A DNA stretch of 64,000 nt from Comamonas testosteroni (GTDB lineage Bacteria; Pseudomonadota; Gammaproteobacteria; Burkholderiales; Burkholderiaceae_C). Made by a program: the position numbers and the translations under genes. This document shows, piece by piece, positions 1-64,000 of this stretch. Each line of letters starts with the position of its first letter. The first letter of the stretch is position 1. The notes beneath the pieces are model-generated. The model did not search any database and was not told the DNA's origin. It saw nothing but the letters and a program-made list of their open reading frames with translations. The stretch is from positions 3,692,501 to 3,756,500 of the forward strand of contig NZ_CP129672.1 in the NCBI RefSeq assembly GCF_030505195.1. The letters run 5' to 3'.

Positions 1-1
1 G

Positions 2-985
2 GCACTGCGCTATTTCAATTTCGATTTTTCAGCCCTCGTTGCTGCTGCCGCCAGTCATCACCCCGCGGGCGAGGCGATGAAGGGCCCCTGGAAACTGATG
101 GCGAACCCGTTTTCGGGCCTTTCGTTGGCCGTTTCGCTAGTGTTCGGCATTGCGGGACTTCCGCACATCATGATGCGCTTCTTCACCGTGCCTGATGCGC
201 GCGCAGCTCGCAAATCTGTGTTCGTCGCCACCGGCCTGATGGGCGTGTTCTTCGTGGTCATCTGCTTCCTGGGCCTGAGCGCCATGGCCATCCTGCCGAA
301 CTACCCCGCGTTCTATGTCGATGGCAAGGTGGGTGGCCCGGTGCTGGGTGGCTCGAACATGCCCATCATGCACCTGGCGACGGCACTGGGCGGGAACCTG
401 CTGTTCGGCCTGTTGGCCGCCGTGTCGTTTGCTACCATTCTCGCGGTGGTTAGTGGCCTGACGCTAGCTGGGGCCTCAGCCATTGCCCATGACCTGTACT
501 CTAAGGTGTTCAAGAACGATCACGTCTCGCCCCGAGAGGCCATGCGCGTGAACCGTCAAGCCTCCATTGGCATCGGCATAGTCGCCATCGTGCTGGGTCT
601 ACTGTTTCGCGACCAGAACGTGGCCTTTCTGGTGGCGCTGGCTTTCAGCATTGCCGCTTCGGCCAACTTCCCGGTGCTGCTCATGTCCATGTATTGGCGC
701 GGACTGACGACCCGCGGCGCGCTGGCGGGTGGCCTTACGGGGCTGGGCATAGCACTGGCGCTGGTGGTGCTCTCACCCGCCGTGTGGGTGCGCATCTTTC
801 ACTTCGCCGAGCCGGTTTTCCCCTATGACTACCCCACGTTGATTTCAATGCCGCTGGCGTTCCTGGTTATCGTCGTGGTGTCCCTCATGGACCGCTCGCC
901 GCGCGCCGCTCTGGACAGAGCCGGATTCCCGGCGCAGGAAGTGCGCGCTGAGACCGCTGTGGGCATCGCCGCCGTATCTCACTAG
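2..985 (+). CDS. actP: Cation/acetate symporter ActP-like, C-terminal part
   Basis: The reading frame is open from the first bases of the window, so this is the 3' part of a sodium:solute symporter (SSF) whose start lies upstream. About 327 residues remain. They contain the GLPHIMMRFFTVPDARAAR segment typical of ActP/YjcG acetate permeases, followed by several hydrophobic helices and a short hydrophilic tail. Family members import acetate or other short monocarboxylates with sodium across the inner membrane. It lies 24 bp upstream of an acyl-CoA dehydrogenase on the same strand, so uptake and acyl-CoA oxidation may be co-transcribed. The substrate cannot be fixed from this fragment. Confidence 0.85.
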   Translation, partial: ALRYFNFDFSALVAAAASHHPAGEAMKGPWKLMANPFSGLSLAVSLVFGIAGLPHIMMRFFTVPDARAARKSVFVATGLMGVFFVVICFLGLSAMAILPNYPAFYVDGKVGGPVLGGSNMPIMHLATALGGNLLFGLLAAVSFATILAVVSGLTLAGASAIAHDLYSKVFKNDHVSPREAMRVNRQASIGIGIVAIVLGLLFRDQNVAFLVALAFSIAASANFPVLLMSMYWRGLTTRGALAGGLTGLGIALALVVLSPAVWVRIFHFAEPVFPYDYPTLISMPLAFLVIVVVSLMDRSPRAALDRAGFPAQEVRAETAVGIAAVSH

Positions 986-1009
986 ACGACCCCCAGGAGA
1001 CATCAGACC

Positions 1010-2836
1010 ATGACCTACGTTGCACCCATTGACGACATGCTGTTTTGCATGCGGGAGCTTGCCGGGCTGGAAGCGACTGCACGACTGCCGGGATTGGAAG
1101 ACGCCGGTATGGAGACGGCGCAAGCCGTGTTGCACGAGTGCGCTAAGTTCACCCAAAGCGTGGTAGCTCCGTTGAATGCGATCGGCGATAAGAAACCCTC
1201 GACCTGGACAAATGGCGTGGTGACGACCACGCCCGGCTTCAAGCAGGCTTACCAGCAGTTCGTGGAAGGGGGCTGGCAGGGCTTGCAGCACCCGCTGTCT
1301 TTTGGTGGCCAGGGCCTGCCTAAGACCATAGGCGCAGCGTGCGCGGAAATGTTCAGTAGCGCCAACATGAGCTTTGCGCTTTGCCCGCTCTTGACCGACG
1401 GTGCCATTGAGGCGCTGCTGACGGCGGGCAGCGACGAATTGCAGGCTACCTACTTGGCGAAACTGGTGAGCGGCGAATGGACAGGCACCATGAACCTCAC
1501 CGAGCCACAGGCTGGTTCCGATCTGGCGCTGGTGCGCACTAAGGCTGACTCACAGGGCGACGGCACATACAAGGTCTTCGGTACCAAAATCTTCATCACC
1601 TACGGCGAGCACGACATGGCGGACAACATCGTCCATCTGGTTCTGGCCCGCGTGGCTGGAGCTCCGGAGGGTGTCAAGGGCATTAGCCTGTTCGTCGTGC
1701 CCAAGTTCCTAGTGAATGCCGATGGCTCGCTTGGTGCGCGCAACGACGTGCACTGCGTCAGCATCGAGCACAAGCTCGGCATCAAGGCCAGCCCCACGAC
1801 CGTGCTGCAGTTTGGCGATGGCACGGCGGCGGGCATTGCAGATAGCGTCGGCCCCGGCGCCGTGGGCTATATGGTCGGTGAGGAGAATCGCGGCCTTGAG
1901 TACATGTTCGTCATGATGAACGCGGCCCGCTACGCCGTTGGTGTGCAGGGCATTGCCGTGGCTGAGCGTGCGTACCAACAAGCCGTGACCTACGCCAAGG
2001 AGCGAGTGCAGTCGCGCCCGGTGGACGGCAGCGGCAAGGTCAGCGCCACCATCATCCATCACCCTGAAGTACGCCGCATGCTCATGACCATGCGCGCGCT
2101 CACCGAAAGCTGCCGCGCCATGGCCGCCGTGGCCGCCGCTGCGCATGACGGAGCGCACCACCACACGGATGCCGAGACACGAGAGCGCCTTCGTAACTTC
2201 TACCAATTCCTCGTTCCTCTGGTCAAGGGCTACAGCACCGAGATGAGTCTGGAAGCGACCTCGTTGAGTGTCCAGGTGCATGGGGGCATGGGCTTCATCG
2301 AGGAAACGGGTGTTGCACAGCATTACCGAGATGCGCGCATCCTGCCCATCTACGAAGGTACGACGGCTATCCAGGCCAATGATCTGGTGGGCCGCAAGAC
2401 GGTGCGCGATGGCGGCCAAACCGCCAAGTCTATTGCCGCACAGATCACCCAGACCGAGGATGCCCTGGCCTCGCGGACAGACAGCTCGGCCGCACAGGCC
2501 ATGCACCGCCGCTTGCGCGAGGCCCGGCAGGCATTCGAGCAGGCAGTGGATTTCGTGTTGGGGAACATTGCATCGCACCCCAACAGCGTCTACGCCGCTT
2601 CGGTGCCTTACCTGATGCTGGCGGCCAGCACTGTCGCGGGCTGGCAGATGGCCCGAGCACTGCTGCGTGCGCAAGATCTGCTGGCAAGTCAGCAGGGCGA
2701 TACGGCCTTCCTGAGCGCCAAGATCGCCACAGCGCATTTCTACGCTGACCACGTGCTATCCAAGGTGCCTGGTATGCGCGACACCCTCATCGAGGGCAGC
2801 ACAAGCACGCTGGCTCTTGTGCCCGAAGCATTCTGA
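1010..2836 (+). CDS. Acyl-CoA dehydrogenase, long C-terminally extended type
   Basis: A 608-residue flavoprotein of the acyl-CoA dehydrogenase superfamily, longer than the usual 380-400 residues and resembling the DmdC/FadE-like group with an extra C-terminal domain. Visible features are MNLTEPQAGSDLALVRT (FAD/substrate region), VQVHGGMGFIEETGVAQHYRDARI and YEGTTAIQANDLVGRK near the catalytic glutamate region. It should introduce a 2,3-double bond into an acyl-CoA and pass electrons to ETF. The ATG start is preceded by AGGAG at 993-997. It sits between an acetate-type symporter and mmsA, which suggests short-chain or branched-chain acyl-CoA breakdown, but the chain specificity is not readable. 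Confidence 0.88.
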   Translation: MTYVAPIDDMLFCMRELAGLEATARLPGLEDAGMETAQAVLHECAKFTQSVVAPLNAIGDKKPSTWTNGVVTTTPGFKQAYQQFVEGGWQGLQHPLSFGGQGLPKTIGAACAEMFSSANMSFALCPLLTDGAIEALLTAGSDELQATYLAKLVSGEWTGTMNLTEPQAGSDLALVRTKADSQGDGTYKVFGTKIFITYGEHDMADNIVHLVLARVAGAPEGVKGISLFVVPKFLVNADGSLGARNDVHCVSIEHKLGIKASPTTVLQFGDGTAAGIADSVGPGAVGYMVGEENRGLEYMFVMMNAARYAVGVQGIAVAERAYQQAVTYAKERVQSRPVDGSGKVSATIIHHPEVRRMLMTMRALTESCRAMAAVAAAAHDGAHHHTDAETRERLRNFYQFLVPLVKGYSTEMSLEATSLSVQVHGGMGFIEETGVAQHYRDARILPIYEGTTAIQANDLVGRKTVRDGGQTAKSIAAQITQTEDALASRTDSSAAQAMHRRLREARQAFEQAVDFVLGNIASHPNSVYAASVPYLMLAASTVAGWQMARALLRAQDLLASQQGDTAFLSAKIATAHFYADHVLSKVPGMRDTLIEGSTSTLALVPEAF

Positions 2837-2941
2837 CATTGAAAAGATTGCTTTGGCACAACCGGATAAGCGCGAGAGGCTCCCTTCATGAGAGCAATTT
2901 AAGACCATTCACATCTTCTTCCATTGAACAGGAGTTTCAAC

Positions 2942-4465
<1,524 letters not shown>

Positions 4466-4926
4466 CAGCCAATGACAGGGCGAGAAACAAGCGGAACGTA
4501 TATGGGAATACGGTATGTGGATTTTCGCCGATTGTCACGAGGGATGCTTTGGCCTGTCAGCGTGCCCAGGCGGTGGCTGCAATAAATTAAGGTAGCGATG
4601 CAACTGCGGGTGGCGGCGATCGCTGTGAGCCAGCCTTTAGGCCTGAGTTCAGCTTCAGGCTGATCGCGGTCGTTTGTGACTCAGTGCCTAAACAGCAGCA
4701 ATCGCCAACACCAGTCGTGGAACGTCAGGTGTCTTGAACGGCCACATCACCCTCGTAACTGGCCACTTGCTTGCGTGGTTCACCGCGCATCGGCCTGAAT
4801 GCCCGTTTCTTCGCACCATCGAGTCGTGGCTACGTCGAACTTGCGATGCGTTCGGCAACGTTTCGCCGATAGAGTTCGAGCGGCAACATTCACTGGACTG
4901 CCCATCGGCATGGACCACCATAAAAG
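4466..4926. other. Gene-poor intergenic stretch after mmsA
   Basis: About 460 bp separate mmsA from the convergent MFS gene. Open frames on both strands here are short and have weak start signals. The only recognisable content is a possible degraded IS3-type transposase tail listed separately. I see no RNA gene or convincing terminator. Confidence 0.5.
4821..4904 (+). pseudogene. Possible remnant of an IS3-family transposase C-terminus
   Basis: On the plus strand this short stretch reads TIESWLRRTCDAFGNVSPIE followed by FERQHS. That resembles the conserved end of IS3-family OrfB transposases, where an IE-W-YN-RRHSALG...SP-EFE pattern is usual. The Tyr-Asn and His-Ser residues of the motif are not preserved and nothing upstream restores a catalytic domain, so if real it is a decayed fragment. 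Chance similarity cannot be excluded. Confidence 0.25.
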
Positions 4927-6501
4927 TCACCGGGCTGTCCTGCGACCCGAAAAGATCACAAAGCTGCCCAGTGCCAGCAGCCACACGGCGATGGCGGCAT
5001 AGAGCATTACGCCGCCAAAGCTGTGTACCAGCGCCTGGCGGGCAATGTCTGTCAGTGCCTGTGGCGAAGTGACGGCACCAGCGCCTGCCTGCAGGGCGTG
5101 CAGGGCTTGCAGGTTGCCAGAGACAATGCCGTTGGCCATCTCGCGCAGCGCTGCAGCATCTACGGGTTCACGCAATGCGGTTTGCAGATGCTGCTGCACA
5201 CCATGCACCAGCAGGAAACCCATCAGCGCGATATTGATAGAGAGCGTAATCATGCGGGCACTCATGTCGATGCCGGACGCCATGCCGGCGCGTGCGCTGG
5301 AGACCGCTGCCGTGGTGGTATTTGTCACCGGGGTGTTGGTGATACCCAGCCCTGCGCCGGCAATCAGGCAGCCCGGCAGCACGTAAAGCCAGTGGCTGTG
5401 GGCGAGCTGGCTGCCCGCGAGCATCAGCATGAATCCAAGACCGATGGCAAATAGCCCCAGTGGAATGGCGATACGCGGGCCATAGCGCATGGCGATGCGT
5501 TCTCCAACCACCGGGAACACCAGCGTGGGAAGGGTGTAGGCGAGCAGCGAGACGCCGGCGGCCGTGACATCCTGACCTAGCGCACTTTGAAAATAGATGG
5601 GCAGATAGATGATGAACGCCCAGAAGCTGAAGTTCATGCCCATGGAGCCCAGCAGTGCACCGGAGAAATTGCGCACCCGAAAGACGGAGAAGTCGAACAT
5701 GGGATGCTGGGCACGCAGTTCCACCCACACAAAGGTCGCAAAACTCAGCAGACCCACAGCCATGGCGGCCAGCGCAGACATGCTGCCAAAACCGGTATCG
5801 GAGCCCTGCGTCACAAAGAACGCCAGGCCGAATACTGCGAGGGACAGCGTGACGATGCCGGCAAGATCCAGCGCGCCGGCCTTGGGGTCATGCGATTCCT
5901 GCACGGCGATGGTGGCCAGAAAGAAAGTCAGCGTGGCAATCAGCACGTGTACCCAGAACACCCAGCGCCAGTCCGATAGGGCGACGATCACGCCACCAAT
6001 CAGCGGGCCAAAGCCCAAGCCTATGCCGAGCATGACTCCCCAGGTGCTGAAGGCGCGGCTGCGCTCGGCGCCTTGCGGAAATTGATGCGAGAGGACGGCG
6101 ACCAGGCAGATCAGCATGGCGCCGCCGCTGGCCCCCTGAAACACGCGGCTGGCAATCAGCATCGGTGTGTTCCATGCCAGGCCGCACAGCAGCGATGAAA
6201 ACGCAAAGAGGGCTATGGAGATCAGAAAGACCCGCTTGCGGCCAAACCGGTCTGCCAGTGTCCCGGTGGCCATGAGCACCGAGACGCAGGCGATGGTGTA
6301 GGCATTCATGATCCACTGAATGCCTTTGAAGTCACTGTGCAGAACGGACTCCAGCGTGGGCAAGATGACAGGCACGCTGGAGATTTCAAGGCTGAACATC
6401 AGTGCGGCCAGACAGACCGATAGCAGCGCAATGCGATTGCGCCGGGTCGGTGCCGGCTCCAGGCTGCTGGTGTTCAAGAGATCAACATTATTAGAGGACA
6501 T
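4927..6501 (-). CDS. MFS drug/solute exporter, DHA2 (EmrB/QacA) type
   Basis: A 524-residue inner-membrane protein with many hydrophobic segments, consistent with the 14-helix DHA2 branch of the major facilitator superfamily. Motif A is visible as GTLADRFGRKRVFL, preceded by WIMNAYTIACVSVLMATG. Such proteins export drugs, dyes or aromatic compounds by proton antiport. It is transcribed away from a LysR-type regulator 127 bp distant, the usual arrangement for a substrate-inducible pump. The start ATG follows a long regulatory gap containing two inverted repeats. The substrate is unknown. Confidence 0.88.
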   Translation of the reverse strand: MSSNNVDLLNTSSLEPAPTRRNRIALLSVCLAALMFSLEISSVPVILPTLESVLHSDFKGIQWIMNAYTIACVSVLMATGTLADRFGRKRVFLISIALFAFSSLLCGLAWNTPMLIASRVFQGASGGAMLICLVAVLSHQFPQGAERSRAFSTWGVMLGIGLGFGPLIGGVIVALSDWRWVFWVHVLIATLTFFLATIAVQESHDPKAGALDLAGIVTLSLAVFGLAFFVTQGSDTGFGSMSALAAMAVGLLSFATFVWVELRAQHPMFDFSVFRVRNFSGALLGSMGMNFSFWAFIIYLPIYFQSALGQDVTAAGVSLLAYTLPTLVFPVVGERIAMRYGPRIAIPLGLFAIGLGFMLMLAGSQLAHSHWLYVLPGCLIAGAGLGITNTPVTNTTTAAVSSARAGMASGIDMSARMITLSINIALMGFLLVHGVQQHLQTALREPVDAAALREMANGIVSGNLQALHALQAGAGAVTSPQALTDIARQALVHSFGGVMLYAAIAVWLLALGSFVIFSGRRTAR

Positions 6502-6529
6502 GGTTGCGCACTCCAGAAAAGGGAAACGG

Positions 6530-6592
6530 CGTTCTTGCGCAGAACGTTCAATGCGAGTCTATGGGAATAGAATTCTTAAATTCACGCATTGA
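6530..6592. promoter_or_regulatory. Inverted repeats in the MFS/LysR divergent promoter region
   Basis: The 127-bp gap between the divergent exporter and LysR genes holds CGTTCT-TGCGC-AGAACG at 6530-6546 and a split inverted repeat TCAATGCG (6548-6555) / CGCATTGA (6585-6592). LysR-type regulators usually bind such dyad sequences in the shared promoter. Assignment to this regulator is inference from position. Confidence 0.4.
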
Positions 6593-6628
6593 TTTCCCGT
6601 TTTTGGGGAACTAAAGGACCCAATAGAC

Positions 6629-7597
6629 ATGACTGTGCAAGACCCTCTGGAAGGAGTCTCCACCTTTGTGCAGGTGGTGGAGGCGGGCGGCTTCACCGCT
6701 GCTGCCCTGCGGCTTGGCGTAACGCGCTCTGCTGTGGGGAAGGCCGTTGCCAGGCTGGAGGCACGTCTGGGCACGCGGCTACTGCAGCGCAATACGCGCA
6801 CCCAGACCTTGACCGCGGAAGGGCAGATCTACTACGAGCGCTGCACCCGTGCACTCAAGGAGCTGGATGCAGCCGAGGCGGATCTGGACAGTGGCCGCAT
6901 GGAGCCCATCGGGCGCCTGCGGGTCAGCGTGCCAGAAGGCTTTGGGCAGCTGTGCGTGGCGCCAATACTGCTGAATCTGACGCGTCTGTATCCGCAGCTG
7001 AGTATCGATCTGTCGTTTGGCGACCGCACAGTCGATCTGATCGAGGAGGGATTTGACCTGGCCATACGCATAGGCCCGCTGCAAGACAGCGGCACCTTGT
7101 CTGCGCGCCTGCTGGGCACACAGCACATCAGCATCGGCGCTTCCCCTGCCTATCTGGCACGCCACGGCACGCCCGGCAAACTGGAGGAGCTCGATGGTCA
7201 TGCGGTCATCAGTTACTCGCGCTCGGGTGTCGTTGCTCCGTGGAATGTTGCGCCAGTGGCAGGGCGAGGCGCTAGCTCGGACTACCGCCTGCAGGTGCGC
7301 TCCCAGATCAGCATGGACGATATACAGGCCATTGCCGCTGCTGCTGTGGCGGGCTACGGCATTGCCTGGGTCCCTTGCTGGCTGCTGAGCAGCTATGCCA
7401 AGCGTGGCGAGCTGGTGCACATCTTGCCCGACTATCGAGCCCGCTCTTACGAGATCCATGCACTCTGGCCACAGGCACGGCAATTACGTTGCAAGTTGCG
7501 GGTGGCCATTGACGCGCTGGTGGCCGAGATTCCGGCGTTGCTGAATGCCGATGATGATGCGGTGGCAAAAAACGACAAGTCAATCCGTTCTCGGTAA
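6629..7597 (+). CDS. LysR-family transcriptional regulator
   Basis: A 322-residue LysR-type regulator. The N-terminal winged helix-turn-helix (roughly residues 15-70) contains VQVVEAGGFTAAALRLGVTR, and the substrate-binding domain follows to about residue 300. A purine-rich AAAGGA (6613-6618) lies ten bases before the ATG. It is divergent from the MFS exporter at 4927-6501 and is its likely regulator. The 140-bp segment 6944-7083, coding for the start of the effector domain ([20 protein letters not shown] onward), recurs almost unchanged at 19415-19554 inside another gene. An IS5-like remnant begins 20 bp after the stop codon. Confidence 0.9.
   Translation: MTVQDPLEGVSTFVQVVEAGGFTAAALRLGVTRSAVGKAVARLEARLGTRLLQRNTRTQTLTAEGQIYYERCTRALKELDAAEADLDSGRMEPIGRLRVSVPEGFGQLCVAPILLNLTRLYPQLSIDLSFGDRTVDLIEEGFDLAIRIGPLQDSGTLSARLLGTQHISIGASPAYLARHGTPGKLEELDGHAVISYSRSGVVAPWNVAPVAGRGASSDYRLQVRSQISMDDIQAIAAAAVAGYGIAWVPCWLLSSYAKRGELVHILPDYRARSYEIHALWPQARQLRCKLRVAIDALVAEIPALLNADDDAVAKNDKSIRSR
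6944..7083 (+). repeat. 140-bp direct repeat, copy 1 (inside LysR gene)
   Basis: By direct comparison this segment matches 19415-19554 at 137 of 140 positions, in the same orientation 12.47 kb away. The three differences fall at third codon positions: two are silent and one changes Ile to Met. Similarity stops abruptly on both sides. Confidence 0.95.
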
Positions 7598-7659
7598 GGA
7601 CTGCGCTTTTCCGCTAGGGAATCTCTGAATAAATCCTCAACGCATGTACTTGCACATGC

Positions 7660-8088
7660 GTGCCGGGTGCGGCGGCATTCCGGCCCATGCTGCAAACTGA
7701 TCTCGGCCTGAACCTCTCCACCAAGAAGACACGCAAACGCGAATTCCTTGAACAGATGCAGCAGGTTGTGCCCTGGAGGGATATGGTGGCACTGATTGCA
7801 CCATACGCTCCAGAAGGGCGCAAAGGCCTACCACCGTTTCCCGTTGAGATGTTGCTGCGCATCTCCGCCTTGCAGGAGCAACTTGAGCAGGTCAAATCCA
7901 AGATACGGGCCAAGGTCGAGCACCCATTCCGGGTCATCGAGCGGCAGTTTGGTCATGTCAAAGTTCGCTACCGAGGCTTGAGCAAGAACACTCAGCAGTT
8001 GCATACCTTGTTTGCATTGGCGAACTTAAGGATGGCCCGTGGCCGGTTGCTTGTGAACATCCAATCCAAGCCAGTGATAACAGCCTAA
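7660..8088 (+). pseudogene. Internally deleted IS5-family transposase
   Basis: The 142-residue frame joins the N-terminal part of an IS5-type transposase ([20 protein letters not shown]...[10 protein letters not shown]) directly to its C-terminal part ([38 protein letters not shown]). The central DDE catalytic region, normally some 180 residues, is missing, so the product cannot transpose. The frame opens with GTG at 7660; an ATG at 7687 is an alternative. The deletion kept the reading frame. Confidence 0.85.
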
Positions 8089-8094
8089 AAAGGC

Positions 8095-8121
8095 AATATG
8101 CCCGCGAAGCGCGGGCATATT
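8095..8121 (+). terminator. Strong hairpin after transposase stop
   Basis: AATATGCCCGCG (8095-8106), loop AAG, CGCGGGCATATT (8110-8121): a perfect 12-bp stem seven bases after the transposase stop codon. There is no T-run, so it may act as a structural barrier rather than a classical intrinsic terminator. Confidence 0.5.
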
Positions 8122-8438
8122 GGGGGGAGGAGAGTCGCCAAAAATAGCAGTACACGCTTATGCGGTGACTATCACGCTCGGAACTGCTTTGTGCAGAGGT
8201 TCCCTAAGTCCGGAATCGTTGTCTAAACCACCCACGCTGCAGTGGGCCCGGGCGAGGTTTTGCTCCTAGGGACCGACGATATCCACTCCACCGAAGTAGT
8301 GGGCCAAGCTGCTACGTATCACCTCCACCTCTATGGGAGGCCATTGAGTGCTCTTTCAAGTTTTCAAGCCCGTTGCTTCAGCCGAGCATCAACCAAGACA
8401 CGCCCCGAGTAATGCCAAGAAACTTCCTGGTGCAAAGT

Positions 8439-11400
8439 TCATTTGGCCTGCAGGAAACGGTTGATTTCCTCCAGCGTTTCAAGCAACACCTGCGCCGCGT
8501 CACGCAGATCTTTGGTAAGGCCTTTGACACCAAGGTCCTCCAGCTCCATGCATTGCTCCAGCAACCCCTGGTGATTGAGCAGGTACGCCGTCCCCTTGAG
8601 CTTGTGCACGATGCGCTTCACAGCGACCAGATCATGCGCATCCAGCGCATGGCGCAGGGCATCGCTTTCGGACTGATTACTGGCAATGACCCGCTTGGCC
8701 ATCGATGCCTGAATATCGTTGGTCAATAACGAAGCTTCAACGGCCTGCGACTGCCCCGCGTCCAGCTTGGGAATCAGGCGGTTCAGTGCAGCCAGATTGG
8801 TGGGTTTGGCCAGCGCATGGTTCATGCCTGCGTAGAGACAGCGCTGAAACACTTCGCGTTGCGCATCTGCCGTCAGACCGATGATCAGACAAGGCTTGAT
8901 GGACTGGCCCTGCTCCAAGCGACGAATGGCACGGGTCATCTCAAGGCCGTCCATCTCCGGCATATTGCAGTCGGTAATCACGATATCAATGTCATGCTTG
9001 CTCCAGACGGCCAGCCCTTCCAGGCCATTGCAGGCGGTCAGCGTGCGATGGCCCAGATAACCGATCTGCTGAACCAGCAAATACTGGCTTGGCAAATGGT
9101 CCTCAACAATCAGTACCGTCAGCACCGTTGCCGTATTTTCCGAAGATTCAATGCTGCTTTTCGCCACAGCATCCACCATCACCCGCGCCAGAGTGACCGA
9201 AAAATCAATACGTGTTCCGCTGCCCACCGTGCTCTTCACATTCAGCTTGCTGCCCATCAGCAGGCACAGTGCCTGGCTGATCGTCAGCCCCAGGCCTGCA
9301 CCCGCATTGGGGTCGCTGACCACGCCATCCACCCTGCGATAAGGTTTGAAGATTTGATCCAGTTGCGCCGCAGGAATGCCCACCCCGGTATCGATGACGC
9401 TGATGTCAAAGCGCAACCCAGAGTCACCGGCCACCTCCACCGAGCAACGCAGCTCCACCCCGCCGCGGTGCGTAAATTTGATGGCATTGCCAAGCAAGTT
9501 GGAGACGATCTGCTTGAGCTTGACAGCATCTGCCCACACCAGTTGTGCCGCGCGCGCATCGATTGACAGGCTCAGGCGCAACTGCTTTTGGCGCGCAAGC
9601 CCCGAGAACACCTTGCCCACAGACTCCAGCAGATCTTTCACCTTGACCGGCTCCAGCTCCAGGCTCAGCTTGCCCGCTTCAATGCGCGAGATATCCAGAA
9701 TGTCGCCAATCAGCGCCAGCAGGCTGCTCGCCGACTCATAGGCAATATGGGCAAGCTGATGGTTCTGCTGCGCGTCGCCCTTGCGTGCCAGCACCAGCTC
9801 CAGCATGCCAATGATGGCGTTGAGCGGCGTGCGAATCTCATGGCTCATCGTGGCCAAGAACACCGACTTGGCGCTGCTGGCCTTGTCGGCCGATTCCTTG
9901 GCAACCTGCAACTCATCGAGCAACAGCTGCCGCTGCTGCAGATCCTTGCGCTTGCTGCGAATGCGCCTGCGCTGGGCAACAATCAGTCCCCCCGCCACCA
10001 GCAGCAGCACAGCAAGCACCTCGAACACGCGCCAGACGTACGACACGACGCCCTCCCAGTACTTGTCGTCGGTGGCTGAATTGGCACGCCAGCGGCCAAT
10101 AATCTGCAGATACTCCCGGGGCTTAATCTCCAGCATTGCCTTATCAAGAATGCCAATTAATTGTGTTTGCCCCTGCGGCGCGCCGAACACAATACCTACG
10201 CCCAGACCGCTGACAACGTCTCCTGCCTTCAAACTACTGTCGTACTTGTAGGGCAGGTAATAACTCACCATGTTGGCGGGCGCAAGCGCCATATCAACGC
10301 GGCCATCACGCACCAGCTTGAAGGCCTCCCCCATGGTCTGCGTTTCATGAAAGCGCAATTTGGGATACCGGCTCTTGAACTGCTCGGGGTCTACATAGCC
10401 CTTGGCGACAGCGACGGTTGTTGTGCTCTTTTCATCCAGCGCGCCCTGCGCTGACTCCTTGCGCTGCACGAACAGATAGTGGGTCGTCGTCAGCGGCTCT
10501 GTACGCAGATACGGCAGTGAGGCCGAAGCGGTATCGGGCAGGATGCTCAGAATGCCTTGTCCGTGATCGAGCAAATCGTGCGCTTCGGTCAGCGAGCTGA
10601 CGCGGCGAATCTTCAAGCGCATGCCGGTCTTGCGCCGGATGATGTCCAGCACATCTGACGCAATACCATTGAGACGGCCACGGCTGTTGAAAAAAGCGAA
10701 AGGCGCCAGATCCTCGCTCACCACCAGCTCCACCGTTTCATTGCGCTCCAGCCAGTCAAGCTCCTGCGGACTGAGGCGGCTGCGCAAATCACTGACGCTG
10801 CAGTCTTCTGTACCGCCCCACAGATGTTGCGCAGTCACTATCTGGCAGCGCGTCAGCCCGCCCAGCGCCCGCTCAAGTACCCCCGCAAGCAGCGTGCTGT
10901 CTGGCAACAGACCAAACCCGGCTTGCACCGCAGGCAGCTTGGCGCTCTGGTTAATCACAAACTGATTGCTGAACAGCTGGCTGGACAGGTACTCGCTAGA
11001 CAGCGTGTCCCCCAGAAACACATCGTTCTCACCGTTCAATACCGAAGCCATCGCCATCAAGGGCGACGAATATTGCTGAAAACGACCGCGCCCGCCAACG
11101 CTCTCAAACAGCTCCAGCATCATGCCGTTGGCTACTGCAATGCGGGTCTTGCCGTCCGTCGTGCTGTACTCATGCAAGTCCCCGCCCTCAGAAAATAACG
11201 CCAGCTGCGCCAGTGTGTGGGGGGCACTCAGCACCCAGCCATTGCTTTTCGCCATCAACGCATTGACATTGCTGACCATGTCAATGCGGCCATCGCGCAG
11301 TGCTGCATACATATCGCCACGGGCATCAAAGGCACGCAGTTGCACAGGCACGCCCAGCTCGCGCTGCAGCGCCGATACATAGTCGGCCACAAGCCCTTCA

Positions 11401-11624
11401 AGGCGCTGACCCTCAACGAAGATACGAAACGGAGGCAGCGGATCGTTGAGCACACCAACCAGCAGCAACTGCTTTTGTGCAAGCCACTGCCGCTCTGGCT
11501 GGGTCAGCGTGACCCTGACCTCGCTGAGTGCCTGGCGGGGAACTGGCGTCAGCACAAGGTCGCCCGCAAAACTAATCCGGCTGCAGATCAGCAAACAAAA
11601 GGCGATGTGCAACAGGCGCTGCAC
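8439..11624 (-). CDS. BvgS/EvgS-like hybrid sensor histidine kinase
   Basis: A 1061-residue multidomain kinase. It has a signal peptide (about 1-20), two tandem periplasmic Venus-flytrap SBP_bac_3 domains (about 45-270 and 290-515), one membrane helix (about 531-550), a short coiled linker, HisKA with phospho-acceptor His595 in [10 protein letters not shown], an HATPase domain (N and G boxes GNAIKFTH and [10 protein letters not shown]), a receiver with Asp885 in [10 protein letters not shown], and a C-terminal Hpt with His1007 in [10 protein letters not shown]. This is the His-Asp-His relay of BvgS and EvgS, but no PAS domain fits between membrane and HisKA. The GTG start lies 20 bp after the response regulator stop, indicating one operon. 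Confidence 0.93.
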
Positions 11625-11644
11625 GGACGAACTTTCCGCTCAGC

Positions 11645-12262
11645 TCATACCAGATGGTGCCGGCGCGCAATTTCGCCCAGCTCAATCACAGAATCAACGC
11701 TGAGCTTGGTCTGAATATTGACCTTGTGCCCGCTCACTGTCTTGTTACTCAAACTCAGCCGGGCCGCAATTTCTGCATTGGAGAAACCTTCCGCCAGCAG
11801 CTTCAAGATCTGCAGCTCTCGGTCGGTCAGATCGTCCAGCCCGCCCTCCGCCTTCACCTTGCCCAGCAAAGGCATGGCGCTCTTGGGAAAGAAAACATAG
11901 CCGTCGGCAACCGTCTTGACCGCCTTGGTGAGCGTCTCAATGGATTCGCTCTTGCTGACAAAACCGCTTGCACCCGCTTGCAGGCAGCGCGTGGCATAGC
12001 TGTCTTTAGACTGCGAGGTAAACACCAGCACCCGCACATCCAGTTTCTCCCGGGTAATGCGCTTGAGCACGGTCAGCCCATCGAGCTTCTCCAGGCCAAT
12101 ATCCAGAATGACGATATCGGGCGTTAACGACTCAAACATGCGCAAGGCATCAATGCCGTCGGCAGTCTCACCGACGGTCTCAAAGCCAATGGGCAGCAGA
12201 GCCTGGCGAATGGCTTCGCAAATCAATGGATGATCATCAACGATCAGGACTTTCTTACGCAT
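11645..12262 (-). CDS. BvgA/EvgA-like response regulator (NarL/FixJ family)
   Basis: A 205-residue two-domain regulator. The receiver (1-120) has the acidic pair in LIVDDHP and phospho-acceptor Asp54 in DIVILDIGLEKLDG; the C-terminal LuxR-type helix-turn-helix carries LTDRELQILKLLAEGFSNAE and LSLSNKTVSGHKVNIQTKL. It is upstream of the BvgS-like kinase on the same strand, the order seen for bvgA-bvgS. The kinase's terminal Hpt is the expected phosphodonor. The adjacent fimbrial operon on the same strand is a plausible target, as in Bordetella, but no binding-site evidence is available. Confidence 0.93.
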   Translation of the reverse strand: MRKKVLIVDDHPLICEAIRQALLPIGFETVGETADGIDALRMFESLTPDIVILDIGLEKLDGLTVLKRITREKLDVRVLVFTSQSKDSYATRCLQAGASGFVSKSESIETLTKAVKTVADGYVFFPKSAMPLLGKVKAEGGLDDLTDRELQILKLLAEGFSNAEIAARLSLSNKTVSGHKVNIQTKLSVDSVIELGEIARRHHLV

Positions 12263-12571
12263 GGGACCACCGCAACCTTAAGAGGCGCCACTTTTTCTCA
12301 AGCGGCAGGGACAATGAGGTATTTAGCGACCAACTCCCCCAGCGATGGGGCAGCATCGAGTGAATCAGCCCAGGCTTTCAAAGATCACTCCATCTCTAAG
12401 GTTTGCACAGAACAGCCCCTTGGCTGCTGACCCTTGACGACATTTGCTGACATTCCCCATGCACCGCGGTGCGCCTGTTTTCATCCACCGATTCACACAG
12501 GCAAACGCAGCCATCCCTGATGCAATTAAAAGCCGGTGCTGCAGTAGCGCCATGCGGTGATTGCCATCAAC

Positions 12572-12596
12572 AATCGCCGCAAATGATGCGGCGATT
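12572..12596. repeat. Perfect 10-bp inverted repeat
   Basis: AATCGCCGCA (12572-12581), loop AATGA, TGCGGCGATT (12587-12596). There is no adjoining T-run on either strand, so it may be an operator or a processing structure rather than a terminator. Confidence 0.5.
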
Positions 12597-12941
12597 AGAT
12601 TGAAAAAAACACCGCATAGCCTCAAGGCAGCTCCCAATCGGTCCATAGCGGCCACGTCAGGGTGTGACAAGGCGCGCTCACAGCGGGCTTTGTCATTTGC
12701 ACGTTTGGAGAACATTTCAGAAATTGAGAGAACCTAACGGTTGATCTTTCGCAGTTCAAGTCGCTCACATTCGCATTGGCTCACCCCTGCTTTATCTCGC
12801 CCCACCCGCATTGCGCGCACTGGCTGCGGTTGCCTGCACACATCCGCCCAAGCATCACAAGCGTCGCATCCATTGGGTTCAGTGGCGTAACGTGGGCCGC
12901 TCTCCAGCTGCTTCAACGCCATCGTTCGTAGCACTTAAAAC

Positions 12942-13023
12942 AATAGCTGTCATCGCTTGTAAACAAAGGTTTCCAGATGTTTTTATATCTGAAAACCTTT
13001 GTAGTTAAGCCTTGGCAGCTATT
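12942..13023. repeat. Dispersed palindromic element, copy A
   Basis: The outer arms AATAGCTG...GCAGCTATT enclose a second inverted repeat, ACAAAGGTTT...AAACCTTTGT with CAGAT/ATCTG at the tip. It belongs to the recurrent AGCTGC/GCAGCT palindrome family also seen at 34621-34702 and 54954-55045. It lies just downstream of the adhesin gene and could end its transcript. Confidence 0.7.
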
Positions 13024-13059
13024 AAAAAAACTCAATCGCCAATCACATGGCCCTTGGGC

Positions 13060-14046
13060 TCAGTTGTATTCAAGAACGTAGTTCATCGTTGCATCGGCTT
13101 TGCCAACTTCGACTTTGCTATTGCCGATACGCTCATAGCCCGCAACGATGGGCAGGGTGTAGCGCTCTCCGCCAGACTCCGTGCGCAGCCAATCCATATT
13201 CAGCGCACTGCCAACGCTGAAGGGCAGATTCATGGAATTACTGGTCACTGCAATCTCGACACCCGTTGCACCGCCTGGCGTGAGATTGAGCCTGCCCGGG
13301 CCACTGTTGCTGCCCTCAAAATAAACCTTGACCGGCAACTTGGAGCCCGCAGGCGCGCCAGCACACACCACCTCCAGATTGAAGCTGCGCTTATTTTGTG
13401 CCAAATCTTGCGTATTCACCTTACCCAGTCGAATATTGGTCGTTGGGGCACCCGCGCAGCCAGAGAAATACTCGTTGGTGGTCACCAAAATGCTGCCGGT
13501 GGCAGATAAGGTCAGTGCCGTCCAATCATGGAATCTGGCGTAGAGGTTGAGATTCAGATTGATACTTCCAGTTCCAATTTTGTCTGCCGTGCGGATGAAA
13601 TCCACCTGGAAGTTAGTAATCGAGATAGCAAGCGGCGTTGAGTTTTGGTAGCTATCGTTCAAAGGAATCGTGCTCGGGGGGGTCCTCAGTGCCGTGATCC
13701 TTAAACCTACACCCGCCAGATTGGTGCTATAGACATCGGTGTACCCGGGCACCAGTGCAGCCCCACTCAGCCAATAAGCGATGCTCACCTTCGGCACAGT
13801 GTCGGACGGGCACCGAATGAGCTTGTTGTGGCCCGGCAGGTAGTAGCTCAGCGGCGCTCCCCCCATCGATTGACCAATCTTGACCAACTTGAGTTCTTGA
13901 CTTTGCGGAAACGTCAAGGTGCCGGTACGCGAAGCCGTGTCTGATACAGATTCCTCCTGCATCCAATAGCATTTGTCCCTGTTTTGAGCGCTGGCGCTCA
14001 GGGCCATGCACAGCGTTGCAGCGGTAAGAAGAAGTTTTTTAATCAC
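13060..14046 (-). CDS. Fimbrial tip adhesin-like protein
   Basis: A 328-residue secreted protein with a signal peptide (MIKKLLLTAATLCMALSASA). The C-terminal half looks like a pilin domain, with a cysteine pair (SGCAGAP... and LEVVCAGAP) and a beta-strand-like end (ATMNYVLEYN). The longer N-terminal domain would be the receptor-binding part, as in two-domain FimH-type adhesins. It is the last gene of the chaperone-usher operon. Its GTG start overlaps the usher stop by four bases (14043-14046), so the two are translationally coupled. The ligand is unknown. Confidence 0.8.
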   Translation of the reverse strand: MIKKLLLTAATLCMALSASAQNRDKCYWMQEESVSDTASRTGTLTFPQSQELKLVKIGQSMGGAPLSYYLPGHNKLIRCPSDTVPKVSIAYWLSGAALVPGYTDVYSTNLAGVGLRITALRTPPSTIPLNDSYQNSTPLAISITNFQVDFIRTADKIGTGSINLNLNLYARFHDWTALTLSATGSILVTTNEYFSGCAGAPTTNIRLGKVNTQDLAQNKRSFNLEVVCAGAPAGSKLPVKVYFEGSNSGPGRLNLTPGGATGVEIAVTSNSMNLPFSVGSALNMDWLRTESGGERYTLPIVAGYERIGNSKVEVGKADATMNYVLEYN

Positions 14047-16565
14047 AGGGGGGCTCCATGGTCAGCCTGAGCATTGCCGCAGGTAACGCTCACTTGGTCA
14101 TAGGTCAGGGCACTGTCCTTGGCCGGCAAGGTGTAGGGGGCTAAGCAGCTTTCATCGCCCCAGTGCACAGTCACCCAGCCGTCATCCTTGATGCCAAACA
14201 CCAGAGCGCGCGACTGGTTGTCAATCACCGCCAGCACGCTGCCCGAGTCATCTTCTACGCGGGCACCAAAAGGCAGTTTTTCGCCATTGACCTTGGCCAG
14301 AACAAACTGCACACGCCGGCCCGAAGATGCGTCAAAGCTGGCCTTGACCACGGCACCGCGCCGCGGCACAACGAACTGCGATGTTTCACGCATGTCCACG
14401 TCGGCACTCAGCGTCTGCGTGTCAATGCCGATGCTGTTGTAGCGGTAGGGCTGCGCATAACTTTCAATGGCGTAGCCAGACTTGTTGGTGCGAGAGACGG
14501 CGCCGTTCACGCCCACGCCCTCTACGCCGGGCACTTCCACCAGCACAAAGGTTTCGCCCACCGGCTGGCCAAAGGTGATACCGCCCGCATGCGCCACAAC
14601 CGAGCCAGAGGCAGACACATCCATGTGGCGCGATGCACCAGATTGCGAGTAGTTACCCGCCAGCTTGGCCGCCGGAGTATCCCAAAGCACACCAACGCCG
14701 CCAGAGCGCTGGCTGTCTGCCGAGCCGGCCTGCGCCGAGTAAGACAGCCGGTTGTCATCGTCCAGGTAGCCCGACACCCCAGCCTGCAGCATCTCGCGGC
14801 CGTTGCTCGACCGCGTCATCTGGCTGTACAGCCGCTGCGAGCGTGACCCCAGGGGAATACTCACGCCTACGGCAAGCTGGTTTTCAGGCTTGCGCGAAGA
14901 ATTGGTATTTTTCGTGCGCAATCCCGAGATGTTGAAGCTGATGCCTTTGTAGTTGCCGTTGTAGCCCAGCTGCGCACTCTGGGTTTTGCCCGCACGGTCG
15001 CGGTAGCTGGTTGCGCTCACACTGGCAAACAACGAGCCATAGCTGCCCAGTGGCTGATTCAGGTTCAGGTTGAGGCGGTTTTTGGGGCGGTTGCTGAAAA
15101 ACGGGTGCAGGTCAGAGTCGTTGCGCGCCTGGATATGCTCGCGCACCGTGCGATAGCCCGCGGTGGAATAAAGGTAGCCCGCCATGGTGAAGGCCGTGTT
15201 GGTGAGAGAAAGCGTCTTGGAGTACAGCAGGCGCGTACTCTGGCCCTTGGTAGTGTTGTGGCCATCGCCTCTTCGAGACTGGCTGTTGGTGACGTCCAGC
15301 GACACACCACCCAGTGCACTGTTCAAACCCAGCCCCAGGTTGAGGGCGCGGTAGCCGCTGGTGCTTAAAAAGCCGCCAGAAACCGTCAGATTGTTGGTGG
15401 CGCCATACACCGCTGTGGCCTGCAGCAGTTGGGGTGCCTTCAGGCCCTCGGCGTCGTACTTCCCCACTGACAGGCTGTACCGAAAGGCACCCTTGCGCAC
15501 CATCACCGGCAGGTGGGCGTAGGCTTGCGTGAATGTGCGCTTGCGGCCATCGGATTCAATGATCGTGACCTCAAGGTCGCCGTTGGAGCCACCGGGGTAA
15601 ATATCGCGAATCTCGAAAGCGCCCGGAGACACGGTGGTGGAGTAGATGACGTAACCGTTCTGGCGCACTTCAACCGTGGCGTGCGTTTCGGCAATGCCAT
15701 GCACCACTGGCGCATAACCGGCCTGGTCATCAGGCAGCATGCCAATGTCTGAGGCAATCTGAACCCCGCGAATGCGGCTGCTTTCAAAAATATCGCTGTG
15801 GGTATACAGCTGCCCGATGGCAAAACGGCCCTTGAGCAAAGTGACATCGCGCTCCACATAGGTGCGGTTGCTGGTAAAGCGGCGCGCGGCACCCGTGCTC
15901 TGGCTGAGAGATGCATCGTTGCGCAGGCGCCATGGGCCCATGTTCAAACCATTGCGCATTCCCAGATAGGCGTAGTCAAGGCTAAAACTGTCACCGCTGT
16001 TGCGGTTAACCGTCCACTGGTAGTTGCTGAAGGCTGCGGTCACGCCGTCATCCCACAGGGAGGGGTCCACGTAACCGCGCGAGTTACGGCGGATGTATGC
16101 CTGAGGCACACTGAGGTACAGCGCGAGCTTGGAGACATCCATGTCAACAACAGCCCCCTCGATGCGCGCCAGCGTGACGGCCTCATCGTCGCCGCTGCTT
16201 TGCGCCACGAGGCCTTCTTTTTGCAGCCGCTCAATGTCCACCCCCATCTCACGCAACAGGCCCACACTGAGCACCGGTTCAACCTCTGAGCGCTTGTCTG
16301 CCGCGCCAAAGGAAATGTTCTGGCGGCGTACCAGGCGCTGGTTCAGGTAAAGATCGACGATGTAGCTGCCAGGCAGCATGCCGTTGGACTTTTCGAAGAA
16401 ACGCAGATCCACATTCGCCCCCTTGTCTTTGAGGAACATGGGGTTGAACTGAATGGCGTTCGCGGGGGACACCCCCATCAGGCACACAGTTGCCAGACAA
16501 GGCAGGGACGCGCCTGTCTTCATCCAGATGCGCGGCCTTCTGGGCGTTTTATTGATTGTGCTCAT
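14043..16565 (-). CDS. Outer-membrane fimbrial usher (FimD/PapC family)
   Basis: An 840-residue usher with an extended signal peptide ending near SPANA, an N-terminal chaperone-binding domain (FNPMFLKDKGANVDLRFFEK), a large central beta-barrel with plug region, and a C-terminal domain with a cysteine pair (GDESCLAPYT...VSVTCGNA). Length and order match the FimD/PapC family. It translocates and assembles pilus subunits delivered by the periplasmic chaperone encoded upstream at 16667-17386. The adhesin gene follows with a 4-bp overlap. The frame is uninterrupted. Confidence 0.95.
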   Translation of the reverse strand: MSTINKTPRRPRIWMKTGASLPCLATVCLMGVSPANAIQFNPMFLKDKGANVDLRFFEKSNGMLPGSYIVDLYLNQRLVRRQNISFGAADKRSEVEPVLSVGLLREMGVDIERLQKEGLVAQSSGDDEAVTLARIEGAVVDMDVSKLALYLSVPQAYIRRNSRGYVDPSLWDDGVTAAFSNYQWTVNRNSGDSFSLDYAYLGMRNGLNMGPWRLRNDASLSQSTGAARRFTSNRTYVERDVTLLKGRFAIGQLYTHSDIFESSRIRGVQIASDIGMLPDDQAGYAPVVHGIAETHATVEVRQNGYVIYSTTVSPGAFEIRDIYPGGSNGDLEVTIIESDGRKRTFTQAYAHLPVMVRKGAFRYSLSVGKYDAEGLKAPQLLQATAVYGATNNLTVSGGFLSTSGYRALNLGLGLNSALGGVSLDVTNSQSRRGDGHNTTKGQSTRLLYSKTLSLTNTAFTMAGYLYSTAGYRTVREHIQARNDSDLHPFFSNRPKNRLNLNLNQPLGSYGSLFASVSATSYRDRAGKTQSAQLGYNGNYKGISFNISGLRTKNTNSSRKPENQLAVGVSIPLGSRSQRLYSQMTRSSNGREMLQAGVSGYLDDDNRLSYSAQAGSADSQRSGGVGVLWDTPAAKLAGNYSQSGASRHMDVSASGSVVAHAGGITFGQPVGETFVLVEVPGVEGVGVNGAVSRTNKSGYAIESYAQPYRYNSIGIDTQTLSADVDMRETSQFVVPRRGAVVKASFDASSGRRVQFVLAKVNGEKLPFGARVEDDSGSVLAVIDNQSRALVFGIKDDGWVTVHWGDESCLAPYTLPAKDSALTYDQVSVTCGNAQADHGAPL

Positions 16566-16666
16566 CGGTATGCATACAAGTAAGTGCCCGCCAGGGCGGT
16601 GCGTTCAGCGCGCAGAGGCAATTGCCGCATCAAGAGTGCGAAAGCAATAAGGCAGTGGATACAGCC

Positions 16667-17386
16667 TCAGAAACGAAGCAAGGCCTGGTGCTTGACCAGC
16701 CCCCCGTAGTCATTGATAGATTCCCAGTGCACCTGTGCATCACCACTGAGCGTGGCGGGCAGCTGTCTGAACGCCATGCGCTCGGTGCCCTGAGGCGCAA
16801 CCATGGAAGAAGCCACCTCATACTCTTTCTCATCAACAACGATGCTGACCTTGCCGAAAGAGACGTGGAACGCAGAGCCATTGCTGGCCAGCAGCACAGG
16901 AGAGCCCGAGGTCTTGTCGACACTCCAAGTCAGGTTGCGCGCAGCTTCGTCCGCTGTGCCCGGCAGATCTTTGGGGCGGTAGAACAGCTTCAGCCGCTGC
17001 CGGATAGCGATCTGCAGGCTGTTCTCAGACGTGCTGACCTGGGGAATTTCTTGAACGTTCAGCCACATTACGGACTCACGGTCCTGCGGCAGGCCAACGC
17101 CCTGATAGAAGATGCGCAGCGTCTGCTCTTTGCGGTGGCCCAGGCGGGCCAGCGATGGTGTGATGGCAAACGGGACATCGCTCTGCGCCTGATTGGGCAT
17201 AGCCTCAATCCACGACTGAATCATGATGTCATCGGTACCTTCATTGCGCACCTGAAGCGCGGCCTCTTGTTGCGTGGCGGGAAAAATAACCCTTGTTCCA
17301 CCAACCTGAATGCCAGCCATGCCTGTTGCGGCCTGCGCCCAAAATGCCAGCACCAGATATGTGCGTAAAAAGAATTTGATATTCAT
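16667..17386 (-). CDS. Periplasmic fimbrial chaperone (FimC/PapD family)
   Basis: A 239-residue Ig-fold pilus chaperone. The signal peptide begins MNIKFFLRTYLVLAFWAQ; the mature part starts IQVGGTRVIFPATQQEAALQ and includes the family signature region DRESVMWLNVQEIP and the basic cleft context IAIRQRLKLFYRP. It caps pilin subunits by donor-strand complementation before delivery to the usher. I use the ATG at 17386; a longer frame to 17506 would put a non-signal-like 40-residue extension, coded by a palindromic repeat, in front of the signal peptide. The 170 bp between fimA and this gene hold a 123-bp palindrome that could lower expression relative to the pilin. Confidence 0.93.
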   Translation of the reverse strand: MNIKFFLRTYLVLAFWAQAATGMAGIQVGGTRVIFPATQQEAALQVRNEGTDDIMIQSWIEAMPNQAQSDVPFAITPSLARLGHRKEQTLRIFYQGVGLPQDRESVMWLNVQEIPQVSTSENSLQIAIRQRLKLFYRPKDLPGTADEAARNLTWSVDKTSGSPVLLASNGSAFHVSFGKVSIVVDEKEYEVASSMVAPQGTERMAFRQLPATLSGDAQVHWESINDYGGLVKHQALLRF

Positions 17387-17413
17387 TAGCGGCTCGCTGA
17401 AACCTGGGGCATC

Positions 17414-17536
17414 AGAGCGGCCAACACCACCTGGCAAATCGCAGATTTGCGACTGAGACGAGACGTAAAGCCGCAGGCAGTACAGGCGTATGCCAAGGCG
17501 AAACAACGACGTATCAGAGGTGGTATTAGCGGCTCT
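17414..17536. repeat. 123-bp palindromic element inside the fimbrial operon
   Basis: Outer arms 17414-17432 (AGAGCGGCCAACACCACCT) and 17516-17536 match as inverted repeats at about 15 of 19 positions. Inside is a perfect 17-bp dyad GCAAATC-GCA-GATTTGC (17434-17450). ATTAGCGGCTC also recurs directly at 17385-17395 and 17525-17535. The position between major pilin and chaperone suggests a processing or attenuation structure, or an inserted miniature repeat. Confidence 0.7.
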
Positions 17537-17556
17537 GAAAGCCCCCTTGGCACGAC

Positions 17557-18138
17557 TTAGTCGTAAGTCAGAGTGAAAGGCAAAGTGCCGGCGGCTGCGC
17601 CTGCTTCGAGCGCGGCGCCGTTACCCACATACGAAGCGCTCATATTCATCGTGGCGGTGTATTTATTATTACCAGCAGTACCACCAGCAGCAGTAGTCAG
17701 GGCTGCGGAGTATTCCTTACTACTATCAGACAGGTTAATGAGCTGACCCGATCCGTCGTACAGACCAATACCCACACCAGTTGCGGCACCTATGGTTTTC
17801 AGAAGACTGTTATTGTTCGTGTCGAGACCCGAGCCAGAGGTGGGATCAAATTTGAACTTGACGGTTTTCAGGCCTGCGGAAGAGCTGCTGCAATCAAGCT
17901 CCATCTTAATCGTTGCGCCATTGACCTTATTACCGGCACCCGCAGTCTCAATGTCGCTTATTAAGACCCTGCCCAGATCCACTGGAACGCTGTTGCCGGT
18001 ACCCGCGCCTATCACCTTGCACGAACCAGAGATGATTTCACCGGTGAAATTAATGGTGCCATCAGGATCCGCCGCCATTGCGGTACTGGTCAATGCGCAT
18101 GCTGCGCAGGCAGCCATAATAGTCTTTAATTTATTCAT
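17557..18138 (-). CDS. Major fimbrial subunit (type 1 pilin family)
   Basis: A 193-residue pilin. The signal peptide MNKLKTIMAACAACALTSTA ends near AMA/ADPDG. The mature domain begins DGTINFTGEIISGSCKV, with a second cysteine in MELDCSSSSAG forming the usual disulfide, and ends PFTLTYD with the penultimate tyrosine of type 1 pilins. A strong GGAGG (complement of 18148-18152) precedes the ATG. It is first in the operon pilin-chaperone-usher-adhesin and is expected to be the most abundant product. Its leader is unusually AT-rich. Confidence 0.94.
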   Translation of the reverse strand: MNKLKTIMAACAACALTSTAMAADPDGTINFTGEIISGSCKVIGAGTGNSVPVDLGRVLISDIETAGAGNKVNGATIKMELDCSSSSAGLKTVKFKFDPTSGSGLDTNNNSLLKTIGAATGVGIGLYDGSGQLINLSDSSKEYSAALTTAAGGTAGNNKYTATMNMSASYVGNGAALEAGAAAGTLPFTLTYD

Positions 18139-18628
18139 GAGTTTAAACCTCCATAATATTCGCTGTTATTAGCGATCAGGAACTTTAATGCCATTAATCA
18201 AATAAATGAACAAGAAATTTCTTGATAAAAAGCGAGATCCCTCTTGAATCCATCTTATTAATAGGATTTAAAATATTACTTTTTTATAATCAGAAGAATA
18301 AATAGGAAAATAAATACCGTCAATCAATATAAAACAATATTCGAAATAATTTAAAACAGGCGCTTTACGCATTCATTCAATTGATTAGCATAATTTATGC
18401 CAGCAATTGAACATCACTCAAAAATAAAAATTAAACAGCGCAATATAAATATTGAATTAATATAAAAATTACATGCAGCGTGAGTGATTAATTTCACCGC
18501 CCGATATTTCTACAGGTGCTGCACGGCTTTCAACATATTTTCAAGAGCTGCGAATGAAATTTCGTACAACGAAACAATTTGCAGCATGAACACGCTTTCT
18601 GGCCGCAACTTGCCATGACGCATCCGAG
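18139..18628. other. AT-rich divergent leader between pilin and IclR-type gene
   Basis: About 490 bp without a gene. The stretch from about 18170 to 18500 is strikingly AT-rich, with many AATA/TTTA runs, in an otherwise GC-rich window. It must contain the fimbrial promoter and possibly sites for the BvgA-like regulator or a nucleoid silencer. No invertible-element end repeats or site-specific recombinase gene were found. Confidence 0.6.
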
Positions 18629-19627
18629 ATGCAATCAAACGCAGCCTCTGCACCAGCATTCGAAGACGATGCCCCCAACTCTGGTGATGGGCCTGAGCAC
18701 GCAATGCCCTCAACGGGCAGCGTGATTGCGGTCACCCGGGCCATGAAGGTGCTGGATGCTTTTGCGCTGGGAGAGTCTCACCTGACGCTGGCCGAGCTGA
18801 GCCGGCGCTGCCCATTGCACAAGACCACCGCACTGCGCATTGCACGCACGCTTGCACAGTCTGGATACCTGGTTCAGCGTGAAGACGGTGATTGGCGCCT
18901 GGGCCCTGCAGCAGGCTGGCTGGGAGCGCGTTACCAGGCTGGTTTTGATGTGCAAAACGTGCTGGAGCCCGCACTGCGCGCGCTCACCATGGACAGCGGA
19001 GAAAGCGCCGCCTTCTACGTCAGAGAAGGCAACGTCAGAACCTGCCTTGTGCGCGTGGAAGGGCCGCAAGCGCTGCGCCATCACGCACGGATGGGTGAAG
19101 GCCTGCCGCTGGACAAGGGGTCTCCAGGGCGCGTGATACCTGCTTTTTCTGGAGCGCCCGGCGAGCTCTATGAGGCCATACGCCAGCGTGGTTTTCACGG
19201 GTCGATTGGAGAACACGAGCAAGGCGTGGCAACCATTTCTGCACCCGTTTTTGGCAAGCACTGGCGGCTTCTGGGTTCCGTGTGCGTGTCGGGCCCGGCT
19301 TCACAACTGCTCGCGCAGGTTGCGCAGCCGCACAAAACACTGGCGCACGCGTTCCGCATCGCTGGAGAACAGTGCCAGTGTCATCAGCCCGCGCACGCGC
19401 AGCGCAGAGAACGCGGGCAGCTGTGCGTGGCGCCAATGCTGCTGAATCTGACGCGTCTGTATCCGCAGCTGAGTATCGACCTGTCGTTTGGCGACCGTAC
19501 AGTCGATCTGATCGAGGAGGGATTTGACCTGGCCATACGCATAGGCCCGCTGCATGGCATTCCTCTCAATGGCTTGCTCCCACTTCTTGCGGGCTCACTG
19601 GCCGGTCAGCGTGCGAGAAAGTCCTGA
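18629..19627 (+). CDS. IclR-family regulator fused in frame to a LysR fragment
   Basis: A 332-residue chimera. Residues about 30-255 form an IclR regulator: winged helix with [20 protein letters not shown] and [20 protein letters not shown], then the effector domain ([20 protein letters not shown]). From about residue 263 the frame runs into 47 residues ([20 protein letters not shown] onward) copied from the effector domain of the LysR gene at 6629-7597, and then an unrelated 24-residue tail. The IclR portion looks complete, so the DNA-binding protein may still work with a foreign extension. The 3' end overlaps mhpC by 22 bp on the opposite strand. Its target is unknown. Confidence 0.8.
19415..19554 (+). 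repeat. 140-bp direct repeat, copy 2 (inside IclR-type gene)
   Basis: Matches 6944-7083 at 137 of 140 bases in direct orientation. Sequence on both sides is unrelated to the LysR gene. The copy keeps the LysR reading frame within the IclR frame. Confidence 0.95.
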
Positions 19628-20466
19628 ACCATATTGTTGAAGACTTCGGCGTGCTCCCACTGTGCCCAATGGCCGCACTGACTGAACACGTGGAACTCCG
19701 AGTTGGGAATGCCCCAGAGCAGGCGCAGGCCGATGTCCAATGGCACAAAGCGGTCGTCACGGCCCCAGATGATCAAGGTCCTGGCCTTGATTTCGGGCAG
19801 GCGCGCGCCGTAGTCGCTGAACTGCTTCGGGTTGATCTGGGCGCTCTTGACGAAGTTTTCGAGGTGATCACGGCGGGCCAGGATATTGCTCAGACGCTGC
19901 TGATAGAGCTCTTCGGTCAGGCTGCTGTTGTCGTACACAAACACATTCATCATGCGCTTGAGGTTCTCCACCGTGGGGTCGCGGTACAGCGCGCCGATGA
20001 GCTTGATGCCTTCGGCGGGCATGGGCACGAGGGCGCTGGGTCCGCCGGTGCCGCCGCCCATGAGGATGAGCTTGCCCACCATCTCGGGATGGGCCAGCGC
20101 AAAGCCCACGGCGCTATGACCGCCCATGGAGTTGCCGATGATGTGCACCTTGGCGATGTCCAGCGCGTCCAGCACGCCTTTGAGGCAGCGTGCGTTCAGA
20201 TCCGAGCGCGAGCCTGTGCTGACGATTGTGTCGCTTTTGCTCCAGCCGGGGCAGTCCAGCAAAATGACACGGTATCCCGCATTCACCAGCGGCTCGATAT
20301 TGCGGTGGAAGTTGGCCCAGCCGCTGGCGCCTGGGCCGGAGCCGTGCAGCATGACCACGACTTCGCTGCCGGAGCCGACATCGTTGTAGTGCAGCCTCAG
20401 GGGCTGTCCCGCTTCGGTGATCGTGACAAAGCGACTGCTGGAGGCTTGCGTGTTGGGGGCGTTCAT
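19606..20466 (-). CDS. mhpC: 2-hydroxy-6-oxonona-2,4-dienedioate hydrolase
   Basis: A 286-residue alpha/beta hydrolase of the MhpC/BphD family. It cleaves the meta-cleavage product of 2,3-dihydroxyphenylpropionate to 2-hydroxypenta-2,4-dienoate and succinate. Visible are the oxyanion segment [11 protein letters not shown], nucleophile Ser113 in GNSMGGHS, the acid in [10 protein letters not shown] and the histidine in CGHWAQWEH. The ATG at 20466 with CGGAG upstream is preferred over the GTG at 20493. It is the last gene of the mhp operon, after mhpE. Its 3' end meets the IclR/LysR chimera tail-to-tail with a 22-bp overlap. Confidence 0.93.
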
Positions 20467-20523
20467 AAATGACTCCGTGAAGGCGGCAGCCACGGCTGGC
20501 TGACCGCAGGGATGGTGAAGAGG

Positions 20524-21555
20524 TCAGAGGGAGGCGGCTTCGCGTTGCCTCAGCAGGTCCAGGGCGACGTCGACAATCATGTCTTCCTGACCGCCGACCA
20601 TGCGGCGCTTGCCCAGCTCGACCAGGATGTCCACGGCCTTGAGTCCGTATTTGGCGGCAGCCACTTCAGCGTGACGCAGGAACGAGCTGTAAACGCCTGC
20701 GTAGCCCAGTGCCAGCGTCTCGCGGTCCACGCGTACCGGACGGTCCTGCAAGGGGCGCACGATGTCGTCGGCCGCATCCATGAGCTTGTACAGATCGGTT
20801 CCGTGGTTCCAGCCCAGGCGCTCTGCGGCTGCGATGAACACCTCCAGCGGAGCATTGCCGGCCCCCGCACCCATGCCGGCCAGGCTGGCATCCACGCGGT
20901 CGCAGCCTTCTTCCACCGCCACGATGGAGTTGGCCACGCCCAGGCTCAGGTTGTGGTGGGCGTGCATGCCGGTCTGGGTTTCAGGCTTCAGAATGTCCTT
21001 GAAGGCCCTGAAGCGCTCCCGCACATCGTTCATGCCCAGCGCGCCGCCGGAGTCCACCACATAGCAGCAGGTGGCTCCGTAGCTTTCCATGAGTTTGGCC
21101 TGTTCGGCCAGGGCCTTGGGCGAGGTCATGTGGCTCATCATCAGAAAGCCCACGGCCTCCATGCCCAGATGGCGGGCGTACTCGATGTGCTGGCGGGACA
21201 CGTCGGCCTCGGTGCAGTGGGTGGCTACCCGCACCACGCGCACACCGGCTTCGTAGGCGGCCTTGAGGTCGTGGACGGTGCCAATGCCCGGCAGCAGCAA
21301 GGTGGTGATCTTGGCGTGCTTGACCACGCTGGCGACGGCCTCTATCCACTCCAGGTCGGTATGGGCACCAAAGCCATAGTTGAAGCTGGAGCCTTGCAGG
21401 CCGTCGCCGTGGGCGACCTCGATCGAGTCGACCTTGGCCTCATCCAGTGCCTGGGCAATCTGCCTGGCCTGCTCCACGCTGTACTGGTGACGAATGGCGT
21501 GGCTGCCGTCGCGCAGGGTCACGTCGGAGATGTAGATTTTCTTGGTTGGCGTCAT
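20524..21555 (-). CDS. mhpE: 4-hydroxy-2-oxovalerate aldolase
   Basis: A 343-residue class II pyruvate aldolase (HMGL-like TIM barrel followed by a communication domain). It splits 4-hydroxy-2-oxovalerate into pyruvate and acetaldehyde. [16 protein letters not shown] at the N terminus carries the catalytic Arg-Asp and metal ligand, and [15 protein letters not shown] supplies the metal-binding histidines. In this family the acetaldehyde is channelled directly to the acylating dehydrogenase MhpF, whose gene lies 14 bp upstream on the same strand. Length and motifs are normal. Confidence 0.95.
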
Positions 21556-21569
21556 GGTGTGTCGTCTCC

Positions 21570-22520
21570 TCAGGCGGCCACGGCGAGCGTCGCCAGCATG
21601 CGCTCGGCCATGTGCTCTGCAGTGCGCAGTCCGGCGCTGGTCATGATGTCAAGGTTGCCGGCATAAGCGGGCAGATAGTGGGCCGCGCCCTCGACTTCCA
21701 GAAAGATCGAGGTTTTCAGGCCCGTGAGGGCATGGCCCACGCCGGGGATGCGGATCGGGGTGTCGATACGGTCGAACTGCACCTGCTGCTTCAGGCGGTA
21801 GCCCGGCACATAGGACTGCACGGCAGCGGCCATCTGCTCCACCGATGCGGCAATGGCGGCCTCGTCGGCCAGCTCGCTCAGGGTGTAGACCGTGTCGCGC
21901 ATGATCAGGGGCGGCTCGGCCGGGTTCATGATGATGATGGCCTTGCCCTTGGTGGCACCGCCCACGACTTCGATCGCCTTGGACGTGGTCTCGGTGAACT
22001 CGTCGATATTGGCGCGGGTGCCGGGGCCGGCACTCTTGCTGGCAATCGAGGCAATGATTTCGCCGTAGTGCACCTTGGCCACGCGAGAGACGGCGGCCAC
22101 CATGGGGATGGTGGCCTGGCCGCCGCAGGTGACCATGTTCACATTCGGCGCGTCCAGATGCATGTCGCCGTTGACCACGGGAATGCAGTACGGGCCGATG
22201 GCCGCCGGCGTCAGGTCGATCATGCGGATGCCGGGCTTGAGGCTGCGCAAAAAGGCGTCGTTCTTCACATGTGCGCCGGCGCTGGTGGCATCGAACACAA
22301 AGTCGATCTCTGCGAACCCGGGCATGCGCGTGAGGCCTTCCACGCCCTCGTGGGTGGTGGCCACGCCCATGCGGGAGGCGCGGGCCAGGCCGTCGGAGTG
22401 GGGATCGATGCCGACCATGGCGCCCATCTCGATGTTTTTGCCATGGCGCAGGATCTTGATCATCAGATCCGTGCCGATATTGCCGCTGCCGATGATGGCG
22501 GCCTTGAGTTTGCGCGTCAT
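21570..22520 (-). CDS. mhpF: Acetaldehyde dehydrogenase (CoA-acylating)
   Basis: A 316-residue enzyme that oxidises acetaldehyde to acetyl-CoA with NAD+ and CoA. The N-terminal Rossmann motif is [18 protein letters not shown] and the catalytic cysteine lies in [15 protein letters not shown]. It forms a channelling complex with the MhpE aldolase encoded immediately downstream. It follows the two Bug-receptor genes in the operon, with a 22-bp gap. This is the final carbon-releasing step of the meta pathway before the TCA cycle. Confidence 0.95.
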
Positions 22521-22542
22521 AGCGTTTACCTTCAGAGAAAAA

Positions 22543-23520
22543 TCAGTCGATACCGGCTCCGCTGGACTGGATCAGCGGTGCCCAGCGTGCGATCTCGCTG
22601 TGGATGAATTGCTTGAATTGCTCCGGGGTTTGCGGATAGGCCTGCATGCCCTGGCTTTCGAAGCGTTTCTGTATGCCCGGCTCCCGCAAGGCTGCGACCA
22701 GCGCACGGTTCAATGTCTGGACCACCGTGGCAGGCGTTCCGCTTCGCACGGCTGCACCGAACCAGACGCCTGCATCGACACCGGACACTCCCAGCTCGGC
22801 CAGGGTGGGAACGTCGGGCAGTTGGGGGCTGCGTCTTTCAGAGGCAATCGCCAGCGCGCGCAGCTTTTTGCTGCGGATCAGGGCTTCGGTCGAGCTTGTG
22901 GGATCGAACATGAAGTCGACCCGGTTTGTCATCACGTCCTGCAGTGCCGGCACCGAGCCTTTGTAGGCCACATGAGACATGCCGCCACCGGTTTTGCTGC
23001 GAAACAGCTCCCCCAGCAGGTGGCCGATGGAGCCCAGGCCTTGGGATGCAAATGTCAGGCCTTGCTTGCTGCTGCGGGAAAGCGCCACCAGCTCGCTCAG
23101 CGTCCTGACAGGACTGGCGGCCGAAACCACGAGCACCAAAGGAGAGGTGACCAGAGACGTTACCGGCTCGAAGTCCTTGACGGGGTCGTAGGAAAACTTG
23201 CGAAACAGCGTTGGGTTGATGGCAAACATGGCCGTGCCAGCCACATACACGGTGTGTCCATCGGCGGCCTGTTGAAGCACTGCGCTGGCCGCAATCTGCC
23301 CGCCTGCGCCCGGCTTGTTGTCAACAATCACGGGCTTGCCCAGCTGCTGAGCCACATGCTGACCGAGGGCACGGGCCATGACGTCGCTGATGCCGCCGGC
23401 GGAAAACGGCAGCACGAGTGTGATGGGCTTGACGGGAAAGGCCTGCGCTGAGCCGAGGCCGCCGATCGACAGGCTGCCCAAGCCCAGAGCCGACTGCAAA
23501 AGAGTTCGACGATGCAACAT
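22543..23520 (-). CDS. Bug-family (TctC-type) substrate-binding protein, mhp operon copy 2
   Basis: A 325-residue periplasmic receptor of the tripartite tricarboxylate transporter family. A basic Tat-like or Sec signal ([15 protein letters not shown]) leads into [20 protein letters not shown], the usual Bug N-terminal strand and loop, and [14 protein letters not shown] is also typical. I start at the ATG at 23520, since the longer frame overlaps the preceding gene. It is closely related to the neighbouring receptor (23532-24509), suggesting tandem duplication. No TctA/TctB membrane genes occur in the window. Its place in the mhp operon suggests capture of a phenylpropionate-type acid. Confidence 0.9.
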
Positions 23521-23531
23521 TGGCGGCTTGC

Positions 23532-24509
23532 TCACTCGATCGAAGCGCCGCTGGCCTTGACCAGAGGGCCCCATTTGGTCAGCTCCGACTGCATGAAGCT
23601 GCCAAACTGGGCCGGGGTTGACGGGAACGCCTGCATGCCTTGATCGGCAAAACGCTTGACCACTTCAGGGTCCTTCATGGCCTGGTGGATGGCATCGTTC
23701 AGACGTTCAACCGCAGCTGCAGCGGTACCTGTCTTGACCACGGCACCGAACCACACGCCGGCATTCACACCGGGCACGCCAAGCTCGGCCAGGGTGGGTA
23801 CGTCCGGCATTTGTGGCGAACGCTTGTCGGCCGCAATCGCCAGGGGCTTGAGTTTCTTGCCGGCCACCAGGGGGGCTGTGGTGATGACCGGGTCGAACAT
23901 GAAGTCCACCTGTCCACCCATCACGTCCTGCAGTGCGGGGGCGGAGCCTTTATAGGCAACATGGTTGAACTTTCCGCCAACCTTGCCACGGAAGGTCTCT
24001 CCGAGAAGATGGCCGATGGAGCCCATACCCTGCGAGGCGAAGTTCAGTCCGTCCTTGCGGCTCTTGGCCTGGGCTATGAGTTCCTTGACGCTGGTCAGTG
24101 AACTATTGGCAGGCACGACCAGCACCAACGGCGAAGCGATCAGCGAAGTGACGGGACTGAAATCCTTCAGCGGGTCATATGAGAAATTGCGAAACAACGA
24201 GGGGTTGATGGCAAACATCTCGGTGGCACCGACATACAGGGTATGGCCGTCGGCCGCTTGCTGGCGCACATAGGCTGCCGCAATCTGGCCGCCTCCGCCG
24301 GGTCGGTTGTCAACGATGACAGGCTTGCCAAGCTGCTCCCCCATCTTGCTAGCCAGTGCACGCGCCACGGCATCGGTGATGCCTCCGGCCGGGAAGGGAA
24401 CGACCATGGTCACGGCACGGTTGGGGAAATTCTGCGCGATGGCGGGTGTACCCACGCAGGCAGCGAGCGAGGCAGCACCGGCTGCGAACAATTGACGTCG
24501 ATTCCACAT
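23532..24509 (-). CDS. Bug-family (TctC-type) substrate-binding protein, mhp operon copy 1
   Basis: A 325-residue Bug receptor. The signal peptide is MWNRRQLFAAGAASLAACVG ending near AIAQ; the mature protein opens NFPNRAVTMVVPFPAGGITD and has [25 protein letters not shown] precedes the ATG. It lies between mhpD and the second Bug gene, 11 bp from the latter. The two proteins share long identical runs, including [16 protein letters not shown] and the FPV/FPN start. As I recall, two open reading frames occupy this same place in the C. testosteroni TA441 mhp cluster. An uptake role is inferred. Confidence 0.9.
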   Translation of the reverse strand: MWNRRQLFAAGAASLAACVGTPAIAQNFPNRAVTMVVPFPAGGITDAVARALASKMGEQLGKPVIVDNRPGGGGQIAAAYVRQQAADGHTLYVGATEMFAINPSLFRNFSYDPLKDFSPVTSLIASPLVLVVPANSSLTSVKELIAQAKSRKDGLNFASQGMGSIGHLLGETFRGKVGGKFNHVAYKGSAPALQDVMGGQVDFMFDPVITTAPLVAGKKLKPLAIAADKRSPQMPDVPTLAELGVPGVNAGVWFGAVVKTGTAAAAVERLNDAIHQAMKDPEVVKRFADQGMQAFPSTPAQFGSFMQSELTKWGPLVKASGASIE

Positions 24510-24574
24510 GATTTGTCTCCTGAATAATCGTTATGAGCAATGGAAAACGGGGCCGGGAATGCTTTCGAGAAGAT

Positions 24575-25366
24575 TCACCGTTCAAACTGCGCGTACACGG
24601 AGCCGACGCCGCTGATGTGGGCTTCGAAGCGATCGCCGGCATTCACTGCGACCATGGGCCCCAGGGCACCGGTCAGCACGAGGTCGCCGGCTCGCAGCGC
24701 CTGGCCGAGGCTGGCGAGTCGGCGGGCCAGCCAAACGGCGGCATTCAGGGGATGGCCCAGGCAGGCTCCACCGGAGCCGGTGGAGACGACATCGCCATTG
24801 CGCGTCATCTGCATCTCGCACAGCTTCAGATCCAGTGCGTTGAGCGCAGTCGGTACGGCACCCAGCACGACCAGACCGCTGGACGCGTTGTCGGCCACGG
24901 TGTCAATGAAGCGGATGTTCCAGTCGGCAATGCGGCTGCCCACGATCTCGATGGCCGGAAGCACATAGGCGGTGGCGCTGATGACATCCACCAGCGTGGT
25001 GTCGGGTCGCTCCAGATCCTTGGCCAGCACCAGCGCCACCTCGGCCTCGACCTTGGGCTGAAGCGTCCGCGACAGGGGCACGACCTCATCGTCGCCGTAG
25101 AGCATGTCGGCGAACAGCGTGCCGAAGTCGGGTTGGTCCACGCCCAGCTGCTTTTGCACGGCAAGGGATGTCAGCCCGATCTTGCGACCCACAATCCGGC
25201 GGCCCTGACTCTGTGCATACAGCACATTGGCCAGTTGCACGGCATAGGCGCTGTCGTTGTCGGCGATCTCCTCGCGCAGGGGCGCAATGGGGGTGGCGGT
25301 GGCTTCCGCGTGGCGCAGGCGTTCGGCCCAGACCTGTATTTGCTTGGTGGTCGGCATGGCAGTCAT
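24575..25366 (-). CDS. mhpD: 2-keto-4-pentenoate hydratase
   Basis: A 263-residue member of the fumarylacetoacetate-hydrolase fold group. It adds water to 2-hydroxypenta-2,4-dienoate to give 4-hydroxy-2-oxovalerate, the MhpE substrate. Characteristic segments are [32 protein letters not shown], and the metal-binding [17 protein letters not shown]. An alternative ATG lies three codons in. It follows mhpB by 13 bp on the same strand, in keeping with a single transcript from mhpA onward. Confidence 0.94.
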
Positions 25367-25379
25367 GAAAGTATGAGGA

Positions 25380-26351
25380 TCAGTGGTGCATGAACATCAC
25401 GCCATAGCCCGCAATGAGCGATGGAATGGCGCGGTAGGTCCGTACAGGGCAGGGCAGGCGGGTGTTGGCAGGCAGGGCGGAGCGCGCCACCAGCCAGGTC
25501 TTGGACTCATGGGCAGAGTTGCCGGCCATGGCGCCGATCGAGGCTTCGCTCATTGCACATAAGCCGTCCAGCTGGCCGCTGGCCATGGCGTCCATCCATT
25601 GCAGATCCCACTCGGGGTTGAGCGGCTTCATCCAGCTGTCGCCATTGGCCAGAGCCAGACCGGCTGCCTTGACGCGCTCGGTCTTGAGCTCGCGCTCCTG
25701 CTCTGTGGGCGTGGAGCGGACGGTGATGCGCTCGCGTACGGCTGGGTCAGGATGGGCCAGTGTCGGCACGGGAGGCTCGTGCGACAGCCCGCCCGAACCA
25801 ATCAGCAGTGTGCGCTGTGGCAACCGGTCGAGAAAGCTGCCAATGCCTTCTCCCAGTGCCTTGCATCGGGCCATGCGCGCAATACCGGGTTGGGCTACTG
25901 CATTCATGAAGATGGGAATGACAGGCGGCGTGTCCATCTCGTCCCCCCACAGAAACTGCAGGGCCTGCGAAAAGCCGTGATCGACCCACATGCGCCGCGA
26001 CACCGCGATATCGAAATGTTTGTCCATCAGGTGGTCGGCCAGCGCTATGGCCAGTTCTCCAGCCACATTGAGAGGACCGGCTGGAGACAGATAGTCGCCC
26101 ACGGCCGTTGCCTGGCTGCCGATGCAAAACGGCGGCATCAGCTCATTGAAGAAGCCGTTGTAGTGGTCCGGCCCCAGCAGCACGATCAGCTCTGGCGAGA
26201 ACTCGTGAACGGCCGCCCGCGCCGCAGCAATCGCCTGGTCGATGGCGATCTGATCGTCTGCAGCGACAGGATTGAGACCGAGCAAAGGCGAGTGCGACAT
26301 ACCAAGAAATGCCCGGCGCGCAGTGGCGATGGCGCTACCACTCATCTTCAT
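25380..26351 (-). CDS. mhpB: 2,3-dihydroxyphenylpropionate 1,2-dioxygenase
   Basis: A 323-residue class III extradiol dioxygenase (LigB fold) with Fe(II). It opens the ring of 3-(2,3-dihydroxyphenyl)propionate. Likely iron-ligand or catalytic histidine segments are [26 protein letters not shown] and [15 protein letters not shown]; a C-terminal [17 protein letters not shown] segment is also family-typical. The start overlaps the mhpA stop by four bases (26348-26351), so translation is coupled. The N terminus is slightly extended relative to the conserved core, and a later start is possible. Confidence 0.94.
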
Positions 26352-28117
26352 GCCTCCAGTGGGGAATGCAGTACCCGGGCCATCTGGCGGGTGACAGCGC
26401 TGACCTCCTGCGGAGATGCCAGCGCCGCGACAAAGCGGTCCGGGCGCACGAACACCACCGACTTGCCCTGGGCGCTGAACCAGTCCTTGAGGCGGCCTTG
26501 TTCGTCGCCAACGGTCAGCACGCCATCGCGCGTGGGCGTTGGATGAAGCAGCTGGCCAGAGGGCATGGCACGAATGAAGCGAGCGCCAAGGCGCTGCCAG
26601 AAGTTCAGAGCCTCTTCGTCCATGCCATAGCTGGGGTCCGTACCCCAGGCCAGAATGCAGAAATTCAGTCCGACAAAGTCGTCCAGCAGGCCAGAGTGGC
26701 CGTTCGCAGTGGCCACCCGAGGCTGAATGAACATCCGGCCTACGGGACTGGAAGCCGCTGTCTCCAGGCCATGCACCAGACGCCCCACCAGAGACTCCTT
26801 CTTTTCCGCCATCAGGCCCAGAAGGCGGCTCAAGGGAGTGTTGCCCGAGCGGTCCAGCAGAGCGGCGAACGGTGTCCTGGCTCCTTGATTGCCGGTGCCC
26901 GTGTGGTGCAGCACCACGCCCTGCTCGTAGCGCGGCATGGGTTTGAAGCGCATCTCGGCGAAATACTGCTTGACGGGCGGCACAGCGTTCAGGGCCAGCA
27001 TCACCGTGTCGCGTACTTTGGCGGCGGTATGGCTTTCAGGGGCAAAGATGTCGCCTGCCACCTCGGACAAATGGATCATGCTGCGGGCATGGTCGCGGCG
27101 TTCCTGTTCGTAGCTGTCAAGCAGGCCGCTGCCGGCCTCTCCCCTGATGACCATGGCCAGCTTCCAGGCGAGATTGCTGGCATCGCGCATGCCGCTGTTG
27201 TAGCCCTGGCCCTGCCAGACCGGCATGATGTGCGCGGCATCGCCTGCCAGCAAGACTCGTCCGACCCGAAACTGCGCCGCCAGTCGTGCGTTGTGCGTAT
27301 ACACGCGCTTGCGGATGTAGTCGACCTTGTCCGGATCTGCGACGACCTTGCGCATCAGCTGGGCAAGGTTCTCCGGCTTTGAGAGCTGCTCTTCGGTCTC
27401 CCCAGGCATGACCATGAATTCAAAGCGGCGAATGCCATGCGGCAGGGCTGCAGAGACGTAGGGGCGCTCCGGGTCGCAATGCATGTCGATATGAGGGGTT
27501 CCCAGGGGGTCATTGCGTACATCAACCACAATCCATTGATTGGGTTTGGTACGGCCCTCAAAGGGTACGTTCAGCGTGCGACGCACCAGGCTATTGCCGC
27601 CATCGCTGGCGACCAGGTACCTGGCGCGCAGTGTGCGCTCTACGCCCTCGGAACTCCTGAGTGTGGCGGTGACGCCAGCATCGTCCTGGGTAAAGCCGTG
27701 AAGCTCCTGACCCAGCAGTACCTGGACCTGTTCAAAGCGCTGCAGCCCCCGGTACAGGATGTCGTCTACCTGAGGCTGGATGAAGGCATTGCGGCGGGAC
27801 CATCCGTACTCATCGGTGCGAGGCTCGATCGAGGCAAAGCACTGGCCGCTGGCGGTGTAGAAGCGCATCCAGTGATGAGGGGTGATGTGTGCCTGTACTT
27901 GATCGGACAGACCTGCTGCCTGCAGCGTGCGCAGCGATTCGTCGTCAATGCCGATGGCTCGGGGGTAGTCAATAATCTGTGGCAGCTTCTCTGCCACGAT
28001 GACGCGTACACCCGCCAGCCCCAGAGTGTTTGCCAGTGTCAGCCCTACCGGGCCGGCGCCAATGATCAGGACATCGGCATCGTCTTGACTCGCTTGGTTT
28101 TCTTGGGGGGCGTTCAT
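26348..28117 (-). CDS. mhpA: 3-(3-hydroxyphenyl)propionate hydroxylase
   Basis: A 589-residue FAD-dependent aromatic hydroxylase. It converts 3-(3-hydroxyphenyl)propionate with NADH and O2 to the 2,3-dihydroxy compound. The FAD motifs are [20 protein letters not shown] at the N terminus and [19 protein letters not shown] with [16 protein letters not shown] further on; a thioredoxin-like C-terminal domain follows. I use the ATG at 28117 with GGAG just upstream rather than the frame opening at 28210, which would run through the operator palindromes. It is first in the mhp operon, divergent from mhpR. Confidence 0.95.
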
Positions 28118-28153
28118 TTTCAGTCTCCGTATTGGGTGAGCGCATCGAGTGCT

Positions 28154-28173
28154 GTTTTGATCATTGTCAAAAC
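28154..28173. promoter_or_regulatory. Dyad in the mhpA leader
   Basis: GTTTTGA-TCATTG-TCAAAAC is an inverted repeat with seven-base arms, located between the mhpA start and the GTGCACC boxes. It may be part of the promoter or a second regulator site; the role is not readable. Confidence 0.4.
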
Positions 28174-28195
28174 ACTCGAGGAGTCTGAAAACACT

Positions 28196-28225
28196 GTGCA
28201 CCTGGTGCACCTATTGATAGGTGCA
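28196..28225. promoter_or_regulatory. Likely MhpR operators: two overlapping palindromes
   Basis: GTGCACC-T-GGTGCAC (28196-28210) is a perfect odd-centred palindrome that closely resembles the 17-bp E. coli MhpR operator as I remember it. It overlaps TGCACCTAT-TG-ATAGGTGCA (28206-28225), a perfect 20-bp palindrome. Together they place three GTGCACC-type half-sites between mhpA and the IclR-type activator gene. Binding by MhpR is inferred. Confidence 0.65.
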
Positions 28226-28444
28226 TACCCTTGCTGTCACCGCTTGCACCGTCTACCAATCCGTTGACGTGAGACCACGTAAGGTGGGCGTCGGGATGGT
28301 GCATGACAAAGCTGCGCGCGGTTGCGCATCGAGTCGGGAATATTCATTGAGCGCAGCAGCACAGCACCCGGCGATTGCGCCGTATGGCCTGCGGTATTCA
28401 TACTTGGGCATTCCCAGAAAATCTTCACTTTTGAGCACAGTCCC

Positions 28445-29230
28445 ATGAATGACTACAAGGATGTACGCAGTTTGTCGCGAGGGCTGGCTCTGCTGCAGGC
28501 CATGAATAGAGCCCCTGGCGGCATCGCTTCAACCACGGCACTGGCACAGGCATGCGATATCCATCGCACCACCGTCAAGCGATTGATGGAGACCTTGCGG
28601 GCGGAGGGCTTCGTGCGCAGGGGTGAGAAAGACGGGCAGTACTACCTGACTTTTGCAGTGCGCAGCCTTAGCGAAGGGCTTGTCGATGATGCCTGGGTTG
28701 AGCAGGTCGCACTACCGCTGATGCGTGCTGCTGTGCCCGAGCTGCTTTGGCCTTGCGATCTGGGGACCGTGGAAGGCGGCTTTATGGTGGTGCGTGAGAG
28801 CACGCACCGTTTCAGCCGGTTGTCTCAGCATCGCGGCATGATTGGAGAAAAATTGCCGCTGTTCTTCACGGCGATGGGACGCGCCTATCTGGCGTCTTGC
28901 ACCAAAGATGAGAGGGAAGGCTTGCTCTCGTTGCTCGCTCAGCGTGACGATGCCACTGGTGCCATGGCAAGGGATAGAGCATCGGTAGAGCGTTTGATTG
29001 AAGAGACGCGCCAGCGAGGGTATGGCATCAGCGATGGTGATTGGCATCAGCAAGCGCCGTTTGGAGCAGTCGCAGTGCCATTGAAGTGTGGACGTCGTTT
29101 GATCGGAGGTCTGAATCTGGTCTTCCCGAAGTCTGCTGTCGCCAGGGAGGAGTTGATTGCCCGCTATCTTCCCCGATTGAAGAAGCTGGCTGTGCGCATG
29201 GGCAAGGATGTGGCGCCTTGGCTGGACTAG
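28445..29230 (+). CDS. mhpR: IclR-family activator of the mhp operon
   Basis: A 261-residue IclR regulator. The N-terminal winged helix has VRSLSRGLALLQAMNRAPGG and CDIHRTTVKRLMETLRAEGF, and the effector domain contains GRAYLASCTKDEREGL. In E. coli the homologous MhpR activates mhp transcription with 3-(3-hydroxyphenyl)propionate as inducer. It is divergent from mhpA across 327 bp containing the GTGCACC palindromes. The ATG at 28445 starts the conserved MNDYKDVRSLSRGL segment; the longer frame from 28322 adds residues without family resemblance. Confidence 0.9.
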   Translation: MNDYKDVRSLSRGLALLQAMNRAPGGIASTTALAQACDIHRTTVKRLMETLRAEGFVRRGEKDGQYYLTFAVRSLSEGLVDDAWVEQVALPLMRAAVPELLWPCDLGTVEGGFMVVRESTHRFSRLSQHRGMIGEKLPLFFTAMGRAYLASCTKDEREGLLSLLAQRDDATGAMARDRASVERLIEETRQRGYGISDGDWHQQAPFGAVAVPLKCGRRLIGGLNLVFPKSAVAREELIARYLPRLKKLAVRMGKDVAPWLD

Positions 29231-29341
29231 ATGTGAACCGTCAAGAGGTTATTGGCAGATTTGAGTCTGGACATCGGCGCGGCTCGGCCGGTGCCGGCCG
29301 GCCCTTGCGCAGAATCGACCTTGCGGAGGCCAGGCCCTTGT

Positions 29342-30286
29342 TCAGGCCGCTGCATCGTGACGGTGCAGCAGATCCAGGAACATCTGTGCCGATCGGCTGA
29401 TGGGCCGATCCTTGCGTACCAGGCTGCCATAAGCCTCCAGGCTGCGCCTTGTCTGATACGGCAGGATATGCAGCATGCGGTGGGCGGCATGAAGATCTGC
29501 CACCGTGCGCGGAATCACGCCCACCATGTTCGAGTTTCGCACCAGATTGATGGTGGTGAGTATGGAGCCGGTTTCGATCAGGCCGCGTGGCAGCGGCAGA
29601 CTGTGTTCGCGGAACTCCTGCTCGATCAAGGTGCGCATGGGGCTGCCGGGCGGCTGCATCACCCAGCCATGCCCCTGCAAGGCCTGCAGACCGGGCCGCT
29701 GCAGCGACAGCAGAGGGTGCTCCTCCCGCACGATGAAGGCCAGCTGCTCGTCGTCGATCGGGCAAAAGCGGCAATCGCTGCCCGCTTCATTGGTCATGCG
29801 CCCGACGACCACCTCCAGCACTCCCTCACGCAGCTGCGCCAGCAAGCGATCGCTGGTGTCCACGGCCACTTCCAGCTCCAGCAGGGGCAGCTGCCTTTTC
29901 AGCTCCAGCAGGGCCTGGGTAAGCCGCCCGGGCGATGCGGCCATGATGCTGCCCACGGCCAGCCGTCCGGAGCTTCCCTGGCGCAGCTCGCCCAGTTCGC
30001 GATTCAGGGCCTCGATATTGCCGCGCAGCGAACGGAAATACTCCAGCACCCGCTCGCCTGCCGCATTGCGCTGCAGCCGTCGGCCCACCCGCTCGAACAG
30101 CGGCTGACCCAGGGCATCTTCGAGCTCCTGCAGCATCTTGGTGGCGGCCGGCTGGGTCAGACCGAGCTCGGCCGCTGCCGCGCGCAAGGTCTGGCGCTCG
30201 TCGATGGCCAGTATCAAGGCCACCTGGCGCATGCGCAGCCGGTTCAGCAGCTGTGGCGTGTTGTCGCGTTTGTCGATCGATCCCAT
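29342..30286 (-). CDS. LysR-family regulator (GbpR-like) of the sugar-acid cluster
   Basis: A 314-residue LysR regulator. The winged helix includes LILAIDERQTLRAAAAELGL and TQPAATKMLQELEDALGQPL, and the C-terminal effector domain carries GWVMQPPGSPMRTLIEQEF. The sequence style is that of the GbpR/galactose-binding-regulator branch, which commonly controls sugar and sugar-acid genes. It is divergent from the Bug receptor and catabolic genes starting at 30402, with a 20-bp near-perfect palindrome in the 115-bp gap that is a good operator candidate. The effector is unknown. Confidence 0.9.
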   Translation of the reverse strand: MGSIDKRDNTPQLLNRLRMRQVALILAIDERQTLRAAAAELGLTQPAATKMLQELEDALGQPLFERVGRRLQRNAAGERVLEYFRSLRGNIEALNRELGELRQGSSGRLAVGSIMAASPGRLTQALLELKRQLPLLELEVAVDTSDRLLAQLREGVLEVVVGRMTNEAGSDCRFCPIDDEQLAFIVREEHPLLSLQRPGLQALQGHGWVMQPPGSPMRTLIEQEFREHSLPLPRGLIETGSILTTINLVRNSNMVGVIPRTVADLHAAHRMLHILPYQTRRSLEAYGSLVRKDRPISRSAQMFLDLLHRHDAAA

Positions 30287-30309
30287 GGCATGGCTTCTTA
30301 TTGCTTCAG

Positions 30310-30329
30310 GTTATCGATTAATCAATAAC
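30310..30329. promoter_or_regulatory. Candidate LysR operator upstream of the sugar-acid operon
   Basis: GTTATCGATTAATCAATAAC is a 20-bp palindrome with only one mismatched pair. It lies between the divergent LysR and Bug-receptor genes, where the regulator of such clusters usually binds. The AT-rich dyad also fits the T-N11-A LysR pattern. Confidence 0.55.
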
Positions 30330-30401
30330 TTTCAGTTTACGCATATCAGCGGCTTCCCTAGGATCGGGCTGCGATGAAATAAAAAAGCCAAGGAGACCAA
30401 T

Positions 30402-31379
30402 GTGCAAAGACGTCATCTACTTTCCATAGCCGCAGTGTGCGGCGCCGCCGCGCTGCCCTGGCAGGCCCAGGCACAGGACTCTGCGAACTGGCCCGTCAAG
30501 CCCGTGCGCATGCTGGTGGGCTCTGCTCCCGGAGGCGGCACCGATGCCATGGCCCGCGCCGTGGCCGACAGGCTGGGGCCGCTGCTCAAGCAGCCGGTGA
30601 TCGTGGAGAACCGGCCCGGCGTCTCCAACACGCTGGCCGTGGACATGACGGCCAAGGCCACGGACGGCCACACCATGGTCATGGGCGTGGTCACGGCCCA
30701 TGCCATCGCGCCGCATCTGCTCAAGCTGGGATACGACAACAACCGGGATCTGGTGCCCGTGGCCTTTGTCGGCTCGGTGCCCAACGTGCTGGTGGTGGGC
30801 AACTCCGTTGCCGCCAACACGGTGGCGGAGCTGGTGGCCATGGCCAGGAAGAATCCCGGTCAGATCAATTTCGCCAGCAGCGGCACGGGCAGCACCCAGC
30901 ATATCGCTGCCGAGGTGTTCAAGGATGCCGCAGGCATTCAGATCACCCATGTGCCCTACAAGGGCAGCGCCGCCGCCCTGGTCGATCTGGTCAGCGGCCA
31001 GGTGCAGATGAGCTTCGACACCATGCCCTCGGTCATAGGCCAGATCAAGGCCGGCAAGCTGCGCGCTCTGGCGGTCACTTCGCCCCAGCGCAACCCCCAG
31101 CTGCCGCAGGTGCCGACCATGGCCGAAGCGGGTCTGCGCAATGTGGAAATCAGCGCCTGGTATGGCATCTACATGCCGGCCTCCACGCCCAAGGCGGTGC
31201 AGCAAAAAGTGCATGACGAGGTCAACAAGGTCATCGCCATGCCAGAGACCAAGACCCGTCTCGAGGCCGTGGGTGCCGAGTTGCGGCCCATGTCCCAGGC
31301 CGACTTTGGCAGCTTTCATCTCGCCGAGTACAAGCGCTTTGGCGACATCATTCGCAAGAACAACATCAAGCTGGATTGA
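30402..31379 (+). CDS. Bug-family (TctC-type) substrate-binding protein
   Basis: A 325-residue periplasmic receptor. The signal peptide MQRRHLLSIAAVCGAAALPW ends near AQAQ; the mature part has WPVKPVRMLVGSAPGGGTDA, KQPVIVENRPG and HVPYKGSAAALVDL. It starts with GTG at 30402, six bases after AGGAG (30391-30395); the out-of-frame ATG at 30400 ends quickly. It is first in the sugar-acid operon, so the ligand is probably the sugar acid degraded by the following genes. As with the mhp pair, no TctA/TctB partner is present in the window. Confidence 0.9.
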   Translation: MQRRHLLSIAAVCGAAALPWQAQAQDSANWPVKPVRMLVGSAPGGGTDAMARAVADRLGPLLKQPVIVENRPGVSNTLAVDMTAKATDGHTMVMGVVTAHAIAPHLLKLGYDNNRDLVPVAFVGSVPNVLVVGNSVAANTVAELVAMARKNPGQINFASSGTGSTQHIAAEVFKDAAGIQITHVPYKGSAAALVDLVSGQVQMSFDTMPSVIGQIKAGKLRALAVTSPQRNPQLPQVPTMAEAGLRNVEISAWYGIYMPASTPKAVQQKVHDEVNKVIAMPETKTRLEAVGAELRPMSQADFGSFHLAEYKRFGDIIRKNNIKLD

Positions 31380-31381
31380 GC

Positions 31382-32431
31382 ATGAGCAAGGTTTCTCTTC
31401 CCGTTGTCGCCCTGACCCTGGGCGATCCGTGCGGCATCGGCGCCGAACTCATCGCACGCTTGCTGGCCAGGCCGCAAGCCACCGAGCAGGCGAATCTGGT
31501 GCTGATCGGCGATCCCTGGCTCTGGGAGCAGGGCCAGCGCATCGCCGGTGTGCAAGTGGCAACCGTTGCGTTGGCCGGCCTGTGCGCAGCGCGCGAGCGT
31601 GCCGATACGCGGCTGCCGGCCTTTGTGGCTGTGGACACCGTCGCCCAGGCCGATGTGGTGCTGGGGCAGGTGGGGGCGGCGGGCGGCCGCTCGGTGCTGC
31701 AGGTGCTCGACCAATGCATGGATGCGGCACTGGCGGGCGATATCGACGCCATCTGCTTTGCGCCCTTGAATAAGCAGGCCATGAAGCTGGGCGGCCTGCG
31801 CCACGAGGACGAGTTGCACCACTTTGCCGAGTACCTGGGCGTGACCGGCTACTTCTGCGAGTTCAACACGCTGGGCGATCTCTGGACCTCGCGCATCTCG
31901 TCCCATGTGCCGCTCAAGGATGTGGCCGGCTATCTGAGCGTGGAGCGCATCAGCCAGGCGGCCGAGCTGATCTACAACGCCTTGCGCGCCAACGGTTTTG
32001 CGGCACCCAAGGTGGCGATTGCCGGCTTCAACCCGCACAACGGCGACGGCGGCACCTGCGGCCGCGAGGAAATCGACATCATCGCGCCCGCCGTGCAGGC
32101 CCTGCAGGCGCGCGACTGGCCCAGCGATGCGCCGTTCCACGGCCCGTTCCCGGCCGACACCATCTTCCTCAAGGCCCAGGCCGGCGAGTACCAGGCCATC
32201 GTGACCATGTACCACGACCAGGGCCAGATCGCCATCAAGCTGCTGGGCTTCTCGCGCGGGGTGACGGTGCAGGGCGGCCTGCCGATTCCCATCACCACGC
32301 CGGCCCATGGCACGGCCTACGACATCGCGGGCCAGGGCAAGGCCAATGCGGAGGCCACCTGGCAGGCGCTGCAGATTGCCGCACGCATGGGGGCCGCCCA
32401 CCGCGATCGCCAGGCCGCCCCAGCCGTCTGA
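31382..32431 (+). CDS. PdxA-family NAD-dependent dehydrogenase (non-pyridoxine context)
   Basis: A 349-residue member of the PdxA family (4-hydroxythreonine-4-phosphate dehydrogenase fold). Metal-binding histidines are recognisable in RHEDELHHFAEYLG, ISSHVPLKDVAGYL and VTMYHDQGQIAIKLL, and the TLGDPCGIGAELI opening is typical. Family members oxidise a hydroxyl next to a phosphate or carboxylate: PdxA2/DtnK-type enzymes act on threonate or erythronate phosphates, and TphB acts on an unphosphorylated dihydrodiol dicarboxylate. No sugar-acid kinase gene is present here. It starts just past the Bug receptor stop and precedes an acid-sugar dehydratase, so a catabolic role is likely. The exact substrate is unknown. 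Confidence 0.8.
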   Translation: MSKVSLPVVALTLGDPCGIGAELIARLLARPQATEQANLVLIGDPWLWEQGQRIAGVQVATVALAGLCAARERADTRLPAFVAVDTVAQADVVLGQVGAAGGRSVLQVLDQCMDAALAGDIDAICFAPLNKQAMKLGGLRHEDELHHFAEYLGVTGYFCEFNTLGDLWTSRISSHVPLKDVAGYLSVERISQAAELIYNALRANGFAAPKVAIAGFNPHNGDGGTCGREEIDIIAPAVQALQARDWPSDAPFHGPFPADTIFLKAQAGEYQAIVTMYHDQGQIAIKLLGFSRGVTVQGGLPIPITTPAHGTAYDIAGQGKANAEATWQALQIAARMGAAHRDRQAAPAV

Positions 32432-32491
32432 GCCCATTTTCCGGGCGGCTTGGGCCGCCTGTCCTACTCACTCTTTTCTTCCGAGGTCTGT

Positions 32492-33664
32492 ATGAAGATC
32501 AAGTCCGTCCGCGCCCGTGTCTATCAATGGAAGGGCAAGACCGTTCCGCCCCAGGGCAACTTCTGCTCCAACGCCATGGATCTGGTCTATTCCAACACCG
32601 AGTCCATGAGCACCTTCCGCTTCCATTCGTGGACCGTGGTCGAGATCGAAACCGATGACGGCATCATCGGCCTGGGCAATGTGGCCCTGGCGCCAAAAAT
32701 AGCCAAGGCCATCATCGACGAGTACCTAGCGCCCCTGGTCATCGGCCAGGACCCCTGGGACTACGAATACCTGTGGCAGCGCATGTACCGCGCCACCCAC
32801 GCCTGGGGCCGCAAGGGCGTGACCATGGCCGCCATCTCGGCTGTGGATCTGGCCATCTGGGACATCTTGGGCAAGAGCGTGAACAAGCCCGTGTTCAAGC
32901 TGCTGGGCGGGCGTACCAAGGAAAAGATTCCCTGCTACTACAGCAAGCTCTACCGCACCGACCTGAAAGAGATGCAGGACGAGGCGCAGAAATTCCTCGA
33001 TCAGGGTTTCAAGGCCTTCAAGATGCGCTTTGGCTACGGCCCGGCCCATCTGCAGGACGGCGTGCGCGAGAACCTCAAGTCGGTCGAAGCCATCCGTGAA
33101 GTGATCGGCTACGACACCGACCTGATGCTGGAGTGCTATATGGGCTGGAACCTGGAGTACGCCAAGCGCATGCTGCCCAAGCTCGCCAGGTTCGAGCCGC
33201 GCTGGCTCGAAGAGCCCGTGATCGCCGACGACATCGACGGCTACGCCGAGCTCAACGCCATGAACATCATCCCCATCTCGGGCGGCGAGCACGAGTTTTC
33301 GCTCTACGGCTTCAAGCAGTTGCTGGACAAGAAGGCCGTCTCCGTCGTGCAGTACGACACCAACCGCGTGGGCGGCATCACGGCGGCGCACAAGATCAAT
33401 GCCCTGTGCGAGGCCTATTCCGTGCCCGTGATCCCGCATGCCGGCCAGATGCACAACTACCACCTGACCATGAGCACGCTGGCCTCGCCCATGGCCGAGT
33501 ACTTCCCCATCTTCGACGTGGAAGTGGGCAACGAGCTGTTCTGGTACATCTTCGACGGCGAGCCGGTTGCCGACAACGGCTTTTTGCAGCTGCGCGACGA
33601 CGTGCCGGGCCTGGGTCTGTCGCTCAAGAGCGAGTACCTGGACCAGTTCGACATCATCGAATAA
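32492..33664 (+). CDS. Enolase-superfamily acid-sugar dehydratase (L-rhamnonate dehydratase-like)
   Basis: A 390-residue mandelate racemase/muconate lactonizing enzyme homologue. Putative Mg2+ ligands are Glu214 (LMLECYMGW), Glu240 (WLEEPV) and Glu266 (SGGEHE); His316 in [12 protein letters not shown] is the likely catalytic base, as in L-rhamnonate-type dehydratases, paired with Asp289. Such enzymes dehydrate aldonic acids to 2-keto-3-deoxy acids. I use the ATG at 32492 ([13 protein letters not shown]). It is 11 bp upstream of the keto-deoxy-acid dehydratase gene, which would take its product. Whether the substrate is a pentonate or hexonate cannot be read. Confidence 0.82.
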
Positions 33665-33675
33665 GGAGCCGCACC

Positions 33676-34605
33676 ATGCCTGGACTCTCGAACCCGCGCT
33701 ACCGCGGCATCTACCCGGTGGTTCCCACCACCTTCCACGAGGACGGCACGCTGGACCTGGCCAGCCAGAAGCGCTGCCTGGACTTCATGATCGACTCGGG
33801 CGTTCATGGTCTGTGCATCCTGGCCAACTTCTCCGAGCAGTTCCTGGTCTCGGACGAGGAGCGCGAAATCCTCACGCGCACGGCGCTGGAGCATGTGGCC
33901 GGCCGCGTGCCCGTGATCGTGACCACCACCCACACCAGCACCAAGGTCTGCGCCGAACGCAGCCGCCGCGCCCAGGACATGGGCGCCGCCATGGTCATGG
34001 TCATGCCGCCCTACCACGGTGCCACCTTCCGCTTTGGCGAAGCCCAGGTGCAGGCCTTCTACCAGGGCGTGTCCGACGCCATCGACATCCCCATCATGGT
34101 CCAGGATGCGCCGGCCGCAGGCACGCCGCTGCCGCCCGCCTTTCTGGCCCGCATGGCCAAGGAGATCGAACAGGTCAGCTACTTCAAGATGGAAACTGCC
34201 GGTGCAGCAAACAAGCTGCGTGAGCTGATCGCCCTGGGTGGTGAAGCCATCGAAGGCCCCTGGGACGGAGAGGAAGCCATCACCTTGCTGGCCGACCTGG
34301 AGGCCGGCGCGACCGGTGCCATGACCGGCGGCGGCTTTGCCGACGGCATACGCCCCATCATCGAGGCGCACCGCGCAGGCGACAAGGACAAGGCCTTCGA
34401 GCTGTACCAGCGCTGGCTGCCGCTGATCAACCACGAAAACCGCCAGGCCGGTTTCCTGGCCGCCAAGGCGCTGATGAAGGAGGGCGGCGTGATCGCCTGC
34501 GACGCGCCGCGCTCGCCCTGGCCGCCCATGCATCCCGAGGTGCGCCGCCAGTTGCTGGACATCGCACGCCGGCTGGACCCGCTGGTGCTGCGCTGGGCCC
34601 GTTGA
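33676..34605 (+). CDS. 2-keto-3-deoxy-L-arabonate dehydratase-like (DHDPS family)
   Basis: A 309-residue DapA/NAL-superfamily protein that closely resembles the Azospirillum L-2-keto-3-deoxyarabonate dehydratase as I recall it: GIYPVVPTTF, HGLCILANFSEQF, PPYHGATFR, MVQDAPAAGT and EAITLLADL. Lys171 in YFKMET is the Schiff-base lysine, and MVQDAP replaces the YN-P motif of true DapA. It should turn a 2-keto-3-deoxypentonate into 2-oxoglutarate semialdehyde, the substrate of the next gene. The start follows AAGGAG at 33663-33668; the long frame beginning at 33133 is out of register with the upstream gene and is rejected. Confidence 0.87.
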   Translation: MPGLSNPRYRGIYPVVPTTFHEDGTLDLASQKRCLDFMIDSGVHGLCILANFSEQFLVSDEEREILTRTALEHVAGRVPVIVTTTHTSTKVCAERSRRAQDMGAAMVMVMPPYHGATFRFGEAQVQAFYQGVSDAIDIPIMVQDAPAAGTPLPPAFLARMAKEIEQVSYFKMETAGAANKLRELIALGGEAIEGPWDGEEAITLLADLEAGATGAMTGGGFADGIRPIIEAHRAGDKDKAFELYQRWLPLINHENRQAGFLAAKALMKEGGVIACDAPRSPWPPMHPEVRRQLLDIARRLDPLVLRWAR

Positions 34606-34620
34606 GACGACTATGAATAC

Positions 34621-34702
34621 AGGAGCTGCTAGCGCTTGTTGATTCAGGAATTCAGATACTTTTCATTCTGATATCTATGAATAACGGGCGCAGCTAGCTC
34701 CT
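34621..34702. repeat. Dispersed palindromic element, copy B
   Basis: Arms AGGAGCTGCTAGCGCTTG and the reverse complement of ...GCAGCTAGCTCCT bound an 82-bp imperfect palindrome with a TTCAGATA/TCTGATAT core. It is similar in ends and core to 12942-13023 and 54954-55045. It sits between two genes of the sugar-acid operon and may moderate expression of the last gene. Confidence 0.65.
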
Positions 34703-34719
34703 CTATCAAGAGCATATCC

Positions 34720-36168
34720 ATGACCCCACACCACAATCTGATCAACGGCCAGTGGACGGCTGCTGACAGCTACGCCTCCAACACCAACCCCAGCGACCTG
34801 TCCGATGTGATCGGCGAGTACACCCAGGGCGGTGCGTCCGACGTGCAGGCCGCCGTGGCCGCCGCCGCTGCTGCGTTTCCCGCCTGGTCCACTTCGGGCA
34901 TCCAGGCGCGCTCCGACGCCCTGGACAAGATAGGCACGGAGATTCTGGCGCGCAAGGCCGAGCTCGGCGAGCTGCTGGCCCGCGAAGAAGGCAAGACCCT
35001 GCCCGAAGCCATTGGCGAAGTCGGCCGCGCCGGCCAGATCTTCAAGTTCTTTGCCGGCGAATGCCTGCGCCTCACGGGCGAGACCGTGCCCTCGGTGCGC
35101 CCCGGCATCGGCGTGGAGATCACGCGCGAGCCGATGGGCGTGGTCGGCCTGATCACGCCCTGGAACTTCCCCATCGCCATTCCCGCCTGGAAGATCGCCC
35201 CGGCCCTGGCCTTCGGTAACTGCGTGGTGCTCAAACCCGCCGATCTGGTGCCCGGCAGCGCCTGGGCCCTGGCCGACATCATCCACCGCTCGGGCCTCCC
35301 CGCCGGCGTCTTCAACCTGGTCATGGGCTCGGGCCGCGTCATCGGCGAAGCCCTGGTGAACCATGCCGATGTGGCAGCCATCAGCTTCACGGGCTCGGTG
35401 GGCGTGGGCCGCGGCATCGCGGCAGCCTGCGTGGCTTCGGGCAAGAAGGTGCAGCTGGAAATGGGCGGCAAGAACCCCCAGATCGTGCTGGACGACGCCG
35501 ACCTGGAGCAGGCCGTAGAGCTGTCGGCGCAAAGCGGCTTCTACTCCACGGGCCAGCGCTGCACGGCATCAAGCCGCCTGATCGTCACTGACAAGATCTA
35601 CCCGGCCTTCATCGAAGCCCTGCAGGCGCGCATGGCGCGCATCAAGGTTGGCGATGCACGCGCCGCCGGCACCGACATGGGCCCCGTGGTGAGCCAGGCC
35701 CAGCTGGAGCAGGACCTGGGCTACGTGGAAATCGCCAAGGCCGAAGGCGCGCGCCTGGCGGCCGGCGGCAGCCGCATCGCCTGCCACACGGGCAGCGGCA
35801 AGCAGGGCTACTACATGGCGCCCACGCTGTTTGTGGACACCGAAGCGGGCATGCGCATCAACCGCGAGGAAGTCTTCGGCCCGGTGGCCAGCGTGATCCG
35901 CGTCAAGGACTACGAAGAGGCCCTGGCCATGTCCAACGACACGCCGTTTGGCCTGTCGGCCGGCATTGCCACCACCAGCCTCAAGTACGCCACGCACTTC
36001 AAGCGCCACAGTCAGGCCGGCATGGTCATGGTCAACTTGCCCACGGCGGGGGTGGACTACCACGTGCCGTTTGGCGGACGCAAGGGATCGAGCTACGGCC
36101 CGCGCGAGCAGGGCCGCTATGCCCAGGAGTTCTACACCACGGTGAAGACGGCCTATACGCTGGCGTGA
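34720..36168 (+). CDS. 2-oxoglutarate semialdehyde dehydrogenase
   Basis: A 482-residue aldehyde dehydrogenase of the alpha-ketoglutaric semialdehyde/succinate semialdehyde group. Cofactor and active-site segments are GLITPWNFPIAIPAWKIAPA, the general base in LEMGGKNPQIVL and the catalytic cysteine in STGQRCTASSRLIV. After a 2-keto-3-deoxypentonate dehydratase, the expected reaction is 2-oxoglutarate semialdehyde to 2-oxoglutarate, linking the pathway to the TCA cycle. Succinate semialdehyde activity is possible, since sequence alone does not separate these. An 82-bp palindrome lies between it and the preceding gene. Confidence 0.88.
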   Translation: MTPHHNLINGQWTAADSYASNTNPSDLSDVIGEYTQGGASDVQAAVAAAAAAFPAWSTSGIQARSDALDKIGTEILARKAELGELLAREEGKTLPEAIGEVGRAGQIFKFFAGECLRLTGETVPSVRPGIGVEITREPMGVVGLITPWNFPIAIPAWKIAPALAFGNCVVLKPADLVPGSAWALADIIHRSGLPAGVFNLVMGSGRVIGEALVNHADVAAISFTGSVGVGRGIAAACVASGKKVQLEMGGKNPQIVLDDADLEQAVELSAQSGFYSTGQRCTASSRLIVTDKIYPAFIEALQARMARIKVGDARAAGTDMGPVVSQAQLEQDLGYVEIAKAEGARLAAGGSRIACHTGSGKQGYYMAPTLFVDTEAGMRINREEVFGPVASVIRVKDYEEALAMSNDTPFGLSAGIATTSLKYATHFKRHSQAGMVMVNLPTAGVDYHVPFGGRKGSSYGPREQGRYAQEFYTTVKTAYTLA

Positions 36169-36243
36169 TGCGCTGGCCTGCGTTTTTGCGGATTGCTGCT
36201 TCTGCCGGGCCTGGTGCCCGGCTTTTTCATGGCGCGGCGGCGA

Positions 36244-36456
36244 TCAGTCCAGCAGCGCTGCCCTGATGGTCTTGACACCGTCGGCGTTGTCCCAGACCCC
36301 TTCTTCCAGCGCGTCGTGGATGGTCTTGTCCAGCGCGGCGGCCAGTTGCTCGCGTGTCTGGGCCGCCTGGGGGCTGGCGTCCAGCACGATGCGCAAGGCG
36401 GTGGCCAGTGCCGTGATCTGGGCTGTGAGATTGATGACGGCGGTGTTGGAGCTCAT
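36244..36456 (-). CDS. Small hypothetical protein (70 aa)
   Basis: A 70-residue, probably helical cytosolic protein (MSSNTAVINLTAQITALATA...) with no signal peptide or membrane segment and no family I recognise. The ATG has AAGGA eight bases upstream and the codon choice looks like that of neighbouring genes, which supports it being real. It lies convergent to the semialdehyde dehydrogenase and divergent from panE. The function is unknown. Confidence 0.6.
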   Translation of the reverse strand: MSSNTAVINLTAQITALATALRIVLDASPQAAQTREQLAAALDKTIHDALEEGVWDNADGVKTIRAALLD

Positions 36457-36694
36457 GAGTCGGTCCTTGAAATGTCGATGAACAGGGCAGCGGGCAGGGT
36501 GCGCAGTGCGGCGTGCCCAGCTGTCAACGGCCCTCAGTGTCGCGCGGGTGGATACTGCTGTTAACGTATCAACAATGAGCGGCGGCCGTGACGATCTCGC
36601 CTGGTTTCAGGGGTGGAAAGTCTTCAGGTGCTTTGCACTAAAGCGCCGGCAGCTACTGTTTTTGAGATTGATATAAGACAGGAGAGACAAGAGC

Positions 36695-37699
36695 ATGCGT
36701 TTGAAGAGAGTCTGTATTTACGGTGCCGGCGCCATTGGCGGCTGGCTGGGCGTGGCGCTGGCCAAGGCGGGCTGTGAGCTGAGCGCCGTGGCGCGGGGCC
36801 AGACGCTGGCTGCGCTGCAGCATGGCGGCCTGACGCTGGTGCATGGCGAGGAGCGCGAGACCGTGGCCGTCAATGCGCAGCAGGATCCGGCCGCTGTGGG
36901 TGTGCAGGATCTGGTGGTGATTGCCGTCAAGGCACCGTCCATGCCCGATGTGGCGCGTGCCGTCGCACCGCTGATCGGCCCGCAGACCCTGGTGCTGACC
37001 GCCATGAACGGCGTGCCCTGGTGGTTTCTGGCTGGTGGCGTGGATGCCGGCATGCGCGGCCTGCAGCTCAGGGCCGTGGATCCGCAGGGCGAGATCGCGC
37101 GCGCCATTCCCACCGGGCAGGTGCTCGGCTCGGTGGTGCATGCCAGCTGCTCGCTCGACGCGCCGGGGGTGGTGCGCCGGCATTTCGGCAACAGCCTCAT
37201 CGTCGGCGAGCCCATGGCCCTGCCCGGCGATGCGACCACGCCGCGCCTGCTGGCGCTGGCCGAGCTGCTGCGCGCGGGCGGCATCGAGGTCAGGCTCAGC
37301 GACAACATCCAGCGCGACGCCTGGTACAAGCTCTGGGGCAATATGACCATGAACCCCGTCAGTGCGATCACGGGTGCGACCACGGACAGGATTCTGGGCG
37401 ATGAGCTGGTGTGCAACTTCATCACGGCGGTGATGCTGGAGGCCCGGGAAATCGGCGCGCGCATCGGCCTGCCGATTGCCGACAGTCCGCAGGACCGCCA
37501 TCAGGTCACGCTCAAGCTGGGCGGCTTCAAGACGTCCATGCTCCAGGATGTGGAAGCCGGCAAACCGGTGGAGCTGGACGCCCTGGTGGGCGCCGTGCGC
37601 GAGATGGGTGCCATGTGCGGCATGAGCACGCCGTTCACCGATGCGCTGCTGGGGCTGACGCGGCTGCGTGCGCAACAGCTGGGTTTGTATCCGTTGTAA
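36695..37699 (+). CDS. panE: 2-dehydropantoate 2-reductase
   Basis: A 334-residue ketopantoate reductase-family enzyme (PanE/ApbA). The N-terminal NADP motif is VCIYGAGAIGGWLGVALAKA, and the C-terminal helical domain contains the catalytic-lysine region DAWYKLWGNMTMNPVSAITG. It reduces 2-dehydropantoate to pantoate for CoA synthesis; panB, panC and coaD occur elsewhere in this window. GGAGA precedes the ATG. Many genomes carry several PanE paralogues with other 2-keto-acid substrates, so the pantothenate role is probable but not certain. Confidence 0.87.
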   Translation: MRLKRVCIYGAGAIGGWLGVALAKAGCELSAVARGQTLAALQHGGLTLVHGEERETVAVNAQQDPAAVGVQDLVVIAVKAPSMPDVARAVAPLIGPQTLVLTAMNGVPWWFLAGGVDAGMRGLQLRAVDPQGEIARAIPTGQVLGSVVHASCSLDAPGVVRRHFGNSLIVGEPMALPGDATTPRLLALAELLRAGGIEVRLSDNIQRDAWYKLWGNMTMNPVSAITGATTDRILGDELVCNFITAVMLEAREIGARIGLPIADSPQDRHQVTLKLGGFKTSMLQDVEAGKPVELDALVGAVREMGAMCGMSTPFTDALLGLTRLRAQQLGLYPL

Positions 37700-37741
37700 C
37701 GCTCGGCGGATCGTGACGGTCTTGGGCCTAGACTAGTCGGC

Positions 37742-38116
37742 ATGAGCACTACATCTACCCAGACCGCACCTCTCAAGTCCGCCCGTGCGCAGGACCTCCA
37801 TTGGGCCACGCTGTGCGTGGTGACGACGACCGTGGGGCATTCGGCCGAGGCCGAGGACATGGCGCGGGCCCTGGTCTCGGCCAAGGCTGCGGCCTGCGTG
37901 CAGACCGAGCGCATCACCTCGTATTACGAGTGGGACGGCGTGCTGCAAACCGCTCCCGAATGGCGGCTGACCTGCAAGACCCTGCCCGAGGCCCTGGCGC
38001 GGCTGACGCAGCTGCTGCGCAGCCATCACAGCTATGAAGTGCCCCAGATCACCATGCGCACCGAGCGCTGCCTGAACGACTATGCCAAATGGCTCAAGCA
38101 GCAGGTGCAGCTCTGA
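37742..38116 (+). CDS. cutA: Divalent-cation tolerance protein CutA
   Basis: A 124-residue CutA1 family protein, a small trimeric ferredoxin-like-fold protein linked to copper tolerance. The conserved stretch LCVVTTTVGHSAEAEDMARA, AACVQTERITSYYEWDG and WRLTCKT are typical. The N terminus has about 15 extra residues compared with the shortest homologues. It is convergent with ftsY, with a bidirectional hairpin terminator between them. Confidence 0.9.
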   Translation: MSTTSTQTAPLKSARAQDLHWATLCVVTTTVGHSAEAEDMARALVSAKAAACVQTERITSYYEWDGVLQTAPEWRLTCKTLPEALARLTQLLRSHHSYEVPQITMRTERCLNDYAKWLKQQVQL

Positions 38117-38125
38117 AGCCTGAAT

Positions 38126-38151
38126 AAAAAAAGGAGCGCCTTACGCGCTCC
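38126..38151. terminator. Bidirectional terminator between cutA and ftsY
   Basis: GGAGCGC (38133-38139), loop CTTAC, GCGCTCC (38145-38151), with seven A's on the left. On the minus strand this is a stem followed by a T-run and suits the end of ftsY; on the plus strand it can end cutA. Confidence 0.8.
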
Positions 38152-38223
38152 CTTATTGGATTTCAATGCTAAATCTATCTGAAATCTTTATAGATAAAGC
38201 GCTGACAGCTATAGTTTTGTGCT

Positions 38224-39390
<1,167 letters not shown>

Positions 39391-39418
39391 TGGCTGGTTT
39401 TTAGAATCGCATCATTCT

Positions 39419-40888
39419 ATGAAACATGTACGCGCACTCCCTTTACTGGGCTTAATGGCCTGTTTGAGCGCTGGGGCAGCCTTGGCTGCGCCGGGCGCAT
39501 CGTTGCAACCTGTGCCTGCTGCCGCCACGGCGGCCGTGCCGCAAGTGCAGCAGTTCACGCTGAAGAACGGCATGCAGCTGATCGTGCAGCCCGACCGGCG
39601 CGCGCCTACGGCCGTGCACATGGTCTGGGTACGCGTGGGCTCCATGGACGAGGTCGACGGCACCACGGGCGTGGCCCATGCGCTGGAGCACATGATGTTC
39701 AAGGGCTCCAAAAGCGTCAAGCCCGGAGACTTTTCGCGTCGCGTGGCGGCGCTGGGCGGCCAGGAAAACGCGTTTACCTGGCGTGACTACACGGGGTACT
39801 ACCAGCAGATTCCGTCCAACCGTCTGGAAGACGTGATGAAGCTGGAGTCCGACCGTTTTGCCAACAACCAGTGGCCGGACTCCGAATTCAAGAAGGAAAT
39901 CGAGGTCATCAAGGAAGAGCGGCGCATGCGCACCGACGACCAGCCGCGCGCCATGCTGATGGAGCAGCTGATGGCGGCCACCTTCATGGCATCGCCCTAT
40001 CGCCGCCCCGTGGTGGGCTGGATGAGCGACCTGAACTCCATGACGCCCGGCGATGTGCGCGACTTCCACAAGCGCTGGTATGTGCCTGCCAATGCCGCCG
40101 TCGTGGTGGTGGGGGACGTGAACGTCAACCAGGTCCGTGCCTGGGCCGAGAAGTATTACGGCAGCATTCCTGCGCGCGCATTGCCGCAGCGCAAGCCGCA
40201 GACCGAACCCAGCCAGATCGGCGTGCGCCGCATCGAGGTCAAGCAGCCGGCCGAGCAGGCTTTTATCGCCATGGCCTATCGCACGCCCACCCTGAAGAGC
40301 GTGGACAAGCTGCAGGCCGAGGACAAGGACGCGCTGGCGCTGCTGGTGCTGTCCGCCGTGCTGGACGGTTATGACGGTGCCCGTCTGGAGCGCGCCCTGG
40401 TGCAGGGTGAAGGCCAGGCCAACGGCCGTGTGGCCGATAGCGCCGGCAGCTCGGCGAACATCATGGGACGCGGGCCCAGCCTGTTCATGCTGACCGGCGT
40501 TCCGGCCCAGGGCAAGACCGTGGCCGATGTGGAAGCTGCGCTGCGTGCCCAGATCAAGAAGGTGGCCGATGAGGGCGTGCAGGCCGATGAACTGGAGCGC
40601 GTCAAGACGCAGTGGATGGCCTCCAACGTCTATGAGCGTGATTCCGTCATGGGCCAGGCCCAGAACCTGGGCAACTACTGGATCCAGAACATGCCGCTGG
40701 ATGCCGAGGACAAGCTGCTGGCCGAACTGCGCAAAGTCACCTCTGATGATGTGAAGGCCGTGGCCGCCAGATATTTTGGCGACGACCAGCTCACTGTCGG
40801 CACCCTGGTGCCTCAGCCTCTGCCGGCGGGTAGCAAGCCCCAGCGCCCCATGTCGGGCAAGGCGGATGCCGATAAATCCATGCACTGA
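39419..40888 (+). CDS. M16-family zinc peptidase, catalytic subunit
   Basis: A 489-residue periplasmic insulinase-family protease. The signal peptide MKHVRALPLLGLMACLSAG ends near ALAAPG. The inverted zinc motif HxxEH is HALEHMMFKG, with the distal glutamate expected downstream in the first domain. The start is the ATG at 39419, 28 bp from divergent ftsY. It pairs with the following M16 gene, which lacks the zinc motif; such pairs normally act as heterodimers. The natural substrate is unknown. Confidence 0.93.
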   Translation: MKHVRALPLLGLMACLSAGAALAAPGASLQPVPAAATAAVPQVQQFTLKNGMQLIVQPDRRAPTAVHMVWVRVGSMDEVDGTTGVAHALEHMMFKGSKSVKPGDFSRRVAALGGQENAFTWRDYTGYYQQIPSNRLEDVMKLESDRFANNQWPDSEFKKEIEVIKEERRMRTDDQPRAMLMEQLMAATFMASPYRRPVVGWMSDLNSMTPGDVRDFHKRWYVPANAAVVVVGDVNVNQVRAWAEKYYGSIPARALPQRKPQTEPSQIGVRRIEVKQPAEQAFIAMAYRTPTLKSVDKLQAEDKDALALLVLSAVLDGYDGARLERALVQGEGQANGRVADSAGSSANIMGRGPSLFMLTGVPAQGKTVADVEAALRAQIKKVADEGVQADELERVKTQWMASNVYERDSVMGQAQNLGNYWIQNMPLDAEDKLLAELRKVTSDDVKAVAARYFGDDQLTVGTLVPQPLPAGSKPQRPMSGKADADKSMH

Positions 40889-40905
40889 GCGCAGCGGAGG
40901 AACCT

Positions 40906-42258
40906 ATGAAAACTATGAAAAAGATAGCTGCTGGCGCTTTTGTAGTAAGCGCTGGAATGGGTTTTTTGACCCAATCTGCCTGGGCCTTGCTGCCGATAGA
41001 GCATTGGAGCCAGCCCAGTGGCGCCCAGGTCTGGCTGGTGCAAAGTCCCGGCATTCCCATGGTGGATGTGCAAGTGGACTTCGACGCCGGCAGCCGCCGT
41101 GATCCTGAGGACAAGGTGGGCCTGGCGACGGCCGTGGCCATGATGTCCTCCAAGGGCATCAAGGCGGCAGGCGATGCGCCTGCGCTGGATGAGAACGGCC
41201 TGGGCCAGGCCTGGGCCGACCTGGGTGCCAGCTTTGGCGCCAGCGCGGGGCGTGACAGCTTCAGCTATGGCCTGCGCACGCTGACCGAGCCCAATCTGCA
41301 GCAAAAGGCCGTGGCCCTGGCGGCACGCCAGATCGCCTCGCCAAGCTGGCCCGACGCCGTGTGGCAGCGTGACCGTGAGCGCTGGAGCGCCTCCATCAGG
41401 GAGGCCGATACCCGTCCCGGCACCGTGGCCTCCAAGGCCTTCCGCAAGGCCGTGTTCGGCAGCTCGCCCTATGGCTATCAGACCACGGTCGACAGCCTGG
41501 GCCGGATCGATATTTCGGCCATGCAGGACTTTCACCGCAAGCTGATTGCCGCCTGCCGCGCCAAGGTCAGCGTGGTGGGAGCGGTCAATCGCCAGCAGGC
41601 CGATGCCCTGGTCAAGCAGTTGCTGGGGCCGCTGCAGGCCACCAATGGCAACGACTGCCCGCCGCTGCCTGCCGTGAGCAAGGTGCAGGATCTGGAGCAA
41701 GCCAAGGTCGAGAACATTCCGTTCGAGTCGGCCCAGGCCCAGGTGCTGATCGGCCAGCCTGGCATTGCGCGCAACAACCCCGATTTTCTCGCCGTGATGG
41801 TGGGCAACCATATCCTGGGCGGCGGCGGCTTCACCTCCAGGCTGATGGAGGAAGTGCGTGAAAAGCGGGGCCTGACCTATGGTGTCTCCAGCGACTTCTC
41901 GCCGGGCCTGGATCGCGGCGCCTTCATCGTCGGCCTGCAGACCCGTCCCGATCAGGCGGCCGAGGCACTCAAGGTCTCGCAGGACGTGTTGCGCAAATTC
42001 ATTGCCGAAGGTCCTAGCGACAAGGAGCTCAAGGCGGCCAAGGCCAATCTGATCGGCGGCTTTGCCTTGCGCATAGACAGCAATCGCAAGCTGCTGGGCA
42101 ATGTGGCCAACATCGCCTGGAATGGCCTGCCTCTCGATTATCTGGAGCACTGGACCGATCGCGTTCAGGCTCTGACCACCAAGGACGTGAAGGAGGCGAT
42201 GCAACGCATGGTTCAGCCCGAGCGCATGGTCACCATCACTCTCGGAGCCAAGCCATGA
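40906..42258 (+). CDS. M16-family peptidase-like, non-catalytic partner
   Basis: A 450-residue M16-fold protein without an HxxEH motif in its first domain (VGLATAVAMMSSKGIKAAGD takes its place), so it is probably the inactive partner of the upstream peptidase. A signal peptide precedes AWALLPIEHW. GGAGG sits five bases before the ATG at 40906, 17 bp after the upstream stop. The signal-peptide codons (about 40920-40955) resemble half of the dispersed AGCTGC/GCGCTT palindrome. Its stop overlaps the rsmD start (ATGA). Confidence 0.9.
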   Translation: MKTMKKIAAGAFVVSAGMGFLTQSAWALLPIEHWSQPSGAQVWLVQSPGIPMVDVQVDFDAGSRRDPEDKVGLATAVAMMSSKGIKAAGDAPALDENGLGQAWADLGASFGASAGRDSFSYGLRTLTEPNLQQKAVALAARQIASPSWPDAVWQRDRERWSASIREADTRPGTVASKAFRKAVFGSSPYGYQTTVDSLGRIDISAMQDFHRKLIAACRAKVSVVGAVNRQQADALVKQLLGPLQATNGNDCPPLPAVSKVQDLEQAKVENIPFESAQAQVLIGQPGIARNNPDFLAVMVGNHILGGGGFTSRLMEEVREKRGLTYGVSSDFSPGLDRGAFIVGLQTRPDQAAEALKVSQDVLRKFIAEGPSDKELKAAKANLIGGFALRIDSNRKLLGNVANIAWNGLPLDYLEHWTDRVQALTTKDVKEAMQRMVQPERMVTITLGAKP

Positions 42259-42965
42259 GCCGCAGTGCTATCAAGCTACACACCCCCGCAGGCCGCAAGG
42301 CGCTGGACAAGATGATTCACGAGTCCGAGCGCAAGGCGCAGGAGCTGGCGGCCAGCCGTCCGGCCCGCCCCGGAGCCAAGGCTGCCCAGCCTGCCGCTGC
42401 CAAGCCGGCAGCCACGGGGGCCGGTGAAATCCGCATCATCGGCGGGCAATGGCGTCGCACGCGTCTGGCCGTGGCGCAAAAGCCCGGTCTGCGGCCCACG
42501 CCCGATCGGGTGCGCGAGACCCTGTTCAACTGGCTGGGCCAGGACCTGAGCAACTGGAAATGCATCGATGCCTTTGCGGGCACGGGGGCGCTCGGTTTCG
42601 AGGCCGCATCGCGCGGCGCCAGCAGCGTCATCATGAACGAGCAGGATGCCGCCCTGGTGCAGCAGCTGCAGCGCCTTCAGCAAAAGCTCGATGCCCGGAT
42701 GGTCAAGGTGCAGCGCGGCGATGCGCTGAGCTGCCTGAAGACCGTGGCAGGGCAGGATCTGATCTTGCTGGACCCGCCCTTCGGGCAGACCGAGCTGTTC
42801 GAGCCCGCGCTCAAGGCCGCCACGGCGGCCTTGAATGAGGGCGGCTTCATTTATCTGGAAGCTCCCGAAGCCTGGGCCGAGGATCGCTTGCTGGAAATGG
42901 GGCTGGAGCTGCACCGCTATCTGAAGGCCGGCGCCGTCCATGCGCATCTGCTGAAAAAGCAGTAA
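42255..42965 (+). CDS. rsmD: 16S rRNA (guanine966-N2)-methyltransferase
   Basis: A 236-residue SAM-dependent methyltransferase. IRIIGGQWRRTRLAV, RPTPDRVRETLFNWL, the SAM motif CIDAFAGTGALGFEAASRGA and the catalytic LLDPPFG are the family hallmarks. It methylates G966 of 16S rRNA. The N terminus carries an extra basic, alanine-rich extension of about 55 residues. The ATG overlaps the stop of the preceding M16 gene by four bases, indicating translational coupling. A hairpin with a T-run follows. Confidence 0.95.
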   Translation: MSRSAIKLHTPAGRKALDKMIHESERKAQELAASRPARPGAKAAQPAAAKPAATGAGEIRIIGGQWRRTRLAVAQKPGLRPTPDRVRETLFNWLGQDLSNWKCIDAFAGTGALGFEAASRGASSVIMNEQDAALVQQLQRLQQKLDARMVKVQRGDALSCLKTVAGQDLILLDPPFGQTELFEPALKAATAALNEGGFIYLEAPEAWAEDRLLEMGLELHRYLKAGAVHAHLLKKQ

Positions 42966-42984
42966 GGCTTTGCTGCCGCACCGG

Positions 42985-43027
42985 GAGCTGCAGGCGCTTC
43001 GAGCAGAGGCGTCGGCAGCTCTTTTTT
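42985..43027 (+). terminator. Intrinsic terminator after rsmD
   Basis: GAGCTGC (42985-42991) pairs with GCAGCTC (43015-43021), with further pairing inside, followed by six T's (43022-43027). The arms resemble the dispersed AGCTGC/GCAGCT element, so this copy seems to serve as a terminator. Confidence 0.8.
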
Positions 43028-43125
43028 GCATGGGTCAACGCTGCGAAGGCCTGAATGCATAATCTCTTGACGCTGCACTGCAGCAACCCTCACCCTCATC
43101 AAGACCCTCAGGAGAGAGATAAGCC

Positions 43126-43620
43126 ATGAGTCAGGACCTGATTGCTGTTTACCCCGGAACCTTTGACCCGATCACGCTGGGGCATGAAGATGTGGTGCGC
43201 CGGGCTGCACAGCTGTTTGGCAAGGTCATCGTGGCCGTGGCGGCAGGCCATCACAAAAAGACGCTGTTTTCGCTGGAGGAGCGCATTGCCATGGTGCGCG
43301 AGGCCTGCGCCAACTATCCGCAGGTGGAGGTGGAGAGCTTTGACGGGCTGCTGGCGCATTTTGTGCTCGCTCGCGGCGCCAAGGCCATGGTGCGCGGCCT
43401 GCGCGCGGTAACCGACTTCGACTATGAGTTCCAGCTTGCCGGCATGAATCGCACGCTGATGCCCGAAGTGGAAACCGTGTTCCTCACGCCCAGCGATCGC
43501 TATCAGTTCATCAGCTCCACCTTTGTGCGCGAGATTGCCACGCTCAATGGCGATGTGGACAAGTTTGTCTCCAAGGGCGTGCATGAGCGCCTGATGCTCA
43601 AGGTCGGCCGCAAGCCCTGA
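43126..43620 (+). CDS. coaD: Phosphopantetheine adenylyltransferase
   Basis: A 164-residue nucleotidyltransferase that makes dephospho-CoA from 4'-phosphopantetheine and ATP, the penultimate step of CoA synthesis. The (T/H)xGH-type motif is seen in [20 protein letters not shown], and [10 protein letters not shown] is the C-terminal ATP-binding motif. GGAGAG precedes the ATG. It is convergent with the metallopeptidase gene, with only four bases between stops. Its position downstream of rsmD is the common proteobacterial arrangement. Confidence 0.97.
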
Positions 43621-43624
43621 GCTT

Positions 43625-44680
43625 TCAGCTGCCCTGGCCCGCCAGCCTGCTGCGATAGCTGCTGATGGTCTCGTGGACAAAGCGCAGCTTGTCCCAGGCC
43701 GGGCCCGAAATGGCGAATGGATAGGCGTCGCCATGGCCCAGGCTGCGGTTGAGGCTGTTGTGCAGCAGCGTCAGCGGCACCCACTGGGACTGCATCACCG
43801 AAAAATCGGGCGGCACCGGCCCCAGCGGGTTTTGAATGAGCTGCTGGCCGCTGCTCGGGATGTCCGGCACGGTAATGCAGGTGCCGTAGCTGGCTGCGGT
43901 CTCCAGCAAATCCACCATGTGCAGATAGTGAGCCCAGGTTTCGGCCCAGTCCTCCCAGGGGTGGGCCGTGGCATAGGCACTGATGAACTGATTGCGCCAG
44001 CGGTTGTCCAGCGGGTCCTTGCCGTAATGGCGCTGCAGCGCCTGGGCATAGTCCTGATTCTCATCGCCGAACAATGCCCTGAAGCGCTCCAGATGCTCGC
44101 TGTTCGCTATCAGCTGATCCCAGTAGAAATGTCCCGATTCGTGACGCAGATGTCCTGTCAGTGTGCGATAGGGCTCTTGCAGGGCCTGGCGGCGTTTGGC
44201 GCGCTCGTCGTCGTCTGCCTCGACGACGTTGAGCGTGATCATGCCGCTGGCGTGGCCGGTCATGACGGGATTCTGGCCGGGCAGGTCTGCGAGCAGGGAA
44301 AAGCGCGGCTCGGTCACGCGGTGCCCATGCGGGTCCAGCAGGCCCAGCTTGGCCAGGGTGTAGAACAGCCTGCGCTTGACGCCCTCGATCTTGGCCCAGC
44401 GCAGCTCATTGGCGGGATCGCTGCTGTCGGGTAGCCATTCGGTCTGTCGGCAGGAAACGCACAGCGGCTGCGGGTCTGAAGCCTCGATCGCAAAATTGCA
44501 CAGGCTGATGTTGTGGCGGTGGGCGCAGGGGCGATAGCGTGCGTCGGGGGCCCCGGCCGACGCAAGAATGCCGACGCGCAGCTGATCGGGCAGAAATGCC
44601 TGGCTTGCGCCGCAATGCACGCATTGCAGGCTTTCAAAATAGATCAGGTGCCCGCAGGCCTCGCAGTTGAAGACTTGCAT
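43625..44680 (-). CDS. Zinc-ribbon putative metallopeptidase
   Basis: A 351-residue soluble protein. The N terminus has a two-CxxC zinc ribbon (FNCEACGHLIYFESLQCVHC), and the central region holds HESGHFYWDQLIA, an HExxH-like site with Ser in place of the third residue pair (HESGH). That combination matches the putative zinc-binding metallopeptidase family often annotated from environmental proteobacteria. Substrate and cellular role are unknown. It is convergent with coaD and upstream of a stress-type small-gene group. Confidence 0.8.
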   Translation of the reverse strand: MQVFNCEACGHLIYFESLQCVHCGASQAFLPDQLRVGILASAGAPDARYRPCAHRHNISLCNFAIEASDPQPLCVSCRQTEWLPDSSDPANELRWAKIEGVKRRLFYTLAKLGLLDPHGHRVTEPRFSLLADLPGQNPVMTGHASGMITLNVVEADDDERAKRRQALQEPYRTLTGHLRHESGHFYWDQLIANSEHLERFRALFGDENQDYAQALQRHYGKDPLDNRWRNQFISAYATAHPWEDWAETWAHYLHMVDLLETAASYGTCITVPDIPSSGQQLIQNPLGPVPPDFSVMQSQWVPLTLLHNSLNRSLGHGDAYPFAISGPAWDKLRFVHETISSYRSRLAGQGS

Positions 44681-44718
44681 CCGAACACTTTAATGGCGAA
44701 GTCAGCCGCCATGTGTAG

Positions 44719-44752
44719 GAAAAAACAAAGCCAGCTCAAAAGCTGGCTTTGT
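44719..44752 (-). terminator. Intrinsic terminator after the BON gene
   Basis: ACAAAGCCAGCT (44725-44736), loop CAAA, AGCTGGCTTTGT (44741-44752): a perfect 12-bp stem. On the minus strand it is followed by a T-run, fitting the end of the BON-domain gene. Confidence 0.8.
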
Positions 44753-44800
44753 GGCGGGAAGCGAGGCCCTCAGAAAGAGCCTTGCTTCATGCGTGCATCA

Positions 44801-45121
44801 TCAGGGCCTGACCACGATGCTGTTGCGCACTTCACGCACATGCTTGGTCGTGCGGGCAATTTCGCCGGCCCGGGCTTTTTCTGCTTCGGATTTGGCAAAG
44901 CCCGACAGCTGCACAGTGCCGTTCATGGTTTCGACGCTGATGGCGGTTGCCGAGACATTCTTGTCTTCGGCCATCTTGGCCTTCACCGCCGTGGTGATGC
45001 CCGCGTCGTCCACATAGGAGCCCACAGTCTGCTGGTCACGAGCCACCGAACAGGCCGTGGTACCCAGCACGGTCGTCGCAGCGACCAGACTGAAAGCCAA
45101 AGCACGAGACAGATTCTTCAT
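44801..45121 (-). CDS. BON-domain periplasmic lipoprotein (OsmY-like)
   Basis: A 106-residue exported protein. The signal peptide MKNLSRALAFSLVAATTVLG ends in a lipobox-like TTAC, so it is probably a lipoprotein. A single BON domain (ITTAVKAKMAEDKNVSATAI...VQLSGFAKSE) follows. BON proteins such as OsmY bind membranes and are induced by osmotic and envelope stress. The ATG at 45121 with GGGAG upstream is chosen over an earlier in-frame start. It is next to DUF883 and DUF1328 genes on the same strand, a typical stress-response grouping. Confidence 0.88.
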   Translation of the reverse strand: MKNLSRALAFSLVAATTVLGTTACSVARDQQTVGSYVDDAGITTAVKAKMAEDKNVSATAISVETMNGTVQLSGFAKSEAEKARAGEIARTTKHVREVRNSIVVRP

Positions 45122-45194
45122 ATGGTTCTCCCTTGGTTTTGAAAAGGCGCAGAGCACGCCTGCGAAAGCCAGGAACGTCAGCACGTTCCAAGAG

Positions 45195-45737
45195 TTACTT
45201 CCTGCGCGAGCGGCCCAGAAAGAAGGCCGTCGCCAGGGCCGCGCCGGTCGCAGCGGCGATCAGCACGGAGCGCCCGGGTTGTTCGGACACATACTTGGTG
45301 GTCGCATCCGCTGCGGTGTTGAACTGACGGCGTGCGCGGTGCGAGTTGTCGGCCCAGAAGTTGATGCTGCGCTCGGCCAGATCCTGTGCGCGGTTGGCCA
45401 GGTTGTCGATCAGCGGGTTTTCGCTGTCGTCGAGATTGCGCATGTGACGCCCCGAGGAGTCTATCGCCTCGGAGGCCGTGCGCCTTGCGCGGCGTGCGGT
45501 GTCTTCCACCTTGTCGGCAACATCCTCGGCCACGTCGCGTGCTTCGTTGACCATCTTCTGGGCGGCCTGCTTGCCTGAGTCCACGGCATCTTGCGCAGCG
45601 TCGGCCATCTTGTGCGCAGCATTCTGGGCGGACTGGGCGGCGTGCTTTGCCGTGTCCTTGACATCAGCCGCCACATCCTTGGCGGCGCCCTTGAGATCTT
45701 CAACCGTGTCCTTGGCGTCTTTTACGGCTTGGCTCAT
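45195..45737 (-). CDS. DUF883/ElaB-YqjD-like membrane-anchored protein
   Basis: A 180-residue protein. A long alanine/lysine/aspartate-rich helical region resembling LEA-type repeats (KDAKDTVEDLKGAAKDVAAD onward) is followed by a C-terminal hydrophobic anchor (SVLIAAATGAALATAFFLG) and a basic end. This is the layout of ElaB/YqjD proteins, which tether ribosomes to the inner membrane in stationary phase, but the helical part is longer here and may be LEA-like. I start at the ATG at 45737, which has GGAG just upstream. Confidence 0.82.
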   Translation of the reverse strand: MSQAVKDAKDTVEDLKGAAKDVAADVKDTAKHAAQSAQNAAHKMADAAQDAVDSGKQAAQKMVNEARDVAEDVADKVEDTARRARRTASEAIDSSGRHMRNLDDSENPLIDNLANRAQDLAERSINFWADNSHRARRQFNTAADATTKYVSEQPGRSVLIAAATGAALATAFFLGRSRRK

Positions 45738-45900
45738 TGTTTGGAACTCCCTGAAATCTAGAAATTTTCGTGACAGCGTGTGCAGTAACGCCGGTCTGCG
45801 GAACTCTGCCTCCAGGAGGCAGAAGTTGAGAACGATCATGGCGAATACTGGTGGTTTGTGCAATGTGCATGAACAAAGTTCTACACATTCGGTGGCTTGG

Positions 45901-46062
45901 TCATTTCTTCACGAGGCCCATCAGGAAGGTGATGACGGCCATGACCAGAAAGACGAAAAACAGAATCTTGGCAATACCGACGGCGCTGGCCGCAATCCCG
46001 CCGAAACCGAAAACTGCAGCGATCAAGGCAATCACCAGAAAGACAATGGCGTAGTGCAACAT
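45901..46062 (-). CDS. DUF1328 small membrane protein (YtjA family)
   Basis: A 53-residue protein with two hydrophobic helices ([20 protein letters not shown] and [17 protein letters not shown]) and a short basic tail, the exact layout of the YtjA/DUF1328 family. The ATG at 46062 has AGGAG upstream; a longer frame has no such signal. The function is unknown, but the gene is usually found with stress-inducible genes such as those beside it here. Confidence 0.9.
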
Positions 46063-46219
46063 GGTTTTCTCCTTTCGAATGCAGACCGACAGCATTGCTG
46101 TGCGGCCATGTATTGACTGTAGAGAACTGAGCAGCCCAAGCTTGACGGTGAGCTTCTGTCACCAGGGTCGGGGTATTTAGGGACAGTCATGTAGGACTGC
46201 GTTGACCTGCGCCCCGAGT

Positions 46220-47569
46220 TCAGGTGTTTGCCAAGGTCAAAGGAATGACTGCCGAGATAGTGGTTCCCTTGCCGGGCTGGGATGCCACGGTGAGCCTGCC
46301 GCCAACGGCTTCGACACGGTGTTTCATGCCTGCCAGACCATGGGAGTTGGGGCGCATGCTGGCCGGCTCGAAGCCTTGACCATCGTCCTGGATCTGCACG
46401 GCCACATAGGTGGGATAGTTGTGCACCGTCACGATGACATGGCTGGCCTTGGCGTATTTTCCGATGTTGGTGAGGGACTCCTGTACGACGCGATAGACCG
46501 TCAGCTGCGTGGATTCAGGCAGGTCCACTTGCTCCAGGCTGCATTCCACCTCGATGTTGCTGCGTTCACCGAATTCTCGGGTCAGGATTTCCAGGGCGGT
46601 GGTCAGGCCCAGGTTGGACAGAGAGGAGGGGCGGAGGTCCTCGATGATGCGGCGTTTGAGTGCGATTCCGCTGTTGAGCGTCTCGATCAGATGGGTGATG
46701 CGTTCGGAGACGTCGGGTATCGAGGTGTCGATCTTGGATTTCAGGCGCGCCACGTCCAGTTTCGCGGCGGTCAGCAGCGAGCCCAGTTCGTCGTGCAACT
46801 CGCGTGCCAGGTGCGCTCGCTCATCCTCGCGTACCTGCTGCAAATGAGTTGCCAGCTCGGTGAGGGCCGCCGTGCGGTCGCGAACGACTTCCTCCAGACG
46901 ATTGCGTTCATCGCGCTGAATCTCCTGCTCGCGCTGATGTGAGTGCTGCAGCGCATTGGCCTGTCGCAAATACATGAAGAAGCCCAGAATCCCCAGTGCG
47001 GTCACTGTGGCAATTCCCAGGCGTGACAGGCCCAGCGTTTGTTCGATATCCGCGAGATTGGACTTGACGCGCTGGTCGATGCTGTCCATCAGGGTTTTGA
47101 TGTGGCCCCGTATGGCATCCATGTTTTCCATGCCTACGTCGGTAAACATCACAAAGCGCCACGCTTCATCGTTGCCCTGGCGATAAAGGCGCAGGCTCAG
47201 CTCCATTTCGCTGGTCTTGCGCTCGACCTGGCGGGCCAGCGGCGTGAAGGTGGCCAGCTCTTTGGGGTCCATGATGAAGATGCCGCGCAGGTCATCCATG
47301 CTGCTGCTGATGGCGGCGGAGGCCGAGTTATAGGGCTCGAGATAGCGCTCCTCTCCTGTCAGCAGGTAGCCGCGCAGGCCGGTTTCCGCATCCAGCATTT
47401 GCTGCATCAGCAAATTGAGCTTTGCTCTGGTGGCTTGCGTCTTGGTGAGCGTGTCCAGAGCATGCAACGAGCGCTTATAGCCTGCCTCATTAATGCTTAC
47501 CATTAAGACTGCCGCAATGACTGCGATCGTCAGGCTGACTGCAATTTTGCGGATATTGGTCCAACGCAT
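46220..47569 (-). CDS. NarX-type sensor histidine kinase with CHASE3 domain
   Basis: A 449-residue sensor. Transmembrane helix 1 is about 10-27, a periplasmic CHASE3 domain (40-175) contains AETGLRGYLLTGEERYLEPY, helix 2 is about 183-201, then a coiled coil, HisKA_3 with phospho-acceptor His259 in HLARELHDELGS, and an HATPase domain (NIGKYAKAS, DDGQGF, GLAGMKHR). It is divergent from a LuxR-type response regulator 133 bp away, its likely partner. The signal is unknown. The adjacent BON/DUF883/DUF1328 genes hint at an envelope or osmotic stress role. Confidence 0.92.
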   Translation of the reverse strand: MRWTNIRKIAVSLTIAVIAAVLMVSINEAGYKRSLHALDTLTKTQATRAKLNLLMQQMLDAETGLRGYLLTGEERYLEPYNSASAAISSSMDDLRGIFIMDPKELATFTPLARQVERKTSEMELSLRLYRQGNDEAWRFVMFTDVGMENMDAIRGHIKTLMDSIDQRVKSNLADIEQTLGLSRLGIATVTALGILGFFMYLRQANALQHSHQREQEIQRDERNRLEEVVRDRTAALTELATHLQQVREDERAHLARELHDELGSLLTAAKLDVARLKSKIDTSIPDVSERITHLIETLNSGIALKRRIIEDLRPSSLSNLGLTTALEILTREFGERSNIEVECSLEQVDLPESTQLTVYRVVQESLTNIGKYAKASHVIVTVHNYPTYVAVQIQDDGQGFEPASMRPNSHGLAGMKHRVEAVGGRLTVASQPGKGTTISAVIPLTLANT

Positions 47570-47702
47570 CTACATCCTCTCACCTACAAGGCAATTACCT
47601 GATATTCTGCATAACGGTAGCGTCAACGACTGACATCATAGTGCGGGTCTTAAAATGTGATGCGCCCTGGAGATGAGCGCAGTTTCATGAAAAGAGGTGT
47701 TC

Positions 47703-48335
47703 ATGATAAAAGTAGGCATAGTGGATGACCATGCGATTGTTCGCTCGGGATTACGCCAATTCCTGTCGGAACATGTAGATCTGAGGGTCGTGGGGGAAGC
47801 GGGCAACGGACGAGAGGCCATTGACCTGGTTCGGGAACATGAAATTGACGTGCTGCTGATGGACTTGTCCATGCCGGGGCAAAGCGGCATAGATGCCTTG
47901 GCCATGCTCAGAGCCAAAGCACCTGATATGGGCATCCTGATACTAAGTGGATACCCTGAGGAACATTACGCCATCAACTTGATTCGTCAGGGGGCCAGCG
48001 GATACCTCAACAAGGAGTGCGATCCTCAGGACATTGCAGAGGCCATCCGGACTGTGGCGCTGGGAAGGCGTTACCTGACGCCGGCAGTGGCAGATCTTTT
48101 GGCCCAGCAACTCAACCGCAAGGATGATGTTCCGGCACACGAGCAGCTGTCGGAGCGTGAATTTCAGGTATTTTTGAAGCTCGCACGCGGCGAGACGGCT
48201 GGCGACATCGCCAAATCGCTTTCGCTGAGTGTGAAAACAGTGAGCACTTACCGGACAAGACTCATGGAGAAAATGGGCCTTTCCTCCAATAGCGACCTGA
48301 CATACTATGCGCTGAAAAATCGATTGATCGATTAA
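47703..48335 (+). CDS. NarL/FixJ-family response regulator
   Basis: A 210-residue regulator. The receiver domain opens IKVGIVDDHAIVRSG with phospho-acceptor Asp54 in VLLMDLSMPG; the LuxR-type helix-turn-helix is LSEREFQVFLKLARGETAGD...LSLSVKTVSTYRTRLMEKMG. The ATG at 47703 follows AGAGG at a five-base spacing; the GTG at 47697 overlaps that site. It is divergent from the CHASE3 kinase and probably its output. A strong bidirectional terminator ends the gene. Confidence 0.93.
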   Translation: MIKVGIVDDHAIVRSGLRQFLSEHVDLRVVGEAGNGREAIDLVREHEIDVLLMDLSMPGQSGIDALAMLRAKAPDMGILILSGYPEEHYAINLIRQGASGYLNKECDPQDIAEAIRTVALGRRYLTPAVADLLAQQLNRKDDVPAHEQLSEREFQVFLKLARGETAGDIAKSLSLSVKTVSTYRTRLMEKMGLSSNSDLTYYALKNRLID

Positions 48336-48348
48336 TGGAAGCTCAAAT

Positions 48349-48379
48349 AAAAATGGCTTGAAATATTCAAGCCATTTTT
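48349..48379. terminator. Bidirectional terminator between two response regulators
   Basis: AAAAATGGCTTGAA (48349-48362), loop ATA, TTCAAGCCATTTTT (48366-48379): a perfect 14-bp stem with A and T runs serving both converging genes. Confidence 0.92.
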
Positions 48380-48393
48380 ATTTTGCGTTATGT

Positions 48394-48774
48394 TCAAGAT
48401 TTACTGGTATTTAAATCAATACAGAAATCGATAAGCGCATCTATTTCGTTGGATTTGTCAAATACGGCATCTGCGCTGAGTTCAAGGCAGCGCTGTCGTA
48501 TATCGGCCGTTGCGTAATTGCTCAACACGAGCAGCTTTTTCTGCGGTGCTCGATGTTGAAGGCTTGTGACGATACCGAGACCGCTGCCCTCGCGCAAGAA
48601 CAGGTCCACGATGACCAGATCCCAGGCGTCAGGGTTTTGGCTGAGCCAGCGTACAGCATCGGCTTCGGTTTCTGCCACCCCGACCGCTTCCACATCGGCA
48701 AGCTCCGCCATCGTCGCAATCAGGTTGTCGCGAATCGTGGGGTTGTCTTCAACAAAAAAAGTACGCAGTTTCAC
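48394..48774 (-). CDS. Single-domain response regulator (receiver only)
   Basis: A 126-residue stand-alone receiver domain. The acidic pocket is FFVEDN and the phospho-acceptor is Asp57 in DLVIVDLFLREGSG; the conserved Thr/Ser and Lys positions appear in LVLSNYA and VFDKSNEID. There is no output domain. It has a GTG start. It is convergent with the NarL-type regulator and may act as a phosphate sink or relay for the nearby kinase; this is inference from location only. Confidence 0.85.
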   Translation of the reverse strand: MKLRTFFVEDNPTIRDNLIATMAELADVEAVGVAETEADAVRWLSQNPDAWDLVIVDLFLREGSGLGIVTSLQHRAPQKKLLVLSNYATADIRQRCLELSADAVFDKSNEIDALIDFCIDLNTSKS

Positions 48775-48880
48775 GACGGTAGCAAGCTGATGAGGTGGAC
48801 GCCAAGGATCAAGCGGTAAGAGTCATTTCAATTCTCAATGTGGAAAATCAATTACGGCCCATGAAAAAATCATTGTATTG

Positions 48881-49648
48881 TCATTTTTTGTAATTTGTGT
48901 TTGGCACTCCGCAGATATCACAGGTTTTAACCCTAGCAATTTTCATCCTACTCCACTCCATGGAACGTGCATCAAGCATTTGAAGTTGTCCGACAGAAGA
49001 TCGGCCAAAACCGACAATCAGCTTCAGTGCTTCTGCTGCTTGCTGGGTGCCTATCAGCCCAACCAGCGGAGCAAAGACGCCCATGGTTGAGCACTGAACC
49101 TCTTCGAATTCAGCCTCTGGCGGAAAGACGCATGCATAGCATGGGCTGTCGGGGTTGCGTGGATCAATGACCATCAGCTGGCCATCGACACGGATGGCCG
49201 CTCCTTCAACCAGGGGGACGCCGTGTCGCACGCAAGCGGCATTGATGGCCTGGCGGCTCTTGTAGTTGTCGGTGCAGTCGAGCACGATGCTTGCCTCGGG
49301 CAGCAGCTCGTCGAGCAGGCTCTCGGTTGCACGCTGCTGGATGCAGCGAATCTCGACCCCGGGATTGATGGCATGTACGGCAGTGCGGATCGATTCCACC
49401 TTGGGCATGCCTATGCGTTCGGTCGTGTGGGCAATCTGGCGCTGCAGATTGGTCATGTCCACGACGTCGTTGTCGACGATGGTGATGCGCCCCACACCTG
49501 CCGAGCCCAGGTAGAGTGCGGCAGGCGAGCCCAGGCCGCCGGCTCCGATGATCACTGCATGCGCCGCCAGAATGCGCTCCTGGCCTTCGATGCCGATTTC
49601 GTCGAGCATGATGTGACGGGAATAGCGTAGCAATTGATCGTCATTCAT
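48881..49648 (-). CDS. moeB: Molybdopterin-synthase adenylyltransferase
   Basis: A 255-residue E1-like enzyme of the HesA/MoeB/ThiF family. It adenylates the C terminus of the MoaD or ThiS sulfur carrier. RYSRHIMLDEIGIEGQERIL, the nucleotide loop AVIIGAGGLGSPAALYLGSA, DNDVVDMTNLQRQIAHT and CTDNYKSRQAIN are conserved, and zinc cysteines lie in CYAC and CDIC. The sequence does not separate MoeB from ThiF roles; there is no rhodanese domain. It is downstream of ctpA on the same strand but separated from it by a terminator. Confidence 0.9.
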   Translation of the reverse strand: MNDDQLLRYSRHIMLDEIGIEGQERILAAHAVIIGAGGLGSPAALYLGSAGVGRITIVDNDVVDMTNLQRQIAHTTERIGMPKVESIRTAVHAINPGVEIRCIQQRATESLLDELLPEASIVLDCTDNYKSRQAINAACVRHGVPLVEGAAIRVDGQLMVIDPRNPDSPCYACVFPPEAEFEEVQCSTMGVFAPLVGLIGTQQAAEALKLIVGFGRSSVGQLQMLDARSMEWSRMKIARVKTCDICGVPNTNYKK

Positions 49649-49670
49649 CGGTTTGCTTCCATGGTTCCAA

Positions 49671-49694
49671 GAAAAAAGCCGGGCAAGCCCGGCT
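49671..49694 (-). terminator. Intrinsic terminator after ctpA
   Basis: AGCCGGGC-AA-GCCCGGCT (49677-49694) with an A-run on the left gives a GC-rich stem followed by T's on the minus strand, 30 bp beyond the ctpA stop. Confidence 0.85.
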
Positions 49695-49723
49695 GATTTT
49701 GAGCGGGTTCCATAACCCGGTGC

Positions 49724-51235
49724 TTATTTTTTGCTCTTGTCGGATTCGCCTTTTTCGGGCGCTTTCTTGTCGGCGGGCTTTTTGTCTGCAGCCGTCGCGT
49801 CTCCGGGCTTCTCTTCGATTTTGCGCTCCGTCAGGGTTTTGCTGACCTTGACGGGCTGGCCCTTGAGCTTGTTCAGTGCCTGTTGCAGCTGAAAGTCCTT
49901 TTCAGACCCGAATTCCGGCAGGCGACGTTCGGCAGCTGGCTTCTTGGCTTCCTCTTCCAGGCGTTTGCGTGCTTCCTCGCGGGCCTTTTCAAGTGAGTCG
50001 TTCTTGACCTCCGCACCTTGCCCGCTGGACAAGTGCTTTTCAAGGTCCGCTTCACGCATGCTCAGTGCAGCAAACAAATCGCCGTCTGCAGTCTCATCCA
50101 CCATCACATCGGGCACGATGCCCTTGGCCTGAATGGATTTTCCGCTAGGCGTGTAGTAGCGCGCCGTCGTCAGCTTGAGAGCCGTATCGGGCCCCAGAGG
50201 GCGCACGGTTTGCACCGACCCTTTGCCAAAGGACTGGCTGCCCATGACGGTAGCGCGTTTGTGATCTTGCAGAGCTCCGGCCACGATTTCGCTGGCCGAG
50301 GCCGAGCCTTCGTTGACCAGCACCACCAGAGGCAGCTTTTTCAGTGCCGCAGGCAGGCGTTGCAAGGGGTCGCCAAAACCGCGCTGGGCGTAAAACTCGG
50401 GCGATGCCTTGTAGACGGCCTTGCTTTCGGCCAACTGGCCGTTGGTGGAAACCACGGGCACATCGGGGGGCAGGAAGGCCGCAGAGATGGCTACGGCCGC
50501 ATCCAGCAAACCGCCGGGGTCGTTGCGCAGGTCCAGCACCAGTCCCTTGAGATTGGGCTCCTGCTTGTAGATTTCCTCGACCTTGCGCACAAAGTCATCG
50601 ACGGTGCGTTCCTGGAACTGGCTCAGGCGGATCCAGGCGTAGCCGGGCTCGATGACCTTGCCCTTGACCGACTGGGTCTTGATTTCTTCACGGGTGATGG
50701 AGACAGGGAAGCTGCGGCTTTCATCCTTGCGCAGGATGTTCAGGCGCACCTTGGTATTGGGCTCGCCACGCATGCGCTTGACAGCGTCATTGAGCGTCAG
50801 GCCCTTGACGGCCGTGTCGTCGATCTTGGTGATCAGGTCGCCGGTCTTGAGACCCGCGCGGAAAGCGGGCGAGCCTTCGATGGGGGAGACGATCTTGATC
50901 AGCCCGTCTTCCATGGTGATCTCGATGCCGACACCAACGAACTTGCCGGAAGTGCCTTCCTTGAATTCTTTGTAGGTTTTCTTGTCGAAGTACTGGGAGT
51001 GAGGGTCCAGGCTGGAGACCATGCCGGAGATGGCATCGGTGATCAGCTTCTTGTCGCTGACCTGCTCCACGTAATCGGTCTTGATCAGGCCGAAGACGGC
51101 CGACAACTGCTGGATTTCTTCCAGTGGCAGAGGCGTCACACCCCCGCGAGCCAGCGTCTGCAGGGATACGGTGGTCAACGCACCAGCGACCACGCCCACA
51201 GAGATCCAGCCTGCAATTTTGATTTTTTGACCCAT
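49724..51235 (-). CDS. ctpA: Carboxy-terminal processing peptidase (S41)
   Basis: A 503-residue periplasmic protease with an N-terminal signal anchor (about 5-25), a PDZ domain (FVGVGIEITMEDGLIKIVSP) and an S41 catalytic domain. The serine is in NEGSASASEIVAGAL and the lysine in SQSFGKGSVQT. The C terminus is a highly charged Lys/Glu-rich tail. I use the ATG at 51235; the longer frame has no signal peptide. It cleaves C-terminal tails of envelope proteins and peptidoglycan hydrolases. It follows gpmA on the same strand. Confidence 0.95.
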   Translation of the reverse strand: MGQKIKIAGWISVGVVAGALTTVSLQTLARGGVTPLPLEEIQQLSAVFGLIKTDYVEQVSDKKLITDAISGMVSSLDPHSQYFDKKTYKEFKEGTSGKFVGVGIEITMEDGLIKIVSPIEGSPAFRAGLKTGDLITKIDDTAVKGLTLNDAVKRMRGEPNTKVRLNILRKDESRSFPVSITREEIKTQSVKGKVIEPGYAWIRLSQFQERTVDDFVRKVEEIYKQEPNLKGLVLDLRNDPGGLLDAAVAISAAFLPPDVPVVSTNGQLAESKAVYKASPEFYAQRGFGDPLQRLPAALKKLPLVVLVNEGSASASEIVAGALQDHKRATVMGSQSFGKGSVQTVRPLGPDTALKLTTARYYTPSGKSIQAKGIVPDVMVDETADGDLFAALSMREADLEKHLSSGQGAEVKNDSLEKAREEARKRLEEEAKKPAAERRLPEFGSEKDFQLQQALNKLKGQPVKVSKTLTERKIEEKPGDATAADKKPADKKAPEKGESDKSKK

Positions 51236-51367
51236 AGCACCCCTTAAACCATTCGCAATATACACCTTGGACGGCGGAAGGCCCATGAGGTTCCACAGGC
51301 CTTTTGCCGTGTCATTCCTGTTCAGACTGCGCAAGCGGCCTGAACAGGGACGGTGAAGAGGTCTCTC

Positions 51368-52111
51368 TCAGGCCTTGCCCTGAGCCGCAACTGCCGCTGC
51401 TGCCTTGGCTGCGGCTTCGGCGTCGCCCAGGTAGTAGTGGCGGATGGGCTTGAGATCGGCGTCCAGTTCATAGACCAGAGGAATGCCGTTGGGCACGTTC
51501 ACGCCCACGATCTGGTCGTCGGCGATGTTGTCCAGATACTTGATCAGGGCGCGGATGGAGTTGCCGTGAGCAGCAACCACCACGCGCTTGCCGGCCTTGA
51601 TGGCGGGGGCGATGGACTCGTCCCAGAACGGCACGACGCGGGCCACCGTGTCCTTGAGGCACTCGGTCAGCGGGATCTGCTCGGGCTGCAGCTTGGCGTA
51701 GCGTACATCGCTGCGTTCGCTGCGGGGGTCGGTGGCTTCCAGGGCGGGAGGCGGCACGTCGTAGCTGCGGCGCCACACCAGCACTTGCTCATCGCCGTAC
51801 TGCTTGGCCATATCGGCCTTGTTCAGACCCTGCAGACCGCCGTAGTGGCGTTCGTTGAGACGCCAGCTATGCACGACGGGCAGCCAGGTGCGGTCCATTT
51901 CGTCTTGCACATGCCACAGGGTTCGGATGGCGCGCTTGAGCACGCTGGTATAGGCCACATCGAAGTCATAGCCTTCTGCCTTGAGCAGTTGGCCGGCCTT
52001 CTTGGCCTGTTCGACGCCGGTGGCAGTCAGATCCACATCGGTCCAGCCGGTGAAGCGGTTTTCTAGGTTCCAGGTGGATTCACCGTGGCGGATCAGAACG
52101 AGCTTGTACAT
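51368..52111 (-). CDS. gpmA: 2,3-bisphosphoglycerate-dependent phosphoglycerate mutase
   Basis: A 247-residue glycolytic enzyme that interconverts 3- and 2-phosphoglycerate. The phospho-histidine motif is [20 protein letters not shown], with [15 protein letters not shown] and the second histidine in [16 protein letters not shown]. The C terminus is an alanine-rich extension typical of betaproteobacterial versions. The start is [10 protein letters not shown] at 52111. It is transcribed toward ctpA and divergent from the rhodanese gene. Confidence 0.97.
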
Positions 52112-52396
52112 GGATTCTCTCAAAGTAGCAAAGCAGTAATGACACAAAGTCAAAACCGTGCATTTTAGGGGCTGGGCTTTGTCCGGGCATCAGGCAAGGA
52201 AAGCCGGACCGATCTGGCGTCGGTCGACCCGCTATTCCTGTAGCGAGCTTCGGGGATTGTGCGCAGCGCCCACTTGCGGCCCAGGGCACGTCAATCGGGG
52301 TTATGGGCTTGCAGGCTGCAGGTCTGTGGCTCTTTGCTGCGGCCCGCAGGCTGGCCTGCCTCTAAAATCGTCCGGTTTGCCATCCCAAGGAATGAC

Positions 52397-52804
52397 GTGA
52401 AATTCATCATTGATAACTGGTATTTGATCCTGATTGCTGTGGCTTCGGGTGTGATGCTGCTGCTGCCCGCGCTGCGCGGCGCGACCGGCGGTTCGCTCTC
52501 GGCAGCGGCTGCCGTGCACCTGATCAACCGCGAAAAAGCCGTGGTGCTGGACGTCTGCGAGCCTGAAGAGTTTGCCGCCGGCCATGTCAACGGAGCCAGG
52601 AACCTGCCCCTGAGCCAGTTGGAAGAGAAGCTGCCCACCACCGTCAAGAACAAGCAGCTGCCCGTGGTGCTGGTGTGCGCATCGGGCGCTCGCGCCGCGC
52701 GTGCCGAAGCCGTGGCCAAGAAGCTGGGTTACGAAAAGGCCCAGGCGCTGGCTGGCGGCATGAAGGCCTGGCGCGATGCCGGCCTGCCGGTTGAAAAAGC
52801 CTGA
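52397..52804 (+). CDS. Membrane-anchored rhodanese-like protein (YibN type)
   Basis: A 135-residue protein. The N-terminal membrane helix (WYLILIAVASGVMLLLPALR) is followed by a rhodanese domain with the active-site loop VLVCASGARAARA, where Cys is the sulfur-carrying residue. The start is GTG at 52397, five bases after AAGGA. It heads the conserved rhodanese-grxC-secB-gpsA block that E. coli has as yibN-grxC-secB-gpsA. Its role in sulfur transfer or protein export is not established. Confidence 0.9.
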   Translation: MKFIIDNWYLILIAVASGVMLLLPALRGATGGSLSAAAAVHLINREKAVVLDVCEPEEFAAGHVNGARNLPLSQLEEKLPTTVKNKQLPVVLVCASGARAARAEAVAKKLGYEKAQALAGGMKAWRDAGLPVEKA

Positions 52805-52877
52805 TCCGGCCCCAACTGAGAACCCTGACGCATGCAGCGCTGCATGCGGCATTGCAAAAACACCGAGGAAGTTGCTC

Positions 52878-53135
52878 ATGCAAGCCGTGAAGATGTACAC
52901 CACCGCCGTCTGCCCTTATTGCATCCGTGCCAAGCAGATTCTCCAATCCAAGGGCGTGGAGCAGATCGAAGAGGTGCGCATCGATTTCGATACCGCTGCC
53001 CGCGATCACATGATGAAGACCACGGGCCGCCGCACCGTACCCCAGATCTTCATTGGCGATACCCATGTGGGCGGTTGCGACGATCTGATGGCCCTGGATG
53101 CCAAGGGCGGTCTGCTGCCCCTGCTGCAAAGCTGA
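52878..53135 (+). CDS. grxC: Glutaredoxin 3
   Basis: An 85-residue class I glutaredoxin with the dithiol active site CPYC in MYTTAVCPYCIRAKQILQSK, followed by the cis-proline segment RRTVPQIFIGDTHVGGCDDL. It reduces disulfides and glutathione mixed disulfides. GAGGAA lies upstream of the ATG. It lies between the rhodanese and secB genes in the usual order. The 198 bp before secB hold nothing I recognise. Confidence 0.96.
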   Translation: MQAVKMYTTAVCPYCIRAKQILQSKGVEQIEEVRIDFDTAARDHMMKTTGRRTVPQIFIGDTHVGGCDDLMALDAKGGLLPLLQS

Positions 53136-53333
53136 TTACTTGCCGTGCCACTGCCGCCAATCGGCATGAATTTGCGCTTTGTGCTGCTCGCTACGATGCA
53201 GCCTTTGGCTGTCACTGCATAATGCAAAGTGCTATTTCATGGAAATGCCTGCTGTGAGGATAGCTGTGTGCTAATTCTCTACGCAGGCATTTTCATTTCC
53301 TTCTCAAGATTTTTCTGAAAGACCTAGCTCATC

Positions 53334-53795
53334 ATGGCCGAACAAGACAACAGCCCCGTGTTCCAGATCCAGCGCGTGTATCTGAAGGACCTGTCCCTGG
53401 AGCAGCCCAACTCTCCCGCGATCCTGCTTGAGCAGGAGCAGCCCAGCGTGGACATCCAGTTGGGCGTGGAAGCCACCCCCGTGGCTGAAGGCGTCTACGA
53501 AGTGGCCGTGACCGCCACGGTTCAGACCAAGATTCAGGACAAGACCGTGTTCCTGGTCGAAGCCAAGCAGGCCGGCATCTTCGAAATCCGCAATGTGCCC
53601 GAAGACCAGATGGGCGGCGTGATCGGCATTGCCTGCCCCCAGATCATCTACCCCTATCTGCGCGGCAACGTGGCAGACGTGGTGACCCGCGCCGGCTTCC
53701 CTCCCGTGCACCTGGCCGAAATCAACTTCCAGGCCATGTACGAGCAGCAGCAAGCGGCTGCCGCAGCACAGGCCGAAGGCCAGCTGCCCCAGTAA
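53334..53795 (+). CDS. secB: Protein-export chaperone SecB
   Basis: A 153-residue tetrameric export chaperone that keeps preproteins unfolded and hands them to Sec[21 protein letters not shown] and [20 protein letters not shown] followed by [12 protein letters not shown] are the family signatures; the Gln/Ala-rich C-terminal tail is normal. It is within the rhodanese-grxC-secB-gpsA block and is followed by a strong terminator. Confidence 0.97.
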
Positions 53796-53845
53796 GCTGA
53801 CGGCGATTGCCGATTCCTGCGATGTGCAAGAATCGGCAGCCAGGC

Positions 53846-53874
53846 AAAAAAGAGGCCCTAGAGGCCTCTTTTTT
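53846..53874. terminator. Intrinsic terminator after secB
   Basis: AAAAAAGAGGCC (53846-53857), loop CTAGA, GGCCTCTTTTTT (53863-53874). The stem plus T-run ends the secB transcript, so gpsA may have its own promoter. Confidence 0.92.
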
Positions 53875-53912
53875 CTTGTGGGTTGTGCGCAAACTGCTAT
53901 CAAAATTCAGGT

Positions 53913-54923
53913 ATGAAAATTCTTGTCATCGGCGCTGGCGCCTGGGGTACGGCCATGGCCATCAGCGCGGCCACTCATCCGCAGCAGGACCGCGTCAGCC
54001 TCTGGGCGCGGGACCCGGCGCAGGCGCAGCTCATGCAGGCCGAGCGCGCCAACAGCCGCTATCTGCCCGGTATCCGCTTTCCGGATGCGCTCACGGTGGT
54101 CAGCGGCGATGTGATGGAGCATGTGGCGGATGCCGATCTGATTGTGCTGGGCACGCCCATGGCGGCGCTGCGCCAGTGGCTGGGCCAGCTCAAGGATTGC
54201 CGCCGGCCCGTGGTCTGGCTGTGCAAGGGCTTCGAGGCCGTGGCCGCCGATGCCCCTGCCGGCAGCTATGGGTTGATGGCGCATGAAGTCTGCCAGCAGG
54301 TGGCTCCGCAGCTGCAAAGCGGTGCGCTCAGCGGCCCCAGCTTTGCAGCCGAGGTGGCGCGCCAGCAGCCTACGGCTTTGGTGGCAGCCAGCGCCCACGA
54401 GGGCGTGAGCGAGCTGCTGGTGTCGGCCTTTCACGGCGAGGCCATGCGCGTATATGCCAATCACGACATCGTGGGCGTGGAGGTGGGCGGAGCCGTCAAG
54501 AATGTGCTGGCCATTGCCACGGGTCTTTGCGACGGCCTGCAACTGGGCCTGAACGCGCGCGCAGCCCTGGTCACACGTGGCCTGGCCGAGATGACGCGTC
54601 TGGGAGTGGCGCTGGGCGCGCGCGCCGAGACCTTCATGGGCCTGTCCGGCCTGGGCGATCTGGTGCTGACTGCGACCGGCGATCTCTCGCGCAACCGCAA
54701 GGTGGGTCTGCTGCTGGCCGAAGGCAAGAGCCTGGAGCAGGCCGTGACATCGCTGGGCCATGTGGCCGAGGGCGTGTACAGCGCCCGCACCGTGCTCGCA
54801 CGGGCACGCCAGGTCGGCGTGGAAATGCCCATCACCGAAACCGTGGTTGCACTGCTGGACGGCCAGTTGCCGGTCACCGAAGCCGTGCAGCACCTGATGG
54901 TGCGTGATCCGCGCGGTGAATAA
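53913..54923 (+). CDS. gpsA: Glycerol-3-phosphate dehydrogenase [NAD(P)+]
   Basis: A 336-residue enzyme that makes sn-glycerol-3-phosphate from dihydroxyacetone phosphate for phospholipid synthesis. The nucleotide loop is [20 protein letters not shown], and [20 protein letters not shown] contains the catalytic lysine region. The start is the ATG at 53913 ([12 protein letters not shown]), with an upstream in-frame start rejected. A dispersed palindrome lies 30 bp after the stop. Confidence 0.97.
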
Positions 54924-54953
54924 GGCAATAAGCCATTGAGCCAATGAGCCAAT

Positions 54954-55045
54954 AAAACGATAGCTGCAAGCGCTTGATATTCATAGATTTCAGATATCTT
55001 TCTATCTGAAAGTCAATGGGTGGAAGCGGTAGCAGCTATTGTTTT
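54954..55045. repeat. Dispersed palindromic element, copy C
   Basis: A 92-bp imperfect palindrome: AAAACGATAGCTGC at the left and GCAGCTATTGTTTT at the right, with TTCAGATA/TATCTGAA at the tip. It lies between convergent gpsA and an EamA transporter gene and could act as a shared terminator. It is the longest copy of the family in this window. Confidence 0.75.
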
Positions 55046-55090
55046 AAGAGGGCTTGCGGCCTGCCGCTGGATTCAGGCGTGCCCGGGGCG

Positions 55091-55981
55091 CTACTTTGCT
55101 TCTCTGATGCTGAGCCAGGCGCTCGCCGCCCCGCACAGCGCAATGACGAGCATGCCCAGCACGGCCCATTGGTCGGGGATATGGCCGTAGACCAGCCAGC
55201 CGGCCAGCAGCGCGCAGGGAATCTGGCTGTAGAGAAACGGCGTGATGGTGGCGGGCTCGGCTTTTTCATAGGCCTTGAGCAGCATCAGATGTCCGGCGGC
55301 GCTGCCTGCGCCCATGGCAATGGCGGCCAGCCAGAGCGCGGCGCTGTCGGGCCACTGCCAGGACCAGGGCAGGGCCATGCAGGTCAGGCTCAGGGCCAGC
55401 AGGCTGGTGTAGATCTGCGTGGTCAGCGGGCGCTCCTTGCCCGCCATGCGGCTGCTGAGAATCTGATAGGCGGTGTTGGCCAGCAGTTGCAGCGCAGGCC
55501 AGACCAGGGCCCAGCCGCTGAACTGGCCGCCGCCGGGCCGCAGGATGACCAGCGTGCCCGCAAAGCCAAGCGCCACCAGCACCCAGCGCAAGGGGCTGAC
55601 CTGCTGACCGAGCCAGAGCGCGGCCAGCAAGGTCAGGGCCAGCGGCGTCAGCGCCACGATGGCCGTGAACTCGGCCAGCGGCAGATAGCGCAGGCTGAGC
55701 ATGGCCAGCGCATTGCTCAGGCAAAACAGAATGGCGCGCAGACACTGAAAGCCCGGGCGCCGGGTGCGAAAAATCTCCAGCCCGTGTCTTGCCACTGCGA
55801 AACCCACGGTCAGCGCCGACTGCAGCGCATAGCGCAGCCACAGGGCCATCAGCAGCGGCAGCAGGGCGCCCGCATATTTGGAGCCCGTATCGAGTATCGA
55901 AAAACAGGCGCAGGCCAGCACCGTGAAGCCGATGCCCGTCAGCGTATGGCGATGGACTGAAGGGGCGCAGTGCTGTGACAT
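55091..55981 (-). CDS. DMT-family transporter (EamA domains)
   Basis: A 296-residue inner-membrane protein with about ten hydrophobic segments in two EamA repeats, the layout of drug/metabolite transporters such as RhtA or YdcZ-like exporters. LALTPLALTLLAALWLGQQV with SPLRWVLVALGFAGTLVILR at the end of the first repeat is typical. Substrates of this family range from amino acids to sugars and cannot be told from sequence. The GC-rich intergenic stretch upstream carries a possible dispersed repeat next to lysA. Confidence 0.85.
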   Translation of the reverse strand: MSQHCAPSVHRHTLTGIGFTVLACACFSILDTGSKYAGALLPLLMALWLRYALQSALTVGFAVARHGLEIFRTRRPGFQCLRAILFCLSNALAMLSLRYLPLAEFTAIVALTPLALTLLAALWLGQQVSPLRWVLVALGFAGTLVILRPGGGQFSGWALVWPALQLLANTAYQILSSRMAGKERPLTTQIYTSLLALSLTCMALPWSWQWPDSAALWLAAIAMGAGSAAGHLMLLKAYEKAEPATITPFLYSQIPCALLAGWLVYGHIPDQWAVLGMLVIALCGAASAWLSIREAK

Positions 55982-56057
55982 GGAAGAACTTACCGGGCAC
56001 TGGGCGGTGCCTAGAGAAAAGATTTCAGGTGATTTTGGCCTGAAGCGCCTGATGACT

Positions 56058-56075
56058 AAGCGCTAGCTGCTATTG
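56058..56075. repeat. Half copy of the dispersed palindrome
   Basis: AAGCGCTAGCTGCTATTG-like sequence matches one arm of the AGCTGC/GCGCTT family, without a clear partner arm nearby. It lies between the EamA gene and lysA. Confidence 0.45.
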
Positions 56076-56132
56076 AATTCATGGCGTGAACTCAATCATG
56101 GGGCGTGACGCAAGAGAGAGAGACAGCAAGCA

Positions 56133-56276
56133 AGGGCCTAGCCGGCCGCGCCGCCCCGCAGCCAGGGCTGCCCCAGCGATGCTGTCGTCCCCTTCCCTTG
56201 GCGCGCAGCGTAGAGAGAGGGGCGCCCGGCCAGGGGAAGGCGCGGGGCCGCCCAGTCAAGCGGCTCAGGGGGAGTT
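56133..56276. repeat. GC-rich possible interspersed repeat downstream of lysA
   Basis: A 140-bp GC-rich non-coding stretch abuts the lysA stop codon. On the minus strand it begins CTCCCCCTGAGCCGCTTGAC and later has CCCCTCTCTCTACGCGCTGC. I associate this wording with repeats found after many genes in Comamonadaceae, but only one clear copy is in the window, so the repeat status rests on recall. Confidence 0.4.
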
Positions 56277-57522
56277 ACAAACCAATCTCCAGCGCCAGCA
56301 GTTCTTCCACCGTCTGGCGACGGCGAATCAGCTGGGTCTGCGCGCCATCGACCAGCACTTCGGCAGCCAGCGGGCGGGTGTTGTAGTTGCTGGACATGGA
56401 GCTGCCGTAGGCGCCTGTGTCATGAATCACCAGCAGGTCGCCCACGCCGGCACCGGCCAGCGAGCGGGGCAGCACCACGCCGCCGTCGCCCTGGGTGAAG
56501 ACATCGCCCGATTCGCACAGCGGGCCGGCCACCACGCTGTCCTGCGCGGGCAGGCTCTGGCCGTCGCGGCGCAGCACTTCCATGCCGTGGTAGCTGCCGT
56601 ACATGCTGGGGCGCATCAGTTCGTTGAAGCCGGTGTCGACCAGCACGAAGTGGTTGCTGCCCGCGTTCTTGGTGGCGCGCACGGTGCCCAGCAGCACGCC
56701 GGATTCGGCCACCAGGAAGCGGCCGGGTTCGAGCTCCAGTCCCAGGCTGTGGCCCACCAGGCTTTCGGCCTGCTTGCGCGCCGCATCCCACAGGCCGTGG
56801 TAGTGGTTGGTGTCGATGGTGGCATCGCCAGCACGATAGGGGATGGACAGGCCGCCGCCGGCGGAAATCGCATGCAGGTCCACGCCCGCCGCCTTGGCGC
56901 GCTCGACCAGCTTGACCATGGCGCCGCAGACTTCCTGCAGATGGCCGTAGTCCACGCCCGAGCCGATGTGCATATGCAGGCCGGCCAGCACCAGACCGCC
57001 AGCCTTGATGGCATCCAGCGCGTCTTCCAGTTCGCTGTGCCAGATGCCGTGCTTGCTGTGCTCGCCGCCGGTGTTGGTCTTGTTGCTGTGACCGTGGCCG
57101 AAGCCGGGGTTGATGCGCAGCCAGACATGGTGGCCCTTGGAGACGGCAGCCAGCTGGTGCAGCATGTCGATGGAGCCCGCATTCACGGGAACCTTGTGCT
57201 CCACCACGGTGGCCAGCGTCGCCTCGTCCATCACATCGGCCGTGAAGACGATGTCGGCAGGCTCGCCAAAGCCGGGCTTGAAGCCCGCTGCCAGCGCACG
57301 CAGGACTTCGCCGCGCGAGACCGCATCCACCTTCACGCCCTGCTCGCGCATGAGCTTGAGGATGTGGATGTTGGAGCAGGCCTTCTGGGCAAAGCGCACG
57401 GTGTCGAAAGCCTTGAGCTGGGCAATGCGCTCGCGGATGGTGGCGGCGTCATACACCCACAGCGGCGTGCCGTACTGGTCGGCCAGGTTCCAGAGCTGTG
57501 CGGGAGAGAAGGGGTTTGCCAT
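56275..57522 (-). CDS. lysA: Diaminopimelate decarboxylase
   Basis: A 415-residue PLP-dependent fold-III decarboxylase that makes lysine from meso-diaminopimelate, the last step of lysine synthesis. The PLP lysine is in VRFAQKACSNIHILKLM; HMHIGSGVDYGHLQEV, ISAGGGLSIPY and the substrate-binding GPLCESGDVF follow the family pattern. I use the ATG at 57522 (MANPFSPAQLWNL), the start of the conserved part; an upstream frame to 57558 adds 12 residues. It is divergent from a LysR ortholog, exactly as lysA/lysR in E. coli. Confidence 0.96.
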   Translation of the reverse strand: MANPFSPAQLWNLADQYGTPLWVYDAATIRERIAQLKAFDTVRFAQKACSNIHILKLMREQGVKVDAVSRGEVLRALAAGFKPGFGEPADIVFTADVMDEATLATVVEHKVPVNAGSIDMLHQLAAVSKGHHVWLRINPGFGHGHSNKTNTGGEHSKHGIWHSELEDALDAIKAGGLVLAGLHMHIGSGVDYGHLQEVCGAMVKLVERAKAAGVDLHAISAGGGLSIPYRAGDATIDTNHYHGLWDAARKQAESLVGHSLGLELEPGRFLVAESGVLLGTVRATKNAGSNHFVLVDTGFNELMRPSMYGSYHGMEVLRRDGQSLPAQDSVVAGPLCESGDVFTQGDGGVVLPRSLAGAGVGDLLVIHDTGAYGSSMSSNYNTRPLAAEVLVDGAQTQLIRRRQTVEELLALEIGL

Positions 57523-57627
57523 GGCGGTCTCTTGAAAGGGAATAGTTCTGCGCATCATGCATGCGGCTATCTATTCAGTCCAATAGCTTGATTTATGAAG
57601 ATTATTCAATATTGATATGCTCTGCGC

Positions 57628-58554
57628 ATGACCGATTCAGAAGCTTCGCAGCGCATCACCCATCGCCATATCGAGGTGTTCCGTGCCGTCATGACGGCCG
57701 GCAGCGTCACCGGCGCGGCGCAGTTGCTCTATACCTCCCAGCCCACGGTGAGTCGCGAGCTGGCGCGCATGGAGCAACTGCTTGGCTATGCGCTGTTCGA
57801 GCGTGTGCAGGGCCGGCTGCGTGCCAATGCGCGGGCCTTGCTGCTCTGGGACGAGGTGCGGCGCAGCTGGCAGGGCCTGGAGCGCGTGATCGACCGCGCC
57901 GTGGAGCTGGGGCGTCCGCAGGGGGCGAGCCTCAGCGTGCTGTGCCTGCCGGCACTCAGCCACGCCTTGCTGCCGGGCGCGCTGGCACGTCTGCATGCCC
58001 GTCACGGCGCCGTGGCCGTGAGCGTGAGCACCCAGGAGGCGCCGCTGCTGCAGGAGTGGATGGCGGCCCAGCGCTTCGATCTGGGCCTGTCCGAGCTGGC
58101 CGATGCACCGCCGGGCACGCGCAGCCTGCCCTTGCCTGCCATGGACGAAGTGGCCGTGCTGCCAGCCAGCCACCCACTGGCGCAGAAGGCGCTGCTGAGC
58201 GAGCGGGACTTTGAAGGCGAATCCTTCATCAGCCTGGCGAGGGACGATCCCTACCGGGCCCAGATCGATGCGGTGTTTGCCCGCGCCGGCGTGCAGCGCA
58301 AGCTGAGCCTGGAGACCGCCAGCGCAGTGGCCGTCTGCGCCATGGTGCAGCATGGCCTGGGTCTGGCCGTCGTCAACCCGCTGACGGCGCGGGCCTGCGC
58401 CGGCCCGCAACTGGTGGTGCGGCCGCTGGCGTTCTCGATAGCGTTTCAGGTGCATATGCTGCTGCCGCTGCACCGGCCCGCCGATGCGGCCCTGCCCTGG
58501 CTGACGGCGGCACTGGAGCAGGAGGCGCTCGGTCTGCTTGGGCACAGGCGCTGA
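57628..58554 (+). CDS. lysR: LysR, activator of lysA
   Basis: A 308-residue LysR-family regulator, close to E. coli LysR itself: RHIEVFRAVMTAGSVTGAAQ, TSQPTVSRELARMEQLLGYA and FISLARDDPYRAQID followed by VCAMVQHGLGLAVVNPLTAR. E. coli LysR activates lysA in response to diaminopimelate and lysine. Here it is divergent from lysA across about 105 bp, which supports orthology. The helix-turn-helix spans about residues 15-75. Confidence 0.9.
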   Translation: MTDSEASQRITHRHIEVFRAVMTAGSVTGAAQLLYTSQPTVSRELARMEQLLGYALFERVQGRLRANARALLLWDEVRRSWQGLERVIDRAVELGRPQGASLSVLCLPALSHALLPGALARLHARHGAVAVSVSTQEAPLLQEWMAAQRFDLGLSELADAPPGTRSLPLPAMDEVAVLPASHPLAQKALLSERDFEGESFISLARDDPYRAQIDAVFARAGVQRKLSLETASAVAVCAMVQHGLGLAVVNPLTARACAGPQLVVRPLAFSIAFQVHMLLPLHRPADAALPWLTAALEQEALGLLGHRR

Positions 58555-58641
58555 TTTCGGCGGCAGGGCTTTCGCAGGTGAGCTTGCGCAAACTTCTATG
58601 TTGCAGTGCACAATAAAGCGCCTGAATGCAAGGAGTTACCC

Positions 58642-59013
58642 ATGCCTGAATCCGCCATCCCTCACCGCACCGCCAGCGAGCTGCTGGACATCAGCATGGC
58701 CGTGCCTCAGGTTATCAACCACCGGCTCACGCGTATGGCGCTCAGCGGTCCGGTGCTCTCTGCGCGCGATCAGAAGGAGTTCACGCGCATGGTGGTGGAA
58801 AAGCAGGTCGCCTTCAGCCAGGCCTGGCTGACCATGGGGGCTGAAATGTTCAAGGTGCAGCAGCAGCTGTGTCTGGCCTGGATGCGCAACCCCTGGACCA
58901 TGGGCCAGAATCTGCCCGTGGCGGCTGACAAGGTGGCGGCCAGAAGCCTGGCGCCGATTCGCCGCAAGGCCGTGGCCAATGCCAAGCGCCTGTCGCAGAC
59001 CAGTCTGAAATAA
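58642..59013 (+). CDS. Phasin-like small protein
   Basis: A 123-residue helical protein without signal peptide (MPESAIPHRTASELLDISMA...). It resembles the short phasin-like proteins that coat polyhydroxyalkanoate granules, but the match is by overall style (amphipathic helices, Gln/Met-rich middle, basic tail) rather than a clear motif. AAGGAG precedes the ATG at 58642. It is convergent with the SulP transporter. A granule role is a weak inference. Confidence 0.55.
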   Translation: MPESAIPHRTASELLDISMAVPQVINHRLTRMALSGPVLSARDQKEFTRMVVEKQVAFSQAWLTMGAEMFKVQQQLCLAWMRNPWTMGQNLPVAADKVAARSLAPIRRKAVANAKRLSQTSLK

Positions 59014-59033
59014 GCGCTCCTCAGCCGCCGAAC

Positions 59034-60515
59034 CTAGACCCTGATGCGCTCTATCAGCCGCTGACTGGCCTCATCCAGCCCCGTGAGCTCCACGCGGCAG
59101 CCATGCTGGCGCAGACGCTCCATGACCTTGTCCAGCGCGCCCACGGCGGTGATGTCCCAGAAATGCGCGCCACTGACATCAATGCGAGCCTGTCTGCCGG
59201 CTGCGGCGCGCACGTCGAAGGCCTCGATCAGCGCATCGGCCGAGGCAAAAAACACCTGGCCGCTCACCGTCCAGGTATAGATATCGCCAGCCTCGTCCAG
59301 GCTGCCCCGGACCTGCAGCATATTGGCCACCTTGAAGGTGAAGAACACGCCCGAGAGCAGCACGCCGGCCACCACGCCGGCGGCCAGATTGTGGGTGGCG
59401 ATGGTGATGACCACCGTCACCAGCATCACCGAGCTGGACAGACGCGGGTGGCGCACCAGATTGCCCAGCGACTTCCAGTCGAAGGTCGAGACCGACACCA
59501 TGACCATGATGGCCACCAGAGCAATCACCGGCACCCGGGACACCCAGGGCTTCAAAGCGACCATCAGAATCAGCAGAAACACCCCGGCAAACAGGGTGGA
59601 CAGACGACCGCGGCCGCCGTATTTCACATTGCCCACGGCCTGGCCGATCATGCCGCAGCCCGCAATGCCGCCGAACAGGCTGGCCGAGACATTGGCCAGG
59701 CCCAGGCCCGTGCATTCGCGGCTCTTGTTGCTGGGCGTGCCCGTGAGGTCGTCCACCACGGCTGCCGTAAGCACCGACTCCAGCAGGCCCACCATGGCAA
59801 TGGCCAGGGCGGGCAGGGCGATGATGCGCAGCGTCTCCAGGCTGGCGGGGATTTCGGGCAGGGCGAACAGCGGCAGGCTGTCCGGCAGGTGACCGAGGTC
59901 GGCCACGGTCTTGAGCGGCAGACCCATGAAGTTGGCCAGCAGCGTCAGCACCAGCACGCAGATCAGTGGTGAGGGAATGGCGCCCAGCGCCTTGAGCTGC
60001 AGTCTCTGTCCCAGCCAGGGCAGCCCGTAGATCAGGGCCAGGCCCAGGGCCAGCATGGCCCAGGTGGCGGTGTTGGCGCCATGCAGATGCGGCAGCTGGG
60101 CTGAAAAGATCAGAATGGCCAGCGCGTTGACAAAACCCGTGCGCACCGAGCTGGATACAAAGCGCACCAGAGAGCCCATCTTGCACAGGCCGAAGGCGAT
60201 CTGCATGGCGCCGGCCAGCAGGCCTGCGGCCAGCAGATATTGCAGACCATGCGAGGCGACCAAAGGCGCGGCCACCAGGGCCACCGAGCCGGCCGCTGCC
60301 GAGACCATGGCCGGGCGCGCGCCGAACACGGCAATCACGATGCTGATGATGAAGGAGGCGTACAGCCCCACGGCCGGGTCCACGCCCGCGACAAAGGAAA
60401 AGGCAATGACCTCGGGAATCAGCGCAAACGTGGCGACGGCACCGGCCAGCAGCTCGCGCGGTACGCTGGGCGCCCATTCGGCGCGCCATCGGCTCAGGGA
60501 AAAATTGGGGTTCAT
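59034..60515 (-). CDS. SulP-family anion transporter with STAS domain
   Basis: A 493-residue inner-membrane protein. The transport domain starts about residue 20 (LLAGAVATFALIPEVIAFSF), contains GLGLANVSASLFGGIAGCGM with GQAVGNVKYGGRGRLSTL, and is followed by a C-terminal STAS domain (about 400-493, VSGAHFWDITAVGALDKVME). SulP proteins carry sulfate, bicarbonate or dicarboxylates. No carbonic anhydrase or sulfur gene is adjacent, so the anion is not assigned. Confidence 0.92.
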   Translation of the reverse strand: MNPNFSLSRWRAEWAPSVPRELLAGAVATFALIPEVIAFSFVAGVDPAVGLYASFIISIVIAVFGARPAMVSAAAGSVALVAAPLVASHGLQYLLAAGLLAGAMQIAFGLCKMGSLVRFVSSSVRTGFVNALAILIFSAQLPHLHGANTATWAMLALGLALIYGLPWLGQRLQLKALGAIPSPLICVLVLTLLANFMGLPLKTVADLGHLPDSLPLFALPEIPASLETLRIIALPALAIAMVGLLESVLTAAVVDDLTGTPSNKSRECTGLGLANVSASLFGGIAGCGMIGQAVGNVKYGGRGRLSTLFAGVFLLILMVALKPWVSRVPVIALVAIMVMVSVSTFDWKSLGNLVRHPRLSSSVMLVTVVITIATHNLAAGVVAGVLLSGVFFTFKVANMLQVRGSLDEAGDIYTWTVSGQVFFASADALIEAFDVRAAAGRQARIDVSGAHFWDITAVGALDKVMERLRQHGCRVELTGLDEASQRLIERIRV

Positions 60516-60606
60516 ATCGCAGCAGCAAGTGAGGCGCTGCCTGTGCAGGGCAGACAGCGCCGGTGGGCGATATTAAGCAGTGCCCGGGACTTTTGCTGCG
60601 TGAGGG

Positions 60607-61056
60607 TCAGCCAGGGCGCTTGAAGCACACCATCTTGGGCCTGAAGCGCTGCAGCACCTCGCCGCGCTGGTTTTTGGTGTGGGAGAGCACGCGCACGAGG
60701 GCCCGGTTGGGTTTGGACTGGGAGGGAATGATCTCCACGATTTCGGACTCCACCTGCAGCACGTCGCCGGGGCGCGTGGGCTGGGGCCAGGCCAGCTCCT
60801 CCATGCCGCCGCCGATCACGCCGTCGGCCAGGGGAATGCTTTGCGTCACCAGCAGCATGCTGATGGAGGCCGTATGCCAGCCGCTGGCGGCCAGACCCTG
60901 GAAGAAGGTGTGCTTGGCGGCTTCGGGGTCGAGGTGAAAGACCTGGGGATCGAACTGCCTGGCATAGGCAATGATTTGCGCCTCATCCAGCGGGTAGCCC
61001 TCGCTGACGAACTTCTGGCCTACGTACAGGTCATCCAGATACAGTTTTTCGCTCAT
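60607..61056 (-). CDS. MaoC-like (R)-hydratase family protein
   Basis: A 149-residue hot-dog fold protein of the MaoC dehydratase family. The catalytic Asp/His hydratase motif is recognisable in YARQFDPQVFHLDPEAAKHT, and FQGLAASGWHTASI is also conserved. Members hydrate enoyl-CoA or dehydrate hydroxyacyl-CoA in fatty-acid or polyhydroxyalkanoate metabolism. It is upstream of the SulP gene on the same strand without an obvious functional link. Confidence 0.9.
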   Translation of the reverse strand: MSEKLYLDDLYVGQKFVSEGYPLDEAQIIAYARQFDPQVFHLDPEAAKHTFFQGLAASGWHTASISMLLVTQSIPLADGVIGGGMEELAWPQPTRPGDVLQVESEIVEIIPSQSKPNRALVRVLSHTKNQRGEVLQRFRPKMVCFKRPG

Positions 61057-61155
61057 TGGGCGCCTCTTTCATGCCGGTGTATGGGGTGGCGACAGTATGC
61101 GCGGCGGCGGCTCCGGCCGCTGTAGCCAAGGTGCCATAGCGCTATGCTTGGGCCC

Positions 61156-61557
61156 ATGAATTTCGAGTTTGAAGATTCCGAGATTGCGGCAGTCAGCCTG
61201 CACAACGGCGCGTTGCAGATCCGCTTTTCTGCCGCCCGTGTGCATGACGGTGACCGCGCCGGGGCGGGCGAGGGGCTGTGGCAGCCGTTGCTATTGATAT
61301 GCGAGCGCGTTGCGTCGACTGAGAAAGCGCCGGGGACGGATTTGACTCCAATTCTGGCCGCTGTGGGCCGTGTCCGGCAAGCGCAGCTGCATATCGCCGG
61401 GCAGCGCCTGCGCCGCCTGCCCCTGCCTTTTGCCAGCGATGCCGGTTTTGTGCTGGAGCTGGAAATGGGCGACGGCCTGTTTTGCCGGCTCAAGGGGCAG
61501 GGGCTTGCGCTACAGGCTCTGCCCAGTCGATCATCGGTGGACTCCTACCAGTGCTGA
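61156..61557 (+). CDS. Hypothetical protein (133 aa)
   Basis: A 133-residue soluble protein (MNFEFEDSEIAAVSLHNGAL...) with no signal peptide, membrane helix or family I recognise; the pattern of alternating hydrophobic residues suggests beta structure. An ATG four codons earlier (61144) is an alternative, and neither has a strong ribosome-binding site. It is divergent from the MaoC gene and convergent with panC. It may be a real conserved hypothetical, but the support is only open frame and composition. Confidence 0.5.
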   Translation: MNFEFEDSEIAAVSLHNGALQIRFSAARVHDGDRAGAGEGLWQPLLLICERVASTEKAPGTDLTPILAAVGRVRQAQLHIAGQRLRRLPLPFASDAGFVLELEMGDGLFCRLKGQGLALQALPSRSSVDSYQC

Positions 61558-61720
61558 GAGCGCTACCAGCCTCTGCATTGCTCTTGAGGCTGGACACCGG
61601 CGCGGCCTGAATCAGAGGCGCTGGGCAAAGGCCAGATTCTGGGCCGGCCGCGCCGCAGCAGGTGTGCCGCCCGCTGCCCGCATGCCCCCGCTACAAAGCG
61701 CCCAAGAGGGCTTCGCAATC

Positions 61721-62563
<843 letters not shown>

Positions 62564-62588
62564 TCAAACAGTGGGGGGAAACAAATAG

Positions 62589-62665
62589 GACTTACGCACA
62601 CAAGAGTGCAACAACGGCCTGCCTTCTGAGGCAGTCGCCCGGCCCGAGCCCGTTTTGCGTAAGTC
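62589..62665. mobile_element. 77-bp MITE-like palindromic element between panB and panC
   Basis: Perfect 10-bp terminal inverted repeats GACTTACGCA (62589-62598) and TGCGTAAGTC (62656-62665) bound a 77-bp stretch without coding capacity. No target duplication is evident. The ends look like those of a miniature inverted-repeat element. It lies in the panB-panC transcript. Confidence 0.55.
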
Positions 62666-62688
62666 GTGACAAAAACAAGGGCCCGGAC

Positions 62689-63558
62689 TCACCAGGCGTG
62701 CAGCGCATTGTCGGGGAAGCTGCCATTTTTGACGGCTTGCACATAGGCTTCCATGGCACCCTTGACGCTGCCTGCATCGGCCATGAAGTTGTGCACGAAC
62801 TTGGCCATCTTGCCCAGGTTCACGCCCAGCATGTCGTGCAGCACCAGAACCTGGCCGGCCGTGCCATTGCCCGCGCCAATGCCGATGGTGTGGCACAGCG
62901 GCAGCTGCTCTGTCAGCTGGGCGGACAGGGCGGCGGGCACCATCTCCAGCACCAGCATGGCGGCCCCGGCGTCCTGCAACTCCAGCGCATGCTGGCGCAG
63001 CGTGGCTGCGGCCTGCTCGTCCTTGCCCTGGACGCGGTAGCCGCCCAGGGCATGCACGGTCTGCGGCGTCAGTCCCAGATGGGCGCAGACGGGCACGCCG
63101 CGATCGACGAGAAAGCGCACGGTGGGAGCGGTCCAGCCACCGCCTTCGAGCTTGACCATATGGGCGCCGGCCTGCATCAGCTCGCAGGCACTGCGCATGG
63201 CCTGCTCGGGACTTTCGGCATAGCTGCCGTAGGGCATGTCGGCAATCACCCAGGCCGTGGCCTGGGCGCGGTGCAGGCCGCGTGTGACGCTGGCCGTGTG
63301 ATAGGCCATATCCTGAAGTGTCACGCCCACGGTGCTGTGCAGGCCCTGGCAGACCATGCCCAGCGAGTCGCCGACCAGAATGCACTCCACACCGGCGGCA
63401 TCGGCCACGGCTGCAAAAGTGGCGTCATAGGCCGTGAGCATGGTGATTTTTTCACCGGCCGCGCGCATCTGGGCCAGGCGTGGCAGGCTGACGGGGCGGC
63501 GCTGGGGCTGGGGCGAAGAGGGGGGAATGGTGCCGTAAGGCGTACCGGTGGCGGTCAT
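62689..63558 (-). CDS. panB: 3-methyl-2-oxobutanoate hydroxymethyltransferase
   Basis: A 289-residue TIM-barrel enzyme that adds a hydroxymethyl group from methylene-THF to 2-oxoisovalerate, giving ketopantoate. [20 protein letters not shown], the metal-binding [20 protein letters not shown] and [15 protein letters not shown] are hallmark segments. I use the ATG at 63558 with AGGAGA upstream; the frame extending to 63714 is not conserved in character. It is upstream of panC and divergent from the cyclic-nucleotide-binding gene. Confidence 0.96.
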
Positions 63559-63759
63559 GAGCTGTCTCCTGATATGTCTATGGCCTGGCCCCGCAGAAAA
63601 GCCTGCAGGCAAATTTGCCCGCGAGTCTATGCGATGCTGCGCTGCAGCGCCACGTGAAAAAAGGGTATGGCTGCTGTCGGCCACCTTACTATGCTGTGTG
63701 GCCACGTACTGCACGGCCCTGCGTTCTGCGGCCTTTCATTTTTTTGTACAAGGTTGTTC

Positions 63760-64000
63760 ATGTCCATGGTCGAGCTCCAGCTGCCGTCGGTTTCTTCACC
63801 TGTTTCAGCCGTTGCCTGGCAGGGGCTGCGCAACGTGAGCTGGCTGGAGTCGCTGTCCGACGAGAGGCTGTCCGTGCTGGCGGGCCAATGTCTGTGGCAT
63901 CGGCTGGAAGCGGGGCAGGTGCTGCACGGAGCCTATACCGATGAGCGCATGTACATGCTGATCAACGGCCAGCTCAGTGTCGGCAGCTACAGCGCTGGCG
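63760..64000 (+). CDS. Cyclic-nucleotide-binding domain protein, N-terminal part
   Basis: Translation from the ATG at 63760 (AAGG upstream) stays open to the window edge, giving 80 residues: MSMVELQLPSVSSPVSAVAW, then LSDERLSVLAGQCLWHRLEA with GQVLHGAYTDERMYMLINGQ and LSVGSY. The last part matches the beginning of a Crp/Fnr-type cyclic-nucleotide-binding beta-roll. The rest lies outside, so it could be a Crp/Fnr regulator or another cNMP-domain protein. It is divergent from panB. Confidence 0.7.
   Translation, partial: MSMVELQLPSVSSPVSAVAWQGLRNVSWLESLSDERLSVLAGQCLWHRLEAGQVLHGAYTDERMYMLINGQLSVGSYSAG

Follow-up and report, generated by a model that had tools for sequence, protein, structure and literature searches.

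A stand-alone Comamonas testosteroni operon as the likely lower half of bacterial L-ascorbate catabolism

The operon at positions 29342 to 36168 of the window (the whole 64,000-nucleotide stretch of Comamonas testosteroni DNA that was analyzed) is likely to be the lower half, standing by itself, of the pathway by which bacteria catabolize L-ascorbate (vitamin C). Open reading frames and family profiles define a divergent LysR gene and five plus-strand genes, and the profile matches confirm the gene families named in an earlier note on this DNA (receptor, PdxA-like enzyme, acid-sugar dehydratase, second dehydratase, and semialdehyde dehydrogenase). The features are as follows:

29342..30286, minus strand: LysR-family regulator, divergent from the operon (PF00126/PF03466)
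30402..31379, plus strand: TctC (tripartite tricarboxylate transporter) receptor (PF03401, 229 bits)
31382..32431, plus strand: PdxA-family enzyme, proposed NAD+-dependent 2-carboxy-L-lyxonate decarboxylase (PF04166, 280 bits)
32492..33664, plus strand: MR/MLE enolase superfamily, proposed L-lyxonate dehydratase (LyxD; 651 bits to 3stp)
33676..34605, plus strand: DHDPS-family protein, proposed 2-keto-3-deoxypentonate dehydratase (PF00701, 116 bits)
34720..36168, plus strand: ALDH-superfamily protein, proposed alpha-ketoglutaric semialdehyde dehydrogenase (PF00171, 540 bits)
36204..36222, plus strand: terminator-like hairpin with a T tail, 3' of the last gene (hairpin scan)

The gaps between the plus-strand genes are 2, 60, 11, and 114 nt in order, and cotranscription of the five genes is predicted; nothing was found against the view that they form one operon, and the gene order recurs in relatives. 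No sigma-70-like promoter was detected, the terminator-like sites in the window are not in excess (4 versus 3.5 expected in shuffles), and the 114-nt gap 5' of the ALDH gene holds the window's sole copy of an 18-nt motif derived from that gap. Across 26 comparisons with six same-genus stretches, dN/dS values of the five genes range from 0.066 to 0.240, those of the PdxA-like gene (0.105 to 0.240) being similar to the others; on these values, together with open LyxD frames in 18 same-genus carriers, a decaying remnant of a full operon was discounted.

The L-ascorbate pathway of Cupriavidus necator, reportedly described by Stack et al. in 2020, is said to employ a PdxA-family enzyme that decarboxylates unphosphorylated 2-carboxy-L-lyxonate to L-lyxonate with catalytic NAD+, and the L-lyxonate so formed reportedly proceeds to 2-oxoglutarate by the L-lyxonate route. 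In the scheme that we propose for the window, the TctC receptor would deliver 2-carboxy-L-lyxonate (2-carboxy-L-threo-pentonate), a branched C6 diacid that arises from vitamin C via 2,3-diketogulonate; the PdxA-family enzyme would then use bound NAD+ to oxidize the hydroxyl that lies beta to the carboxylates, CO2 would be lost, and re-reduction would give L-lyxonate with no kinase and a net redox change of zero. LyxD would convert L-lyxonate to 2-keto-3-deoxy-L-lyxonate, from which the DHDPS-family enzyme would form alpha-ketoglutarate semialdehyde, and the ALDH would yield 2-oxoglutarate. What the analysis itself establishes is the gene content, the relatedness, the conservation, the pocket residues, and that three upstream orthologues are absent; the reactions are all inferred, as are the ligand of the receptor and the regulation, the second to fifth steps from published enzymology of relatives. 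The operon would be largely explained because the misfit PdxA-like enzyme is most likely the decarboxylase of the ascorbate pathway, and linking it to an already known, if unusual, decarboxylase would close the apparent hole in the sugar-acid scheme. The probable starting substrate of the short operon is imported 2-carboxy-L-lyxonate. Diketogulonate is reported to rearrange nonenzymically to 2-carboxy-L-threo-pentonate and its lactones (PMC6225978, PMC11066805), and Stack 2020 and Ghasempur 2014 are credited with describing an ascorbate-degrading pathway that requires an enolase-type (COG4948) enzyme (PMC10444878).

The relatedness of the PdxA-like gene was followed through 80 loci selected by the PdxA protein. 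LyxD, counted if above 300 bits, is present in 67 of these, 58 of which have it no more than 400 nt from PdxA; an amidohydrolase is found in 41 loci, a beta-propeller in 31, a gluconolactonase-family protein in 14, and a cytochrome b561 in 9, neighbors that reportedly belong to the gene set of the Stack et al. 2020 pathway. LyxD, b561, SGL, and propeller occur together in 7/80 loci, the 31 propeller loci include 20 with an amidohydrolase and 12 with SGL, and b561/SGL and the amidohydrolase are mostly in separate loci; the complete set of five neighbors was observed in a single locus of the 80 (L073). The earlier note had regarded the PdxA-like step as outside the known schemes and as a possible new, TphB-like entry reaction, and this part of its interpretation is not supported, since the same PdxA-LyxD pair sits in loci with other L-ascorbate pathway genes and the decarboxylase step is reportedly already published; the route to 2-oxoglutarate, the lack of a need for a linked kinase, and the most likely unphosphorylated substrate are retained. 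A LyxD above 300 bits was out of reach in 13 of the 80 loci, some owing to a contig end, and since a Halomonas-group branch of five among them carries an amidohydrolase and TRAP genes instead, part of the PdxA family may serve another route. A LysR homologue (>120 bits) accompanies 55/80 loci. In most of the Pseudomonas loci that were read, the second dehydratase is an FAH-family protein, and the DHDPS and FAH families were found together in none of the 80.

Gene order was also read in 18 same-genus stretches picked by LyxD. Here, the conserved co-occurrence that the earlier note had proposed to look for is evident, the PdxA gene lying beside LyxD in 18/18, two of them cut by a contig edge and one with a DctP gene in between. 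The order LysR / TctC, PdxA, LyxD, DHDPS is complete in 14 stretches; of the remaining four, two are truncated by the end of the contig, one belongs to a full-pathway locus, and one has a DHDPS fragment only. The ALDH gene after the cluster is variable and adjoins it in some relatives only. A propeller was found in 1 of the 18 genomes, G065, which carries both a full and a short operon; its full locus is identical to the window at 87% for PdxA, 98% for LyxD, and 92% for DHDPS and continues with TctC, sulfatase, b561, SGL, and propeller, and its second locus has a short, window-like layout. A scan of viral contigs found no relatives of the sulfatase. The TctC receptor gene adjoins PdxA on the upstream side in 15 of the 18 stretches, and two TctA genes lie elsewhere in the genome. 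The TctC receptor family binds carboxylates, and 2-carboxy-L-lyxonate is the proposed ligand; the signal for the LysR regulator is probably an early intermediate.

The window PdxA scores 252 bits against the curated TIGR00557 pdxA equivalog model, under the cutoff of 290, whereas another copy in the same genome scores 370 bits. The genome holds a true pdxA and tphB in addition to the PdxA-like gene, and the separate copy disposes of the objection, raised in advance by the earlier note, that this might be the strain's sole pyridoxine gene. In the alignment, the metal histidines H175/H219/H278 and K286 are retained, and H136, T137, N283, and R292 of Escherichia coli PdxA, its phosphate-binding residues, correspond to E144, L145, T295, and I304; they are replaced in 81/81, 81/81, 80/80, and 80/80 sequences with a residue there, respectively, as they are in the genome's TphB, and are retained in its true PdxA. 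With the phosphate-binding residues lost and no kinase linked, the substrate is most likely unphosphorylated, as the earlier note had supposed. The pocket signature of the window group is E-L-H instead of H-T-E, T for N283, and I for R292. Across the 32 PdxAs linked to a propeller and the 40 from short loci, gaps aside, E144, H146, W168, T169, K286, T295, A308, H309, and the metal histidines are invariant; L145, Q297, and I304 are each replaced in one or two of the short-locus sequences, and C226 is F in 3/32 propeller-linked ones. None of the 12 positions with the greatest difference between the two sets is among the 16 tabulated pocket positions, and these differences were not taken as a change of substrate; the PdxA tree interleaves both sets, its starred branches requiring at least 8 and at least 11 label changes.

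LyxD matches the structures 3stp (651 bits), 3ssz (643 bits), and 3sqs (634 bits), the next match being at 202 bits, and K177, R179, D289, and H316 are invariant in 68/68 sequences. The KxR motif (K177, R179) and H316 of the LyxD type are present; Arg179 and His316 are reportedly essential in the characterized LyxD. The DHDPS-family protein has a lysine, K171, in YFKMETA and scores 86 bits with the dapA model (cutoff 206) and 50 bits with the KdgD model (cutoff 374), the latter score setting aside the D-glucarate/galactarate route. The best NCBIfam model for the ALDH is alpha-ketoglutaric semialdehyde dehydrogenase (521 bits, under the cutoff of 770), and C281 and E247 are present. A linked second dehydratase and semialdehyde dehydrogenase are recognized by family, both below the curated cutoffs of their best NCBIfam models, and the families of the last three enzymes support the predicted nonphosphorylating route to 2-oxoglutarate.

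The C. necator L-ascorbate pathway, like the scheme proposed for the window, reportedly leads from a PdxA-family decarboxylase through L-lyxonate to LyxD, a dehydratase, and a semialdehyde dehydrogenase, and the window PdxA is kin to those in loci with other genes of that pathway; the differences are that the window operon is headed by a TctC receptor and that its genome lacks b561, propeller, and amidohydrolase orthologues. The L-lyxonate pathway of Pseudomonas aeruginosa PAO1, reportedly described by Ghasempur et al. 2014, has LyxD, a second dehydratase, and a semialdehyde dehydrogenase in common with the window, the second dehydratase being of the DHDPS family in the window rather than of the FAH family, as in most of the Pseudomonas loci; Pseudomonas loci of other species also carry a PdxA gene near LyxD. 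Likeness to both pathways was judged by their reported steps and the loci of relatives.

The strain appears, from its gene content, to be without the steps that have vitamin C as their starting compound. The window genome has no orthologue of b561, the propeller, or the amidohydrolase, while the same searches matched other genomes, so any source of the diacid in this strain is putative. Propeller matches in its own genome are partial (32% over 151 residues; at most 32 bits with an alignment) and were uncounted, and the same holds for partial matches elsewhere, which reach 63 bits at most. Amidohydrolases were counted as orthologues at 412 to 515 bits, plus 369 bits for a second copy in G011, and matches of 110 to 139 bits in five same-genus genomes were excluded. 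We consider the chances to be about even that bacteria such as Comamonas, Delftia, Achromobacter, Lampropedia, and Polaromonas possess just this lower half, headed by a TctC receptor, and use it to consume 2-carboxy-L-threo-pentonate, perhaps with its lactones, branched acids to which vitamin C is converted abiotically outside cells, vitamin C itself not being degradable there by known enzymes; in that case, spontaneous breakdown products of vitamin C would by themselves serve as a carbon source. What is novel, if anything, would be the occurrence of the operon with no upstream half. It is unlikely, by comparison, that dehydroascorbate or 2,3-diketogulonate is imported, with rearrangement and lactone opening proceeding nonenzymically or by unrelated enzymes, so that vitamin C would be catabolized inside the cell. 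The nonenzymic rearrangement of diketogulonate cited above and six Amidohydro_2 matches in the genome would fit such a route, but none of the three upstream orthologues was found genome-wide, and the first gene of the operon encodes a receptor of a carboxylate-binding family. More doubtful still is an operon for L-lyxonate itself, with the PdxA-like protein as an accessory for a minor substrate: according to PMC6336799, which cites Ghasempur, P. aeruginosa PAO1 grows on L-lyxonate, yet in the stretches chosen by LyxD the PdxA gene is always alongside, and its dN/dS is like that of the other operon genes.

Two further readings concern the PdxA-like enzyme alone. Net oxidation of another unphosphorylated hydroxy acid, the new entry reaction of the earlier note, is improbable. 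TphB (terephthalate cis-dihydrodiol dehydrogenase) is likewise a PdxA-family protein that has lost the phosphate site, but its site residues are Y, P, S, A, and L, in contrast to E, L, H, T, and I in the window PdxA, which scores only 93 bits with TphB 4aty and 174 bits with 2hi1, its best solved relatives being 2hi1 and 6e85. The window PdxA shares 26% identity with the TphB of the same genome, a distinct copy in a tph-type operon, and groups instead with PdxAs of propeller-bearing loci, the pocket being nearly identical. A PdxA2-type dehydrogenase acting on a 4-phosphorylated acid is the least credible reading. The PdxA2/DUF1537 kinase routes for D-threonate and D-erythronate share the PdxA family and metal site with the window, the top-scoring solved relatives are PdxA2-type entries, and the genome has one detected DUF1537 (PF07005) gene; however, the phosphate-site residues are replaced throughout, and this kinase gene is unlinked, lying about 3 Mb from the operon in a different acid-sugar cluster with GntR, GntP permease, LtnD-like dehydrogenase, class II aldolase, and TIM-barrel genes and no PdxA gene. 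The earlier statement that the kinase is absent holds at the locus. On the ascorbate-pathway reading, the window PdxA is most likely a redox-neutral decarboxylase and not a net oxidase of the TphB type.

Among annotated records, a Sphingomonas plasmid carries b561, SGL, YncE-like, PdxA, and dehydratase genes, and on a Ruegeria plasmid a homologue of the propeller (tblastn, 35% over 316 residues) precedes PdxA, dehydratase, DHDPS, and ALDH. In three annotated records, the PdxA relatives are named 4-hydroxythreonine-4-phosphate dehydrogenase and their neighbors L-rhamnonate dehydratase; both names are probably wrong for these relatives, and the pocket signature could serve to rename such genes.

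The genes that the earlier note placed in the operon (29342 to 36168) were confirmed from the sequence and from family assignments: a LysR gene on the minus strand and, on the plus strand, genes for a TctC receptor, a PdxA-family enzyme, an enolase-superfamily dehydratase (putative L-lyxonate dehydratase, LyxD), a DHDPS-family protein, and an aldehyde dehydrogenase (ALDH). The five plus-strand genes are tightly spaced in the window and are under purifying selection (dN/dS of 0.066 to 0.240; 26 comparisons, six same-genus stretches). Of 18 same-genus stretches, 14 show the full order LysR / TctC, PdxA, LyxD, DHDPS; the closest named locus among the matches listed is that of Comamonas testosteroni JL40 (PdxA identity, 97%). 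We read this operon as the lower half of the L-ascorbate pathway, in which the PdxA-family enzyme would decarboxylate 2-carboxy-L-lyxonate.

The strain's genome (two contigs, completeness 100) contains three PdxA-family genes. The copy at C1:1771500 scores 370 bits, above the NCBI pdxA equivalog cutoff of 290, and the window protein, at 252 bits, falls under it; the window gene was therefore rejected as the pyridoxine pdxA, and the worry that it might be the strain's only pyridoxine gene is removed. The third copy (C1:4022712) is a TphB: it sits with genes for a Rieske oxygenase, a reductase, and TctC, and among solved structures it matches 8zj7 and variants (PdxA in the depositors' titles) best, followed by TphB 4aty. 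Aligned with Escherichia coli PdxA, the window protein keeps the metal site (H166, H211, H266, and K274 correspond to H175, H219, H278, and K286), and H136, T137, N283, and R292, which we take to be the substrate-phosphate contacts, are replaced by E144, L145, T295, and I304. These replacements recur in 81 sequences, i.e., the window plus the best 80 loci of at least 594 confirmed matches to six query peptide patterns: E144 in 81, L145 in 79, T295 in 80, and I304 in 78, the last two positions having one gap each. Conservation of E144 to H146 is partly due to how the sequences were selected because one search pattern spans these residues; T295 and I304 lie outside all six. All four phosphate-site residues of the E. 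coli enzyme are retained in the genome's true PdxA but lost in its TphB. A phosphorylated substrate thus appears unlikely for the window enzyme, and the replaced contacts fit the unphosphorylated substrate proposed earlier.

Per-locus counts refer to the 80 loci that are the best of the at least 594 matches, within available flanks. LyxD (>300 bits) was found in 67 of these 80 PdxA-chosen loci, within 400 nt of PdxA in 58 of the 67; conversely, each of the 18 same-genus stretches selected through LyxD contains the PdxA gene. The window enolase-type protein matches 3stp, 3ssz, and 3sqs at >600 bits each (next solved chain, 202), and K177, R179, D289, and H316 do not vary in any of 68 sequences, R179 and H316 being residue numbers reported for the characterized LyxD; on sequence grounds it is accordingly LyxD. 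A DHDPS-family or FAH-family gene accompanies LyxD in 59 of the 67 loci, the two never occurring together (0/80), and the DHDPS-family enzyme stands in for the FAH-family protein found in other loci. In the literature, L-KDP dehydratase is assigned to the DHDPS superfamily (PMC6336799).

Neighbors of unassigned family were clustered and the cluster representatives assigned by Pfam, which named Amidohydro_2, YNCE-like β-propeller, SMP-30/gluconolactonase (SGL), cytochrome b561, and FAH families together with MFS and TRAP transporters. In the L-ascorbate pathway of Cupriavidus necator, Stack et al. in 2020 reportedly found a b561-family oxidase, a gluconolactonase-family lactonase, a WD40-like enzyme for the benzilic acid rearrangement, and an amidohydrolase-superfamily lactonase; a PdxA-family enzyme with catalytic NAD+ is said to decarboxylate 2-carboxy-L-lyxonate to L-lyxonate. 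Among the 80 loci, the amidohydrolase occurs in 41, the propeller in 31, SGL in 14, and b561 in 9. LyxD, b561, SGL, and propeller come together in 7, and all five families in L073 alone. The 31 propeller loci include 20 with the amidohydrolase, 12 with SGL, and 7 with b561, and in 21 loci the amidohydrolase is present but no propeller lies within reach; the ascorbate-pathway gene sets do not simply coincide across loci. One paper, citing Stack and Ghasempur for the ascorbate pathway, states that a COG4948 enzyme is required for it (PMC10444878). Public plasmid records hold b561, SGL, YncE-like, PdxA, and dehydratase genes together (Sphingomonas), TctC, PdxA, dehydratase, DHDPS, and b561 genes together (Variovorax), and a related arrangement (Ruegeria). 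An unannotated Cupriavidus megaplasmid has LysR, DHDPS, TctC, PdxA, and LyxD in the stretch examined, where propeller, amidohydrolase, SGL, and b561 queries gave no match. Public records for loci L151, L152, and L153 annotate relatives of PdxA as 4-hydroxythreonine-4-phosphate dehydrogenase and those of LyxD as L-rhamnonate dehydratase. In five Halomonas-group loci (L059, L061, L062, L063, and L065), PdxA is 59 to 61% identical to the window's and lies beside TRAP and amidohydrolase genes; no close LyxD was found there, four having relatives at 27 to 29% and L059 having none, so that these loci must use a different lower route.

A propeller profile built from 12 sequences was run on 16 genomes; the named ones among them are mostly drafts, and for most of these the genome-wide search covered the propeller alone. 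Full-length matches (523 to 545 bits) occur in four, those of L010 and L040, whose propellers are members of the profile itself, and those of L006 and L031, which carry the gene outside the locus flanks, so that flank counts understate its presence. The other 12 genomes, the strain's own and 11 named ones, gave partial matches alone, at most 63 bits (own genome, at most 32). LyxD occurs in 18 of 53 same-genus genomes (at least 817 bits; next score, 194), at least two of which overlap the named set (JL40 and Delftia sp. PS-11). Among these 18, propeller and b561 were found in genome G065 alone and the amidohydrolase (>400 bits) in G065 and G054 alone. G065 is the telling case, having both forms in one genome: a full locus (LysR, PdxA, LyxD, DHDPS, TctC, sulfatase, b561, SGL, and propeller) and, 1.9 Mb off, a short one of window-like layout. 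Identity to the window's LyxD is 98% (full) and 97% (short), and to its PdxA, 87% and 96%.

A PdxA tree of 101 rows was built by a quick method with SH-aLRT support alone; rows from the best 80 loci were called short if neither propeller nor amidohydrolase lay in the available flanks, and LyxD-less rows were grouped separately. Propeller-linked and short-locus rows interleave, the starred branches forcing at least 8 and at least 11 changes. Apart from gaps, E144, H146, W168, T169, H175, H219, H278, K286, T295, A308, and H309 are the same in the 32 rows linked to a propeller as in the 40 from short loci, with one to three exceptions each at L145, Q297, I304, and C226. The interleaved tree and the invariant pocket therefore support one substrate, probably 2-carboxy-L-lyxonate, for both groups.

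Two papers state that 2,3-diketogulonate rearranges to give 2-carboxy-L-threo-pentonate, a synonym of 2-carboxy-L-lyxonate, and its lactones without enzymes (PMC6225978; PMC11066805). The short operon would scavenge these abiotic products. Import of a diacid matches the TctC receptor (a carboxylate-binding family) heading the operon and the genome's two TctA genes, which lie outside it. No paper proposing such scavenging was found by title or abstract opening among the best-ranked results, in a coverage that leaves out most subscription journals. The earlier note observed correctly and asked a good question, but known chemistry supplies most of the answer. The stand-alone operon is a variant of a known pathway and is worth a growth experiment.

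A sulfatase gene (L124:10085-11581; PF00884, CVPAR as the C-x-P-x-R motif) has copies 70 to 78% identical in L031, L038, L041, and L043, and a sulfatase lies near b561 in 5 of 10 b561-bearing loci (9 among the best 80 of at least 594, plus L124). Its product could act on ascorbate 2-sulfate to free ascorbate, which would give the pathway a sulfate-ester entry; a literature search on this entry gave nothing on point, judged by title.

Upstream of the operon lies a meta-cleavage cluster:

19606-28210, minus strand, mhp-type cluster (Pfam: FAD monooxygenase, LigB dioxygenase, FAH-family hydratase, acetaldehyde dehydrogenase, HMGL-like aldolase, TctC)
19606-20493, minus strand, hydrolase (assigned by eye alone)
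22543-23574, minus strand, second TctC-like gene (assigned by eye alone)
28448-29230, plus strand, IclR regulator

The DHDPS and ALDH matches are spaced 117 nt apart in the window (34606 to 34719) and in L123, and the corresponding spacing in L128 and L130 is 13 nt; this looks like the insertion of a small element between the two genes in testosteroni-like genomes. In L128 (same-genus genome G052), the LysR-TctC-PdxA-LyxD-DHDPS block is bracketed by two ALDH genes, 90% and 89% identical to the window's, with an SGL-family gene (36%) past the second.
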